Origin: Odontesthes bonariensis
Taxonomy: Eukaryota > Chordata > Actinopteri > Atheriniformes > Atherinopsidae
Assembly (NCBI RefSeq): GCF_027942865.1
Contig: NC_134517.1
Span: 18,916,009-18,980,008, forward strand
Length of the DNA stretch: 64,000 nt
Direction of reading: 5' to 3'
The notes beneath the pieces are model-generated. The model did not search any database. It was not told where the DNA came from and saw only the letters and a program-made list of their open reading frames with translations. Each line of letters opens with the position of its first letter. The stretch's first letter is position 1. Positions 1-64,000 of this stretch are shown in pieces. The position numbers were made by a program, and so were the translations under genes.

Positions 1-3000
1 CTTTTAATCATATAGACTAGAGTATGAATCTACATTAGAATTAAAGCAGTCTGTAATAAGACAGTAAGTAGTTTTATTTAGATTACACAAACCTGGATTA
101 CACAAAAAGGCATTTCCACTTCAGCATCCTTAAATAAAAAAATCACTTTCCATAACAGAATGGATATTCCTCTTATTTTTAAAACTTTAATAAGAAATTA
201 CATAACAATGCAAGAATTATAGAAACTTTTTTTGCTGTTAATTGACATTAATTGCTTCAGATTTCTAATTAAGCTACAAAATTACAGCAAAATTGCAGGA
301 GTTGCACTGTAGTTCTAATATTTTAACAGTTGTGTTTCTTTAGTGGGTGAGGCAGGATGTTTACTACATTTAGAATTCAGTTTAATAAGGAGAAAGTACA
401 GGAAAGTGTGACACACATGAATTGGTGTATAAATACTGAGAAGAAAGTTTGGTTTGGTGGTAAGACTTCAAAGCAGCATCAAGGCAGAATATGACAAGAA
501 TGAGGATAGGAAAGGCCCGGGGTGAGATTTAAAAAGGATGGAAAACAGCCTGATATACAGTCTCCCTGGAGGGTATGAGAAAGGAAGGATGATATCAGAA
601 TTCATTTCAAAGAGCAGGCAATAAGCAGAGTCAGTCAAAAACAGAATGTTACCGAAGACATCAGCCCAGTGATGAATTAACTTTTATAGTTAGCAGAGTT
701 GTTTTGCTTGGCTTTCATTTAAATTGAGTGACCTTTGTCCCATCTCAAGGACAACAGTTTGTGCCTTTGATAACTCTCCTGTATTTACAGACTACAGGAA
801 CCATAAACCTGAGACTACACTCAAGCTGAGCCTGACCTTTGTGAGCCTTGTAGATTGGTTCCAAAATAAACTGCAGTTTAGCTCACTTTGTGTTTGTTTT
901 TTTTTCTTTTTTGATGTTGAAGATGTAGTGAATGAATACAGCTCGCATGTAACAAACTCGTCAATGTTGGTTTGCCTCGAGAGTATCCCATAACACACTT
1001 TTAAGTGTCACATTTTAGCAGAAATGTATTGAGCAGGGCAAAATAAAAATAAAAATTGGAGTTTTTCTGCAGATTCCGTTCTTGAAGCTGTTAAGTTGCA
1101 TTTGAATAATTGTGTTATAAACTACACAACACGTACTTGAGTAAATATAAAATACCAGTGAAATCGTCACAGAAATGATCAATCGTTTCAATAAAACCAT
1201 TTCAATAAAGCTTGAACAGGCTGCTGAATCAGACTTGATTTAAAAGTGGGTGTAGCAAAGATAAGTAATATCTTGAACATAGATAATTTATTCTGTTTTG
1301 GAAAGTTGGGCTTTATCTAAATAAATCTCCTGAGGATGCATTTCCATGGATACTGACTATGATGTGTTTGCTTAATTGCCACCTGCATCATGTACCTTTG
1401 ATCTCGGAACCGATGACTGCTCACCCTGTGAGGACAGATTGCACAGAGTCATCGCCTCTCCACACATTCATGACACGAGACACTGTTAAATAACTCAGCC
1501 TTTAGGCTCACCTTTGGCCCGTCAAAGTCCCTGCACTGAGCACATGGGAGGGAGGGAGACAGGTTGAAGACACAATAACACCTAATCAGTGACAGACGAG
1601 CTCTCTCTTTAGACTGGACACTGAGCCTGAGACGGAGCTGGTGAGTGAACTATCCTGTTTTGGTTTTTTTGGGGGGGGTTTCTGAGATTTACCATCATAC
1701 GTCAACAGCAAATATTTAGAGCAAAGAAATCATGTAAAGAAATACAAACAAAAATATGAAAAGAAATAGTTCCTATGTTTGGATGTGGAGATTCATAAGA
1801 ATTCCTGATGGGTTGTGAAAAGATGAACAGCATAGAAACCCAGGAACACATATTCTGCTGTTTGTTTCATTTCTCTCGTGAATATTCGCAGATTTCGAGG
1901 TAATCCAATACATAATCATACCTCTTTTGACTTCTGGGAATTAAGGAAATACATTTCTTTGGTTGAACAAGTCATAAAAGATGACTTTCATATTATTAAA
2001 AATGGTCACACAAACTCACGTGTTAGACCATAATGACAAAAAGCACATCTGGAATAAGTTTAATCAGGAGTCATAGTGCATGAGTTCATAAATTGAGGTT
2101 ATGCTGTAATACTTATTATGTAGAATACATTTTCATAAAACTGTTTTATTGAAGCTGCATTTTTATTACAGGGTTGTGCTTATGTCATCTCTGGGGCTTT
2201 GCAACTTTGACTCAAGTGATTCACTTGATAATATCTGAAATGTCCTCTTGTTGGAACTTTAAAACAGTTTATTTGAATTCTGATTATGATTCTAAAGTAT
2301 TAAAAGATAGAAGACATGAATCAGACCGTGGCATTTTTGTAATATGTGTTTTCTATGTACGTAGCCATCGCTCTCATAAAGGATACCAAGTGTTTCTGTG
2401 ATAAAGAAGCTTGAGACATCATGAAGTGGTTTTTTTTTTTTCAAATAAGAATAATCATGTTTTTTTTATTTGCATACATCACCTGATGATGCATATCATC
2501 TTGACAGATTTCTTGTTTTGAGTCAGTGTACAGGAATTCTTTAAGGCTTTAGCATCTGCGTGTGCTCTTAGGATAAGCAGACGACAGGACACACATATCT
2601 TCTATGACCCTCCTGTATGGAAATAATGGCACAACAGGAAAATTACAATAACAATCCTTACTATGCATCCAAAGTCCATGGGATTTTTTTTTTTATGATC
2701 TGTAGTCAGCCAACTATTAACCATTAACTGTCACTGTCGAGAAGTCATGGAAGATTAACTTCTCATCTGAGGTTATCAGCATTTTGTTTGGGGAAATAAG
2801 GGCAAGGAATGGTATGAAAATTTCAGGTACTGTCGTGGCTCCTTTACTGAAGTACGATTTCAAGAAATCTGAAAAACATAACTGTTATCTCTGACTCTTG
2901 TCGCTTATTTCAAGTATTTTTTTAATATATATGTTTATGTGTATGTCTGTTTATGGTTATACGGTAAGACAGATATTAGATATTGATAATGTGGAGATAT

Positions 3001-3051
3001 AATTTGGGGTTCTCTTTTATGTGCTCTTTGCTCTCTCCTATATGTAAAGAC
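1..3051. other. 5' flank and first intron region of pdzk1
   Basis: No convincing protein-coding exon is seen. A plausible untranslated first exon of pdzk1 ends at 1640, where GGAGCTG is followed by a consensus GTGAGT donor; its 5' end cannot be fixed. The next acceptor (AG at 3049-3050) lies two bases before the start codon. The rest is AT-rich unique-looking sequence with short T and G runs (1664-1679, 2427-2440). Short reading frames here have no splice context and no recognisable protein family. Confidence 0.4.
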
Positions 3052-6000
3052 ATGGCCATGTACAAGCCAAGGGTGATTTCTCTCGCCAAGAAGCCGGGAC
3101 AGAATTTTGGCTTCTATCTGAGGGTGGAGCAGAACGAGGAGGGTCACCTGATCCGATGCCTAGAAATGGGAGGTCCCGCTGAACTAGCTGGCATGAAAGA
3201 TGGAGACCGCGTCCTCTGGGTCAATAGAACATTTGTTGATGGACTGTCCCACTCAGAGGTGAGCAGGATGTAAGATTGCTGCAGTTCATTAATCAGATCA
3301 ATAACAAGTCCTTGGCTGTTGACATAATCCTGTCAGGTGTGTCTTTTCTCTGACCCTCCTTTGTTTCCCTGGTGCAGGTGGTGGAGCTGGTGAGAAACAG
3401 TGGAACATCTGTCGCATTCCATGTTCTGGATGAAACATCTTACAAGCAAGCAAAAACAGAGGGAGTAAACCTCTCCAACCCTCAGAGCAAACCAGTTGCC
3501 AATGGGGTGGCCAAAGCGGCTCCAAAACCTAAACTCTGCTACTTGGTCAAGTCAAACTCAAACTATGATTTTTCTCTTCGCTCGGTGAAAGGTGAGCTGA
3601 GATTCGGGGGCAAAGAGAACTAATGATTACTTTTAAAATAAAATCTACAACAAAAGAGAAACACAATTTAGTACAGAAGGAAGAAGGGCAATGAGATTTT
3701 AACTTTACAATTTTTTGAAGTATGACTTATTGATGATAAATTCAAAAAGGTTCATAGGTCATTTGTCCATGGCCTTAAATACAATTCATAACGCCGTCTT
3801 TTAAAGAACAGCCACAGATGGGAGGGAAAGCTTTGTTAAAGCGTGTTTTTTTAACTGGTCACAAAATTCTCATAAGGAGGCAAGGGGGTTGGTTAATTTA
3901 CATTCTTTTTACCATGCATGTAAAGCCCTTACGAACACCATTTTGCTGGTTGCCTGGGTTACAAGAAATAAAGTACGCCACAACGTCATTTTCTGGTTGG
4001 GTTTTGGCTGTAAGATCACTTGGTGAGAGTTAGAAATCAAATAACTTGGTTTGGGTTATGAGTTCATTTTGGCCTGCATGTTTTTGAGGACACTCGTTAG
4101 CATGTATAGCATGTAACGATGCTCCACAGCAATGCCTCATGTGACAGGGCACGAGTTCTTTATCAGGACAAATTTGGGGTTTTCAATTAGTGGAAAATAT
4201 TTTGGGATTAAATCCCCATCGACAAAGAAACTTGCATTTTCAGTTTCACTTGATTGGTTCAGAAAGTACACAACAGTGGCAAAATACTTATTTTTTATTT
4301 TAAAAAACCTACTTATATATATTTTACACGCCATTAAAAAAAACCCTGTTTTTTGAAAATTGAATCTGTTATTTGAAGAACAAAAACTTTCAGTTTTTTT
4401 GTGTAGGCTAGAAAAAAGACAAAGTTGACACATTTGACATTGTGAGAGGGACTGTTTTAAAGCAACCCTGATGCTTAATCCTAACTAAATCCAAACATAA
4501 AAGACAAACTACATAATGGGGTCCAACCAAAAGGGAAAAACACTCTCCAAAATTAGAGTCGTGTGCAATTCCATGGCCATAACCTTAAGCCCTTGAAAAC
4601 AAACTCTTTTTTGACTCTATAAGCTAGTAAACACTGCTTTTTTGTCAGTTTCCAGTAATCATCATTCCGGTATTATTTGTGTGACCATGAACACAAAAAA
4701 AAGAGGGAAAATCAGTAGAATACATTTCATGAGCAGCTTGTTTTTGATGATTTGTTGATATGCTGCTGTGATATGGTTATAAATGCCACACATTCAGGCA
4801 CTCCTATGAGTGTGTTGGGTGTGGCTACAGGCTTTAAAGGTTCGACCAAATGGGGTAGTAACTTACATAACCATCCATCATTATCATAAAAGTCCTTGTA
4901 AAATATCAAATTATTGGAGACAAATCAGATAGTGAGAACTGCAGCAACAGTCCATGTTGGGAGCAGAGGTCCCGCCTATCTGGAGCCAAAGGAAGACTGT
5001 AGAAGTTTCATGCTGAAAGAAAAAAAACAACAGTTGAAGATATTCCAAACAACAAAGTGTAACCTGTCATTAAGGGCTTATATCGGATGCATTAAAACAT
5101 TTATTCAAATAGGTGTTAATGGCTTCTTCATTTTCTCAAATGTTAAGTTGGAAAATAATTTTTTTTGCTCTTATTACCAGGCGAGATGGGTCTGTTCATG
5201 ACAGATGTGACTTCAGGAGGTGTGGCTTGCAAAGCAGGTGTTAGAAACAAAGACCGTCTGCTGGAGATCAATGGGGAGAACGTAGAGAACTGCACACACG
5301 ATGAAGTGGTGGAAAAGATCAGAAAGTTGGGCGGCAGTGTCATGTTCCTGCTGGCTGATGACGAAACGGACAAGTTCTATCAAAGCAAACATGCCAAGAT
5401 TGGAGCGTGGTTGGCAACAGTCAAGCATCTCCCTCACAAACCGCGCATCATCAACATGAGCAAAGGATCTGATGGATACGGCTTCATGCTCAAAGAGGAA
5501 CCCAACCATACAGGCAAGGCCATGATAATATCATGTTACTTATACTGCAGAGACACGGCTGTGGTTTCATAATGTCCTACCTTGACTCCATGCAGGACAC
5601 TTAATAGGTGACATAGAGAGAGGCAGCCCAGCAGAAAAAGCAGGTCTGAAGGAAATGGACAGAGTGGTTGCTGTGGATGGGAATCTCCTAGACAGTTGCA
5701 GCCACGATCAGGTGGTGGACAGAATCAAGAAAAGTGGTGACCAATGCTGCCTCCTTGTGGTGGACCAAAAGACAGACCAAATTTATCAGCAGGTGAGCTT
5801 CGGAGCCACTGAGTCTGTCTTCAGTTCTGTGTATACTGTACATTAGATAGATAGCATAATATTGTATATCCCACAGGGGAAAGTGTCTCCTATGCTTTTC
5901 TGGGAAGATATGAAGGATTCCAACTCACCGCCCAGTTACATAGAGGCTATGAATACTTCTGCCTCCGTTCGACCATCCACACTTGCTCAAAAGAGAGAAG

Positions 6001-7912
6001 AGAATCCGAGGCCCAAGCTGTGTAAGATGGAGAAGACTGCTCACGGCTTTGGGTTTCACCTAAATGGTATCCAGGGTCTTTTTGGTCAGTACATCAAGGA
6101 GGTAAGACTAACAAGAACGTTTGCTATGTGATGACAATCATTTCAAAACCAAGCTGTAAGACAATTCTTGTTTCAGGTGGTGAAGGGCGGGGCAGCTGAC
6201 ATAGCAGGCCTGGAGGATGAAGACATTGTAATAGAAGTAAACGGGGTGAACGTGGAGCAGAGCAGCCACGAGGAGGTGGTGGGAATGATCCGCAGAAGTG
6301 GAAACCATCTGGAGATGCTGGTGTGCAGCAAGAACCTCTACGAAGAACTTAAAATAAAAGGAGAAACATTCAATGACCACGTCCACACTGCAGACACACC
6401 AGAAACCATCAAGAAGAGACAGGAGGAGGCCAGGCCTGAGACCCCAACAAAAGCAGAGAGACAGAGGGTGAGAGGTGTTTTTTTAGCGGTGACACTTTAA
6501 CAAATGTCACACGCTAACATTTTCAGGTAGAGATGACAAGGTTGTTCTGTCAGTTTACTCTTTTCAATGAAATAATTGTATATTTGGTCGATTGATTTTT
6601 CCCTAGAGAATAACTCTTAAAAACTTAAAAAAAATTTCTTTTAGTACTACAAGAACAACCATTGAATTGAATTAGTGCTGATTCTTGAACTAATTCCATT
6701 GAGGATTCTTTCAACCTTAGGGCCATCTAGCTAACCAGACCAGTCCACCTGTTTCAAAGAGGGTGGTTGTAATCAGTGGTTTTTAATTAACTTTGGGTGT
6801 TTCCAAACTGTAGATATGACTCTGAAGCTGTAAATATCCCAGCACTAGATAAACAATTCTGGAATCACGCCCATTAATCAGGAGCTCAGTGACCATCAAA
6901 GCAAGTTGATGGATTGCACTGGATTTCATTCAGATATTTTATGTCCCCTCCCAGGATGAATTGTTGTATTTGTTGATCCGTGTCATCAACTAACATCAAT
7001 TGAGAAAAATATAGACATGGCCAGTGTGTCACAAACACACCTGAAAAGTTGTGAACATGACAATCTAAGACCCCATCAGCTCATTCATGGCTTCTGGTAA
7101 CAGTTAAATGGCAAAATCATATTTTTGCAGACCAAGACTTTTTGATTGCTCCACCGTCAAATTAATACAGATATAATTATTATTATTTTAGTTTTTTTTT
7201 GTTTTGTTTTTCATTCCTCATTGTTATCTATATACAGCTAAAGCCTGTTTGAAAGCGAACACTCGGACTAAAAAACAGAAACCAGAAAAATCCTAGCACA
7301 TATATGTTTCTCAGGACTACTTGCTTGCTTCCATATTACACCAGCTAAACCTTAGCATGTTGGCATTGACATTGGGATTCTAATGGTGTCTTAATAGTAC
7401 ATGGTACAGTACAGTGCTGCTCACTTTCTTAATACTTTTTATAAGTACTTAGAATTTAAAAAGAAAATGGAGGACTAAAGCCCCCTTGAAGAATACTGAT
7501 TAGGAAAACATGGACACACTCCTTTATCCCCGTTACCACGATGCTGCAACGTTTGCTGCACTGTTGCATAAAGTCATAGCTTTGACTGGATAGTGTAGTT
7601 ACTACTACCTCCAATAGCGGTTCTTAGGTAAGACCCCCTTACGCTACCTGCCTGTGATATGATTGCAAGTCGCTTTGGAAGAAAGCGTCTGCCAAAATGC
7701 ATAAACATAACACACAGGTGGTAAAAAAAAAGCCGTTGACTTTTTGAATGATTAAACTTGGCAGGGTACTTTATGCATATTGACTCAAGTCCAAAATCAT
7801 GACACCTATGCTGCCTTTCTAATTATCAAACTTCAATTTTTTTTCCTCTCTTTTTTAGACTCCATCTGTGTCGTCATCCTCATCTGCAGAAAGCCTTGAT
7901 ATGAGGCTCTGA
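3052..7912 (+). CDS. pdzk1: PDZK1 (NHERF3), four-PDZ scaffold protein
   Basis: Known role: a cytoplasmic scaffold under the apical membrane of kidney, gut and liver cells that binds C-termini of transporters and SR-BI. Coding exons: 3052-3258, 3378-3591, 5181-5513, 5596-5792, 5877-6101, 6177-6467, 7859-7912; 506 residues against about 519 in human. PDZ domains lie at roughly 9-89, 120-200, 228-308 and 362-445. Their peptide-binding loops read NFGF, NYDF, GYGF and GFGF, so PDZ2 has Asp133 where Gly is usual. Intron 3 uses a GC donor (5514-5515). A tail with a Ser-rich stretch ends in DMRL. The start was chosen because MAMYKPRVISL directly precedes PDZ1 and follows an acceptor; a second ATG is two codons in. 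Intron 6468-7858 holds a dispersed repeat tail. Neighbour gpr89 converges on it. Identity is firm; exon ends are inferred by eye. Confidence 0.96.
7500..7712 (+). repeat. Teleost dispersed repeat tail (SINE-like or nonautonomous)
   Basis: Inside the last intron of pdzk1. The stretch around 7666-7706 carries the motif AAGTCGCTTTGGAAGAAAGC followed by GTCTGCCAAAATGCATAAA, a diverged form of a very common teleost repeat end. A shorter opposite-strand relative is at 60188-60231. The 5' limit is uncertain. Confidence 0.5.
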
Positions 7913-8869
7913 GAAATCACCTGAAGAACACCGTTCCCGATTTGCCCAAATCCAATATTGATCAGTTTTCTTTTTCATTCAACAACGTGCTCTATGAGTG
8001 TCACACAAGGTCGAATCAAGAGTAAATAAATATGAGGAGAACCGCTGAACAAGTAGAGCAGAGATCTTTGAAATGCACTGTCAAAATCGGATTTATAGCC
8101 GAGCTGCTGCTTCTTGAGCTGAGAACAAAAACATGTCATCAAATATGCGTGTGTTCAGAAACATGATCATACATCTTGAGATCTACTTGTTGATCAGAAT
8201 CTCAGATGATTCCTGAGACTACCAATGTTGACATTAAGATCGCCATCTATATTACCAGGAAACACGGCGGTCTTTTATGTACTTCTGTATGCACAAACTG
8301 CTGCCTTTATTTAATGTTGTTCAAAAAATAACTTTTCCCATTCCTGAAATAAAAGTAGCATTTCATGAAGAAAATAAACACATATCGTTGTAATGAAGCC
8401 AAACTTTATGAGTGTCTGTTTTTCTTATCCCAGGTGAATTACATATCTGAACGCTTAACAATGCAGATCACAAGTGGCATCCGTATCTTTTCTTCATATT
8501 CGCATCTCAGTGAAGTGAAAAAGGGACACATGGTGAACACTTTTGCTCCAGTGTGTTTAGACATAAGGGGAGTTAACATTTTAGCTCAAGACATAAAATT
8601 TCAAAAAAACATAAAGACATAAAAAGTTGGGGAAACAAAATTGAATTCCAATTTTTTATGTTTTTCTTTATTCATTCATTTTTTGTCCACTTTCAGCTTC
8701 GTTTCATCTTGTATTCTGATAATTCCCAGAACTTAAGCCCAAAAAAAAAAAAAAAAAAAAAAAAAATCAATCGTTCCTGATTCAGGAATATATCTATAAA
8801 AAACGAGATTTCTGGATATCGCTCGGCTCCAGATTAAAAGTCATCAGAGAGAGGACGTGCGGGGAGAGG
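7913..8869 (+). other. pdzk1 3' UTR and convergent intergenic gap
   Basis: Sequence after the pdzk1 stop codon. An AATAAA polyadenylation signal lies at 8348-8353, with another AATAAA at about 8022. A run of about 27 A (8740-8766) separates this from the 3' end of gpr89 on the other strand. No other gene is seen. Confidence 0.6.
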
Positions 8870-11800
8870 TCAGAGGGCCATGTGCTTTTCTGGTGACTGT
8901 TTGTGGGCGAGATAAAGGAAGAGGATGCTGGACAGGGCGCTGACCAAGAAGATGACATCAAACCAGCGGTGGTAAAAGTTGAACTGCAGCTCTCCCAGAA
9001 CCTCAGTCACGATGGAACGATACTCCAACGGCATACTCATGCGCATTAGCAGTACAGATGACACAAAATACATTCCCTAATAGATCAAACCACACCAAAG
9101 AGAGAGAAAAAAAAAACAAGTCATATTTAACTGCAATTTGTGGGCAGCCATTAACTGTGAAGAAACACACTCACCATGATCTGAGCGAGGACGAGCACAA
9201 TGACGTTGGAAGACTTACTGCTTGATATCGCGTAGAAGAACTAGAAAGTTACAAGCGGGAAACGTCAAGATTCGAGCAATAAAATAAACTCGATATTTGA
9301 AAACGCTCAAACGGAAACCGCTAAAACTATAAGAAATGTTTAACAAAAGTTTTTATGCCACACTAGGCGTTTCGTGCGATAGTCCTACCTTCGTTAGTGT
9401 GATGAGCAAGCCTCGTATGGATGTAACGATTATTATTCCAACCAAGATGAAAGAGATGTGTTGGGACCAAAATTTTACCTGGAAGACAGAGAGGAGGAGA
9501 ACAAAAGAGTCAGAAAAAAAAATAATAAATCACATAATTTGAGGACAACGTTAGAGAAAGAACATGAGAGATTTAATTTTTTTTTGCATTTGGACTGTGA
9601 GAACTGCATTTATTAACTGTCTCTGTAGGAAAAGACTAAATTTGAGCACGACTAGGTTCACTGAAGAGAAAACATCAAAGGGAAGATAATAAGACTGCAA
9701 TTATCTTTACAAAAGAGGTCACTGCAGGTGTGTCTGCGTGCGTCTACTTTATTATTTATTATTATCATTACTGGGTCTTGGTCCCTTTTAGCAGACAAAA
9801 GTCAAGTTCTTGTCAATTAAATAATTTCATTTTAGCATAATACTTGTTAAAGTTTAGTTTAAATGTTAAACGTGGCATGGTTAGAGATGAGGTTCGAGTA
9901 AGTGGAAACGCATCAGTGAGTTTGTGCGTGTGTGTCTGTGTCTCACGTCAAACTGGATGCCCAAGTAGTTCACTGTAATCTCAATACCCCTCGTCACCGG
10001 ATCCGTCTTTCCAACTCGATCGAACACTATGTTTATCGTGGCCTACGAGTCAAAGAGAGTTTGTTTCAAAAGAAGTTCATCTCAACCACCTCTAAAACAC
10101 ACAGTAGATTATATGGCTGATAGTAACAACATGCAAAACGTCTTACCATAAATATTTTCCAGACGCAATAGATGGAAAAAAAGTAACCAAGGAAGTTGAA
10201 GTATTTTCCCTGGAATGTCTTTGAGTACTCAATTCTCTCCTAAAGACCATGAAGAGTGGCGTTAAAGAGTTAGCGAACCGCTTGTGACACATAAGCAAAA
10301 TAGACATGGCGTGTATCAATAAATAATGTGCGTCTCCATCAGCATTGAGTAGTGCAGGCTACTGATAACCTGCCCTGCAAACAGAATCCTCCCGTTTTTT
10401 TATTTGGAAAGAACAGAAACGCTTGTTTGTATAGAATTTGCTGGCATGAAATATGAAAACGCTACATTGTGTCTAGAAAACCTGCAAAATGATTTTAATC
10501 AGACAAAAAAAAAAAAAAAAACAACAGAGCAGAAACAATGTTTTCGCCATTCTGGATAAACCCTCTTTAATGTGGCCCTGTGCTTTAATACTCATATCCG
10601 GTCATTCAGATCATATCTGGAAGTCGCCAGACGGTTGTGGAGGAAAACATAAAATGACTTCAAAAGACTTTTTAAACGGGAGAATGGTTTACATATTACA
10701 TCAGTTGTACCAGTGAGATAATTAGAAACACAACAGACTCCACAGTATGCATGCAGGAGCCTCCCATAAGTGGGTATCGTGACCAGCAGCTTGATTATGC
10801 TGGTGGTCATGACTCGTTGATAAACCAAGTGTTTGGGGAAACTAAATTTCATGTACATTTCAAGTCGAGTAGTGCCGACCTCCTTAAATACTCAGCTGTT
10901 CGTCTGTCATGGATGGTGTCTGTTTGCAGCATGAGGGTTTTGTCTTAGTCTTTTTTAAAATCATTTAAAAGTGCTTCGTCAATTCATCACTTTTAAATAA
11001 ACGAGGAAAAAAAAAACTGCTGATTGTGCCCGAGCACATAAACGTGTTAGTCCGACCGAGATCGTACAAAAATCGAGCTTCTCCGAACTGGACTGAGGTT
11101 GTAGCTTGTTTTACCCCTGCATGTGTCCACTAAATATCGTCTTAAATGGTCAAAGGCCCTCAGAGTGCACGCTCAAAAATAAATAAATAAAAGAATCGAT
11201 ATGACACTTTTCGTAAGGCATCAACAGACTGTCACTCTGGTCTAATAAAAAACCTGATTTTATACCCTCAACATCCGCTGATGTCGGCTATACTTGCATG
11301 TACGATGATCTCCCACAGAGAAAGCAGGCAGTGGCAGAGTGTGTTGAGCATTCCCACACAGTGTACGGTATCGCAGCTTTGGACATTCTTCAGTCAATAG
11401 CTTGATTCTGCTTCTATGCATGCAAACAGTTATAAGCATGGTGCTCCAGTTAAATGGCCCGGTTGAGTGTAGCTCGATCAAGTGAGAGTACCCTCCTTCA
11501 CTAGATAGTAATAAAGCTGCAATAAAGTGTGGTTGTGTGTGTATACATATGTGTTACCTTGGTTGCTTGCAGGTCCACAGTCTCAAGGAAGAGCTGTCTA
11601 CTCAACTCCTCCAGAGCATCAACCTCCTGCTGGATTAGAGAGAGATCTGGAAGGAAGGAGTCAAGGCTAACATAGACTCCTAATACACCGGACGGTCAAC
11701 AGGTGGCTGATAATGGAGAATTTTCACTATTATATTAAATCTGAGCGGAAAAAAAGGATTCTTTCACTGCCCGTTTGGGAAGAGGTGACGCTCTTGATCA

Positions 11801-14198
11801 TGCCCCAGAACCCTGCCTGTTTGTTCTGGTCCTCCCCTCGTTGGTACATCTGCCTCCGCGTCATAGCAATTCTTCACAAACAGTACAAAACACATTTACA
11901 AAAACAGCAGTACAAAAGCACGTATCGGGAGTTTAAGAGGGATAAGGGAAAAGAACTATAAAATAAAAAAACTCACCTTTTCTTTTTGCTGACAATCATG
12001 TCCATTGTTTGCAGCAGCCGCCTCTCCAGAGCAAGGATGTCACTGTCTGTTACATTTCTGTGAACACAACGAAAGCAAGCTCCTTAAAAAGCATCGTCAT
12101 CTTCAGTATAAATAGCGCCTTGCAAACAGAGTATGATTATTACTGACTCATTAGCGGGCTACGATCCATACATAGCATCGTATAGCTTCCTCAAGGAAGT
12201 TTGTGTGAAAAATCGTGGCCTGAGGAATATCATACCTGAGGAAATAGGACATGTATGTGTAGGGACAGTTGACCGCACCAAACCCAGACAGCAGAGCCAT
12301 GAGAGTGACGCCGATCACACCAACGCGACTTATTAGCTGCTCAATGGACAGAATCCCTAAATAAAAGACAGCGAGCAAACCGACTTTCAACACTCTGACT
12401 TTGGTACTATAACTGATAAATCATTTTTGAGTCTATGAGAAAAAATAATGTTTCTGTCAGGTGGCCATAAAAGTGCCGAGTGAAGAAAACGCCACACACT
12501 TACCATGTTTTGGACTTAGGATGGGGAATGGGTCTCCCAACTTCCAGAAGAAATACATGAAGGTGAACCACACCATACACGCGAAAAGAAGCCTTTGTCT
12601 CTGCACTACACAGACACAAAGCAAACACTTCACTGTGACAATTTGTGGAATAGCATTGAACCAGCAAAAACATCAAACATTTGGTCCAAACGCTTCACTT
12701 TCATCCGTCGAAAGTGGTGTCACTTACGCAAGCGTATGTTGCTGACGACAAAGTAACCAATATAGAAAGGCACCACAAAGATCAGGACCAGCAGAATGAC
12801 GTACAGATTCAGCTTCCAGTGGAAATACCTCGAACTGAAAAAAAGAGGTGAAGATTAGTGTCTTTCGGCAGCTGTGGGCAATAATACACAGATATAGCCC
12901 CACAGGGAAAGAAAAAAACACTCACCTGCTGCTTAAGGCACCCAGAATCTCAAAGATAATGAGCTCAAACATGGTACAAGAAAAAGCAAATGTGATGGAA
13001 AAAACCACCTGGACAACATACTGTCGCACCTGAAAGCAAAAACAGAAGGCGTGTCAAGAAAGAATTATTGTGACGAGCTGAACTCTTGTGTTTTTTATGT
13101 TAGAATCATTAGAGGACATCTTGGGGGTCATATTACCAATACGTTTGCCATAAGAATAGGAAAAAAATAAATGTTGCAAAAAACAGCATACCTCATAGTC
13201 TTTGAAAAGCTGCCGCATGAAGAACAACCAGCCAAACCCAAAGAACAGGACCTGTGTTGCATCAAATGGGAATGATTTAGCAGAGGACAGACCTTTTTTT
13301 TTTTTTAATCCACTGTTTTAGGTTCATGGTGATAATGCCTCCGTTTTGTCTCATTAGTACAAGTGGTCTCTGTGGTGAGATGGCTGTTTTTATATGAACA
13401 TATTTCAAAATATGTTTTTCTACACAGACACACACTTAGATAGACACAAAATATCACATAATATTACACAATCGCGAATATTTCAGTTGATGCTGTTCAT
13501 CTTTAGCGTTTCTAACATTCATCTTGTGGAAAACAGGCTGGATGAATCTACCAAAAAAAACATATTTCCAGCATTATTTCTATACCGTTTTACAATATTT
13601 TCTTAGCTTCTTTATGACATTAGCATTGTGGTTTTTACTGATAAAACCAAATGCAACGGTATCCCTGTGGCCTCACGTGGAATTTAAACCATGTGAAAAA
13701 GGAGAGACTAATAACCTGAAGAATAACATTCATATTGCATTTGAAATTTGCATCACATATCCACAACTAGTAGTGACAGAACGTGAAAGAAAAATCCACT
13801 TATCAGTATGACAGCAGTCAAATACAATGTAGTGAAAATTGTCTGACTTCTCAGTGCTGCAAGTACATTGTGCCAAAATAAGAAAACAACTGGTCAGCAA
13901 TGATGCATTTGTCATTTTGTGTCAAATGCGCTTGTCCACAACCACACTGCGATATTAATCTCGCCATGAAGCTGTAAAGTGATGACTGTGTATAGAGTTT
14001 CTCTAGCCCCAGATATAGATGTTGAAACCTCACCTCACTTTTACGGGACTGCAGTTAAGATTCTAACACGGATTATATTGGTAATATCTAGCATGTGTTA
14101 GATTACAACATAGAAATACACGTCATAATTAGTAGGCTTGTCTAACTCGTCGTTACCTGAGAGGTGAACATGATGACTGAGTCCACCAGAAACGACAT
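8870..14198 (-). CDS. gpr89: Golgi pH regulator (GPR89/GPHR)
   Basis: Known role: a nine-pass Golgi membrane anion channel needed for Golgi acidification, related to plant GTG proteins. Fourteen coding exons on the minus strand: 14157-14198, 13192-13251, 12926-13029, 12728-12834, 12504-12605, 12236-12356, 11977-12057, 11768-11871, 11558-11646, 10147-10239, 9947-10042, 9389-9478, 9175-9240, 8870-9076. They sum to 1362 nt, 453 residues, against 455 in human. Diagnostic stretches include [14 protein letters not shown] at the start, [20 protein letters not shown] in exon 6 and a final [15 protein letters not shown], nearly matching the human C-terminus. All exon phases agree. The start is fixed by the conserved N-terminus. 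Convergent with pdzk1, as at human 1q21. No defect seen. Confidence 0.97.
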
Positions 14199-14451
14199 GA
14201 CGATATCTGTCAAACAACCTTTAATGCCTCGAAAGTTCACTGTACATGTGTGGCGGCTCCGAGGTCGGGTTCAGTTCATCCTGACCCGACTGTTACAACA
14301 GCCTGGCTTGAACAAGAAGCAGATAAATTAGGTCTCCAATGAACTCATTTTAGAAGTAGCTGTTTAGCTGTCATGTTCCAACGGCGGTTCGTAAATACGT
14401 CACTAAGATGAGCCCTGCGAAAACACTTCCGTCTCGGGGAACATGACGTCA

Positions 14452-14480
<29 letters not shown>
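14199..14480 (-). promoter_or_regulatory. Likely gpr89 promoter with CRE and ETS-type sites
   Basis: Directly upstream of the gpr89 start codon. It contains a perfect palindromic TGACGTCA (14444-14451, CRE/ATF type) and a nearby CTTCCG (ETS type), both common in TATA-less housekeeping promoters. A T run of about 27 bases (14452-14479) borders it. Function is inferred from position and motif only. Confidence 0.4.
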
Positions 14481-14483
<3 letters not shown>

Positions 14484-15914
14484 GAGAGAGGGAAAAATAA
14501 GCGGTTAAAGAAAATATGAGGATTTAACGTGAGCTAACTTGCCTGTTTATACTCCCCGCTGACCTATAGACTCAGACTATAAAAAAAATGTAATAATATC
14601 AATTGTAAAAAGTTACATAAAAACCCCAAAAATGTATCTCGGAACCATCGAATAGTCTTAGATTAACACAACAAATTCTGCAAAAGTTTGGATATTTCAT
14701 ATTTGATTTTTATATATATACCAGTAGGTTGTCCTTTCCTTGATGTTAATCTTCAGTATTATTGAGTTTTGAAATATTTAGTGTTTATTGGCCCCTCACG
14801 GTTTTCCACGTAGCACGTGTACTGTAAAAGGACCTGTATCAAACGTGCAATGTGCATAAAATAACGCTAGAGGGCGCCCAACACAGCTACAAAAGCTGTG
14901 GTTTACCATGGATTTGCACCCACAGCTCCTTGAGCGGTAAGTGCTACTGTCGGATGGTTTTCGCGGAGTTCGTGGTACGCTCAGTCAAAAAACATTTGGA
15001 TGAGGGAAGAGTAGTTTCTCGCTCGATGATGAGCCCAAAGACTGCTGGGTCATAAGGATGCCTGGGATGTTGCAGAGGTAGAACATCTTAAGCTGTGGCT
15101 TTTACCTTTTTGATAAGAACGCAAGAGGTGAGTGTCTCAATTTCATTAGTAAATAACTTAATTAGTGATAGAACAACTAGAAAGCTTGTGATGGAATTGG
15201 CTCTCCGTGTAGGAAGTTATAGGTCAAATTATACTGACAGTGCACGAAAATCACGACGTAATAGGGCCTCTGTGTGTCCTATTTGTGTCTGTTTTACACT
15301 TGGATGATTATTTCAGATACATTTGCAAGCAAGGAACACTTTTATTTCAAAGTTCTCTGAGGTAGAGTCGATTTTACTTATAAACTTATATACCTATGAC
15401 TTAATAGGCTACTATATAAAAAAGTCATTGTATTTCATATTTGTAACAGATGTTTGTTTTTTTTTAACCTTTTTTTTTTGGACTTCAGGTTCAAAACGTA
15501 CAATAATTCCAACTAAAATATAAAGTTGTAGAATCGTGTTTGTTGTGTGTTAAAAGTAGCACAACATTTTTACTTAAGCACAGAAGTTGAGTTAAATCTA
15601 CCAACTCGCATTCCACCGGTGTTATCTAATTTAGTTCAAATGTGTAACTTTGATGTAATTTCTGTCTTTTGGGGCCTGTGGGTCGCCTTGAATTCACAAC
15701 TGATTTTTATTTTTTGGGCATGGGCTGCACTGTGGTGTGGTGGTTGGCGTTGTCGCCTAACAGCAAGAACATTCAAATCTTGGCCAGGGCCTTTCCGTGT
15801 TAGATAAGAGTTTGCATGTTCTCCCCAAGCATGTGTGACTTTTCTCCAGGTAATCCCCCCACCGTCCAAAAACTAGGCATGTTAGGCTGATTGATGATTC
15901 TACTTCGACCCCAG

Positions 15915-15947
<33 letters not shown>

Positions 15948-16138
15948 TCATCTGTCTAGAAAATAGAAAATGGATAGATTTGATGGTGTCAGATCGAACT
16001 AACCACAGGCGCAGAATTGGCTCTGGAAACAGGGTCAAATGAGGATAGTTTTTTCGAGAGTCCTGTATTACTGTTGGATCATAAGTTGTACAAATTACTG
16101 GAACATATGATTTCATTCTGGGATGACTATGATTACTT
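14481..16138. other. Intergenic region between gpr89 and the CD200-like gene
   Basis: AT-rich sequence with no supported exon. It holds the SINE-like block and GT microsatellite described separately (15713-15990). Several open frames of 60-120 codons overlap that repeat and look like chance frames. Confidence 0.5.
15713..15990 (+). repeat. tRNA-like SINE-type repeat with GT microsatellite
   Basis: Begins near GGGCATGGGCTGCACTGTGG and continues with a diverged A-box-like GGTGTGGTGGTTGGCG and a B-box-like ATTCAAATC. Then come GAGTTTGCATGTTCTCCCC and GTCCAAAAACTAGGCATG, hallmarks of a very common fish dispersed repeat. A (GT)n tract follows at 15916-15947. Many substitutions from the usual form suggest an old copy. 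Confidence 0.7.
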
Positions 16139-16189
16139 ATGAAATATCAGGAACATTCTTCCTCCTCTTCCACCCGAGCAGTGAAGAAG

Positions 16190-19100
16190 ATGATGATCTC
16201 CGCCTCTTGTAGGAAAAGCCTGCAGTTATGTTTACTCCTACTGTTGGTGGAACAACTGCAGTGTGAGTATGAGCGTGCTATACCAAGAGAATTGGGGAAA
16301 AAGTCAAACCACACCAGCTTACTGTGTTTTATGTCACTAATTGGTGGATGTTCCAGGCAGAGTAACAGCACCGGAGCGTCTGGAAGCTCAGGTTGACAAG
16401 CCGTTCACTCTGAGCTGCAGTGTTTCGAGGGAACGAGGCGAATCCCTGAGGCAGGTTCGCTGGCTGGACGTCCAGAACCAGACCCTGCTGAGCTACCAGC
16501 CTGGCAACAGAGACAGTGTGAGTGGCCAGCAGCACGTGGAGCTCACCTCCTCTCCCAAGGACACCTCAGCGATCACCATTCATCGGGTGAGCTTCCGTGA
16601 TGAAGGCTGCTACACCTGCATCTTTGACCTGCAGCCCTCCGGTTCGAAGCAAGGACAGACGTGTCTCACCGTTTTGGGTGGGTAAACTCAATAATGTTGA
16701 ATATTTTGATCTTCATGAAGTGGCATTTTGGCAAAGAGCAAAACAGAAAAGTGTGATAGTTCTAATGTAACTAGAAAAATAAACCATAAACTAAAAACCT
16801 ATGTATTTCTGACTTGGGAAGCTAGAGACTCATTAAGGTGTTTGGCAAATTTCAAGAAAGACAAGGATCTGACCAGAGAATGGAAGAGAATGAGTTTGGT
16901 TTTTCATCATGAAGGAATTACTGTACCTCGCATCTCACCAGATGGCATCTGGGATAAGCTCCCTGGATGGACATAATTTGTTTTTGCTCTCTTGATAAAT
17001 ATTTTGAAGTGTGCACTAAAGGCCACACAATTAAAATTAATAATTGTGAAAAAGCTTAAAGATGCCATGTTGAGATTAAAAAACCAACATGGCACTCAGA
17101 AGGCAATCATTTATGGGCAAACAAACTAAATGGGTAAGCAAGGGTGATATCTATTAGTGATTACATACTGACTACATACAGTATGTACATACAGACCGTC
17201 TCACTGATGGACGGAGCCAACCACTGTTGGATGTTAAGCCTACGCTGCATCAGATGCACTCAGTTTGCAGCAGCACAGCTCCAAACATCTGGAGTTGTGT
17301 TTCTATTCATGGAAAAGAACTTACAGTAAAGACATATTCCCTCATATATTCAGTCCTATTGAGAGAAGCTTGGTGTTGTGATGCAGCTGGAAAAGTCATG
17401 ACACGGTGTGATAATCCCCTACTGGAGAGCTAATTGAGATATGATCTCAGTGACACAATGAAGGGAGACAGACCTCACCCTTAGAAACAAACCGAGGAGC
17501 TCACATATCCAGAATCGCAAGCATAAGTCTTATGAGCTCACCTGTCCTCTGTTTCATACAGGATTAATATGAATGTACATATGTTTTCTGTTTTAGAAAA
17601 TCAAAATGATACATTTGTTTGAGTAATTGTTCAGCATAGAGTTGCTATCAGTATGAGTGAGAAATAACCTGGCTTGCAACAGATATGTCTCAAGAGGATC
17701 ATAAAAAGCAGTTGTCTGGATTCTGTCTTCATTGTTGCTGTCCCTGTTGCTTTTTCATGGCTTGACTGATGTTGGATGCCTGCCCTTTGCACACATCCAT
17801 TAGAACTGAAAGTATGTGAATACAGATGTCCCTAAACACCGTTAACTTCTGAACACAACCCGATGAGCCTGCTGAGACCGGGCCGGTCATGTTAATAAAG
17901 CGTTGTGCAGCACTAAGAGCATGGAGGCTTATTGTGCTAAGCAGAAACAGCTGGTGCAGATTCCAGGGACTTGTTTCTGTTTGGGTGTCTCATATTTCTG
18001 AATATTAACTTTGTCCTGTTTGCACATTCTGCCTCCCTGCTCACTTTAGTGATCTTTTTTTTCTCATGCTTAAAGGATAAGACCGGTTTTTTGACATTGG
18101 GCCCTTGATTTCACATTATAACATGATGTTCTACTCACCCCTGCTTGTTGTTGAACATTTGGAGCTGTTCCGAAGATATTCGCGAGGCGTCTGGCTGCTC
18201 TCTTGAGATATTCGGCCATGAAACGGTTTCCTATGGGCAAGCTTATACAGGCACAAACTACGCTGTTTATAATTTATTAATTACTCTACACTAGCACTGA
18301 TAACGTGGAGGTGCGTCGCTTACTTAAAAAAATCCGGGTTACTAATTTTGAATTTTAGCCGAATGAATAAATAGGCAGCAGGTCTGTGGGCTGTCTGTGG
18401 CAGCAGCACGACGAGGACGTCAGTAACACCCACTTTACGACGAAAAAAACAAAATTACAATAACCCGGATTTTTTTAAGTAAGCGACGCACCTCCACGTT
18501 ATCAGTGCTAGTGTAGAGTAATTAATAAATTATAAACAGCATAGTTTGTGCCTGTATAAGCTTGCCCATAGGAAACCGTTTCATGGCCGAATATCTCAAG
18601 AGAGCAGCCAGACGCCTCGCGAATATCTTCGGAACAGCTCCAAATGTTCAACAACAAGCAGGGGTGAGTAGAACATCATGTTATAATGTGAAATCAAGGG
18701 CCCAATGTCAAAAAACCGGTCTTATCCTTTAACTTTTTTTTTCTTTTTTTTTCATCCCCAGCACAAGTTGTAGCTGACAGAAACAAAACAGCAGTGAGTG
18801 GCAAGAGGGCCTCCCTGTCATGCTCCTATGGTTTGCCTGAAAAGGTGCAGCAGATTGTATGGAGACACACATCTGCCCAGGGGGAATCCACAGAGGTAGC
18901 TTCTTTTGCAAAGCGCAGCGACCCCATGATCGAACCATCGTACCAGGGAAGAGTCTGGCTCGCTGCTTCCCTGTCAGACAGCCACCTCACCATCCAGCCC
19001 GTTGCTATCAAGGACGAGGGCTGCTACACCTGCCTATATGAAACTCATCCAGATGGGCCGAAGAGCTCCGTTGTTTGCCTCTCCACCTATGGTAAAATTC

Positions 19101-22100
19101 AGTTTTTCATATGAAAAAACAATTGAATCAAAAACAAAGCATTGGGCCCTGAATTTGATTCACATTCTTGGTGTAGAAAATAAGTGGAAATGGTGTCCCT
19201 GCAGTGTGTGAGGCTTTTGTTTCCTTCCTCCTTTTGTGCTCGTGTTCAGCCCAGCACCTGTTCTTCATAGGCTGGAATGTGCATTCATATTCCCAGTTTG
19301 TACAAATCTGTTTTTCCCATTTATCTGTGACTGATAATTTGTCATATTTTTTAAGAAAATAGAAATATAATATTTCTTCACTGACATGTCTCTTTAAGAG
19401 ACTAAGAGCAGGAGTCTATTGATTCCAGTGGGGCGAATATCCTCACTCGCCGATTCTTTCGCCCAGTTTCCAACGGGAACATGCTGAACGCATTTTATTT
19501 TACACAAGCCACACATATATCAAACATTCTTACACTAAGTCAATATTTCACACAGACAAATCAGAAGAAAATTAACTTTATCTGCGGCCTGTGTGTGTCT
19601 CTTGAGATCCAGCAACAGAGATAGTTTTTGACAAAATGAAATGTTCCAAATATAATCTAGGTGCATGTATTAAAACATTTATATCTACAGATGAAATCAG
19701 AAAACACACATCCAAATTTACCAACACTGATAACACTTGAACTACGCCCACTTAGGACACCACCTTTCATCATTTCATACCACTGGTGCAACTTTTATTT
19801 CTTAATATTTGGGATTGTCTTTTCAAGATGATTTTTATTCTAATCAGATCTAATAATTTATTTTAGCAATAGCTTTTGCAAATAGAAAGTAGCATTATCC
19901 TATTTCCACATGCCAGGGCTAAATATTTATGTTTTGTTTGAGGCATTTGAATTGGTGGGCCACGCCTTTCGGTCTGAGCGAGAATGTGTGGAAGATGAGC
20001 TTTTAAAAGTCATAGGAAAGTGGAGGAGAAAGAGAATAGCTATAGAGAGTAAACTTTAGCAAACTTTGGGTGGTCTCTCCACTGTTTGAACACAATTCTA
20101 TCTTCAGGGAAAGGTATTCTGGTGTCAGGTTTCTTCTCTTATTAGACTGGCACCTATCCTAGTCAGACTGTTCACAAACACATTGGTCTGCATGTTGTGG
20201 CATACAGCGACACGCTATCACTCCCAGCTAGTCCCACACCCGCACACAGTCAGAAGCCTCGGGCACAGGGTACCCTCAAAGCATCATTTTGAACATGCAA
20301 TATTTTCTAAGATGTTAAAAAAAAGTAGAAATGTATGTTACCATGGAAAAAAGTTGGTAAACCTTTGTGCAATGAAATCTATTTTATTGTGTTGTTTAAT
20401 CCCTGACCGTGATGCTGTCTTAACCTTCACCAGTTACTTCCGATGCATAATGAAGTAGCATAGTAGAGCGAAGGACTGGAGCAGGACCCCCTTGCTAAGG
20501 ATTAATTGAGAGTTGGGCGTCTATTCCCCTCCTCTCACATTACCTCCTTACTTTCTGTGTGTTCATTTTTGATAGCACAGCATTAAAGGAAGACATTTCC
20601 TGCCATCGTTTACTATTAATGCAACTGGTATGTCACCGACCGACGCAGCAGGATAACCTTCAACATGTAGCAGTTCAGTGTGTGAAGGAAAGCGATCATC
20701 AGTTGATAACTGAAGCAAGGACCCCTTGACAAGCAGCAGTGTTTCACAAGTTGGGAATGAGAATGTGTTATGGACAAATTTATGCATTTACATGCATTTG
20801 TAGCATTTATAGTATGACAAAGATGTAGCGTGTGAAAGCTTATAAAGAGTGGCTCAACATTTTGTTGCCACGATTTGGAAAAGAGCTAACACTTACATTT
20901 TAACCTGATCAAAGCTCTGAACGGCCTTTATAATGTGTAATCTTCTGATTCAAAGTGGACCACACTACCGCCTGTGCCACTGCTGCCCCCCATGTTTATG
21001 TTACTTCACTCATCCAAGCGAACCTCCTCCACCCTCACTCATAGTTACACTTCCTTTCAAAAACTAACCTTCCAAAAACCTCGGCAAGAATTTTCCCCTA
21101 ACAAGATTTTGGGAGAGAACCTTTTCGTAATGACACGTAGAACAATCTGACCTCATCCTTTGCAAGCACAAGCAGTTTTATTTTGCCAGGTTTGTTTTGT
21201 CCCAGGTTGAAATTTCTGTTTGATTTTCTTCTAACCTAAGGTTTTGGCAAGCTCAGTTTGCCACATTAGGGGACAACTGCCTGCCAATTACTCGTAGGTT
21301 TGTTGCTTGAGTTTCAACCTGGAGTCATGTCTACGTATAACTACCAGGATTACATCCCTCCGTAGCTGCTCAGAAAGGAAACACCACCCTTGGAAGCATT
21401 CTCCTACTCTAAATGGAATTTAGATGGAATTAACCTGGAATAACTCTGACTCGATTTTAGTTAACTCACTTACTATTCATTAGCTTATGAGCCTGCTGAA
21501 ATTATCTTTACCTAGTCTTTATTCTCAAAATTGATTAATAAATGGACATTTTGAATTAGTGTGATAAATAAAGAGACAAGGTACCTCGAAAGTCCAAGTG
21601 AGGCTTAACCTTGGAGCCATGAATGTGTGCACCAGAGTAACCTCTGAGTTTCCAAAACCAAATTTTAAGGCAGTCAATCAACGTGACATGCGGTCATTCG
21701 CTCTAAACCAACACACAGTATAGCCAAAACTGTATTTGTTGGCAGTGCCATTGTTGCCGCTACAGTTGTGGATCTTTTGCGGTTTTGATTGAGTGTCGCT
21801 TTTATTCGAAATGGAAAAAAAAAAAGATGCACATTTTAAAGGGCTGTAGCAGTGAGTAAATCTGTTTTACAGTAGATGAAGGAGCTGGGAGGACACGAGG
21901 ATAAACAAAGAATGGAGACTTTTGTGCGAGAAGACTTAACCTGGACTTTGCTGGCAGGACACACAGGTACCACTGGGATTTGGACAGGAATGTTGATCTT
22001 GTGGCTGCAGAATGGTTTTATGGTACAGCAGCTGTAGAGTGTCAGTCAGTTTGCTAACACACGAACACAGAACAAGTGTGTCCACGTGAAGAATGGACCA

Positions 22101-25100
22101 TCAGAAAGAATGATGGAGGCAGGGAGAGAGATCCTGATGCATGACTGTGTTAGTGTTTGCAGCAGACAGTGATTCTCTCTGTGCTTTGTCTGCATCCCTT
22201 TGTGCTCATTTGCTTTTCCACTTTTCTCACATTCCCTTTTCTCTCACAGTAATCTCAAGATACAGATGTGCTTTTGTTTGAAATTGAACTGTACAGTACA
22301 GTAGGTGTTCCTAGTGCTGAGACATGATTAGCATTAATGTTTTATTCTTGCTGTCTGTTTCATTCCAGTTTGGATGACGTAATGCCCCCCGCTTTGCTCC
22401 CACTTTTAAATATACTCTCCATGAACAGTGACTAACCAGAAACACTCAAGCATATTATTGATCATTCGACTGCTTGTGTCTGCACTGCTTACGTTTTCTC
22501 ATAACAGTTAGTGTCTGGTGCCTGGAGAGGTGTAAACTCACCAGTGCTTTCTCCTTTTTTTTATCAGAATGGGCCAAAAATTTCTATCTCTCAGATGGAA
22601 TTCACTTGTTTTTCCAACAAAAGGAAGGCCTGTTTCCCTTGCATTGATTTCAGTGCTTTCTGCCTATATTCATTACGTAACTATAACTTTCACATGTGTT
22701 GGTAATCAGTTCAAATCGTCTAAATGATCTTAATGTGTGATTTTACAACATGACAAATGAATCAGTAAGGCCTTTATGCTATTTCCAAATTAGGTCTCTG
22801 AGCCAGCTAATGGCTATGAAGTTGTAAGACACTGAAGCTAAATTCATGACTAAGGTCCTTAAGTTTATATTTGATTTATAAAACCTACTGCATAAACTGC
22901 CCCATGAAAGGATTATAATCGGAAGTGTGTAAACTCAGTGACACTATAATTCAGTTGCTTTGCAAAAGTTCGATTCATCATACTGCAACTGAAGAAGTCA
23001 CTGGGTTCAAGTCTACATGTGACCATATCAGATGTAATTTTGCAGTTTGAGCTAATTTACGTCCTATAAAATGTGTGTGGTGGCGGAGGTGTCCTTCCCA
23101 CCCTCGTGATTTAAGTATCACTGGTATAAATTGTGGGAAATGGTTTGTTATTCTTTTTATGTAACTAAACTACAATATCTGCTGTTGTATCGGTTATTGT
23201 GGGGGGCTGTAGATGTACAAAGTATAATCAAATACCTCCGAAGAAAATTTCAGCACCATGCCTAAATACATACTTTAATTGTATTGCGACATCAACTGAA
23301 TGTCTTTGAGGGGAAATGAAAACTGACACTCTACTAGACACTTTACTAGAACAACGGTATAATTGTATGTCTTTGCATTCAAGAATTGATTAGATCTATT
23401 AATCACTGTGCAGTTATTCAAATATTTGACTGCTGTTAAACCTCACAGCAGCTACTTGCTAACCTTAAGGGTACTATTATGGTTTGGAATTTTATTTGAA
23501 TTTTTTCCCTGCTCTAACCCACCCCACAACCTAGCATTTTCCAGGCTGTGGTGGGTGAAGTTCATCCCTCAAAAACGCTGAAAAGATTCTTAATCTATAA
23601 CAGCCAAATATCTGTGGCTAAATGAGTTCTTGCCAACAAAAATGTTCTTGGTTCCAGTGCATCACATTCCTCACACAGCGCTCAGAACAGAGAATTGAAA
23701 ACGGTCGGAGATTTACTTATGGATCTTATGAAAGCAGGAATTTGCGTCTTAGCTGATCCCAGGTATTTAAGGTTTTGTCCCAGATATCATGATACACAAA
23801 CATAGTCTCATCTAAAATATGGATTTGACCTAGTTTGTGTATTAAGACAGTACATTTAATATGCCTTCCCTAACACAGCAGGTTTTTCATACATTTTGTG
23901 CTGTTTTATTACGATTATTTAACGTTTCTAGAGTTTCCCATATTGTGCCTTTAACACACACTGCAAGAGAAAAAAAAGACATTGAACAGTGAGATTGTGT
24001 TTGTTAACCTGTGTCGCTGTATTATGGTGTCATTTTTAGCATTTTATTTTTTTATTCATTCTTGCAGTGCTGCCAAAACCTCAAGTGAGTTACAAGACCA
24101 CCTCTCCAGGTGTGATTGAGGCCAACTGCACCTCAGTGTCCCGGCCCCCAGCAGAGATTGTGTGGAATGTTGAGAGAGACAACCGTACCATGGGCCCCCC
24201 CGTGACAACACAGCTTGCCCAGGGCGATGGGACCACTCTGGTTATCAGCACACTGACTGTCCGATCGGGGCTGCTGAAAGACGTGTCCGTCAAATGCTTG
24301 GTGCACCACAAGGGGCTCGAGTCACCAATTGCTGTATCCATGAACACTAAAAGTGAGTTTTTTTTATCAGTGAACCTTTGCATCCTAGAGTCCAAGATGG
24401 CAATCTTATATATTTGAATAGGTGCATGAAATCGTAAGATTTCTCAATTTTGGCTTCTAAAGAAAGCACAATACTGTCCCAATCAGTCAAGCTTGTGGGA
24501 GCTACAAACTGAGATTCTCGCTCAACGAGCCAGCTGACTTTCTGCTGACTCCCTGTACCCATGATCTGCTTGAAATAATGGGGCATTGAACTTGAACGTT
24601 GGAGCCTAGAATAGCATCATACTCAAGTTGACTGTGTTCAAGTTGTAAAGGAAATGGGGTCTGCTCTCTGAAATCATTAGTTAGCATTGCAATAAATATT
24701 GAAGCCCATTTTAACGCTTTAACAATATGTGCACCGATAGACGTTGGACAGCATTATGCCTCCGACTGATTTTATGAGGCAGAAATTGATTGAAGTGCTA
24801 GTTTTATGTGCCATGCAGCTATGCAGAATGTTGAGTTCAGGGTTTAGGAGCTCCCTCCAACTCCCTCCACCCTGTTGGAAATCTGTTTTGGGGTATAAAC
24901 CTTTCCACTAAGAACTTTAAAAATTCTGACATCCCATTTCAAATGGAAAGTACTGTTAAATTTGCACTTTCCAAATATTACTGCGTCATAAGGATCCACT
25001 TCTAATGATAAAAAAAAGTTGTTTTATGGGGTTTGCAATCATTGGGGAAAAGGGAGGCGAGATTGTTGTGCCACAATGTTGTGTGTAAGGTGCAGAGATG

Positions 25101-28100
25101 AAATGGATGGACAATTTTTGCACCTCTGAGCGGTCAGTGGAGTTCAAGCCAAAATCTGTGTTTTTGAGGAAGTACTGGCATGGGGACATGGGGGTCTTGC
25201 GTTTCAATGGAAAAACACTGCAACTACACTCCAACGACACACCACCATCCAACCGGTCTTGGAAATCGTTGATAAAAAGTCCTAGAGGTTCTCAGAGATG
25301 GGCCATGGCTCCTGATCTCTGGACAGAGCTAGACTAGACCCGCCCTCCTGGTGGAGGTTTTTCGCTTAGTGGAGCTAATGGGCTACTGGGCAGCGTCACT
25401 GTCATGTCCCATGGTTCAGGGAGGACCCAAATGCAGGACTGGGCAGGAGGGAGTTTGTTAGTAAGGAAAAATACATTTATTTTTGACTAAATCCAAACAC
25501 TGCAGAGCTGGATAATTGACAAACAGCAATCCAGATGGCACAGTAAAACAGAAACAGGGCTTAACTTGGCACGGGCAAAGGGACAATGGAAGAGAACAAT
25601 GATAAGGATCTTGCAGTGATCAGTAATGACTTAATGCAGATCAGGTGTGGCGATCAGAGACAGAAACATTGTCTAAGTCAAAGGCAGGACGCAAAACTAA
25701 GTGGAATGAATAAAGCGAGCACGATCTATAAAATAAAAGAGGAAACAAAGTTAACAAGAATACAGAACTGAACAGAAACTAACTCAACACAGACAGGAGT
25801 AAGGCAATAGCAATAAACCTAATAAAACCCAGACTAACCCGGCATAAATCCTAGATACCAAAGGACAGCATCCGATCCAAACACAGCAGACCCAAAAACC
25901 ATGACATTCAATTTATTTACCACAACATATTGACTGTGAGGCAGAAGAGTGGTCACAATCTTCTCATTCAAACCTCTGCCAGATGGTGAATAAACATATT
26001 TCCATCCTAAAATTAAAAAACCCTATTGCTGATATGGCTTTGATAGACATATGCAGCACTGATATGGCTTTAGTATGTTGGTGGCCTTCAGTTAATTAGG
26101 TTTTACTGGGTCAAAAGTGCACACATTAGAGAAATCAGATGGTAACACTATAAACTAGATCTCAAATTTAATTAGAGATTATCCAAAATTGGAAAGCAGT
26201 GTTCAAATTAGCACAGAGTATGCTGCACATAGACACAGAAAAACCAGCACCTAAATTGAATTGAAAATGTATATGTTTAACTGATAATGGAAAATAATAA
26301 ATCTCCTGATCAGGTCTCTCCTCTTTTTCTCTTCTAGTTGGCACAGCTCTCACAATACTGATCTCAGTCACCACAGTAGCCGCTCTGCTGGTTATGTCCC
26401 TCTGCTTCTGCCTTTGGAAGTGTTTTTTGCGTAAAGAAGGTGAGCAAATGTTTGTTTGGCTTTCCTTCTACTATAATGTTACATCTGTCGCTGTCAAAAG
26501 TTTACGTCAAAAATATGGTCGCCGCATCTCCATGCACCTCCTGTTATTGTTCGACATACAAATGAGCGTCAAATGTGGCTTTAAATAACAGGTGGGATAA
26601 GCAAGTTCCCTCAAACTGACAGGATAAGTTAAAGATAAAGAATATTTTGAATATTTTAACATTTTAAAAGAACTGTAAAGGAAAGAAAGCTTAAAAAAAT
26701 GGTTAACAATGTATTACATGTATTTGGCATATATATGTATTTTTGACAAGTTTTGCGGTTATCCACTCACTCAACAGACATCCTGTTGAGCTAAAAGAAA
26801 TTATTTTGAATTCAACTGAATTTAATAGTCAGGCTTCTCTCCCTAATGTGGGTTTTGGCAAAGTGTTTGGGTTACTTTAGAAACAAGGAAGGAACAGATG
26901 TCTCTTGGGATGTTCTGCAACACTGCTGTTGCTATAAAACACTGGTGTCGTTAATGGCCAGTAAGGCAAGTCTCAGTGGGCAGAATGTGTGTCCAATCTC
27001 AGTCATGCAGTGTGATTTTGCGAAATCTATCACAGCATGTAGAATTTTTCAATATAACATTTTTTGTATTAGTTTCAGTACTTTGCGAGGCAGCTGGATT
27101 TTTTGTGAGATGTGCTAGAGTACAATCACAAGAGGATATACTTGCCAGGTTTCAATGTATATGTTAAATGTAAGGTTTTAGGAGTGATGACAGTCAAGAA
27201 TGCTGGCGCCTGAACAGGTTGGTGCTTTAGTATCAGTTTTGCCAGAGCCAGGTCATAGATCTTCAATGAAAAAATAGCAGTTCATAGTATGGAAGGCTTT
27301 TACTTCTAGAAAAGATGTTTTTTTGCTGCTCTCTCTAAAGGGTGAAGTAAGAATGTGATCAACTGTTTGGCGACAATTTGTCGTTGCTCATTGATCTTAG
27401 TGGTTGAAGTTCACTCATGGTTGATGATGATGGACAGACATGAGGTTCATACAATTACTTGCCAGGTGTATTTTTATACTTGCCCTCCCTTTTGCTGAAA
27501 CTGTTCACCTCCCCAAATCAGGCTCACAGGTCCTATGTTCATGCAAGCAGATACTAGCTATACTAGCTGTTCAAAGAAAATCCTGGTCTCAGTGGTCATG
27601 AGAGCATCTGCAAGTGTCCATGATGGTGACAATTACATTTTAAAACAAATGTATTTGAGCCCTGGACGTTATTGTTTTAAATTCCAAACCAAGTGATGTT
27701 ATTATCTATACCCAACATGGAAGTGTTGAAGGCTCTTCAGCAAAGTCCTGTTATGTTATTGATCAAACATTACTCAGTAGTGAAAAAACAGTTGTCATTT
27801 GTTGGTCTTGCTTTTGCATCACTCAGTGGTGTATATATTTCCAAGCAATGCATGTAGCTACGCCTGCTTCCACATTTTGGCTTCCTTAAGAAAATACTTG
27901 TGAATGATATCCAGTCTAATGTAGCAATGGTCATAAGAGTCATATTTCCCTCCTCCCAGAGTCCATTATGGGTCACATTTAAGGGTATGAACAAACGACC
28001 TATAAGGTTGTACTGATTAGGGCAGAGGTCTTCAACAGGGGGTCCGCGGAGGTACTGCAGGGGGATCGCGAAATCTTTGGTTGATTAGACGATTTTTAAT

Positions 28101-29024
28101 AAATATATTTTTTTTTTCCAAACAGTTTTTTCTCACAAATTGTGTGCAAACGTGTGCCATGAGGATTTGAGGATTCATTGTCCCATCTACATGCATGTTT
28201 AAAGTTAAAATCTGTGGATTATTTGAATAGCTCAGTGTTGTATGCAAGATGTTTGTTTATAAATGGCAGTGGCACGGCCACCCTGTACCTTGCACATGTT
28301 TAAAATAAAAACATGAATATATTAACCTGTGTATTATTTGAATAGCTTAGTATTGAATGTACAATAACAGAGTAGCTATATTTATACACGGCACTAGGCC
28401 CCGTTAAATATAAAACACAATTGTATGCCATATAAATAGTAGGGGGGTCCCTGCTCCAACTCTCCATCAGTTTGGGGGTCCCTGGCCTGAAAAACGTTGA
28501 AGACCCCTGCTTTAGGGGACTGTTGGTTTTGCAAGCACTTTCTTGGAGAAACTTCATAGGTGTTTCTGTGTAGGAAACATCAGGTTGAGGATTACTTGAA
28601 CAGCCAAATTCATTTCAGAAAAGGAAGCAACTTTACGTCCTGCCTTTGTGCACCGTATTCTTCCTGCTCACACATGCAGCTGCATCCAGCTGCAGCACCT
28701 GCTCATAGAGGCTTGAGTGGTCTGCAAATTTAACCATTTATCTAAAAGAAGGTTGCAGCTGAACGCTTTTCCCATCTCCGACAGGCATTAGAAAAAGTGT
28801 GAAATAAAGATAACGTGGGTCTCCTTGATGATGATGTATATGTGAATGCAGCGCTGCACCATCCAACCTCCTAATGTGTTTTTGTGTGTGTGTGTGTGTT
28901 TTAAACTGGTATACACTCAGACAGTTATCCTTTGTACAAGTATCTATTTACAAGTGTTTTCTTGATACATCTTAAATTATTGTGTCATCACGCTCTCCCT
29001 ACACATTTATTTTCAGATGATTAA
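16190..29024 (+). CDS. CD200 (OX-2)-like membrane glycoprotein, V-V-C2 type
   Basis: Known role of the family: CD200 on the cell surface engages CD200R on myeloid cells and restrains them. Exons: 16190-16262 (signal peptide rich in Leu), 16357-16677 (V domain 1, residues 25-131), 18762-19091 (V domain 2, 132-241), 24068-24352 (C2 domain, 242-336), 26338-26439 (transmembrane, then WKCFLRKE), 29017-29024 (last two residues and stop). All internal introns are phase 1 and the model closes at 372 residues. Both V domains end in the CD200-type pattern DEGCYTC followed by a second Cys (QTCLTVL, VVCLSTY). The C2 domain starts LPKPQVSYK and has [11 protein letters not shown], as in CD200. Two V domains instead of one is unusual. 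The tail is very short, as in CD200. An in-frame ATG at 16139 would extend the N-terminus but spoils the signal peptide. The last exon is the weakest part. Confidence 0.8.
16678..18761 (+). other. Intron 2 of the CD200-like gene
   Basis: Non-coding. A short frame at 16728-16976 has no splice support. The final 690 bases are almost entirely the palindromic element at 18074-18728, which ends 33 bases before the next exon. Confidence 0.6.
18074..18728. mobile_element. Palindromic MITE with TTAA target duplications
   Basis: Arms 18074-18349 and 18453-18728 are inverted repeats about 276 bases long. Read by eye, they differ at one internal position (C/T near 18270 and its partner) and at the innermost few bases. 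The termini read AGGATAAGACCGG and its complement. Perfect TTAA copies flank both sides (18070-18073, 18729-18732). A spacer of about 100 bases has no coding frame. TTAA duplication points to a piggyBac or Kolobok transposase; which one is undecided. The near-identical arms suggest a recent insertion or arm-to-arm conversion. Confidence 0.88.
19092..24067 (+). other. Intron 3 of the CD200-like gene (about 5 kb)
   Basis: Long non-coding stretch between V domain 2 and the C2 exon. I found no supported exon and no full repeat with clear ends. Short frames at 20183-20458 and 22511-22705 lack family resemblance. Confidence 0.5.
25400..25906. repeat. Nonautonomous dispersed repeat with short inverted ends
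   Basis: Starts TGTCATGTCCCATGG and ends AAAAACCATGACA, giving short imperfect inverted ends. Near the left end it carries GACCCAAATGCAGGACTG, a phrase typical of a common teleost dispersed repeat. It lies in intron 4 of the CD200-like gene (24353-26337). The family is not assigned. Confidence 0.55.
26440..29016 (+). other. Intron 5 of the CD200-like gene
   Basis: Non-coding stretch between the transmembrane exon and the inferred terminal exon. It contains the hAT-like MITE at 28023-28509 and a short GT microsatellite near 28880-28900. Confidence 0.45.
28023..28509. mobile_element. hAT-like MITE
   Basis: The ends read CAGAGGTCTTCAAC and, inverted, CAGGGGTCTTCAAC, the usual hAT-type terminus. 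Flanking octamers GATTAGGG and CTTTAGGG agree at 6 of 8 positions, fitting an aged 8-bp target duplication. No transposase frame is present. The element is about 487 bp, in an intron of the CD200-like gene. Confidence 0.75.
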
Positions 29025-32000
29025 TCTAACAAGAGACCAGAGGCTGAAAAGAAGTTGTGCTTCTTAGAACCAGCCTTCGAAGATCATTCCCCCGCATCGT
29101 TCTCGTCGTCATCATTATCAGTAAATTGGTGCAAAGAGAAGATGTTTTGACACACCTCCACAGGACGTCCAGTACAATCCCATTTATGAGCACCAACTGG
29201 ACATTCACCTCTGCTCCACTGCCTCTGCATCTGACTCTTGTGTAATCTTGGCTGTCCTCACATGGTGTCTATGAGAAGCAGTTTCACAGATTTTCCTTTT
29301 TCTTTTTTTTTTCTGCCTCTGGCTCTGTAATTGATTGAGTCAATGGCCACACATTCCACTGCCAACCGCAAAGTCTCTGCATGGCTAAGTTAAATGCGGT
29401 GATTTTTCAGCACACTGCATCTCCCCAAAAGACCATGTTCTGTTTGCCTCTGTCTTTACCTGTTTTTTTTTTTTTTTAAAGAAGTGTGGTGTTTTTAGAG
29501 TTTTCTTACTTGTTTAAATCCACTTAAGAGAACATAAAAACATTTGTGAGCCACAGAAAAGACTCTTAATATTTTGGGAAATTGGCATGGAATTTTATCA
29601 ATAAAAAAACAGAAGGTAATTGCAAACCTTATACTTTGAATTATCCACCAAATCAACACATCGAGCTGACATTTAAGGTTTTTCCTCTTGTTGTACCTCA
29701 GCCAAAGATCTGTTGTCACTTTAGTATTATGAGAGCTGAGTGGGATTACGGGCACCATGAGATTGCTTAAAAGGGCTGCATACTCATACTTTGTCAGTAT
29801 AATATCTATTGTAAACTTTTCTGCATGGTTCAGTCGATTGGTGGAGTGTGTGCGTGTTTGTGTATATATGTGTGTGCTTGTGTGTATTTGTTAGAGGTTA
29901 AATTCCACGGTCAGATGGCTTGAATCAATTGCCTGAAGAAGCAACAGTGAAACCTTTTAGGTGCCCCTGAAAGGAATGCATGTCTTGTTACTTGTCGTGC
30001 ATTCAGTCACTTTTTGTGTCAGTGGTTTTCGAAAAATGATTTGAGGACTTCAGGTTAAATATCCCAGAGCCGCTCTGCTCATTTTTATGTCGCAATAAGA
30101 TCAAAGAGGCACCAAAAGTACCCGCTTATAATATAATGCAATGATGCTTCTAGGTAATATTATGTTCACATGTATACAGTGACGTTTTAAAAGCTTTGTG
30201 TTGAAGTAACACTGCATATTGGAGCAAATGATTTGCATCTCCGAGTTACTGACTTTATCAAGAGAAGAGTTGGTAGGAAAGTTATCAGCCTTTATTGATC
30301 TCATTTTCTGACTATTGCAAGTTCCTGTAGTTTTTCAGTATTCACAAACGGAACCAATCACATCTGAATACTTCTGTAAATGGTTTTAATTACTGAAACG
30401 TGTTGAGGCATCCAGACCTACATGGAGCAGCTGTAGTCCAGGAAAAAAAAACGAAAAAAAAACATCACGTCCAACTATGCATGAAAAGTTAATGTAATAA
30501 ATGGAACAAATAATAAAAGAATAAAAACAACAACAAAAAACACTGAACTTTCATTTGTTTGAAATCTCTTACCCATTTTTCAGCTCAGCTTTGTACATCT
30601 GAAACTGGATTCAGTGAAACATCAAATTCTTCTCTGGTGTGCCAGACCTGCCTGCCAGATGCTCATTTTTGGGGCCTTTTATTATTATTTTTTTATCCCA
30701 AGCCAGATGAGTTAGGGAGGATCTCGGAAAAAAAAAAAAGAAAAGAAAAATGTGCTCACACACGCACGCAGATAACTTACAGCACCTTAATTCTTTTGTG
30801 ATTTATTCTTAAGCTCAGGGGTAACATAGAGCATTTGTATTTTCCTTTAGAATTGTGTTTTTGGTATTTAACTCAGCACATGTATAAATATAAAGGTGTA
30901 TGTATCAAATAGCTGGAACTGGCGTCAGATGTGCAACAAAAACAGGGTTTTTAATTTAGTCGTTTAGATTTATAAGCTGAGAACTTGTTTAACCTCTTTG
31001 GTTATTGAACTAAAACACTCTAGATGGAATGAGTCTCAGATTTTGCTCCCTCCTGTGTCTCGCAGATGTGTGTTATTACAGCAGCAAAACCTCACGCCTT
31101 CAACATTCCTGCCAACCCTGTCAGAAGGTGTTTATGTTGTGGTGCTATACAATAGACTCAGGCCACACAGATTCACATCACACGTCTCAGCAGAAAATGT
31201 TGATCTTTGTTAAAGATTCTGGACTCCGCTACTCAAGACCAAAAGCTGAAACCTTTTTGGGTCCCATGCCAGGTAAGTGTTTTTAAGGAATGTGGGTGTT
31301 CAGGTCATAATATGGAGACGTGTTGAGGGAAAAGGGGGGAGGAGTAGCTTTAGTAGTTTTTTTTTCTCTAGACAACTGAATTAAAGCTCCACATCATGTA
31401 TAAGGTTAGTTTACTTGATATTATTTTTAGTTTAACCTTCAAAAATTAAATTCTCATTCACTATCTGTTGGAGACATCCTCTCGGATTTATTAGATTTTA
31501 GTGTCTCAGTGATACAGACTGTCCAGAGTCAGACCTATTTAACGCATGCATTAATGCAGAACCACAATGATTCAGCACACCTTGTCAAAGGGTTAGTGCA
31601 AATCAAGCCCTCGCAAAAGCTTCCATGCTCTCAATCTCTTGCAATCTGAATCATGGCTTTGTCCACAAGAGAAGAAAACTACAATTAGCAATGTGTGTGT
31701 GCATGCGTGAAGGACTACAGCACAGAAGGTGTGTGTGGGCTGTGACTGTCAGACACCACACCTGAATGAAAAGAAAAATACACTCAGAGACACAAAAGTG
31801 TAGTCCCATGGCTCAGGATTTATAGACGGCTACATTTCAGCTTTTCACCACCCTCTCCTGGGAATGCATACCAGCGAGTATAATGTAAGAAATACATAAA
31901 TGAGGCAATATTATTCAACAGCCTTTTTTTGACATTTTCAACATGCCATGTTTAGTGAGCCGTTCATTAGAGAACCAGGATTTACAAATGAAGGAACAGT

Positions 32001-34505
32001 GTGCTCCCCTGGATATTATCAAAAGAAAACTGAATTACCATGATGTTTGTCCATGTGACGTACTGGATGTGTTCAGCAATATGAGCAATGACTTGTGGCC
32101 TCGTGGATTGAATGGATTGCATACTGGATCTTATATCTTTAATATATTCAATATAGATACTTTGTGTTTGACCCATTCACCTCAGCTGAACTTTGGCCTA
32201 TTGAAAGAATTTTTCTTATCAGTTACATGAAACTGAAATGAAAGGCTTTGTTTTTTTACTTGTATCCAAACGTATCAGCAAGTTCATTTTTTGCAGAAAA
32301 CATCTTAAAGAATTAAAGTCCTAACAAAGCTTCGGAAAATAGAAAATTCCTGAAGAGTTTGTGAGATTATTTATGTACAGGAAAAAAAGACAGAATAGAT
32401 ATTCTAATATGTCCTTTTTAAATGATCATTATTAATTTTGAATGGTCTCACCTTCAACACAAAGATCAGAGGTATGAGTACACACACACAGCAGTGATGC
32501 AACTGTTTAGCAGTGCACATGCCAAATGAAGCCAATGTAAGTCTGCCTGATAGGGTTTAAATAGCTGGGTGCAGACCCAAAAGTCACGATGTAGGCTGAG
32601 ATTAAAATTCTGATTCAAATTAGTTTCAGGTAGCCAAAAGAAGCCCCGGTGAAGTTCAATGAGTAGTGAAACGATATCAAACACCAGATACGCTGCTGAA
32701 TTCTAGACCATCTGAAGAGGCTTCACCTTTGCTGCCTGGAGACCTGCAGATTTACAGTTGTCAAGCGATAACCATGGCCTTAGATGGATGAGATGCTGAG
32801 TCAGATACCAGCTGAATTTTCTCATATTTTAAAATGCAAAATTTTCCAAAAACATTTACAATTGTTAATCAGTGATGACACCAATTTTTCTTGGTCAGGG
32901 AGATGAGGAGTCCATTTTTGGGATAATGCGGTTCCTGCATCCAACTTGATTTGTTAGTAAGACAAGCTGAGATCTGTGAGATTCAGGTCATGTGGGAATG
33001 AAAGGAACAAGTGGATGTAACCTGTACAGCAGTGTTATGAGAAAGGATGACAGGTCCTAAGGAAGCTGTTTATTTTGCAAAGGGTAGGGACCCTATCAAT
33101 GAGCCTAGGGGCCCCCCTGTGGAGAGGCGATGGGATGTGGATAGTTGTCCTTGCCATAATGCAGCTTTAGTTGTTATTAATACACAATGGACAATATAGC
33201 AAGTTTAAGTATAATCAGTAGTTTCCAACCTTGATAGCATCTTACATAAAGTTTGTTGCCTGGGTCACAACACAGTAAGTATCTGACAACACTTGACGTT
33301 TATCTAGTGTCTGTGTATTTAAAACTTTGCCTGAAGTAGTTCAAATCAGTTCCACCTCCAGCAGTTGCAGCAGCAACAGGCTGCTCTCATACTAATGAGT
33401 CATCATTCACAGTCTTATCATATCAGTAGTCATGATAAACCAGTCAGAGGAACCTTAAATATCAGAAATGATATTTAGTGCTGGTAATTAAATAGGATAT
33501 CTCATGCAGTACTATTACTTGGAATGGAATATTTTCACATTGTTGGTTTTCTAAAGTGAAAGATGTGCATGTGTCCTCCCCTACTAAATCTTAAGTTAAT
33601 GAAATATTTTTTTCTATAGTTTGTATAGTCTTACATTTTTTTTTTGTCTTGAACTTTCTCTTGTGTTTTTTTTTTTTTTACTTTTAGAATCAGAACCACT
33701 TTTTCCGGTCTTTATTCATACTTAAAAGACAGCCACAGAAAAGCAATGGCCGTAATGATAAGACCACTGCTGTATCTCAAAGATGTAAACCACATGTAGT
33801 CGACACAGCTCCTCTTCATCGCACACGTGCTACGTCAATGTCAAAAGGCTTTCAATCTTTAAGTTCCTGTACGTTTGAGCTAAACCACAATGGTGTGGTC
33901 AACACGCCTGGTAATATGTTCCTGCAGAGGCAAAAAGACGCTGAGTATCTAGGACAGTGTGCGAAAAAAACACTGAGTGTCTGTGTTCACTCAGGATGTC
34001 GTTTGGTAACTTTACATTTCATGGGGTTATGGAATGGACGGGGGGATTTTTATCTCAAATATCTAAATGATGAGCTCAGCTAGAGGGAATGTTACAATCT
34101 ATGATAAAGTTATGAAATCAATAGATACGGATCGAAAGAGATGAGAGAGATGAAAACTGTATCTTTTTGTAAAACATTGTTTTTTCAAAGAGCCATCAGA
34201 GCGTGGGCCAACAGAGTTAGCAAAGTTTGAAAAAAGCCTTCCAAGTCAAGAACTGGAGGGGAAAATAAATACTGAAAGAAAACAACAATAAACGGACAAT
34301 AAAAGACAGTGATGACTGGAACAAACTGTTGCTGCTGCCACTCACGTTAACTTCAGACCACACGCTGGGTTTGTTTCAACAAAACCACAACTCCTCTCCG
34401 CTCGCTCCTTCTGCAATGTCACGTAGCCGATGCATGTTCCATAACACCTTCCCACACATGTGTACGTCTCTCTAACATTTAGTCTACATGACAAATCCAA
34501 AACGT
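29025..34505. other. CD200-like 3' UTR, then intergenic region
   Basis: The first several hundred bases are probably the 3' UTR of the CD200-like gene. The remainder has no recognised gene. One stretch, 31066-31272, is an unassigned exon-like segment listed separately. Other frames up to 95 codons (31943-32230) have no splice or family support. Confidence 0.4.
31066..31272 (+). other. Exon-like segment of unknown identity
   Basis: A pyrimidine-rich acceptor (TGTGTCTCGCAG) precedes 207 open bases followed by a strong CAG/GTAAGT donor at 31272/31273. Both boundaries are phase 1 in the same open frame, the symmetry typical of immunoglobulin-superfamily exons. It encodes 69 residues beginning DVCYYSSKTS and ending FLGPMPG. 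I recognise no family, and it is short for an Ig domain. It may be chance. Confidence 0.25.
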
Positions 34506-37500
34506 TCAGTGCAGCTTGACAGCAGCATATTCCGTGCAGTTATCCTGTTTGGAAGTGGCACGGTGATTTCTGGCAGGTGTCCCACACTGTCTGTGGTTGA
34601 TGACAGCATATGCTGCACTGTTTGATTCTTTATCTGCTGTGTTCACAACCACAGGTTGGCACCCAGTGGAAATGTGAGGAGGTCGTGATGCTGTGACTGT
34701 GGTACTTAAAACATAGATGCCATTCAGAACTGAGACTTGCGTGTCCAGGTCAGGAGCAGATGGGGTGGTTCTCTTGGGAAGACTCGGTATCATATGAGTG
34801 GACTTTTCCTGTCACGGAAAACAAATAAGACTATGAAATACTTTTCCTTATGCGATTATGATTCTCTGTAGACGTGAAGCAAGAGTCAAAAAGTCAATTC
34901 ACAGAGAATGAAGTTGATCTGGCTCTGTCCAAAAGTTACAAAATCTGCATTCCAATCTTTCAAATTCATCTCCAAGTTCTCTCAACAGGAGACAGGGTAC
35001 ATTGTCCAAAAACCATTCCCTTAAAGAAACAACACTGCTTCACGTTACCTCTCCCTTTATGTAGTTGCAGGTCCACTTTCCTGTGAAAAGAAAAAAAGAA
35101 AAGTTTTGTTTCGGGAGGTTAAAGAAACAATTTTTCTGTTTCAGGATCCAAAAGCATCAATGCAATCTTACGGTTCCAGCCATGATAACGCAGGAGGGTT
35201 AACGCGATAATTGCGGTAACCAGAAGGACAAGGCTAAGACAGATGGAGAAGTAGGGCAGCCAGGAGACATCAACAGTCTCTGGTGACTCATCTGCAGAAG
35301 AAAATAAAACTGATCAATGTTTCTAAGAGGTATCCAGAAAATATGACTGAAAAGTAAATGTTCCTACCTGCATAATCATCAGAGGTTTCATCACCATGGT
35401 TCTCATCTTTAGGAAGTAGTATGTAGCATGTATGATTAAAACATACATTCATATATATCACATGCATGTTTTTATAATGATGGAAGAAAAGGACTACACA
35501 CCTGAAACTGAGATGTTGATGGCATGGCTGAAGAGTTCAGGTGTGCGACCAATTAAATCACATCTGTAAAGTCCGTCATCATTAACTGAAACCTTTTTGA
35601 AACTCAAATTAGAGATCAGATCATCATTCTTATAAATCTGCCTTATTTCTACATTTTCTGTATCATGAATCCGTTCACAGTGGTTTATGTGGACGACTTT
35701 ACACCAGGTGACATTCAGTGAGTCTCCGCAGTGTTTGACCGGACAGCTGACTGTCAGACTTTCTTGGGGGGCAACTCTCCAGATCGTGCCTCTCCTCACT
35801 GTGAGCATAACGTCACAGGAAGCAGGCAAATCTGAAATGAAAGAATATATATATTTAATCTCAATCCATCGGGCCTTCGTAGTGATTTGTGTAATTTACT
35901 TTAGATCAAACATAATAGTTTAAACAAGAAGCTGTAGGTCATTTTAAGAACTAGTCTAAGGCACTTGTGGGACTAAAGTACCATATCTTGGTGAATACTA
36001 CTTATCCTTTGTGGTTAACATAAACTTTTGTTGTTACATCTTTTTTGTCTGTCTGTTTGTTTGTCTGTTTGTTTGTCTGTTTGTTTGTCTGTTTGTTTGT
36101 TTGGGCCAATATCAGAAATTTGTTTCAAGTGGCTTTTCCGTGGACCTACACTTTCCTTCAGATGAATAAAAAAACCTGCAACATTTCCACATTCTTAGGG
36201 CCTAAAATAACTTATTTGCCCACTTTTTTCGCTTGCAAATTGTGACATACTCAACAAATGGGATACAGCAAAGTGTAACATAAAATATAGCGTTATACCA
36301 CAGACTCTAATGTCAGAGAGCCAAGCCCATCGTATGCACTTTTGTCCAATTTCACTTTCAGTCAGTTAAGTGTAGAAAAATAGATGGTTAGAAGTAGATA
36401 TTAAATAGATCCATGTATTTAAGAAGGGTTACATGGGTTTTACATGATAACAGGAATTTTTCAAATGTTCACATATTCATTGTCATCGTGTCACCTGAAA
36501 TTATTGCATACAAGACAACAGGCAAAGTAAAACTATCTCAGTTTCTTGATCTTTTTTGTTTGTGACATGATGTGAACATGTGGACAAAAGAACTTATCTT
36601 AAGTTTTCTTGTGAGACTGGGCTACATCACCACAGCAAAACTTTATATTGATTGGCAAAGAGCATGATTTTTAAATCTAAAAACAGTTCTAAAATGTAAT
36701 TGATTGATGACTTTTACATGAAAACTAGTCATTTTTGTCACTTGTCATTGATTTGTGATGAAAAACAACATATTCTATATTTTGTAAGTACTAAGACATT
36801 TAACTTCTGCTGCCGTCTAAATTTTACATGGCAAAGAAAAAAAAAGTTACTTCTGTTATCGTCTTTGGACAAAAATAGCAATTAAATAAAATAAGTATGA
36901 AAGATAGTAAAATGTTTGAAATAGCATTATTGCAATGCGACAATAAGAAAAATTTTAAAAACCATGAAGAGGAAAATGTTCCAGTTTTGAGCTGTAACAA
37001 CTGTACTTATTTTTGTGAACCAATTTATATTCATTTCCTCCTTGGACAGTTACAATCATGATAATTCTGTTAGTTTTTTCCGTTTTTTTTCATTTGGGAA
37101 AGTCAGAAGTGACTGCAGTTACAACCACATCCTGTTATTTATCTAATCATTCATTTATAACCAGACTCCCGTCCGATGGCTACTACTCAGAAAGGCTCCA
37201 GCCCCCCTTCAGCCTGAGCTGAATTGGGCAGGTATAGAAAATGGAACAGGATGGATGGACGGATCATGGTATGTATATTCAAACCAAAAAACAAATCATC
37301 CTGATAGTAAGCCCTGTTGTATACCTTAAAAAGGAAACAATACATCGGGAGTTAAATTATGTATCCTCCCCACACTGTTTTTTTGTACGTTACATGACTG
37401 TAAATGACTCAATAAGCTTTGTTTGCCAGTTAAAGTTAAACTAGACCAAACTAATTGGGTATTATGGCTATAAAGTCCGATCTTTCTTTGTCTTGTTTCT

Positions 37501-37848
37501 AAAATTATAATAAAATAACTTCTGCTAAGTATTTTCCTTAATTTTTCTGTCTCCTTAACCACAAACTCTTATTACTATACTGTGCAATGCAGTTCTCAAA
37601 CAGATTAAACTGGTGGTAACATACTTTTTAGTTGTTGTTACCACCTCATCCCTTAACCTTCTTTCTTCTGCTCTTATACAGACATAAGTTTCTGATGTTG
37701 ATCCATTAGACTCTATCGAAATGTCACCCATGCTCTTATCCCCAACAACAGATCACTATGGTTTACCTTGACTTCCTCCACAGATGCAGATTAATGTAGA
37801 GCACCAAACTATCAGATAGTTCAGTCTTCTGTCCATTGTGCTCAACAT
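34506..37848 (-). CDS. btla: BTLA copy 1, full-length inhibitory receptor
   Basis: Known role: lymphocyte co-inhibitory receptor that binds HVEM and recruits SHP phosphatases. Exons: 37767-37848 (signal), 35502-35831 (V-type Ig, residues 28-137), 35368-35406 (stalk), 35172-35291 (transmembrane), 35049-35080, 34506-34808 (tail); 301 residues. The Ig domain has CPVKHCGDSLNVTWCKV, close to human CPVKYCANRPHVTWCKL, and closes with DDGLYRC. The tail has Tyr233 (GIYVLS), Tyr268 (SAAYAVINH) and Tyr295 (CTEYAAVKLH, an ITSM-type TxYxxV near the C-terminus). These line up with human GIYDND, VYASLNH and TEYASI, though the Grb2-type YxN is not kept at Tyr233. Sequons NVT and NLS lie in the Ig domain. A second in-frame ATG (37834-37836) is an alternative start. 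Confidence 0.88.
36047..36104. repeat. Tetranucleotide microsatellite (TGTT/TGTC)
   Basis: Alternating TGTC and TGTT units in the first intron of BTLA copy 1. The equivalent introns of copies 2 and 3 lack it. Confidence 0.9.
37163..37265 (+). repeat. 3' fragment of a teleost dispersed repeat
   Basis: Contains GGCTCCAGCCCCCCTTCAGC and ends TATAGAAAATGGA, then GGATGGATGGACGGAT. This is the usual 3' part of the common fish repeat whose 5' part resembles the block at 15713-15990. It sits in the first intron of BTLA copy 1. Confidence 0.6.
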
Positions 37849-40100
37849 GCTCACCACCAGAAATCTTTCAAATAAGCTATACCGCTGGAGCTTACTTTGC
37901 TTGAGACAAGCTCACCACTTCCTGACCTCCCACGTATTTTCTGCGACCCAACCTCACTCATGTGTATCTCAATATGTCACGAGGAGACAAAGTTTCCAAA
38001 GTGCATTATGTGAAGAATCACACGCAGAGTGTTTCCTTTTGCAATAGATTTCATAACCCAGGCTTTCAGGTACAAATATTTACAGAGATGCAGGTCATCT
38101 TCAGCACAGAAACCGGGACACATGCAGTAGCTGTCGTTATTTTCTGATCTGATTAACTCTGGGTCACCTTGGTAGAGTTAACATACACTGATCCATCATC
38201 TCAACAAAAGCTACACTCCCACATTTTCAACAGGAGCACAGTAGTTTAGGCAGGAGCTCTGATTTCAGAGAACTAATGTGGTCTGTGGAGCGCTTCATCC
38301 CTGCTCGGAGAGGAAAGGGGATTCAATCAGTTTATTCCACCTTGCAGAGGTTACATGTTTGTTTTTTGAACATTTTATACTAGTTATCACGCTGCCCCTC
38401 TGTCACATGAATGTTCTCGGGTTGATTTTTGATCTTATACTTTCAATGTAATGATCAAAGCTAAAAAAAAAAAAAGGAAAAAATTTAAACTTCCAAACAA
38501 GAGATTCAGTTTCTGCAGCTTCGGAAAAAAATGTTCAGTGCTTGCCTTTTTCTAAAAATATCTAATGTAAATGACAGTTGTATCTTAGAAGCAAAGAATC
38601 ACTAGAAGTTGAGGTTCTGGTGTGTCATGTTCATTATTCTTGCCACATACAATTTACAAATCAAATGTCTTTGTCTTTTTTTCTCTTCTTTTCCTTTCCA
38701 TGAGAACAGCTGCCTGTTTGGATTGAAGCATCTTTCTGTTGCAGCCTGTGGGCGTTGTTTCCTCAGTGGTATATGAAGCCCAGGCTTTCCCAATGGCACC
38801 ATCTGGTGTAGAAATACAGCAGTATGTGCTGTAGGTGGATGCGTGTTTGTGCGCCTCAAAAAGTAACCTGAAAAAACTAATAACGTGCATTTTCTTTTCC
38901 ATTTAACCCATAAGCAGTTATTAGTCAGTCAGTTACATAAAATCTTTGTCTCTCTGTGAAACATCAAGAGGATTAGGGTATTCAAATATTTTGTGATCAA
39001 GTTTAATGAGAAACTTTAAGAAATGGAAAAAGACTTGTTGGTTAAGAGAGGCAGAAAGTGTGTTGAACAGGAACAGAAGCAACCACCTTCTGAAGTTTCA
39101 TTCGATTTTTTTATTTATTTTGTGCCCCTTCCTTCTTGGTTCTCTTTGCCGTTGTTCGTAAGTTATTGATCTCAGTTAAACAATCTGTCTACCAAAAGAA
39201 GCTTACTCTTTGAATGACCCGACTGAAATTTAATTTATTGTTTAAGGACCTGAAGTGAGCGGCTCATGTGAAGAGACCCGCCAAAATGCCTGAGCTGAAG
39301 GGGCTCTGTACAGAGAATGGACTGAAAACTCCTCAGACTCGATGAACTGGACTGATCATAAGTTACTGGAAATGACAGCAAGTTTTGCTGGTGAGTCAGA
39401 TTAGATACTGAAAGCAGAAACTTCACTTTGTGTTTTTAATAGAATATATGTGATACGTTTTCTCAATTAATTGAAGATTATATCTTTTGTGTTATTTTCC
39501 CGGTTCAGATTTCTTTATTGTTTTATTTCTTTATTTTTTTTTGTACTCGTGTCAAAAAATGATAATATTTCAGGCCAGTTTAAATGTTTTATAAACCTTC
39601 AAATACGACTGTATGTGGGCGAGTGAAGGGGACTTTTGGCAGATGTGTCTCTGTCCTCTCTGTAACCTGCGTACATTTCCACTAACCCACACTGGTTAGT
39701 TTTTACGTTAACATTTCTCCTCTATAGATTAAGTGGATTCTCACAGAAAACTACAAGAGATGAGCCGACCAAATTATCAGTTCAAATTTCAAGGTGAAAG
39801 AAATACACATGGAAATATAAAGCCTCGGGACTGAACTTCAGGACTAAACAGCTTTATAGACATAGAAATCTGCTGAACAACACCTACTGTAGCAGCCACA
39901 CAGAAAAAGAAAACATCCATTAAGTGTAATACACAGTCTGTACATGAGAAATCCACCAGGACTGTTTGCTCAAACACATGAATTACATTTTGGTCAGTAA
40001 AGTTTAATAAGTCCTCCAGTCTTAATAAGAAATGTTCAGAAATCGATGATGGTGGTTTACTGTGGACTTTTATCTCTTTGAGTCAGTTTTTACTGTTCTC
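37849..40100. other. Spacer between BTLA copies 1 and 2
   Basis: Up to about 38935 this aligns with the upstream regions of copies 2 and 3 (43600 and 47920), so it belongs to the BTLA duplication unit. The piece 39240-39360 resembles 58080-58200 upstream of the CD200R-like gene. From 39649 it is the start of the 4.3 kb tandem unit (3' flank of copy 2). No coding exon is supported. Confidence 0.5.
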
Positions 40101-42687
40101 CTACAGAGACCCTGGACTCACTGTTGATGACCGAAGAATGAACAGCACGGCCTGAGTCTGCTCTCTCTGCATTTGCTAGTGGGACAAATGGAGAAAAAAA
40201 GAAAAGAAAAAGAAAATACTCCACTTGTTAGATGGCAGCCAAGGGACATTTTAGATCCAAAATGTTGATATACTGTATGTTAATGTTCTTACACTGAAAG
40301 CAATTAGAGATAAGTGGACCACTCACGGCCAATATGACCACCAGACTAGCTATACTAAAACAGATGGAGAAGTAGGACAGCCAGGAGACATCAACAGTTT
40401 CCGGTGACTCATCTGCAGATGAAAAAAAACCTGATCAGTGTTTCTAAGAAATATCCAGAAAATATGACGATACCAGTATCGGTAGCGGTACTGATACTAT
40501 GTGCGTGTACTCGTATTCAGTGTTCATTAAAGTGTTCCGATACTACAGAACCGATACCAGTGTGACAGGAGTTTAATTTTCCTGCAATGTGTTTGTGAAA
40601 GTTAAAATGTTAAAACAATATGTTGCACTAAGAGTAGTTTTATATTACTAAAATGCACAAAGTGCAGTTGTATTTGGGTCGAATATGCCTAAAAATAAAA
40701 TAAAATGTGTTTTATTGTAAGAACTGTAATGGCCTTGATTAGTACTTATATCGGTACTCTGTATCGGCAAGTACTAAAAGGTAAGTACTTGTACTTGTAC
40801 TCAGTTTAAAAGAATGTGGTATCAGTGCACCCCTACTGAAAAGTAAATGTTCCTACCTGCATCATCAACAGAGGTTTCATCACCATGGTTCTCATCTTTA
40901 GGAAGTAGTAGAGAGCATGTAGGATTAAAACATACATTCATATGTATTACATGCATGTTTTTATAATGACGGAAAAAAGGACTACACACCTGAAACTGAG
41001 ATGTTGATGGCATGGCTGAAGAGTTCAGGTGTGCGACCAATTAAATCACATCTGTAAAGTCCGTCATCATTAACTGAAACCTTTTTGAAACTCAAATATG
41101 AGATCAGATCATCATTCTTATAAATCTGCCTTATTTCTACATTCTCTGTTTCATGAATCCGTTCACAGCGGTTTATGTGGACGACTTTACACCAGGTGAC
41201 ATCCAGTGAGTCTCCGCAGTGTTTGACGGGACAGCTGACTGTCAGACTTTCTTGGGAGGCAACTCTCCAGATCGTGCCTCTCCTCACTGTGAGCATGACG
41301 TCACAGGAAGCAGGCAAATCTGAAATGAAAGTATTTACATGCAATCTCAGTCCATCGAGCCTTTGTAGTGATTTGTGTCATTTACTTTAGATCAATCATA
41401 ACAGTTTTAACAAGAAGCTGTAGGTCATTTTAAGAACTAGTCTAAGGCACATGTGGGACTAAATGATCAGATCTATGTGAGTACTACTTATCGTTTGTAG
41501 TTAACATGAGCTTGTGTTGTTAAATAGTTTTTTTTGTTTTCTTTTTTTCCAATATCACAAATTTGCTTCAAGTGACGAGTCATTTTGTCCCTATATTTTC
41601 CTTCAGATGAGGAGAAACTCTCCAATAAAACCCTTCAACACGAGGAACAACCAGCGTGCAGCGGACTCACAGTATACACCTGTGGACCATGGAAACTGTA
41701 TCCTGTTTCTTGTTTTACATTAAACATTGACTCCTTCCTGAAACAAGTCAATATCCAAAACAGTCTCAAACCGTTGCATGTATTTTCCACTGGTTTAAAC
41801 TGCAAAGTATATCAGTTTTAGAAAATTTGAAAACAGCTGAACTTTCTGCATACTGACATTTTTTACAATCTTTACATACTTGTCGAATCATACCAAGAAG
41901 AATTGCAAATATGATCAAATTTCTACTTTTTTAAAGCTCCAAAAACATGCTTATGATTTACTTTATAAGAAACTATTACAAATGGGATATAGAACAAGTG
42001 CTAAATATGCAAAAATGATCATAAAGAGATGACATGATGCCAGTGTTATACCGGAGTTTCCTGCCAGACAAGTTAGAGCTGATCTGATACTGTTCAATTT
42101 TACTTTGAATCTGCTGAGCAAAGAATAATGCATGGTTGGGAGTAGATATTAATGAATACATGTACTTAAACAATGATTACATGCATTTTCAAATGGCAAC
42201 ATAAATTTATAAATTGGTATGTATTTATATGCATACATATTTATGTATTTTTCACACCAAAACTAGCTACTATCTAAATTTTTACATAATGAATTCCCTT
42301 TGTTATGTTCTTTGGACATCAATAGCAGCAATTATGCACAAAGCTTCATGACTGTCAAGTATTTTCCTTAATTTTTCTGTCCTCTTCACCCCAAACTCTT
42401 ATTACTATACTGTGCAATGCAGTTCTCAAACAGGAATGAAATAATAAATCAAACTGGTGGTAACATACTTTTTAGTTGTGTTACCTCCTCATCCCTTAAC
42501 CTTCTTTCTTCTGCTCCTATACAGAAGTTTCTAATGTTGATCCATTAGACCATATTGAAATGTCCCCCATGCCCTTATCCCCAACAACAGATCACTAAGG
42601 TTTACCTTGACTTCCTCCACAGATGCAGATTAATGTAGAGCACCAAACTATCAGATAGTTCAGTCTTCTGTCCATTGTGCTCAACAT
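40101..42687 (-). CDS. BTLA-like copy 2, short-tailed receptor
   Basis: Exons: 42606-42687 (signal), 40990-41319 (V-type Ig), 40857-40895 (stalk), 40327-40412 (transmembrane), 40101-40175 (tail); 612 nt, 203 residues, in frame. The Ig domain differs from copy 1 at only a handful of positions. Asn of the NVT and NLS sequons is replaced by Asp and Tyr. The transmembrane exon ends early, at ILA with a GTGAGT donor. The next acceptor (CCCACTAG at 40176) leads to a tail starting QMQREQTQAV and ending VSPGSL, with no tyrosine, ITIM or ITSM. Reading through the donor also gives a short tail, with one Tyr not in an ITIM. No charged residue is seen in the membrane segment. Whether it signals through a partner or acts as a decoy cannot be told. 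The tail exon is inferred from splice sites. Confidence 0.75.
40468..40834. mobile_element. Nonautonomous hAT-like insertion in BTLA copy 2 intron
   Basis: Rich in GGTACT and ATCGGTA phrases. It begins CGATACCAGTATCGGTAGCG and ends GTATCAGTGCACCCCT, the usual look of a fish hAT-type MITE with a GGGGTGCA-type end. The homologous intron of copy 1 has an empty site (AATATGACTGAAAAG near 35340-35355), so the limits are sharp. No coding frame. Confidence 0.7.
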
Positions 42688-44388
42688 GCTCACCACCAGA
42701 AATCTTTCAAATAAGCTATACTGCTGTAGCGTGCTTTGCTTGAGACAAGCTCACCACTTCCTGACCTCCCACCTACTCTCTGTGACCAACTCTCACTCAT
42801 GTGTGCATCACACACAGTGTTGTGTGAGAGTGTTACCTTTACAGTAGGTTTCATAATGCAGCCTTTAAGGGATCAACAGAGATGCAGGTCATCTTCAGCA
42901 CAGACACTGAGACACATCCAGTAGCTGTCTTTATTTTCTGTTATGATTAACTCTGGGTCACCTTGGTAGAGTTAACATACACTGATCCATCATCTCAACA
43001 AACTACATTTTCACCAGGAGCATATAAGATCAGGCAGAAGCTCTGACTTCAGTGTCTGAATTCTGTCACATGCTCTCGGGTTGATGTATGATGATATACG
43101 TTCTTGCTTTTGTAATAAACATTTGCAGTAGCTGTAGATATCAAAGTCAAAGAAGAAGCATTCAGACTTCTTAAAAAGGGATTCAGGTTCTGCAGATTGG
43201 TAAGAAAAATATTCAATGTTTTCCACTTTCTAAAATATCTAATGTAAACGAGCGTCATTTCTTAGAAACAAAAGATCACTTGTAGTTATGGTTGAGGTTT
43301 TTCACGTTGGTTATTCTTGCCATATACAAGGTACAAATCAAATGTGATTTATCTTTTACTCCTCTTTTTCTTTTCATGAGACCAGCAGCTGGTGTGGATT
43401 GAAGCATCTCTCTGTTGCAGACTGTGGGCGTTGCTTCTTCAGTGGTATGTGAGCCCCATCCAGACTTTCCCAATGGCACCATCTGGTGTAGAAATATAGC
43501 AACATGTGCTATAGCTGCGCGCATGTTTGTGCATCTCAAATTTAAAATAAATTAAAAAAAGTAAGAACATGCATTTTCGGTTTCAGTCGACCCATTAGCT
43601 GTTATTAGTCAAGACAGATGTTTATTTATTGTTTTTGCCAGAGTTTACTGCGTGCAAATTAATTCCAACGTAGACAATTACAGCAGACAAGTTTCAGGCA
43701 AACAAGGAAAATATATATCATATTATATATTATTCACTTTAAATCAAGCATATAAATGATCAAATTATTTCTAATGCATTTCAAATTCCATAATCAACCT
43801 ATGTATATCTTTGGATACTCTGAGTAGTACTCAGAATAAACACATAAAAACAGTATCACTCAGAGTCTAATTCTCTTTGTTAGCATCTTATTTCTTAACT
43901 TTTGGCCTGCTTTCCATTTACTTACATAAATATACTCTGTCCTCTCTGTAACCTGCGTACATTTCCACTAACCCACACTGGTTAGTTTTTACGTTAACAT
44001 TTCTCCTCTATAGATTAAGTGGATTCTCACAGAAAACTACAAGAGATGAGCCGACCAAATTATCAGTTCAAATTTCAAGGTGAAAGAAATACACATGGAA
44101 ATATAAAGCCTCGGGACTGAACTTCAGGACTAAACAGCTTCATAGACATATAGAAATCTGCTGAACAACGCCTACTGTAGCAGCCACACAGAAAAAGAAA
44201 ACATCCATTAAGTGTAATACACAGTCTGTACATGAGAAATCCACCAGGACTGTTTGCTCAAACACATGAATTACATTTTGGTCAGTAAAGTTTAATAAGT
44301 CCTCCAGTCTTAATAAGAAATGTTCAGAAATTGATGATGGTGGTTTACTGTGGACTTTTATCTTTTTGAGTCAGTTTTTACTGTTCTC
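42688..44388. other. Spacer between BTLA copies 2 and 3
   Basis: Upstream flank of copy 2 (to 43934), then the 3' flank of copy 3. It repeats the pattern of the other BTLA flanks. Open frames near 43276-43539 recur in copy 3 and, shifted in frame, in copy 1, which argues against coding. Confidence 0.5.
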
Positions 44389-46990
44389 CTACAGAGACCC
44401 TGGACTCACTGTAGATGACCGAAGAATGAACAGCACGGCCTGAGTCTGCTCTCTCAGCATTTGCTAGTGGGACAAATAGAGAGAAAAAAAAAAAGAAAAA
44501 GAAAATACTCCACTTTTTAGGTGGCAGCCAAGGGACATTTTAGATCCAAAATGTTGATATACTGTATGTTAATGTTCTTACACTGAAAGCAATTAGAGAT
44601 CAGTGGACCACTCACAGCCAATATGACCACCAGACTAGCTATACCAAAACAGATGGAGAAGTAGGACAGCCAGGAGACATCAACAGTTTCCGGTGACTCA
44701 TCTGCAGATGAAAAAAAACCTGATCAGTGTTTCTAAGAAATATCCAGAAAATATGGCGATACCAGTATCGGTAGCGGTACTGATACTATGTGCGTGTACT
44801 CGTATTCAGTGTTCATTAAAGTGTTCCGATACTACAGAACCGATACCAGTGTGACAGGAGTTTAATTTTCCTGCAATGTGTTTGTGAAAGTTAAAATGTT
44901 AAAACAATATGTTGCACGAAGAGTAGTTTTATATTACTAAAATGCACAAAGTGCAGTTGTATTTGGGTCGAATATGCCTAAAAATAAAATAAAATGTGTT
45001 TTATTGTAAGAACTGTAATGGCCTTGATTAGTACTTATATCGGTACTCTGTATCGGCAAGTACTAAAAGTAAGTACTTGTACTTGTACTCGGTTTTAAAG
45101 AATGTGGTATCAGTGCATCCCTACTGAAAAGTAAATGTTCCTACCTGCATCATCATCAGAGGTTTCATCACCATGGTTCTCATCTTTAGGAAGTAGTAGA
45201 GAGCATGTAGGATTAAAACATACATTCATATGTATCACATGCATGTTTTTATAATGACGGAAAAAAGGACTACACACCTGAAACTGAGATGTTGATGGCA
45301 TGGCTGAAGAGTTCAGGTGTGTGACCAATTAAATCACATCTGTAAAGTCCGTCATCATTAACTGAAACCTTTTTGAAACTCAAATATGAGATCAGATCAT
45401 CATTCTTATAAATCTGCCTTATTTCTACATTCTCTGTTTCATGAATCCGTTCACAGTGGTTTATGTGGACGACTTTACACCAGGTGACATCCAGTGAGTC
45501 TCCGCAGTGTTTGACGGGACAGCTGACTGTCAGACTTTCTTGGGGGGAAACTCTCCAGATCGTGCCTCTCCTCACTGTGAGCATGACGTCACAGGAAGCA
45601 GGCAAATCTGAAATGAAAGTATTTACATGCAATCTCAGTCCATCGAGCCTTTGTAGTGATTTGTGTCTTTTACTTTAGATCAAACATAATAGTTCAAACA
45701 AGAAGCTGTAGGTCATTTTAAGAAATAGTCTAAGGCACATGTGGGACTAAATGATCAGATCTATGTGAGTACTACTTATCGTTTGTAGTTAACATGAGCT
45801 TGTGTTGTTAAATAGTTTTTTTTGTTTTCTTTTTTTCCAATATCACAAATTTGCTTCAAGTGACGAGTCATTTTGTCCCTATATTTTCCTTCAGATGAGG
45901 AGAAACTCTCCAATAAAACCCTTCAACACGAGGAACAACCAGCGTGCAGCGGACTCACAGTATACACCTGTGGACCATGGAAACTGTATCCTGTTTCTTG
46001 TTTTACATTAAACATTGACTCCTTCCTAAAACAAGTCAATACCCAAAACAGTCTCACACCGTTGCATGTATTTTCCACTGGTTTAAACTGCAAAGTATAT
46101 CAGTTTTAGAAAATTTGAAAACAGCTGAACTTTCTGTATACTGACATTTTTTTACAATCTTTACATACCGTACTTGTCGAATCATACCAAGAAGAATTGA
46201 AAATGATCAAATTTCTACTTTTTAAAGCTCCAAAAACATGCTTATGATTTACTTTATAAGAAACTATTACAAATGGGATATAGAACAAGTGCTAATATGC
46301 AAAAATGATCATAAAGAGATGACATGATGGCAGTGTTATACCGGAGTTTCATGCCAGACAAGTTAGAGCTGATCTGATACTGTTCAATTTTACTTTGAAT
46401 CTGCTGAGCAAAGAATAATGCATGGTTGGGAGTAGATATTAATGAATACATGTACTTAACAATGATTACATGCATTTTCAAATGGCAACACAAATTTATA
46501 AATTGGTATGTATTTATATGCATACATATTTATGTATTTTTCACACCAAAACTAGCTACTATCTAAATTTTACAGGGCAAAGGAAACATAATGAATTCCC
46601 TTTGTTATTTTCTTTGGACATCAATAGCAGCAATTATGCACAAAGCTTCATGACTGTCAAGTATTTTCCTTAATTTTTCTGTCCTGTTACCCCAAATTCT
46701 TATTACTTTACAGTGCAATGCAATTCTCAAACAGGAATCATATGATAGGTTAAACTGGTAACAAACTTTTTGTTGTTGTTACCACCTCATCCCTTAACCT
46801 TCTTTCTTCTGCTCCTATACAGAAGTTTCTAATGTTGATCCATTAGACTCTTAGACTCATTAGAGTCCCCCGTGCCCTTATCCCCAACAACAGATCACTA
46901 TGGTTTACCTTGACTTCCTCCACAGATGCAGATTAATGTAGAGCACCAAACTATCAGATAGTTCAGTCTTCTGTCCATTGTGCTCAACAT
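44389..46990 (-). CDS. BTLA-like copy 3, short-tailed receptor
   Basis: Exons: 46909-46990 (signal), 45278-45607 (V-type Ig), 45145-45183 (stalk), 44616-44701 (transmembrane), 44389-44463 (tail); 612 nt, 203 residues. Nearly identical to copy 2. In the Ig domain it has RVSPQES where copy 2 has RVASQES, His for Arg after VHIN, and GHTPE for GRTPE. The tail starts QMLREQTQAV and ends VSPGSL, again without tyrosine. Both tail-less copies keep every splice site and frame, which suggests they are under some constraint or very young. It shares with copy 2 the loss of the NVT and NLS sequons. Confidence 0.75.
44757..45122. mobile_element. Nonautonomous hAT-like insertion in BTLA copy 3 intron
   Basis: Same element, position and orientation as at 40468-40834 in copy 2, with a few substitutions. 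It was therefore carried along by the duplication rather than inserted twice. Confidence 0.7.
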
Positions 46991-49767
46991 GCTCACCACC
47001 AGAAATCTTTCAAATAAGCTATACTGCTGTAGCGTGCTTTGCTTGAGACAAGCTCACCACTTCCTGACCTCCCACCTACTCTCTGTGACCAACTCTCACT
47101 CATGTGCATTATGTGGAGCATCACACACAGTGTTGTGTGAGAGTGTTACCTTTACAGTAGGTTTCATAATGCAGCCTTTAAGGAATCAACAGAGATGCAG
47201 GTCATCTTCAGCACAGACACTGAGACACATCCAGTAGCTGTCTTTATTTTCTGTTATGATTAACTCTGGGTCACCTTGGTAGAGTTAACATACACTGATC
47301 CATCATCTCAACAAACTACATTTTCACCAGGAGCATATAAGATCAGGCAGAAGCTCTGACTTCAGTGTCTGAATTCTGTCACATGCTCTCGGGTTGATGT
47401 ATGATGATAAACGTTCTTGCTTTTGTAATAAACATTTGCAGTAGCTGTAGATATCAAAGTCAAAGAAGAAGCATTCAGACTTCTTAAAAAGGGATTCAGG
47501 TTCTGCAGATTGGTAAGAAAAATATTCAATGTTTTCCACTTTCTAAAATATCTAATGTAAACGAGCGTCATTTCTTAGAAACAAAAGATCACTTGTAGTT
47601 ATGGTTGAGGTTTTTCACGTTGGTTATTCTTGCCATATACAAGGTACAAATCAAATGTGATTTATCTTTTACTCCTCTTTTTCTTTTCATGAGACCAGCA
47701 GCTGGTGTGGATTGAAGCATCTCTCTGTTGCAGACTGTGGGCGTTGCTTCTTCAGTGGTATGATATGAGCCCCATCCAGACTTTCCCAATGGCACCATCT
47801 GGTGTAGAAATATAGCAACATGTGCTATAGTTGGACGCATGTTTGTGCATCTCAAATTTAAAATAAATTAAAAAAAGTAAGAACATGCATTTTCGGTTTC
47901 AGTCGACCCATTAGCTGTTATTAGTCAAGACAGATGTTTATTGTTTTTGAGTTTACTGCGTGCAAATTAATTCCAACGTAGACAATTACAGCAGACAAGT
48001 TTCAGGCAAACAAGGAAAATATATATCATATTATATATTATTCACTTTAAATCAAGCATATAAATGATCAAATTATTTCTAAATGTATGCATTTCAAATT
48101 CCATAATCAACCTATGTATATCTTTGGATACTCTGAGTAGTACTCAGAATAAACACATAAAAACAGTATCACTCAGAGTCTAATTCTCTTTGTTAGCATC
48201 TTATTTCTTAACTTTTGGTCTGCTTTCCATTTACTTACATAAGTACCCATCCAGGTATGCGTTCATACCCTTACAACAAACAGTTAGACTATACTCTCAG
48301 CCATTAACATTTCCTTTGAGCAACACTAGCATCACAACAAAGCTTTACCCGACTTTTTCCATAGAAATGGGAACACCATCAGTGTCATCAGACAGTTCAG
48401 CCTGTCCCTTAGTCTCAGCATGCTCATGCAGAGTACGGAGGAAATCTACTGAACATATTGAAGGGGTTTATTTCTGTCATGGTGGAGCTCACCACTTCCT
48501 TACCTCCCACATACATCCTGTCAGTATCTTGAACATGAACATATCGCGATATGTGGTGAAGTAAGAGTCCAGTGTGCACATGTGTAAAGAATTGCATGCA
48601 GAATTGCATGCAGAATCTTTCAAATCGAGAGCCAATATCGCTTTCCCATGAGCTATAAGACAATATATTTCCATTTTTTTTCTGCAGTGTGAACGTAGCC
48701 TGATTAACTGTAAGACCCACTAATACTGGATCAAAAGCTGGATAGTGTTTAGACCTCTGAAAGTGCCCTCTCGTGTTAAATGCAGAAGTAGCCAACACAA
48801 AGGAATATATGGTTTTGTAGAACTGATGAAAAAAACAAGATCAGTTGTTACAGAACATGCCAGCCACGGACATCTGATATTTAACAGCTAAACCATTCAG
48901 ATTACATTGCAGATTACAGAAAAATTCCTAAATGACTATTACAATCATAAAGGTTTTCCTCTTAACAAATAGACAGCTTGTACTCCGAACGGGACTTTCC
49001 ACTATACATGTAAAAGATCAGTGACTTCCTCATGTGCCTTATCAATAAAATTTGCATAATCATGCAAATAAGATTATCTAAAAAGCACAAACATTGCTCT
49101 TAGGGTGAACTCTGGAACTATCTGCATTGTTGCATACTGCAGGGGGTCAGCAGATGTCAGAAAGTAGTTTCACTGTTAACATTTTGCCACCAGCTCAAGA
49201 AAGTGGCAAAAGCAGAGCATCATTTTTAAACTTCATGAATCATTAAATGCACTGAATAATCTATTTTCTCATAGGTTTATTGGAGCCAATACTCTGAGCC
49301 CCACAAGTTTGTTTGAGGGTCAAAATCCAAATTTTCGGTTAGACTCGCTTAAAAGTTGAGGCGAGGTTTAGCTATTCATTTGTGATGGTAAACTTAAGGT
49401 ACAAAGCAACGTATTACATCAATGGTGCTTCCCCACTAAAGTACGTAGTTAAATAAATGAGTATGCGTGTGTGATTCAGGTGAATCGATTACTTGGTTCT
49501 CCTCCACATCAGTATCTGTATTGTTGTGCGATGCATGGTTACGTGTGCACTCACGCACAGGAAAAAAAAATAGCAAACAAACTCACACACAAGAGGGCCT
49601 TTGTGTCATCTCCTGTCCCTCCCTCCCACTCATATCTTCTCTCTCTGCTCTCCCTCGCTGTTGTGGCCTGCGTTCATTCTGATGCAGCAGCAGAGAGATC
49701 GGTGACATCAGTGTCAACTATAGTTTTTTTTTTTTTTTAAAAGAAAGGGACTCTTTGAGGGATCATC
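46991..49767. other. Upstream flank of BTLA copy 3 and divergent spacer
   Basis: To 48242 it repeats the upstream flank of copy 2. Then comes a more diverged BTLA upstream-like stretch carrying the partnerless signal exon (48349-48421), followed by unique sequence. A T run (49722-49738) lies just before the start of the GCSAM-like gene. Confidence 0.5.
48349..48421 (-). pseudogene. Orphan BTLA-type signal-peptide exon (fourth partial copy)
   Basis: Reads MLRLRDRLNCLMTLMVFPFL, then WKKSG, and ends at a GTAAAG donor. It has 73 nt, leaving phase 1 exactly like exon 1 of the three BTLA genes. Flanks align with theirs: GACAGTTCAGCCTGTCCC here against GATAGTTCAGTCTTCTGTCC, and a shared GAGCTCACCACTTCCT-type stretch upstream. 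No Ig exon of its own lies between it and copy 3. It is either the remnant of a fourth gene or an alternative first exon for copy 3. Confidence 0.55.
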
Positions 49768-51153
49768 ATGGGAAACTGCGCCTCAGGGTAGGTAATCACC
49801 TCATAGATGTGTGCTACAAAATGATTTTTCAGAATGTCTAAAGTTTTGTTACAACTGCTGCGAATGTAGAAAAACTTCTTGGAAACTACTGTGATCAAAC
49901 TACAGTTAAATGAGCAACACCATTTAAAAGATGGAAATATTAGCGATAAAAGCACTTGTTCAGATGAAATGTTGTTGCACTGTCAGACATGTGGCTGTTT
50001 TGCACTGTGTTTTCAAGGAAATAGCAGTTGGTGAATAAAAAGGCATGGTTTGTGGTCTGTTACTTTGTCGGTGTCAAGGCAGACATAAAGGATATATTAT
50101 CTTTCTTCAATTACAATGTATTTTTGTTCCAGCATTATCGAAACGTTGACCTAGAAGTTTTGAGGTGCTGTGCTGTGCTGAGACGGGGCAGTTGCTTATA
50201 GACAAATGATAGTTGTAGGTCTGTGTAAAGTGTTTCCTGTTGCAGCATACATTTTCATCTGTTAAGCTGTCAAGGAAACACTGCTGTGGGGTAAACCAAC
50301 ACCTCTGACAAGCTGCTGTCGATATCAATCTGCGGCATCACATGAAAGATCACGTTAAAATAACTTTTTCACTCTTTCTGAGTAATTTACCCCTCACTAT
50401 CGCATTTTTATTGTTTTCCATGAACAATAATGCTGTCGATGTAAATGACTGTGTACTAACTGGGGTCAATCGTGTCAATTTGCTTCATTGTCAGGCAAAA
50501 GAAGAAGAGGAAAGGTAAAACAGCAAATTCATTTACATTTGTACATAACATTTTTTTTTTACTGTATAGTATCCAGGACTTATAGTGTACGAACATTACA
50601 CCATGTGGATGCACTTTACATATTGACATTTTCTCTTTCAGGAGATTCTGCATCAGCGGATAAAAGCAAAGACAACAAGGTAGACGTCCCTGCATCTATT
50701 TCTGTTGACCATTAATCTCCATAGTTATCATCTGTTGCCCGGTCAGAGGCTAGATTTGCATACTGGGTGAAGGTTAGCAAGAGGCCTCTTTTATAAAAAG
50801 AAACTCCGGAGTATTTCAGGAGGTATTTGTAAGTAACCACTCTCAAAAACCTGTTGGTTCCAGAAGCACTGTAATAACAAAAAAAAAATCATGATGAGTT
50901 GAAGTATATGTTCAGAACAGACAACTTTTCTCTCAGCTTTACTCTCTGTTCTGTTACCTGGCAGCCTAATGAGGATGTGACGTATGCCTCCATTAACCAC
51001 ACCAATGTTCTACAATCGAGAAGAGCCATAACTACATCAGACAATGACTGTGACTATGCAACAGTGAACGTCCCAGCAGCACTTCTGGCTGAGGTAGAAT
51101 CTGAGTCTTCGTCCAAAGAGGAATGTGCTGACGATTATGTGCTGATGGGGTAA
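49768..51153 (+). CDS. Small lipid-anchored tyrosine-motif adaptor, GCSAM/GCSAML-like
   Basis: Exons: 49768-49787, 50495-50514, 50642-50679, 50965-51153; 267 nt, 88 residues. The start MGNCASG fits N-myristoylation at Gly2 with palmitoylation at Cys4, followed by a basic KKKRK. There is no transmembrane segment. Tyr33 (VTYASINH, an ITIM pattern), Tyr57 (CDYATVNVP) and Tyr84 (DDYVLMG) are spaced through the last exon. As I recall the human proteins, GCSAML starts MGNC and GCSAM has CYTLINH, EYYENVP and DEYELLMP in the same order, and GCSAM lies near BTLA and CD200 in human. The Tyr33-Tyr57 part also resembles the BTLA tail (AYAVINH to EYAAVKL), and the last two introns have the same phases (1, 0) as those before the BTLA copy 1 tail. 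Orthology to GCSAM is likely but not certain. AATAAA lies at 51297-51302. Confidence 0.62.
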
Positions 51154-54100
51154 ATTAAACAGCAGGAACATTTCACTTGGACAAGTAGATGCTTATCACG
51201 AAAATGCCCAGGAACTTGTGCTGGAGTGGAAGAACTGGTGTGAAGTTAAGCTGTCAAGTTTACGGGTGAATCAAGATCAATTCTTGATTATCAAAGAATA
51301 AATGTGGAAAACTGAAAAAAAAACTTTAAAAAAAATAATATTTAACCTTCAAGATGTCATCATTTACTCTCTGAAGTTTCTTTTAAGCAGAACACAATCG
51401 TGTCGTTCAAGAAGAAAAAACTTGAAGCGCAACCGATCACTTTACAGACTCTTTACAGACGGATTCTAAACATTTTCAGTTGGATGTTGGATTCCTTTGA
51501 CATCGTGACCGCACTAAACTGTCCAGATGCAGAAACGTGAAGAAAACTGGACACGGTGTTTGGGCGAGAGGATTTCAGGATGCAAAACAAAGAGATCAAT
51601 TCTGAACATCTTCGAGGATGCAACGTCTCCAACGCAGCGCACCAAGCAGCTTCAAAGATTCTTCTGCAAGTTAAATCATAACTTGCGTAACTACACCTGA
51701 TGACTATGCCTGATGTTCTTTCAAAAAAAAAAAAAGCCAATAGCTCCAGTGTTTCAGAATACTAAAACAACTATGGGTGGGATTTTTTAAATATCATGTC
51801 TGCTGTTTTTTTGCATTAAGGCGGTATTGGTTTGCTTTCAAAAAGCGCTTGTGCTACAAAAATGTCAGAACTGCTTCTTTTTTTTTTATAACCAGGGAAC
51901 AAACAAGATAAAAACTAGAAACATAGAATGTGGATACTAATGATGCAGAGCAATAATGTATGTGTTGGCAAATGCGAATATATTTGCTGTTGTTCTATCA
52001 TTTTTTACCGGAGGTGGAAGTTTGATCTTAATCTGGAGTCTGTTCATGTTGAGTCAGAGCCAAAGTTTTGCAACCCATGTTGAGCTTCCTTTAGCAGCTT
52101 TTACAATGTCAACATCCAAGCCTAATATGCAGCTACACTGTTTGCATAGTTAAATATCAAACGTATGATATTTTGTGAGCTTAATTTGCCACATTATTAA
52201 ATAGAACATACCTTCACTGTGCTCATTTTGCAGCTTAGAGCTCTTAAGAATTGATCCACTTACTTGATATATTAGAAACTTGTATGATAATTTAATGCTA
52301 AATAATTTATATATGGGGTTTTTTTTGTTGTTTGTTCATTTTTCATGTGTATGCATGTTGGTTCTTACCTGGAGAGCAGTTGATATGTTTGACTGGATGC
52401 CTATGAAATAAATTGACTGTACGTCGTTTTCATTTCTGTTGAAGAGAACCAGTTTTGTTCATCATTCTGCTGTATGATCCAGCTGCATGTCTGGAAATGT
52501 TTGAAACATCTTCTTTTTTTTTTAAACTCAAGGTCAAACTGTCACAGAAGTTATTTGCACCAGAGAGGAAATTATGAAAAGGTGCTCTCAAGATTGGTGA
52601 CTACAGCTAACGGAGTGCAAATGAGACATGTTTTGCTGACAGAATAGAATAAGCAAGGCCAAAGTTGAGACCGGCTGAGAGAAGTTTGACGCACAGCAGC
52701 ATCAGTTGTAAATAAAGTATTTAGATTGAAAGCATAAAATGGCCTCTAACATTAGTCTTTGCCAACAGCTCTCAACTAATGCTATTGAAAGTACCAACAC
52801 AGTAGTTACACCAAGAAGCCTAAAAGGACAAATTCACACTTTTAGAGTCTGTCTCAACACACACACACGTAAGATTGTCCAAATATGAACTGGCCGGAAA
52901 TAGATTAATAGATCTACATGTGAGCAGGGAAAAATCTCAAAGAAAAAAAAACAATCTGAGGCATCAACAACAGTTTGAGATAAAAATCAAAATAGACGTT
53001 TTCGACCCTAAAGAAGGTAAATTCTGTGCCAAAAACTTTTCAGGTATTTGTGATGCTGTCCCCCATCAGATTAACTGGTAGCACATGAGAAAAACACATA
53101 GGAATACTGACTGCAGACTTTTGAGCATTCCTGCATCTGAGGGCAGATTGCAGTTATTGGTTGTTTAGATATTGTAATACAGACGGTTACAGTACTAGAC
53201 ATCAACAGGATACAGTACAGCATGGCTATGAAAAATCATGTTCTGGTATCTACCAGTAGAGGGCAGAATAGTTCTTTTTCCTTGTCTCCATTTTTGTCAT
53301 AAATAGATTCATAGTCATTGTGAGAGAGCTGGGCCAAATTCACAAAACATCCTTTTATTTTGGAGGTCAATTGTCCAATAACCATAGAAGAGGTGGTAAA
53401 AGATAGATTTCCAGCAGGTCTTGTCTTGCCAGCACTTGTCTTTGTGCAGTTTATTTACAAAGGACCTTTTTGACCTTGACCTTTTTAAATACCAAGCAAC
53501 CAAGAGGGAGAAAAATCATGTTAAAGAGTGATCCGTCGCTTCCGTTTTGTGTTCTGACACACCGTGCCCTTGTTCAATCTGTGTTTTGTGCTAAATTTGT
53601 GTTTTTCTACCAAATATGACTACACCAACACAAGGTCAGTTGTTTAAATGTGTTTTTTAATGCACAGAATTACACAATCATCCACTTAAATACGAAACGA
53701 ATATTACATATAAAACTGTCCATATTATCTTGCGTCAGCTATGTGTCTGAATCACACAAGTTCTTTGATTTTAGTGGGCTGACTTGAGCAAGAGTCTATT
53801 TAAAGTTGAGGATCTATTTACAGTTGATTTATAAATAAGTGTAAACATACAGTTAAAGCCAATGTTTCATCAGCAACATAATAAGTCTGTAGTTTTGTAA
53901 TCATCCCATACTGCTTCCGGCTTACAATGCCGGTTTTCTTTCCAGCGCAGTGGTTCTTTGCATATTTAGTAATTATTAATGTTCTCCATCATACCCACTG
54001 ACAGAAAGTAGTGGGCAGCTTGTGCTGTAAATGGGGGTGTGTGCAGCATCAGGTACATCCCCTGTTCCATCTGCCTATACAGTTTGTTAGGATAACTTTG

Positions 54101-54275
54101 AACTGTGAGGCCTTCCTCTCATATCAGACGTTTTTGATCTTACTCCTCTCTTTCTTTACTATTTCACCATTTCTCAGTTTCGCAGCCCACAGTTTCTCAC
54201 ATAGTCCCAAGATGTGCATTTAAACGTGCAACTGCGCTGCATGTGCAGAGTTTGTATGCAAGGCGTATCTGCAGA
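51154..54275. other. GCSAM-like 3' UTR and spacer before CD200R-like gene
   Basis: Polyadenylation signals occur at 51297-51302 and about 52406-52411 for the plus-strand gene. The remainder is AT-rich with no supported exon, and none of its short frames resembles a known family. Confidence 0.5.
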
Positions 54276-57217
54276 TTAGTTGTAGATCGAGTTCACACGT
54301 TGAACATAGCTAGCATAGGGCTCCACTTCCTCCACATCCTCTGTCTAGAAAAAAAAGTGATGACAGTTGTCATTAATCATATTTGATTAAATGCAGTGCA
54401 TAACACAGAAACTTGAAAAACAGAGTGCCTTTTAGAAAGTTTACTCACCGGTGGCGATTTGGATGTTGACGTGCCTGTCTGTCGACATCTTCTGGCAAAA
54501 GTTGCACAAACGAGCTGAGTTACTTAGCTTGCAAGAAGTCATTTTAATCTATTTTTCACTAAGTTATATTACTTACCTCAACATAATCAGTTTCTTCAGT
54601 GCACAAAGTGAAAGTCCCGCCAAGAATACAATGATTACCACAAGTATAGGTATCCATAGCCAAGAAGCTGCATAGAGTTCAACGGTGAGATGCAAAGAAT
54701 CAACAACAATATAGAATTCACAGTCAGAGTTTATCCTAAGAGTCAGAATAAAATTGAAAGCTTTCTGTCCAGTTTTGTATTCAGAGGCCTGACCTTTTTT
54801 CAGTGGAGTTTCTTTTATGAGTTCCGGTACCAGAGTCTTATCCAGATTCCAGGACATGTGCCTGACAACGCAGCTCAGGTTTTCTGGTTTAATGCTTTCG
54901 GGCAGCTCCAGATAACTTTCTACTGTAAAAAATCCATCGGAGTCATTCTGTGTTTTCACAGAGTCCAAGTATCCTGTGTAACTCCAGCTGATGTTGGCAG
55001 GAGGATTTCCTCTTTCAGCTCTGCACACCGCCACCATCTTGTTGTCCTTAAGCTCCAACCATGCAGATATGTTGGGAGAAACTAAACCAGGAAAGACAAA
55101 CACAATAGAAAAAGAAACAAATGCCTAAGTCTGATGTATAAAAAATTAAATGTAAAATACAAATCCCCACACAGATAGACTTTTTTATTTATTTATTTTT
55201 TTTTTTTTTATTGAGTACCTAAGAACTGTGGAGAAAGACTATTGACAGCAGTCTCACTTAATTATCAAGAGCAAGAGCGATATTATGTCTAGAAATATTT
55301 AAAACTCACATATCACATATTTGAGGATTTTCAGTGAAAGGTGCAGTGAGAATGATCGAACATGACAACAGACCCTCACATGAGTTATGAGGGGGGTTGA
55401 ACGTCCTACCTGTGAGAGTCACATTGATGTCATAATTTTCATTTCCTCCTTTGAAAACTGACTCACACTTGTAGACCCCCACATCATCAGCTGAAAAGTT
55501 TGGGATGTGCAGGTAAGACTGACCACTGGAAGTGTTTCGAAGAGACTTGTCATCATTGCAGGTGTCTTCGCTTTGACCATCATTGCTAAAGGCAAGCTTA
55601 CAGGATTTGTTATTCACTTTTATATTCCAGATAACAAACATTGTCTCACTCCATGTCTTATCACTGCAGTTCAGGTACGCATCACTCCCAAGATTGAAAA
55701 CTGCCTTTCTGCGAACTAAGAAAAAGAAAGCAATTTTACATTAGTTTTGCAGATTGTGGCAATTGAAAAATGCCAAATCAAACACAGACACATGGATTCA
55801 GTTTTATGTAGAACACAGATGTTCATAATGAAAATAAAGAAAGCAAACTGAAAATCATATGTAACACATAAGGAAAGGCATAGAACATAACAAAATGTCA
55901 ACAAAATGATGTTGTTGCCATATTATATAACTTTGTCTGAGGCATTTTCACACATTTTGATAACAGAAAGTGTTTCATGATTAAATTTTTATACATTTTG
56001 AACAGGATTAAAATGTACTCAACTTTCTATGTGTTTGCAAGAACTTCTTAATATATGTTGTCTCAAAATCACACACATTAAGCAGTTTGAAAAAAAACAA
56101 ACAAATCAAAACATGAGAAAATGAATTTACCCAGAAACTTTTTAGGGGGAGAAGTTGTGCTGGGTTTCAAAGAGGTGTTTTCATTAGTTCCTGAGAGAAA
56201 CAGAGGCGGATGTGAGGAAAAGGTTAGTAAAAAAGGGTGATTTCTCTTTTAGTGAGAATAAGTTGATTAATTCCAAAGTGTTTAATCAGCAGAGCATCAA
56301 TCAAGGGTTTATTTTTTCATGTTAGTTGCTGTCAAGTTAGTTCATCAGTCAGATAAGTAATTAGCTAAGGTGAGAGGTGATGATTAGAATCAATCTGCAG
56401 TTGAGAGAAAAATTGCAGTTTGAAGAGTAAAATCTCACTGTAAAACTTGAACTTCCCCAACTTATAAAGTTGCCCATGGCTGTAACTGACTGTGATTACT
56501 GTAACTGAGCGATATGGGGTCTGACACTTGTTTACTTTTCACACTTGTAACTCAGCACATGAGGTGGGTAGTAAAACCACAACTCAAGAGACCCCGCAGT
56601 GGGGGAAAACCGCTGCATCATTGTGTTACCGGGACCTGAAACCATGATTTCCACTGCAGAAAACAAGTGGCAGCCTGCACTTTGCTCATTAAGAAAATCT
56701 GGAGATATCCCCCTCATACATTGTTATGGAACCTTTTTTTTTCCCTTGTCACCTTCCGAATAGGCCCACCTACATGCTTGTTCTTTCCACAGACTGTCAG
56801 CACTAAATATAGTCATAACAACTTAAAATAAATCTCAGTTTGCTACTTGTTCAAGAAAAGATGATGATTATCAGCCACAGCATGTGGGCTGCATGATAGC
56901 TGACATACATAACATACATTTATTTAACAAAGTTTCCATTTAAAAGTTAAAGATTACAGACTATAATACATTAAATCACTCCATTACATCATTGTTCTAG
57001 TAACATATATGAATTAGCCAGTAAATTATTCAAAGAGACGATTCCTTTCAAGGTCCTTGACTAAAAAACATGCTTATGTTAAAAGCTGTGTCTGAACAAG
57101 GTTTAAACAATGATAACCACATGCGAGTTAGATGTGTTAAGGGTCCAAACCTGAATCCAGGCTCCATGCTTCAGACAAAAAGATGATACAGATATTAATC
57201 CACAACATGTCTGTCAT
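54276..57217 (-). CDS. cd200r1-like: CD200 receptor 1-like protein
   Basis: Known role: inhibitory receptor of myeloid cells for CD200; its tail recruits Dok adaptors. Exons: 57151-57217 (signal), 56131-56190 (Thr/Ser/Pro-rich linker), 55410-55715 (V domain, residues 43-144), 54794-55081 (C2 domain, 145-240), 54577-54667 (transmembrane), 54449-54491 (basic), 54276-54344 (tail); 307 residues in frame. The C2 domain has VAVCRAERGNPPANISW, close to human TAVCKAVAGKPAAHISW. The tail reads EEVEPYASYVQRVNSIYN, close to human EDEMQPYASYTEKNNPLYD, keeping three tyrosines (295, 298, 306). The NPxY-type site is NSIY, without the proline. Exon 1 ends at a weak GTTTGG donor. The presumed ligand-type gene, CD200-like, lies 25 kb away on the other strand. 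Confidence 0.9.
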
Positions 57218-60200
57218 CGCCACTCGTCTTCAGGTTCCTCCGTAAACGTGTTGCAATTGTGTCTCTCGCACAATAGAAACTACCAATTTAGCCTTTAAAC
57301 ATCAAACCAAGATGCAAGGGTTTTCCTGTGCTTCAAAGTCAGTTACCCTCTTTGAGCAATTTCACTTTCTGTCATCTGATGCTCTTGTTTCTCTGGGTTT
57401 GGGCAAAGTTGCTGCTACACCCAGTCCAGACAAATCATCGACACCCCTTCTGAATGAGACCTATATAAGATGTGTCACGAAACTAATCCCTCCCTTCTTG
57501 TTTCTCTTCCTCCTCTCCAGACCTCTTTCCAACCAAAAATTTGCCTTTTTCTCCCTCACACTATGACGTCTGATGTGTCAAGACACCAGTTTCCTTTCTC
57601 GCTAGTCACATGATCATCCTCTTTCAGAGCAGTGTATAAGAACATATGAACAAGACAACATTGTGAAGGAAGAATAAAGTACACAAAATGGTACTTTTTC
57701 TTCATTTCTGACTAAATTTGACCTAAAACAACACGCCAATCGTAGATTGTTACTTTTACGTCAGTGGATTAGCAGATCATTTTTTAAGATGAATAATTGC
57801 CAGTGGGTTTTCTCAATCAGGTGTGACAGACATCTACTGAGGTCTGAGCTTCACAACGTGTGTGTCTGGAAGTGAATCTGTTTTCAGAGCACCACAGAAA
57901 ACGTGTCGTCGATGCTCATCAGGCTGGAAGAGGTAATCATCTCTTCTGAAATGTGACTCCACAAATCCACAGTCGGAGTGATTGTGTACAAATGAGGGAA
58001 AATTTACGACCATCATTTAAAGAATAAAAGATTATGTTTGTGAATGGCCGAATGAAAGTCCTAAATTCAACAGAAGTGTTAGGTGAGCGGCTCATGTGAA
58101 GACACCAACCAACAACCCTGAGCTGAAGACGCTCTGTATGGAGGAATGAGTTGAAATTCCTTCAAGCTCATGCGCAGAACTGACTAAAGAACTGTTTTTA
58201 TTGTACAAATGAGTGACCTGAAAGGCGCTTTTAAACAAAACGTATTATTGTCATTGTTATTAAAAGCAGAAATCTAGTTCACTTATTGCTGACAGACGTG
58301 TTGCATTGGATTATTTTTCTTAATGAACAAGTAATCAGGTACAATAATTCTGCCTCGTGTTTTGTTCTAAATTTACCTTTAGGATCTGATCTGATGAAGT
58401 TTCTGGATGCAATTATGAGGAAATAAAGAATATTCCAGTATTCTTCCCTTAAGTACACTTTCTTGAGTTGGTTTTAGAAAACAAACTAACATGGATTTGA
58501 CTTCCTAGATTCAAGCTTCGCTATATGACTGCCTTGCTGCCTACAGAACTGTGCATCTCACTAAATAATTGTTTAATACTCCAGCATATCATCACCATCA
58601 ACATCTTTACTTCTCAATAGTTATAATAGTTTATAATAGTTTAGGATAACTTAAAGTACTTTAAAGCTTGTAAGTTGTGGTAATGGTGTAGAAGTGCTGA
58701 GAAGTGTCTTATATTTGATCAGTCCTCTTTTCCTAATCGAAATGCTAAACAAATGTAAATATAGTCGGTTCAAAACCTTCTGATAAATGCTGATCTCGCA
58801 TAGAACTAAGCTTCGTGTCAGGTTTGTTGAATCGGATGGAAAGAATTCAAGTTTTCAGAGAAGAAACTGTTTATGCTGAGTAGGTGCAATGTGGAGTTGG
58901 TTGTGGTTGGTTATCTGCTGGTGTCAGAATGTCTTGCTGTTGAGAGTCACACCGAGCAGCCTACATGCACTGTTAATGTGGGTGGAGGCATTATTACTGA
59001 CTCCATCCTGCATTTGCAGATTGGAGACTGAACTTGGCTTTCAATTCGCTTGGCTTTCTGCAAGCTGTGTGCGGACTCTGTGGTTCATGGTTACATCTTC
59101 CAGTGAGATACGGCTCGTTATCAACGGCCCCTCACAAGATGACATGTTGTGAAAGTCCTTTTTTTTTATATTTTTTTTTATATTTGCTCTCAGATCAGAA
59201 TTGTTACAAAAAAAAAACTCGAAGAGAGGAAGACCGTGCAGATACATCTGCATCCTGTGCGACAAGTGAAGAAGTTCTGGTCGAACAACCATTAATCACA
59301 ATTAAAACAACTTGCCTCATACAAAACCTTTTTCAGATCCTAATGTAGCTGATTATGAGGAACTTATGAGGAAGCATCATCTGTAGTTTTCTAGGTTATA
59401 AGCAAGCACAGACGGCCGTTCTTCTTTTTTAACATCTAATATTAGATTGTTTATCCTACATCAGAGCAGCAGAAGTTCAGCTGACTGTGAGCTGGCATAT
59501 TTTCTTAAATGCGGAACCAGCTCTTCCAGAGAATTACAAAACCTTTCAGCAGTGAAGTAATATGGCTTTGGTCAGCTGTGCCATCCAAATATTCAAAACT
59601 AAAAAAGGGAAGAAAATCCATATTAAAAGCTGATACAGGGGCTTTGAGGAGAAGAAGCATAGTTGCGTGGTGTTTTTGCTCATGTGTGTATATGCACCAT
59701 TTCCCCCCTGATAACACCAGCTTCCTGTTGATGTCAAAATCAAACTTTTTCTGGCAACCAAGAAAATAGACGCTGAAGTGTATAGATAAGTGACAGTTTC
59801 ACAAAGTCAAACAACATGCACAGCATTTGTTGTTGCATTCAGCTTTTACTCAAACTTTCATTTGAGTAAAAGGCATAGTTCTTTGGAGACACTTTGAGGA
59901 GTTTAATAAAGCCAAGCATTAAGTCAAACAAAATCATCATATTCAATATTTTGGGTAAATTCCAGTAAAGTAAGCGACAGTATGAAGTCTTCAACCCATA
60001 GCTATCAAGAATAGAGTCGTGATGTGGTAGTTGTGTTGGGTAATCACTGATAATGATGCACAAAAATGACATGCAGCACTTTTTGTCACTTTTTCTATTT
60101 GAGAAGGATTATGCTTATGCGTCATTAGGCCGACTGATGTGATTACTCATTAATAACAACTACATGCATAGATTTACATTCACATTTCTGCTTTTAGCAA

Positions 60201-60512
60201 ATGCATTTATCCAAAGTGATTTACAAGGAAAAATTAGAATTTAACAACTGGGTATATTTCAAAGAACAATCTACAATAAACAATTACAACGTCAAGAGGC
60301 GGCTAGCGGGAGAACGCGTTTAGGTTAGTTAAGAGCAGTTTGAGGGATAGATGGGTCCAGGTTTCAGAATAACTGTTATCTAAATGTTATTCACCATCCT
60401 CAGTGTCTCAGAAGTGGAAATAATGACTCAGTTAATTCAAAGTTAAGATGTTGTCCCTCGAAGCTGTTGGTCCAGTAAAAGCAAGTGAGCACGTAAGCCG
60501 TATGGCGAGCTT
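57218..60512. other. Region upstream of the CD200R-like gene
   Basis: No supported gene. 58080-58200 resembles 39240-39360. 57834-58016 is a minus-strand open frame of unknown meaning. 58889-59345 has a signal-peptide-like start (MWSWLWLVICWCQNVLL) and, after a TTTGCTCTCAG acceptor-like site near 59190, a tail-like NCYKKKTRREEDRAD, but no continuous receptor can be read. A common repeat-end motif lies at 60188-60231. Confidence 0.4.
60188..60231 (-). repeat. Short teleost dispersed repeat motif
   Basis: TTTTAGCAAATGCATTTATC followed by CAAAGTGATTTACA is the opposite-strand form of the motif seen at 7666-7706. Only the conserved end is recognisable. Confidence 0.5.
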
Positions 60513-63500
60513 AATTCAAATTCAATTCAAAAATACTTTATTTATCCCAGAGGGAAATTAAATGTTGATGTAGCTCAATTAAATCAAAGAGTTATTATAG
60601 ATGCTGATGGCTGTGGGCAGGAAAGATTTCCTGTAGCGGTCCGTTTTGCATCCAAACTGAAGAAGCCTTTGACTGAAGAGACTCTGTTTTCTGATAACAG
60701 TCTCATGGAGAGGATGTTCAGGGTTGTCCATAATTCTCTTGATTTTATGCAAAATTCTTCTTTGCATTATTGTCTCCAGAGGTTCCACAGTCGTCCCCAG
60801 AACAGAACCAGCCTTCCTTATCAGGTTGTTGAGTCTTTTTAGGTCCCTGGTTCTGATGCTGCTGCCCCAACAGATGACGCAAGAGGAAATGACGCTCTCA
60901 ACAACAGACTTGTAGAAGATCTGCAACATCTTGTTGCAAACCTTGAAGGACCTTAGCTTCCTCAAGAAGTACAGTCTGCTCTGTCCTTTCTTGTAGATGG
61001 CTTCACTGTTGTGTCTCCAGTCCAGTCTGTTGTCCACATGAACACCAAGGTATTTATATTCCTCAACCACCTCCACTTCTTCTCCCATGATGGAAACAGG
61101 GTTTGATCTGACCCTGTTTCTCCTGAAATCTACAATCATCTCCTTTGTTTTGTTAACATTCAAGATGAGATGATTGTTCCCACACCATGCCACAAAGCGG
61201 TCCACCAGCTCTCTGTACTCAGCTTCTTGTCCATCTCTGATACACCCGACAACTGCAGAGTCATCTGAATATTTCTGTAGATGACAGGAGTCTGACTTGT
61301 ACTGGAAGTCTGAAGTGTACAGAGTGAAAAGGAATGGTGAGAGTACAGTCCCCTGTGGTGCTCCTGTGCTGCTGATCACCTGGTTAGACACACATTTCTT
61401 CAGTCTGACAAACTGTGGTCTGTTTGTCAGGTAGTCATTAATCCAGGTGATTGTTGAGGCCTCCACCTGAGTCTTCTGGAGTTTCAGACTAAGCAGATCA
61501 GGCTGGATTGTGTTAAATGCACTGGAGAAATCAAAGAACATAATCCTCACAGTGCTGCCTGCTTTGTCCAGATGACAGTGGGTTTGTTGAAGCAGGTGTA
61601 TGATAGCGTCTTCAACTCCAACTCCATGGCGATAAGCAAACTGCAGGGGGTCCTGATATGTGCTGGTTTGCTTACACAGGTGGGTCAACAGGAGTCTCTC
61701 CAGGACCTTCATGATGTGGGATGTCAGTGCAACAGGTCTGTAATCATTGATGTCTGAGGGGTGAGTTTTCTTTGGTACCGGAACCAGACAGGATGTCTTC
61801 CACAACAGTGGTACCTTCTCTTGGGTCAAGCTAAGGTTGAAAAGGTGTTGCAGAATCCCACAGAGCTGCTCTGCACAGGCCTTCAGGACTCGGGGGCTGA
61901 CACCATCTGGACCTGCAGCCTTGTTCCGGTTCAGTCTTTCCAACTGCCTCTTCACCTGACTTCTAGAAACAGAAAAGTGGGAGGGGGAGGCAAAGGGGAG
62001 AGCAGCATCTCCTGATTGGGTTGATGACAAACTAGTGGAAGCAGAAGAATCCATGACTGAGGTGGAGGTGGAGATGTTACAGGAAAGCTGTGGGTCAGAG
62101 GAGGGTGGGATGTCTCTTTGGCTGGGAACAGGAGGAGAGGATGGTGAGCTTGTTCCTGAACTGAACCTGTTGAAGAATGTGTTCAGCTCATTTGCTGTGT
62201 CCAGACTTCCATCCATCCGATCCTCCCTCTGCTTGAGGCCTGTGATCTTCTTCATTCCTGACCACACATCTCTGATATTGTTCCTCTGCAGTTTACTCTC
62301 AAGCTTCTTTCTATACACCTCCTTGCTCTCTCTGATCTTGACTTTGAGCTGCTTCTGTATACTCCTCAGTAACTCCCTGTCTCGCTCCCTAAAGGCTCTT
62401 TTTTTCTTGTTCAATAGTTCCTTTAGCTCACTGGTGATCCAGGGTTTGTTATTAGGGAAGCATCTCACTGTTCTGGTGGGGATGGTGTTGTCCACACAGA
62501 AGTTTATATAGTCAGTCACACACTCAGTCATGGCATTAATGTCCTCTCCATGTGGCTTACAAAGAGAAATCCAATCGGTTGCATCAAAACAACCCTGTAA
62601 GGCTTCTTCAGCTTCCTCTGACCATTTTCTAACAGTCTTTTTTGTGACAGGTAGTCTCTGAACAAGGGGTTTATATGCTGAACAGAGAAAAACAAGGTTG
62701 TGATCTGATTTTCCCAGGGGAGGTCTTGATTTGGAAATGTATGAATCCTTGACATTTGTGTAAAACAAATCCAATGTCTTGTTTTCTCTGGTAGAGCAGC
62801 TGACAAATTGTTGAAAAGTTGGCAGTGTAGCAGAGAGTGAGGCATGATTAAAATCACCAGATATTGCCACAAAAGAATTGGGGTGTTGAGTCTGTATCTT
62901 AGCAACAACGGAACTGATGACATCACATGCAGTGTCGGCAACAGCTGATGGTGGAATATAAACAGCCACCAAAACAACACTGGTGAACTCTCTTGGCAAA
63001 TAATATGGACGAAAACTTACTGCCAATAGTTCAATGTCAGGACTGCAGAGACGACTCTTCACAGTAACATGTCCTGGGTGACACCATCTGTTGTTGACAA
63101 GCACTGCCAATCCACCCCCTTTCCTTTTCCTGCTAGTCTTTATATCTCGATCTGCTCGTACAGTCAGGAAGCCCGGCAGAGAGACGCTGGAGTCGGGTAT
63201 ATGATCCTGTAGCCATGTCTCAGTAAAACACATAATGCTACATTCCCGATATTCTTGCTGAGTCCTTATCAAGGCTAAAAGTTCATCCAACTTGTTAGCT
63301 AACGATCTTACATTGCCCATGATGCAGGATGGCAGAGATGGTTTGAACTTCTTCTTTCTTTCTCTCCTCTTTGCTCCTGCTCTGCATCCACGACGCCTCC
63401 TTTTCAATTCCAGTGGGATTTCTGGCTTCAGTTGTCGAATTATTTCTGCTTTTCCAATGTTATTCAGCTGCTCCCTGTTGTAAACCACCTTGTTGCTATG

Positions 63501-63660
63501 GTGATGCATCATGACAAAAGAGTAAAATATACAAAAGTATTGGGAAAAATTAATCCAGCTGCACAGCATCCAAGGCAGGAAGGAACAGTTGTCCAAAAAA
63601 TGCAATTTCTTCCAAGAAATAACAGGAATGAAATTTAGAGAAAAAGAAAAATCTCAATGT
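60513..63660 (-). mobile_element. L2/Rex1-like non-LTR retrotransposon (LINE)
   Basis: The 3' end, read on the minus strand, has AATTTCCCTCTGGGATAAAT then AAAGTATTT, followed by a short TTGAAT-type repeated tail (60513-60533), the hallmark of this fish LINE group. The body is the long reading frame described separately. The 5' limit is uncertain, because sequence to 64000 gives no clear boundary, and no target duplication could be confirmed. Confidence 0.88.
60579..63605 (-). CDS. LINE endonuclease-reverse transcriptase (ORF2)
   Basis: One open frame of 1008 codons with no stop or shift. The N-terminal part has a basic region (RRRRGCRAGAKRRERKKKF). Next comes an AP-type endonuclease, from MGNVRSLANKLDELL through SGDFNH to GKSDHN. 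Then a reverse transcriptase has NKAAGPDGVSPRVLK, FDFSSAFNTIQ, GAPQGTVLSPFLF and a catalytic YSDD (KYSDDSAVVG). It nicks target DNA and copies the element RNA in place. The first ATG is probably not the true start; MHHHSNKV or MGNVRSL, further in, are more like relatives. Full coding capacity suggests recent insertion. CR1-group assignment is from recalled similarity. Confidence 0.93.
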   Translation of the reverse strand: MHFLDNCSFLPWMLCSWINFSQYFCIFYSFVMMHHHSNKVVYNREQLNNIGKAEIIRQLKPEIPLELKRRRRGCRAGAKRRERKKKFKPSLPSCIMGNVRSLANKLDELLALIRTQQEYRECSIMCFTETWLQDHIPDSSVSLPGFLTVRADRDIKTSRKRKGGGLAVLVNNRWCHPGHVTVKSRLCSPDIELLAVSFRPYYLPREFTSVVLVAVYIPPSAVADTACDVISSVVAKIQTQHPNSFVAISGDFNHASLSATLPTFQQFVSCSTRENKTLDLFYTNVKDSYISKSRPPLGKSDHNLVFLCSAYKPLVQRLPVTKKTVRKWSEEAEEALQGCFDATDWISLCKPHGEDINAMTECVTDYINFCVDNTIPTRTVRCFPNNKPWITSELKELLNKKKRAFRERDRELLRSIQKQLKVKIRESKEVYRKKLESKLQRNNIRDVWSGMKKITGLKQREDRMDGSLDTANELNTFFNRFSSGTSSPSSPPVPSQRDIPPSSDPQLSCNISTSTSVMDSSASTSLSSTQSGDAALPFASPSHFSVSRSQVKRQLERLNRNKAAGPDGVSPRVLKACAEQLCGILQHLFNLSLTQEKVPLLWKTSCLVPVPKKTHPSDINDYRPVALTSHIMKVLERLLLTHLCKQTSTYQDPLQFAYRHGVGVEDAIIHLLQQTHCHLDKAGSTVRIMFFDFSSAFNTIQPDLLSLKLQKTQVEASTITWINDYLTNRPQFVRLKKCVSNQVISSTGAPQGTVLSPFLFTLYTSDFQYKSDSCHLQKYSDDSAVVGCIRDGQEAEYRELVDRFVAWCGNNHLILNVNKTKEMIVDFRRNRVRSNPVSIMGEEVEVVEEYKYLGVHVDNRLDWRHNSEAIYKKGQSRLYFLRKLRSFKVCNKMLQIFYKSVVESVISSCVICWGSSIRTRDLKRLNNLIRKAGSVLGTTVEPLETIMQRRILHKIKRIMDNPEHPLHETVIRKQSLFSQRLLQFGCKTDRYRKSFLPTAISIYNNSLI

Positions 63661-64000
63661 GAGGTACAGAGCTACTCCAACATGCTGCCACCCTCAGCAG
63701 CGCATTCTAGAACATTATGACATATAACATTAATGGCATATGGCATGGCAAATTTACAACACAATCAGGTGCTTTTAACATGTCGATTTACTGGAGGTTG
63801 ACGTGTTGTTTTCTTCTTAGCAATACCAATTAACATTACTGGTTTGCGCTGGCTAACATTAAACATTCTCGGCTGAACGTGATTATAATTAATGTAGTTA
63901 TTATGAAACTCACTGACTCAAACTACAATTAGAGTCATTACAGTGCAGTGACATTTCCACAGTGAGGTGACAAAAGAAATGTATCGTGGACCTAATTTAA
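63661..64000. other. Sequence 5' of the LINE, nature unclear
   Basis: AT-rich sequence that may be LINE 5' UTR or host DNA. I see no gene or repeat boundary. Confidence 0.3.

Follow-up and report, generated by a model that had tools for sequence, protein, structure and literature searches.

The locus analysed here raises the question of whether a small gene encoding a free, tyrosine-bearing tail is related, by origin or by function, to the receptor genes next to it. Within the window, which is the whole stretch of 64,000 nucleotides of Odontesthes bonariensis DNA that was analysed, the locus is a fish BTLA cluster of three copies, lying head to head with an adaptor gene that we tentatively call GCSAM-like. 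This label, in line with the comparison with GCSAM in the initial annotation, is used because the nearest Pfam family is HGAL (GCSAM), although the match is below threshold. We consider it fairly probable that copy 1 is complete, that copies 2 and 3 are duplicates with eroded tails, that the adaptor is a GCSAM-like scaffold of its own, and that its likeness to BTLA reflects ITIM grammar.

The exons of BTLA copy 1 were as follows.
37767..37848, minus strand: exon 1 (signal peptide), with the same start as the deposited protein P0056
35502..35831, minus strand: Ig exon
35368..35406, minus strand: stalk exon
35172..35291, minus strand: transmembrane exon, 120 nt, donor GTAAGA, phase 1
35049..35080, minus strand: small cytoplasmic exon, 32 nt, phase 1 to 0
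34506..34808, minus strand: tail exon with the ITIM YAVINH and the ITSM-like EYAAVKL

Coordinates and translation agree with the earlier description of a tail in which 26 residues separate the tyrosines of YAVINH and YAAVKL, preceded by the 32-nt exon. Copy 1 carries the same Ig domain, membrane span, ITIM and ITSM-like motif as the fish BTLA records, some of which are named si:ch211-214p13.8, and with its stalk it would be a complete inhibitory receptor. Compared with BTLA, copies 2 and 3 lack both tyrosine motifs, whichever reading frame is used. The Ig domain of copy 2, near-identical to that of copy 1, scored 25.1 bits with the Pfam V-set family, just below the cut-off of 26.

The features of copies 2 and 3 were as follows.
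42606..42687, minus strand: copy 2 exon 1
40990..41319, minus strand: copy 2 Ig exon
40857..40895, minus strand: copy 2 stalk exon
40293..40412, minus strand: copy 2 transmembrane exon, extended to the donor site that copy 1 uses; the deposited model ends at 40327
40036..40175, minus strand: copy 2 putative eroded tail exon, phase-1 frame, first stop ending at 40090
40175-40101, minus strand: copy 2 tail in the deposited phase-0 version (protein P0056)
46909..46990, minus strand: copy 3 exon 1
45278..45607, minus strand: copy 3 Ig exon
45145..45183, minus strand: copy 3 stalk exon
44582..44701, minus strand: copy 3 transmembrane exon, extended to the donor site that copy 1 uses
44324..44463, minus strand: copy 3 putative eroded tail exon, phase-1 frame, first stop ending at 44378
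44463-44389, minus strand: copy 3 24-residue phase-0 tail
39649..48242, unstranded: 4.3-kb tandem duplication with copies 2 and 3, 97.0% identity

Copies 2 and 3 would represent a recent 4.3-kb tandem duplicate of one BTLA gene, with 5' exons nearly those of copy 1 and a 3' end carrying an eroded ITIM/ITSM exon. Across exons 1-3, 11 of 451 bases differed between copies 1 and 2, and the likeness of copy 1 to copies 2 and 3 stopped inside the transmembrane exon, with no blastn alignment (E up to 1e-3) below 35234. This hybrid gene probably arose via gene conversion or recombination within the transmembrane exon. Between copies 2 and 3, exons 1-3 contained five base differences, all of them replacement changes, which may reflect drift or selection for new binding.

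The tail of copies 2 and 3 can be read in two ways. The 24-residue tyrosine-free tail of the initial annotation is present as described and matches P0056 for copy 2, but it is probably in the wrong frame. It requires a phase-0 donor, GTGAGT, within the transmembrane exon (last exon bases 40327 and 44616). The donor position of copy 1 (offset 120, GTAAGA, phase 1) is conserved in both copies, and the phase-1 frame comprises 28 residues, the intron-split residue included, with no tyrosine in copy 2 and, in copy 3, a single tyrosine (VIYSES) that forms no ITIM. In the comparison with 50 fish BTLA tails, the score of the phase-1 frame was reached by none of 300 shuffles in either copy (z 8.1 for copy 2 and 7.3 for copy 3); that of the 24-residue frame was reached by 265 of 300 (z -1.0 for copy 2), and this shuffle test ruled out the 24-residue frame of copy 2 as a BTLA tail itself. 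The third frame of copy 2 gave z 1.1. These 50 tails were drawn from 61 extracted by pattern among 105 hits (106 less P0056), leaving out three Kryptolebias paralogues, the hits with numbers beyond P0154 and duplicates. In the phase-1 tail of both copies, histidine replaces the ITIM tyrosine and a stop replaces the ITSM tyrosine, the stop at this place in copy 2 being the second one; an ITIM was found in neither reading frame. Because the GTAAGA donor is kept and the phase-1 frame resembles BTLA tails while having lost their two motif tyrosines, the last exon of copies 2 and 3 is most likely a BTLA tail exon in a state of erosion.

When the six frames of the window (426 pieces) were scored with the BTLA-tail HMM, the tail of copy 1 ranked first and the adaptor second (E 1.6e-4), followed by the putative relics of copy 2 (E 0.22) and copy 3 (E 0.94), whose window-wide E-values are not significant alone, the next piece having E 1.3. 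The same scan of the window served to look for an exon with an undamaged ITIM that copies 2 and 3 might use, and beyond copy 1, the adaptor and the relics it gave only chance-level pieces. With the Kryptolebias paralogue P0146 as an independent query, copies 2 and 3 ranked first and third of the 426 pieces (E 0.11 and 0.2), and the second rank went to an unrelated piece (E 0.18), which makes this support for the relics suggestive only.

It is possible, though the less likely case, that the deposited splicing is correct for copies 2 and 3 and that both are kept as decoy BTLA receptors with the 24-residue tyrosine-free tail. The deposited model P0056, which uses the phase-0 donor and differs from the reading preferred here, is the sole splice evidence for these copies; GTGAGT was judged a fair donor, and the ectodomain reading frames of both copies are intact. 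However, the deposited splice shortens the membrane span, whose best 21-residue hydropathy is then 2.05; it is 2.31 with the GTAAGA donor and 2.53 for copy 1. The frame that it opens bears no resemblance to BTLA tails, and the donor offset of copy 1 is retained. Splicing as deposited is compatible with the view of the adaptor that is favoured here. Copies 2 and 3, with the eroded tail exon that we prefer, would be membrane receptors, possibly ligand-binding, that are unable to recruit phosphatases, either decoys or early pseudogenes. They would illustrate the loss of the tail by an inhibitory receptor, and also how a deposited gene model may mask an eroded exon through the choice of another splice donor.

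The adaptor gene was composed of the following exons.
49768..49787, plus strand: exon 1 (MGNCAS..), ending in phase 2
50495..50514, plus strand: exon 2 (polybasic QKKKRK), 20 nt, phase 2 to 1
50642..50679, plus strand: exon 3, 38 nt, phase 1 to 0
50965..51153, plus strand: exon 4, with VTYASINH, CDYATVNVP, ADDYVLMG and the stop

The divergent gene at 49768-51153 bore out its first description, since the exons translate into a protein with the MGNC start and with 23 residues between the tyrosines of YASINH and YATVNV, behind the 38-nt phase 1-to-0 exon. On visual comparison, this 88-aa translation of four exons is the same as O. bonariensis P0001. Close relatives, often annotated si:ch211-214p13.7, occurred in many acanthomorph fish; of 30 species or clusters that were paired manually, 29 had the adaptor and BTLA on equally long contigs, and the adaptor is kept near BTLA in many spiny-rayed fish. 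The third protein search covered the best 120 of 232 matches, and zebrafish, gar or reptile relatives may be among the remainder. The 77 adaptors of our set were selected by their C-terminal DxYxxM-type ending, whose presence in 77 of 77 is this criterion and no independent count; 65 of them were complete (start MG). In all 65 aligned proteins, Y33, Y57 and Y84 were invariant and the start was MGxC (in a set selected for MG), with N3 nearly invariant. The motif [VIL].YAxI was found in 73 of the 77, and VTYASI[ND]H in 51.

The adaptor would be a separate conserved gene, whose product is probably lipid-anchored at MGNC and has a polybasic patch. The ITIM (VTYASI) and the second tyrosine (CDYATV), about 23 residues apart, form a layout that would suit tandem-SH2 phosphatases such as SHP-2, and the third tyrosine stands at the C-terminal end. 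The protein is most likely a membrane scaffold in its own right, like GCSAM. A structure search with the adaptor profile returned three CTCF entries only (E 0.2-0.51), which were taken as chance.

GCSAM is a germinal-centre adaptor and a B-cell gene; fish are not known to have classical germinal centres. Like GCSAM/HGAL (PF15666; with GCSAML/C1ORF150), the adaptor starts with MGN, a putative N-terminal myristoylation signal, and bears a YxxINH ITIM-like tyrosine (human Y86). Two more tyrosines stand in matching order and may correspond to those of GCSAM. The adaptor gene is also linked to BTLA, as GCSAM is on the human map. In contrast to GCSAM, the adaptor is about half as long and lacks the YENV Grb2 site (human Y107ENV; Y.N, the Grb2 site pYxN, was found in 0 of 77 adaptors), the CFC palmitoylation pair (CxC is absent from P0001 and from the adaptor consensus) and the C-terminal PDZ-binding tail (P0001 ends in ..DDYVLMG). 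PMC11518702 gives Y86 of human GCSAM as a consensus ITIM. The literature listings and passages surveyed describe no fish form of GCSAM.

With the HGAL family, P0001 scored 15.2 bits and did not reach the cut-off of 27. HGAL was the family with the largest number of matching members (E no higher than 1 for 26 of 65 adaptors, the lowest being 3.2e-4), followed by SCIMP (13 of 65) and SIT (12 of 65). SIT1 and SCIMP are small lymphoid tyrosine adaptors that are transmembrane, whereas the fish adaptor, judging from MGxC, looks lipid-anchored. The alignment of the adaptor profile with 43 mammalian GCSAMs (hhalign score 23.6; probability 13% local, 15% full-length) was reached by 0 of 100 shuffles, both local and full-length, and its part behind the first motif, where the two further tyrosines follow in the order of the SYK-binding C-terminal tyrosines of GCSAM, by 18 and 16 of 100. 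Fish adaptors scored a median of 10.2 and a best of 19.2 bits with the GCSAM HMM (controls 3.7 and 10.7); with the adaptor HMM, mammalian GCSAMs reached a median of 9.7 and a best of 19.8 bits, within the controls (7.9 and 20.5). The kinship that these comparisons suggest is weak. An unnamed conserved fish gene is tied in this way, tentatively, to GCSAM, and should the fish form bind SHP-2 and not Grb2, the original role of the adaptor may have been inhibitory.

By profile, the adaptor was closer to fish BTLA tails (hhalign score 33.0 at 89% probability; highest of 100 shuffles 15.4) than to GCSAM (23.6, 13%). With the BTLA-tail HMM, adaptors scored a median of 15.6 bits (range 8.5-25.1) and the best of 13 controls, which were human and not fish sequences, scored 12.7; the adaptors thus lie a little above what generic ITIM grammar predicts. 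With the adaptor HMM, the 50 fish BTLA tails gave 2.4-23.5 bits (median 15.7), and SIRPA, LILRB1, CD300A, LAIR1 and KIR2DL1 gave 11.8-20.5, SIRPA being at 20.5. In pairwise comparison with BTLA tails, 11 sampled adaptors of 65 had z 5.7-17.4 and six sampled GCSAMs of 43 had z 4.4-10.0, versus -0.2 to 6.9 for the controls; on adaptors (33 of 65 as reference), SIRPA had z 10.3 and nine sampled BTLA tails of 50 had z 1.9-12.4. Of the phosphotyrosine module proposed earlier as shared by adaptor and BTLA tail, the two-tyrosine block stands, as it beats the shuffles, but the likeness, though real, lies mostly in a pair of ITIM-like motifs, to which some ITIM tails of unrelated proteins correspond equally well, and is best explained by shared ITIM grammar.

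It appears unlikely that the adaptor is a copied BTLA-type tail exon, freed and anchored by a new N-terminus, with mammalian GCSAM from the same event. The profile alignment, stronger than that with GCSAM, the HMM median above the best control, the z-scores of the 11 adaptors and the adjacency of the genes, here and by equally long contigs elsewhere, are consistent with such an origin, as is the agreement of the last two intron phases of the adaptor and copy 1 (phase 1 to 0, then phase 0), a layout that KIR/LILR-type receptor tails also have. However, the likeness is nearly limited to YAxINH and YAxxNV, SIRPA equals most BTLA tails on adaptors in both bits and z, and the adaptor and BTLA genes are in opposite orientation. 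The derivation of GCSAM itself from a BTLA tail, suggested in the initial annotation, appears unlikely as well: besides the predominance of the motifs, SIRPA exceeded the BTLA median on the adaptor HMM, and mammalian GCSAM reached at most 5.1 bits with the BTLA-tail HMM, inside the control range, although the pairwise z-scores of the six sampled GCSAMs (4.4-10.0) extended beyond those of the controls (up to 6.9). Equally improbable is the wider scheme in which the GCSAM family would go back to freed BTLA-like inhibitory tail exons re-anchored by myristoylation, with the fish adaptor nearest the origin as a receptor-less ITIM/ITSM tail recruiting SHP-2 and the Grb2/SYK scaffold arising later, in mammals.

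It was also put forward that the adaptor acts in trans and provides the ITIM signal missing from copies 2 and 3. In spite of the closeness of the genes and of its ITIM and apparent membrane anchor, such a role is very improbable. The membrane spans of copies 2 and 3 have no charged residue, their tails look eroded, and the Pfam scan found no domain in the adaptor by which it would bind a receptor. Moreover, fish whose BTLA has a full tail, such as Menidia (P0005 with P0058), also retain the adaptor.

Three BTLA genes were found on the minus strand, and a small gene with an MGNC start, YASINH and YATVNV (the adaptor) lay on the plus strand:

37848-34506, minus strand, BTLA copy 1 (signal, Ig, stalk, transmembrane, 32-nt and tail exons)
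42687 to about 40036, minus strand, BTLA copy 2, inside a tandem duplication
46990 to about 44324, minus strand, BTLA copy 3, inside the same duplication
49768-51153, plus strand, adaptor, head to head with copy 3

The tail exon of copy 1 held YAVINH and EYAAVKL, and the duplication carrying copies 2 and 3 was 4.3 kb long and 97.0% identical. In by-eye comparison, the translated adaptor equalled the 88 residues of the deposited O. bonariensis protein P0001, and the model of copy 2, together with its signal peptide, equalled P0056 of the same species, so the window comes from this fish or a close relative. With copy 1 as the query, 106 of 954 candidate proteins were matched at E up to 0.001; the named matches were fish BTLA or uncharacterised fish proteins, the sole other being a rodent BTLA (P0158).

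The short tail of copies 2 and 3 most likely represents an eroded BTLA tail exon, and its deposited reading frame is probably wrong. The 24-residue tail requires a phase-0 donor, GTGAGT, at base 86 of the transmembrane exon, whereas the copy 1 donor is GTAAGA, at base 120 and in phase 1, and this donor is present at the same base in copies 2 and 3. When the base-120 donor was joined to the same acceptor, the frame read NAERADSGRAVHSSVI, followed by one residue that differs between the copies (N in copy 2, Y in copy 3), SESRVSVGEQ and a stop; with X written at stops, the final stop fell at about the end position of other fish BTLA tails. When compared with 50 fish BTLA tails, the base-120 frame scored 34.0 and 35.0 in the two copies (shuffle means 20.7 and 21.1), attained by none of 300 shuffles in either. 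The 24-residue frame of copy 2 scored 18.2, attained by 265 of 300 shuffles, and its third frame 20.1, attained by 49 of 300. In the alignment to a consensus written by eye, a histidine stood opposite the ITIM tyrosine and a stop opposite the ITSM tyrosine in both copies. Among 426 pieces from the six frames of the window, the two tail sites ranked third and fourth with the BTLA-tail HMM (E 0.22 and 0.94; next piece 1.3). The initial annotation holds in its main points, with one correction: the 24 residues most likely come from an eroded ITIM/ITSM exon read in another frame. Since the ITIM is absent under either reading, copies 2 and 3 should be signalling-poor receptors.

Over the 451 bases of exons 1-3, copies 1 and 2 had 11 differences, in 4 silent and 7 replacement codons; copies 2 and 3 had 5, every one of them a replacement change. 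The copy 1 block 35346-36046, covering the Ig exon and flanking introns, was 93% identical to copy 2, and, with E limited to 1e-3, the alignment stopped at 35234, within the transmembrane exon, and did not resume downstream. These observations would best fit a recent event, exchange or conversion, that placed the 5' part on a 3' end that is older and separate.

Some other fish BTLA records had no tail motif either. A membrane span was detected by script in 92 of the 106 BTLA matches (none in 14), and 20 of these 92, P0056 included, had no YxxI/L/V tail motif by the rule applied, some being predicted isoforms, fragments or misplaced spans. Three Solea proteins (P0100, P0130, P0135) kept INH and lacked the ITIM tyrosine. 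Kryptolebias marmoratus has a divergent BTLA paralogue (P0146, P0076, P0148) with a short tail containing an ITIM (TYALITH); its ITSM tyrosine seems to have been lost to cysteine, and it may be sister to the 3' portions of copies 2 and 3.

The adaptor gene is conserved and GCSAM-like. Among 77 relatives picked by a C-terminal DxYxxM-type ending, all 65 complete proteins began with MGxC, and M1, G2, C4, V31, Y33, A34, I36, Y57, D83, Y84, V85 and M87 were invariant, the last four partly owing to the choice of the set. An ITIM-type [VIL].YAxI was present in 73 of 77 and CDYAx[VI] in 72, with no Grb2-type Y.N in any of the 77. Between the first two tyrosines, the commonest spacing was 23 residues in adaptors (52 of 75 counted) and 26 in BTLA (25 of 42). 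On the Pfam, profile and HMM scores, the label GCSAM-like is warranted and membership of the GCSAM family is not proven. HGAL was the Pfam family matched by most adaptors (26 of 65 at E up to 1, best E 3.2e-4), followed at the same threshold by SCIMP (13/65) and SIT (12/65); the window adaptor stayed under the HGAL cut-off (15.2 vs 27 bits). Against 43 mammalian GCSAMs, the adaptor profile scored 23.6 locally and 21.6 at full length, attained by none of 100 shuffles, but the hhalign probabilities were only 13% and 15%, and the stretch behind the first motif did not exceed shuffles (18 and 16 of 100 attained its score). With the GCSAM HMM, the median was 10.2 bits for fish adaptors (best 19.2) and 3.7 for human control tails (best 10.7); with the adaptor HMM, GCSAM (median 9.7, best 19.8) did not stand apart from controls (7.9, best 20.5).

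According to PMC11518702, human GCSAM is myristoylated at one site and palmitoylated at a CFC site, binds Grb2 through Y107ENV and SYK through Y128 and Y148, and has a PDZ-binding end; Y86 is termed a consensus ITIM whose partners are undefined. The fish adaptor shares the MGN start and the ITIM but has neither the Grb2 site nor a PDZ end. GCSAM phosphorylation is also described in natural intraepithelial T cells (PMC12132402), which cautions against assuming a role in B cells only. The listed titles and abstract beginnings on GCSAM/HGAL signalling, GCSAM with zebrafish, and BTLA with teleost or zebrafish described no fish GCSAM.

The likeness between the adaptor and the BTLA tail is better explained by shared motif grammar, the reading we favour, than by common origin. 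That the adaptor is a freed BTLA tail seems unlikely, although the profile comparison with fish BTLA tails gave a score of 33.0 and a probability of 89% by hhalign (best of 100 column shuffles, 15.4), placing the adaptor nearer to BTLA tails than to GCSAM. With the BTLA-tail HMM, fish adaptors also reached a median of 15.6 bits (range 8.5-25.1), against at most 12.7 (SIRPA) for 13 control tails; BTLAs from eel, Chinchilla and tarpon scored 19.9, 13.3 and 8.8, and a mammal-like record 12.3. Pairwise z against BTLA tails was 5.7-17.4 for 11 sampled adaptors, -0.2 to 6.9 for controls and 4.4-10.0 for six sampled GCSAMs, two of which exceeded every control. In the reverse direction, however, the controls SIRPA and LILRB1 scored 20.5 and 18.1 bits on the adaptor HMM, beside 2.4-23.5 (median 15.7) for 50 BTLA tails, and z against adaptors was 1.9-12.4 for nine sampled BTLA tails and 1.0-10.3 for controls. 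Scores between mammalian GCSAM and BTLA tails also spoke against a common origin: the former did not exceed 5.1 bits on the BTLA HMM, and the latter peaked at 9.0 on the GCSAM HMM (best control 10.7). By eye, the aligned identity consisted of YAxINH and YAxxNV with little else. In PMC12151841, the tandem ITIM/ITSM of PD-1 is treated as a combined SHP-2 module, the BTLA pair is said to bind SHP-2 synergistically under some conditions, and the C-terminal SH2 domain is cited as preferring alanine at pY+1; the two genes could therefore have come to share these letters through selection for a single phosphatase. No BTLA-derived adaptor was described in the listed titles and abstract beginnings on BTLA, GCSAM and receptor-tail-derived adaptors.

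The suggestion that the adaptor serves the short-tailed copies in trans is unsupported: no sequence feature coupling it to copy 2 or 3 was seen, and it occurs in species with full-tailed BTLA. Adaptor and BTLA lay on contigs of equal length in 29 of 30 species or clusters matched by hand, the single exception, Plectropomus, having short fragments only; this linkage is therefore old and does not go with loss of the tail. Some copy 1 matches are named si:ch211-214p13.8 and many adaptor relatives si:ch211-214p13.7, which, read as one zebrafish BAC, would pair the two genes in zebrafish too.

GCSAM and BTLA both lie on human 3q13.2, to which a neighbourhood of CD200, BTLA, CD200R and GCSAM-like genes would correspond. 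On the plus strand, Ig exons at 16341-16682, 18692-19111 and 24040-24414 matched Pfam V-set and C2-set_2 and resemble CD200-type genes; V-set and C2-set exons at 54576-55740 on the minus strand (Pfam V-set, C2-set_2) resemble CD200R. Exons of a multi-PDZ protein at 2980-6500 (plus strand; PDZ by Pfam in both ORFs tested) resemble PDZK1/NHERF3. An inverted repeat of 663 bp at 18070-18732, between two Ig exons, matched its reverse complement at 91.6% identity, and a 1024-residue open frame at 60582-63653 on the minus strand resembled by eye a LINE-type retrotransposon ORF.
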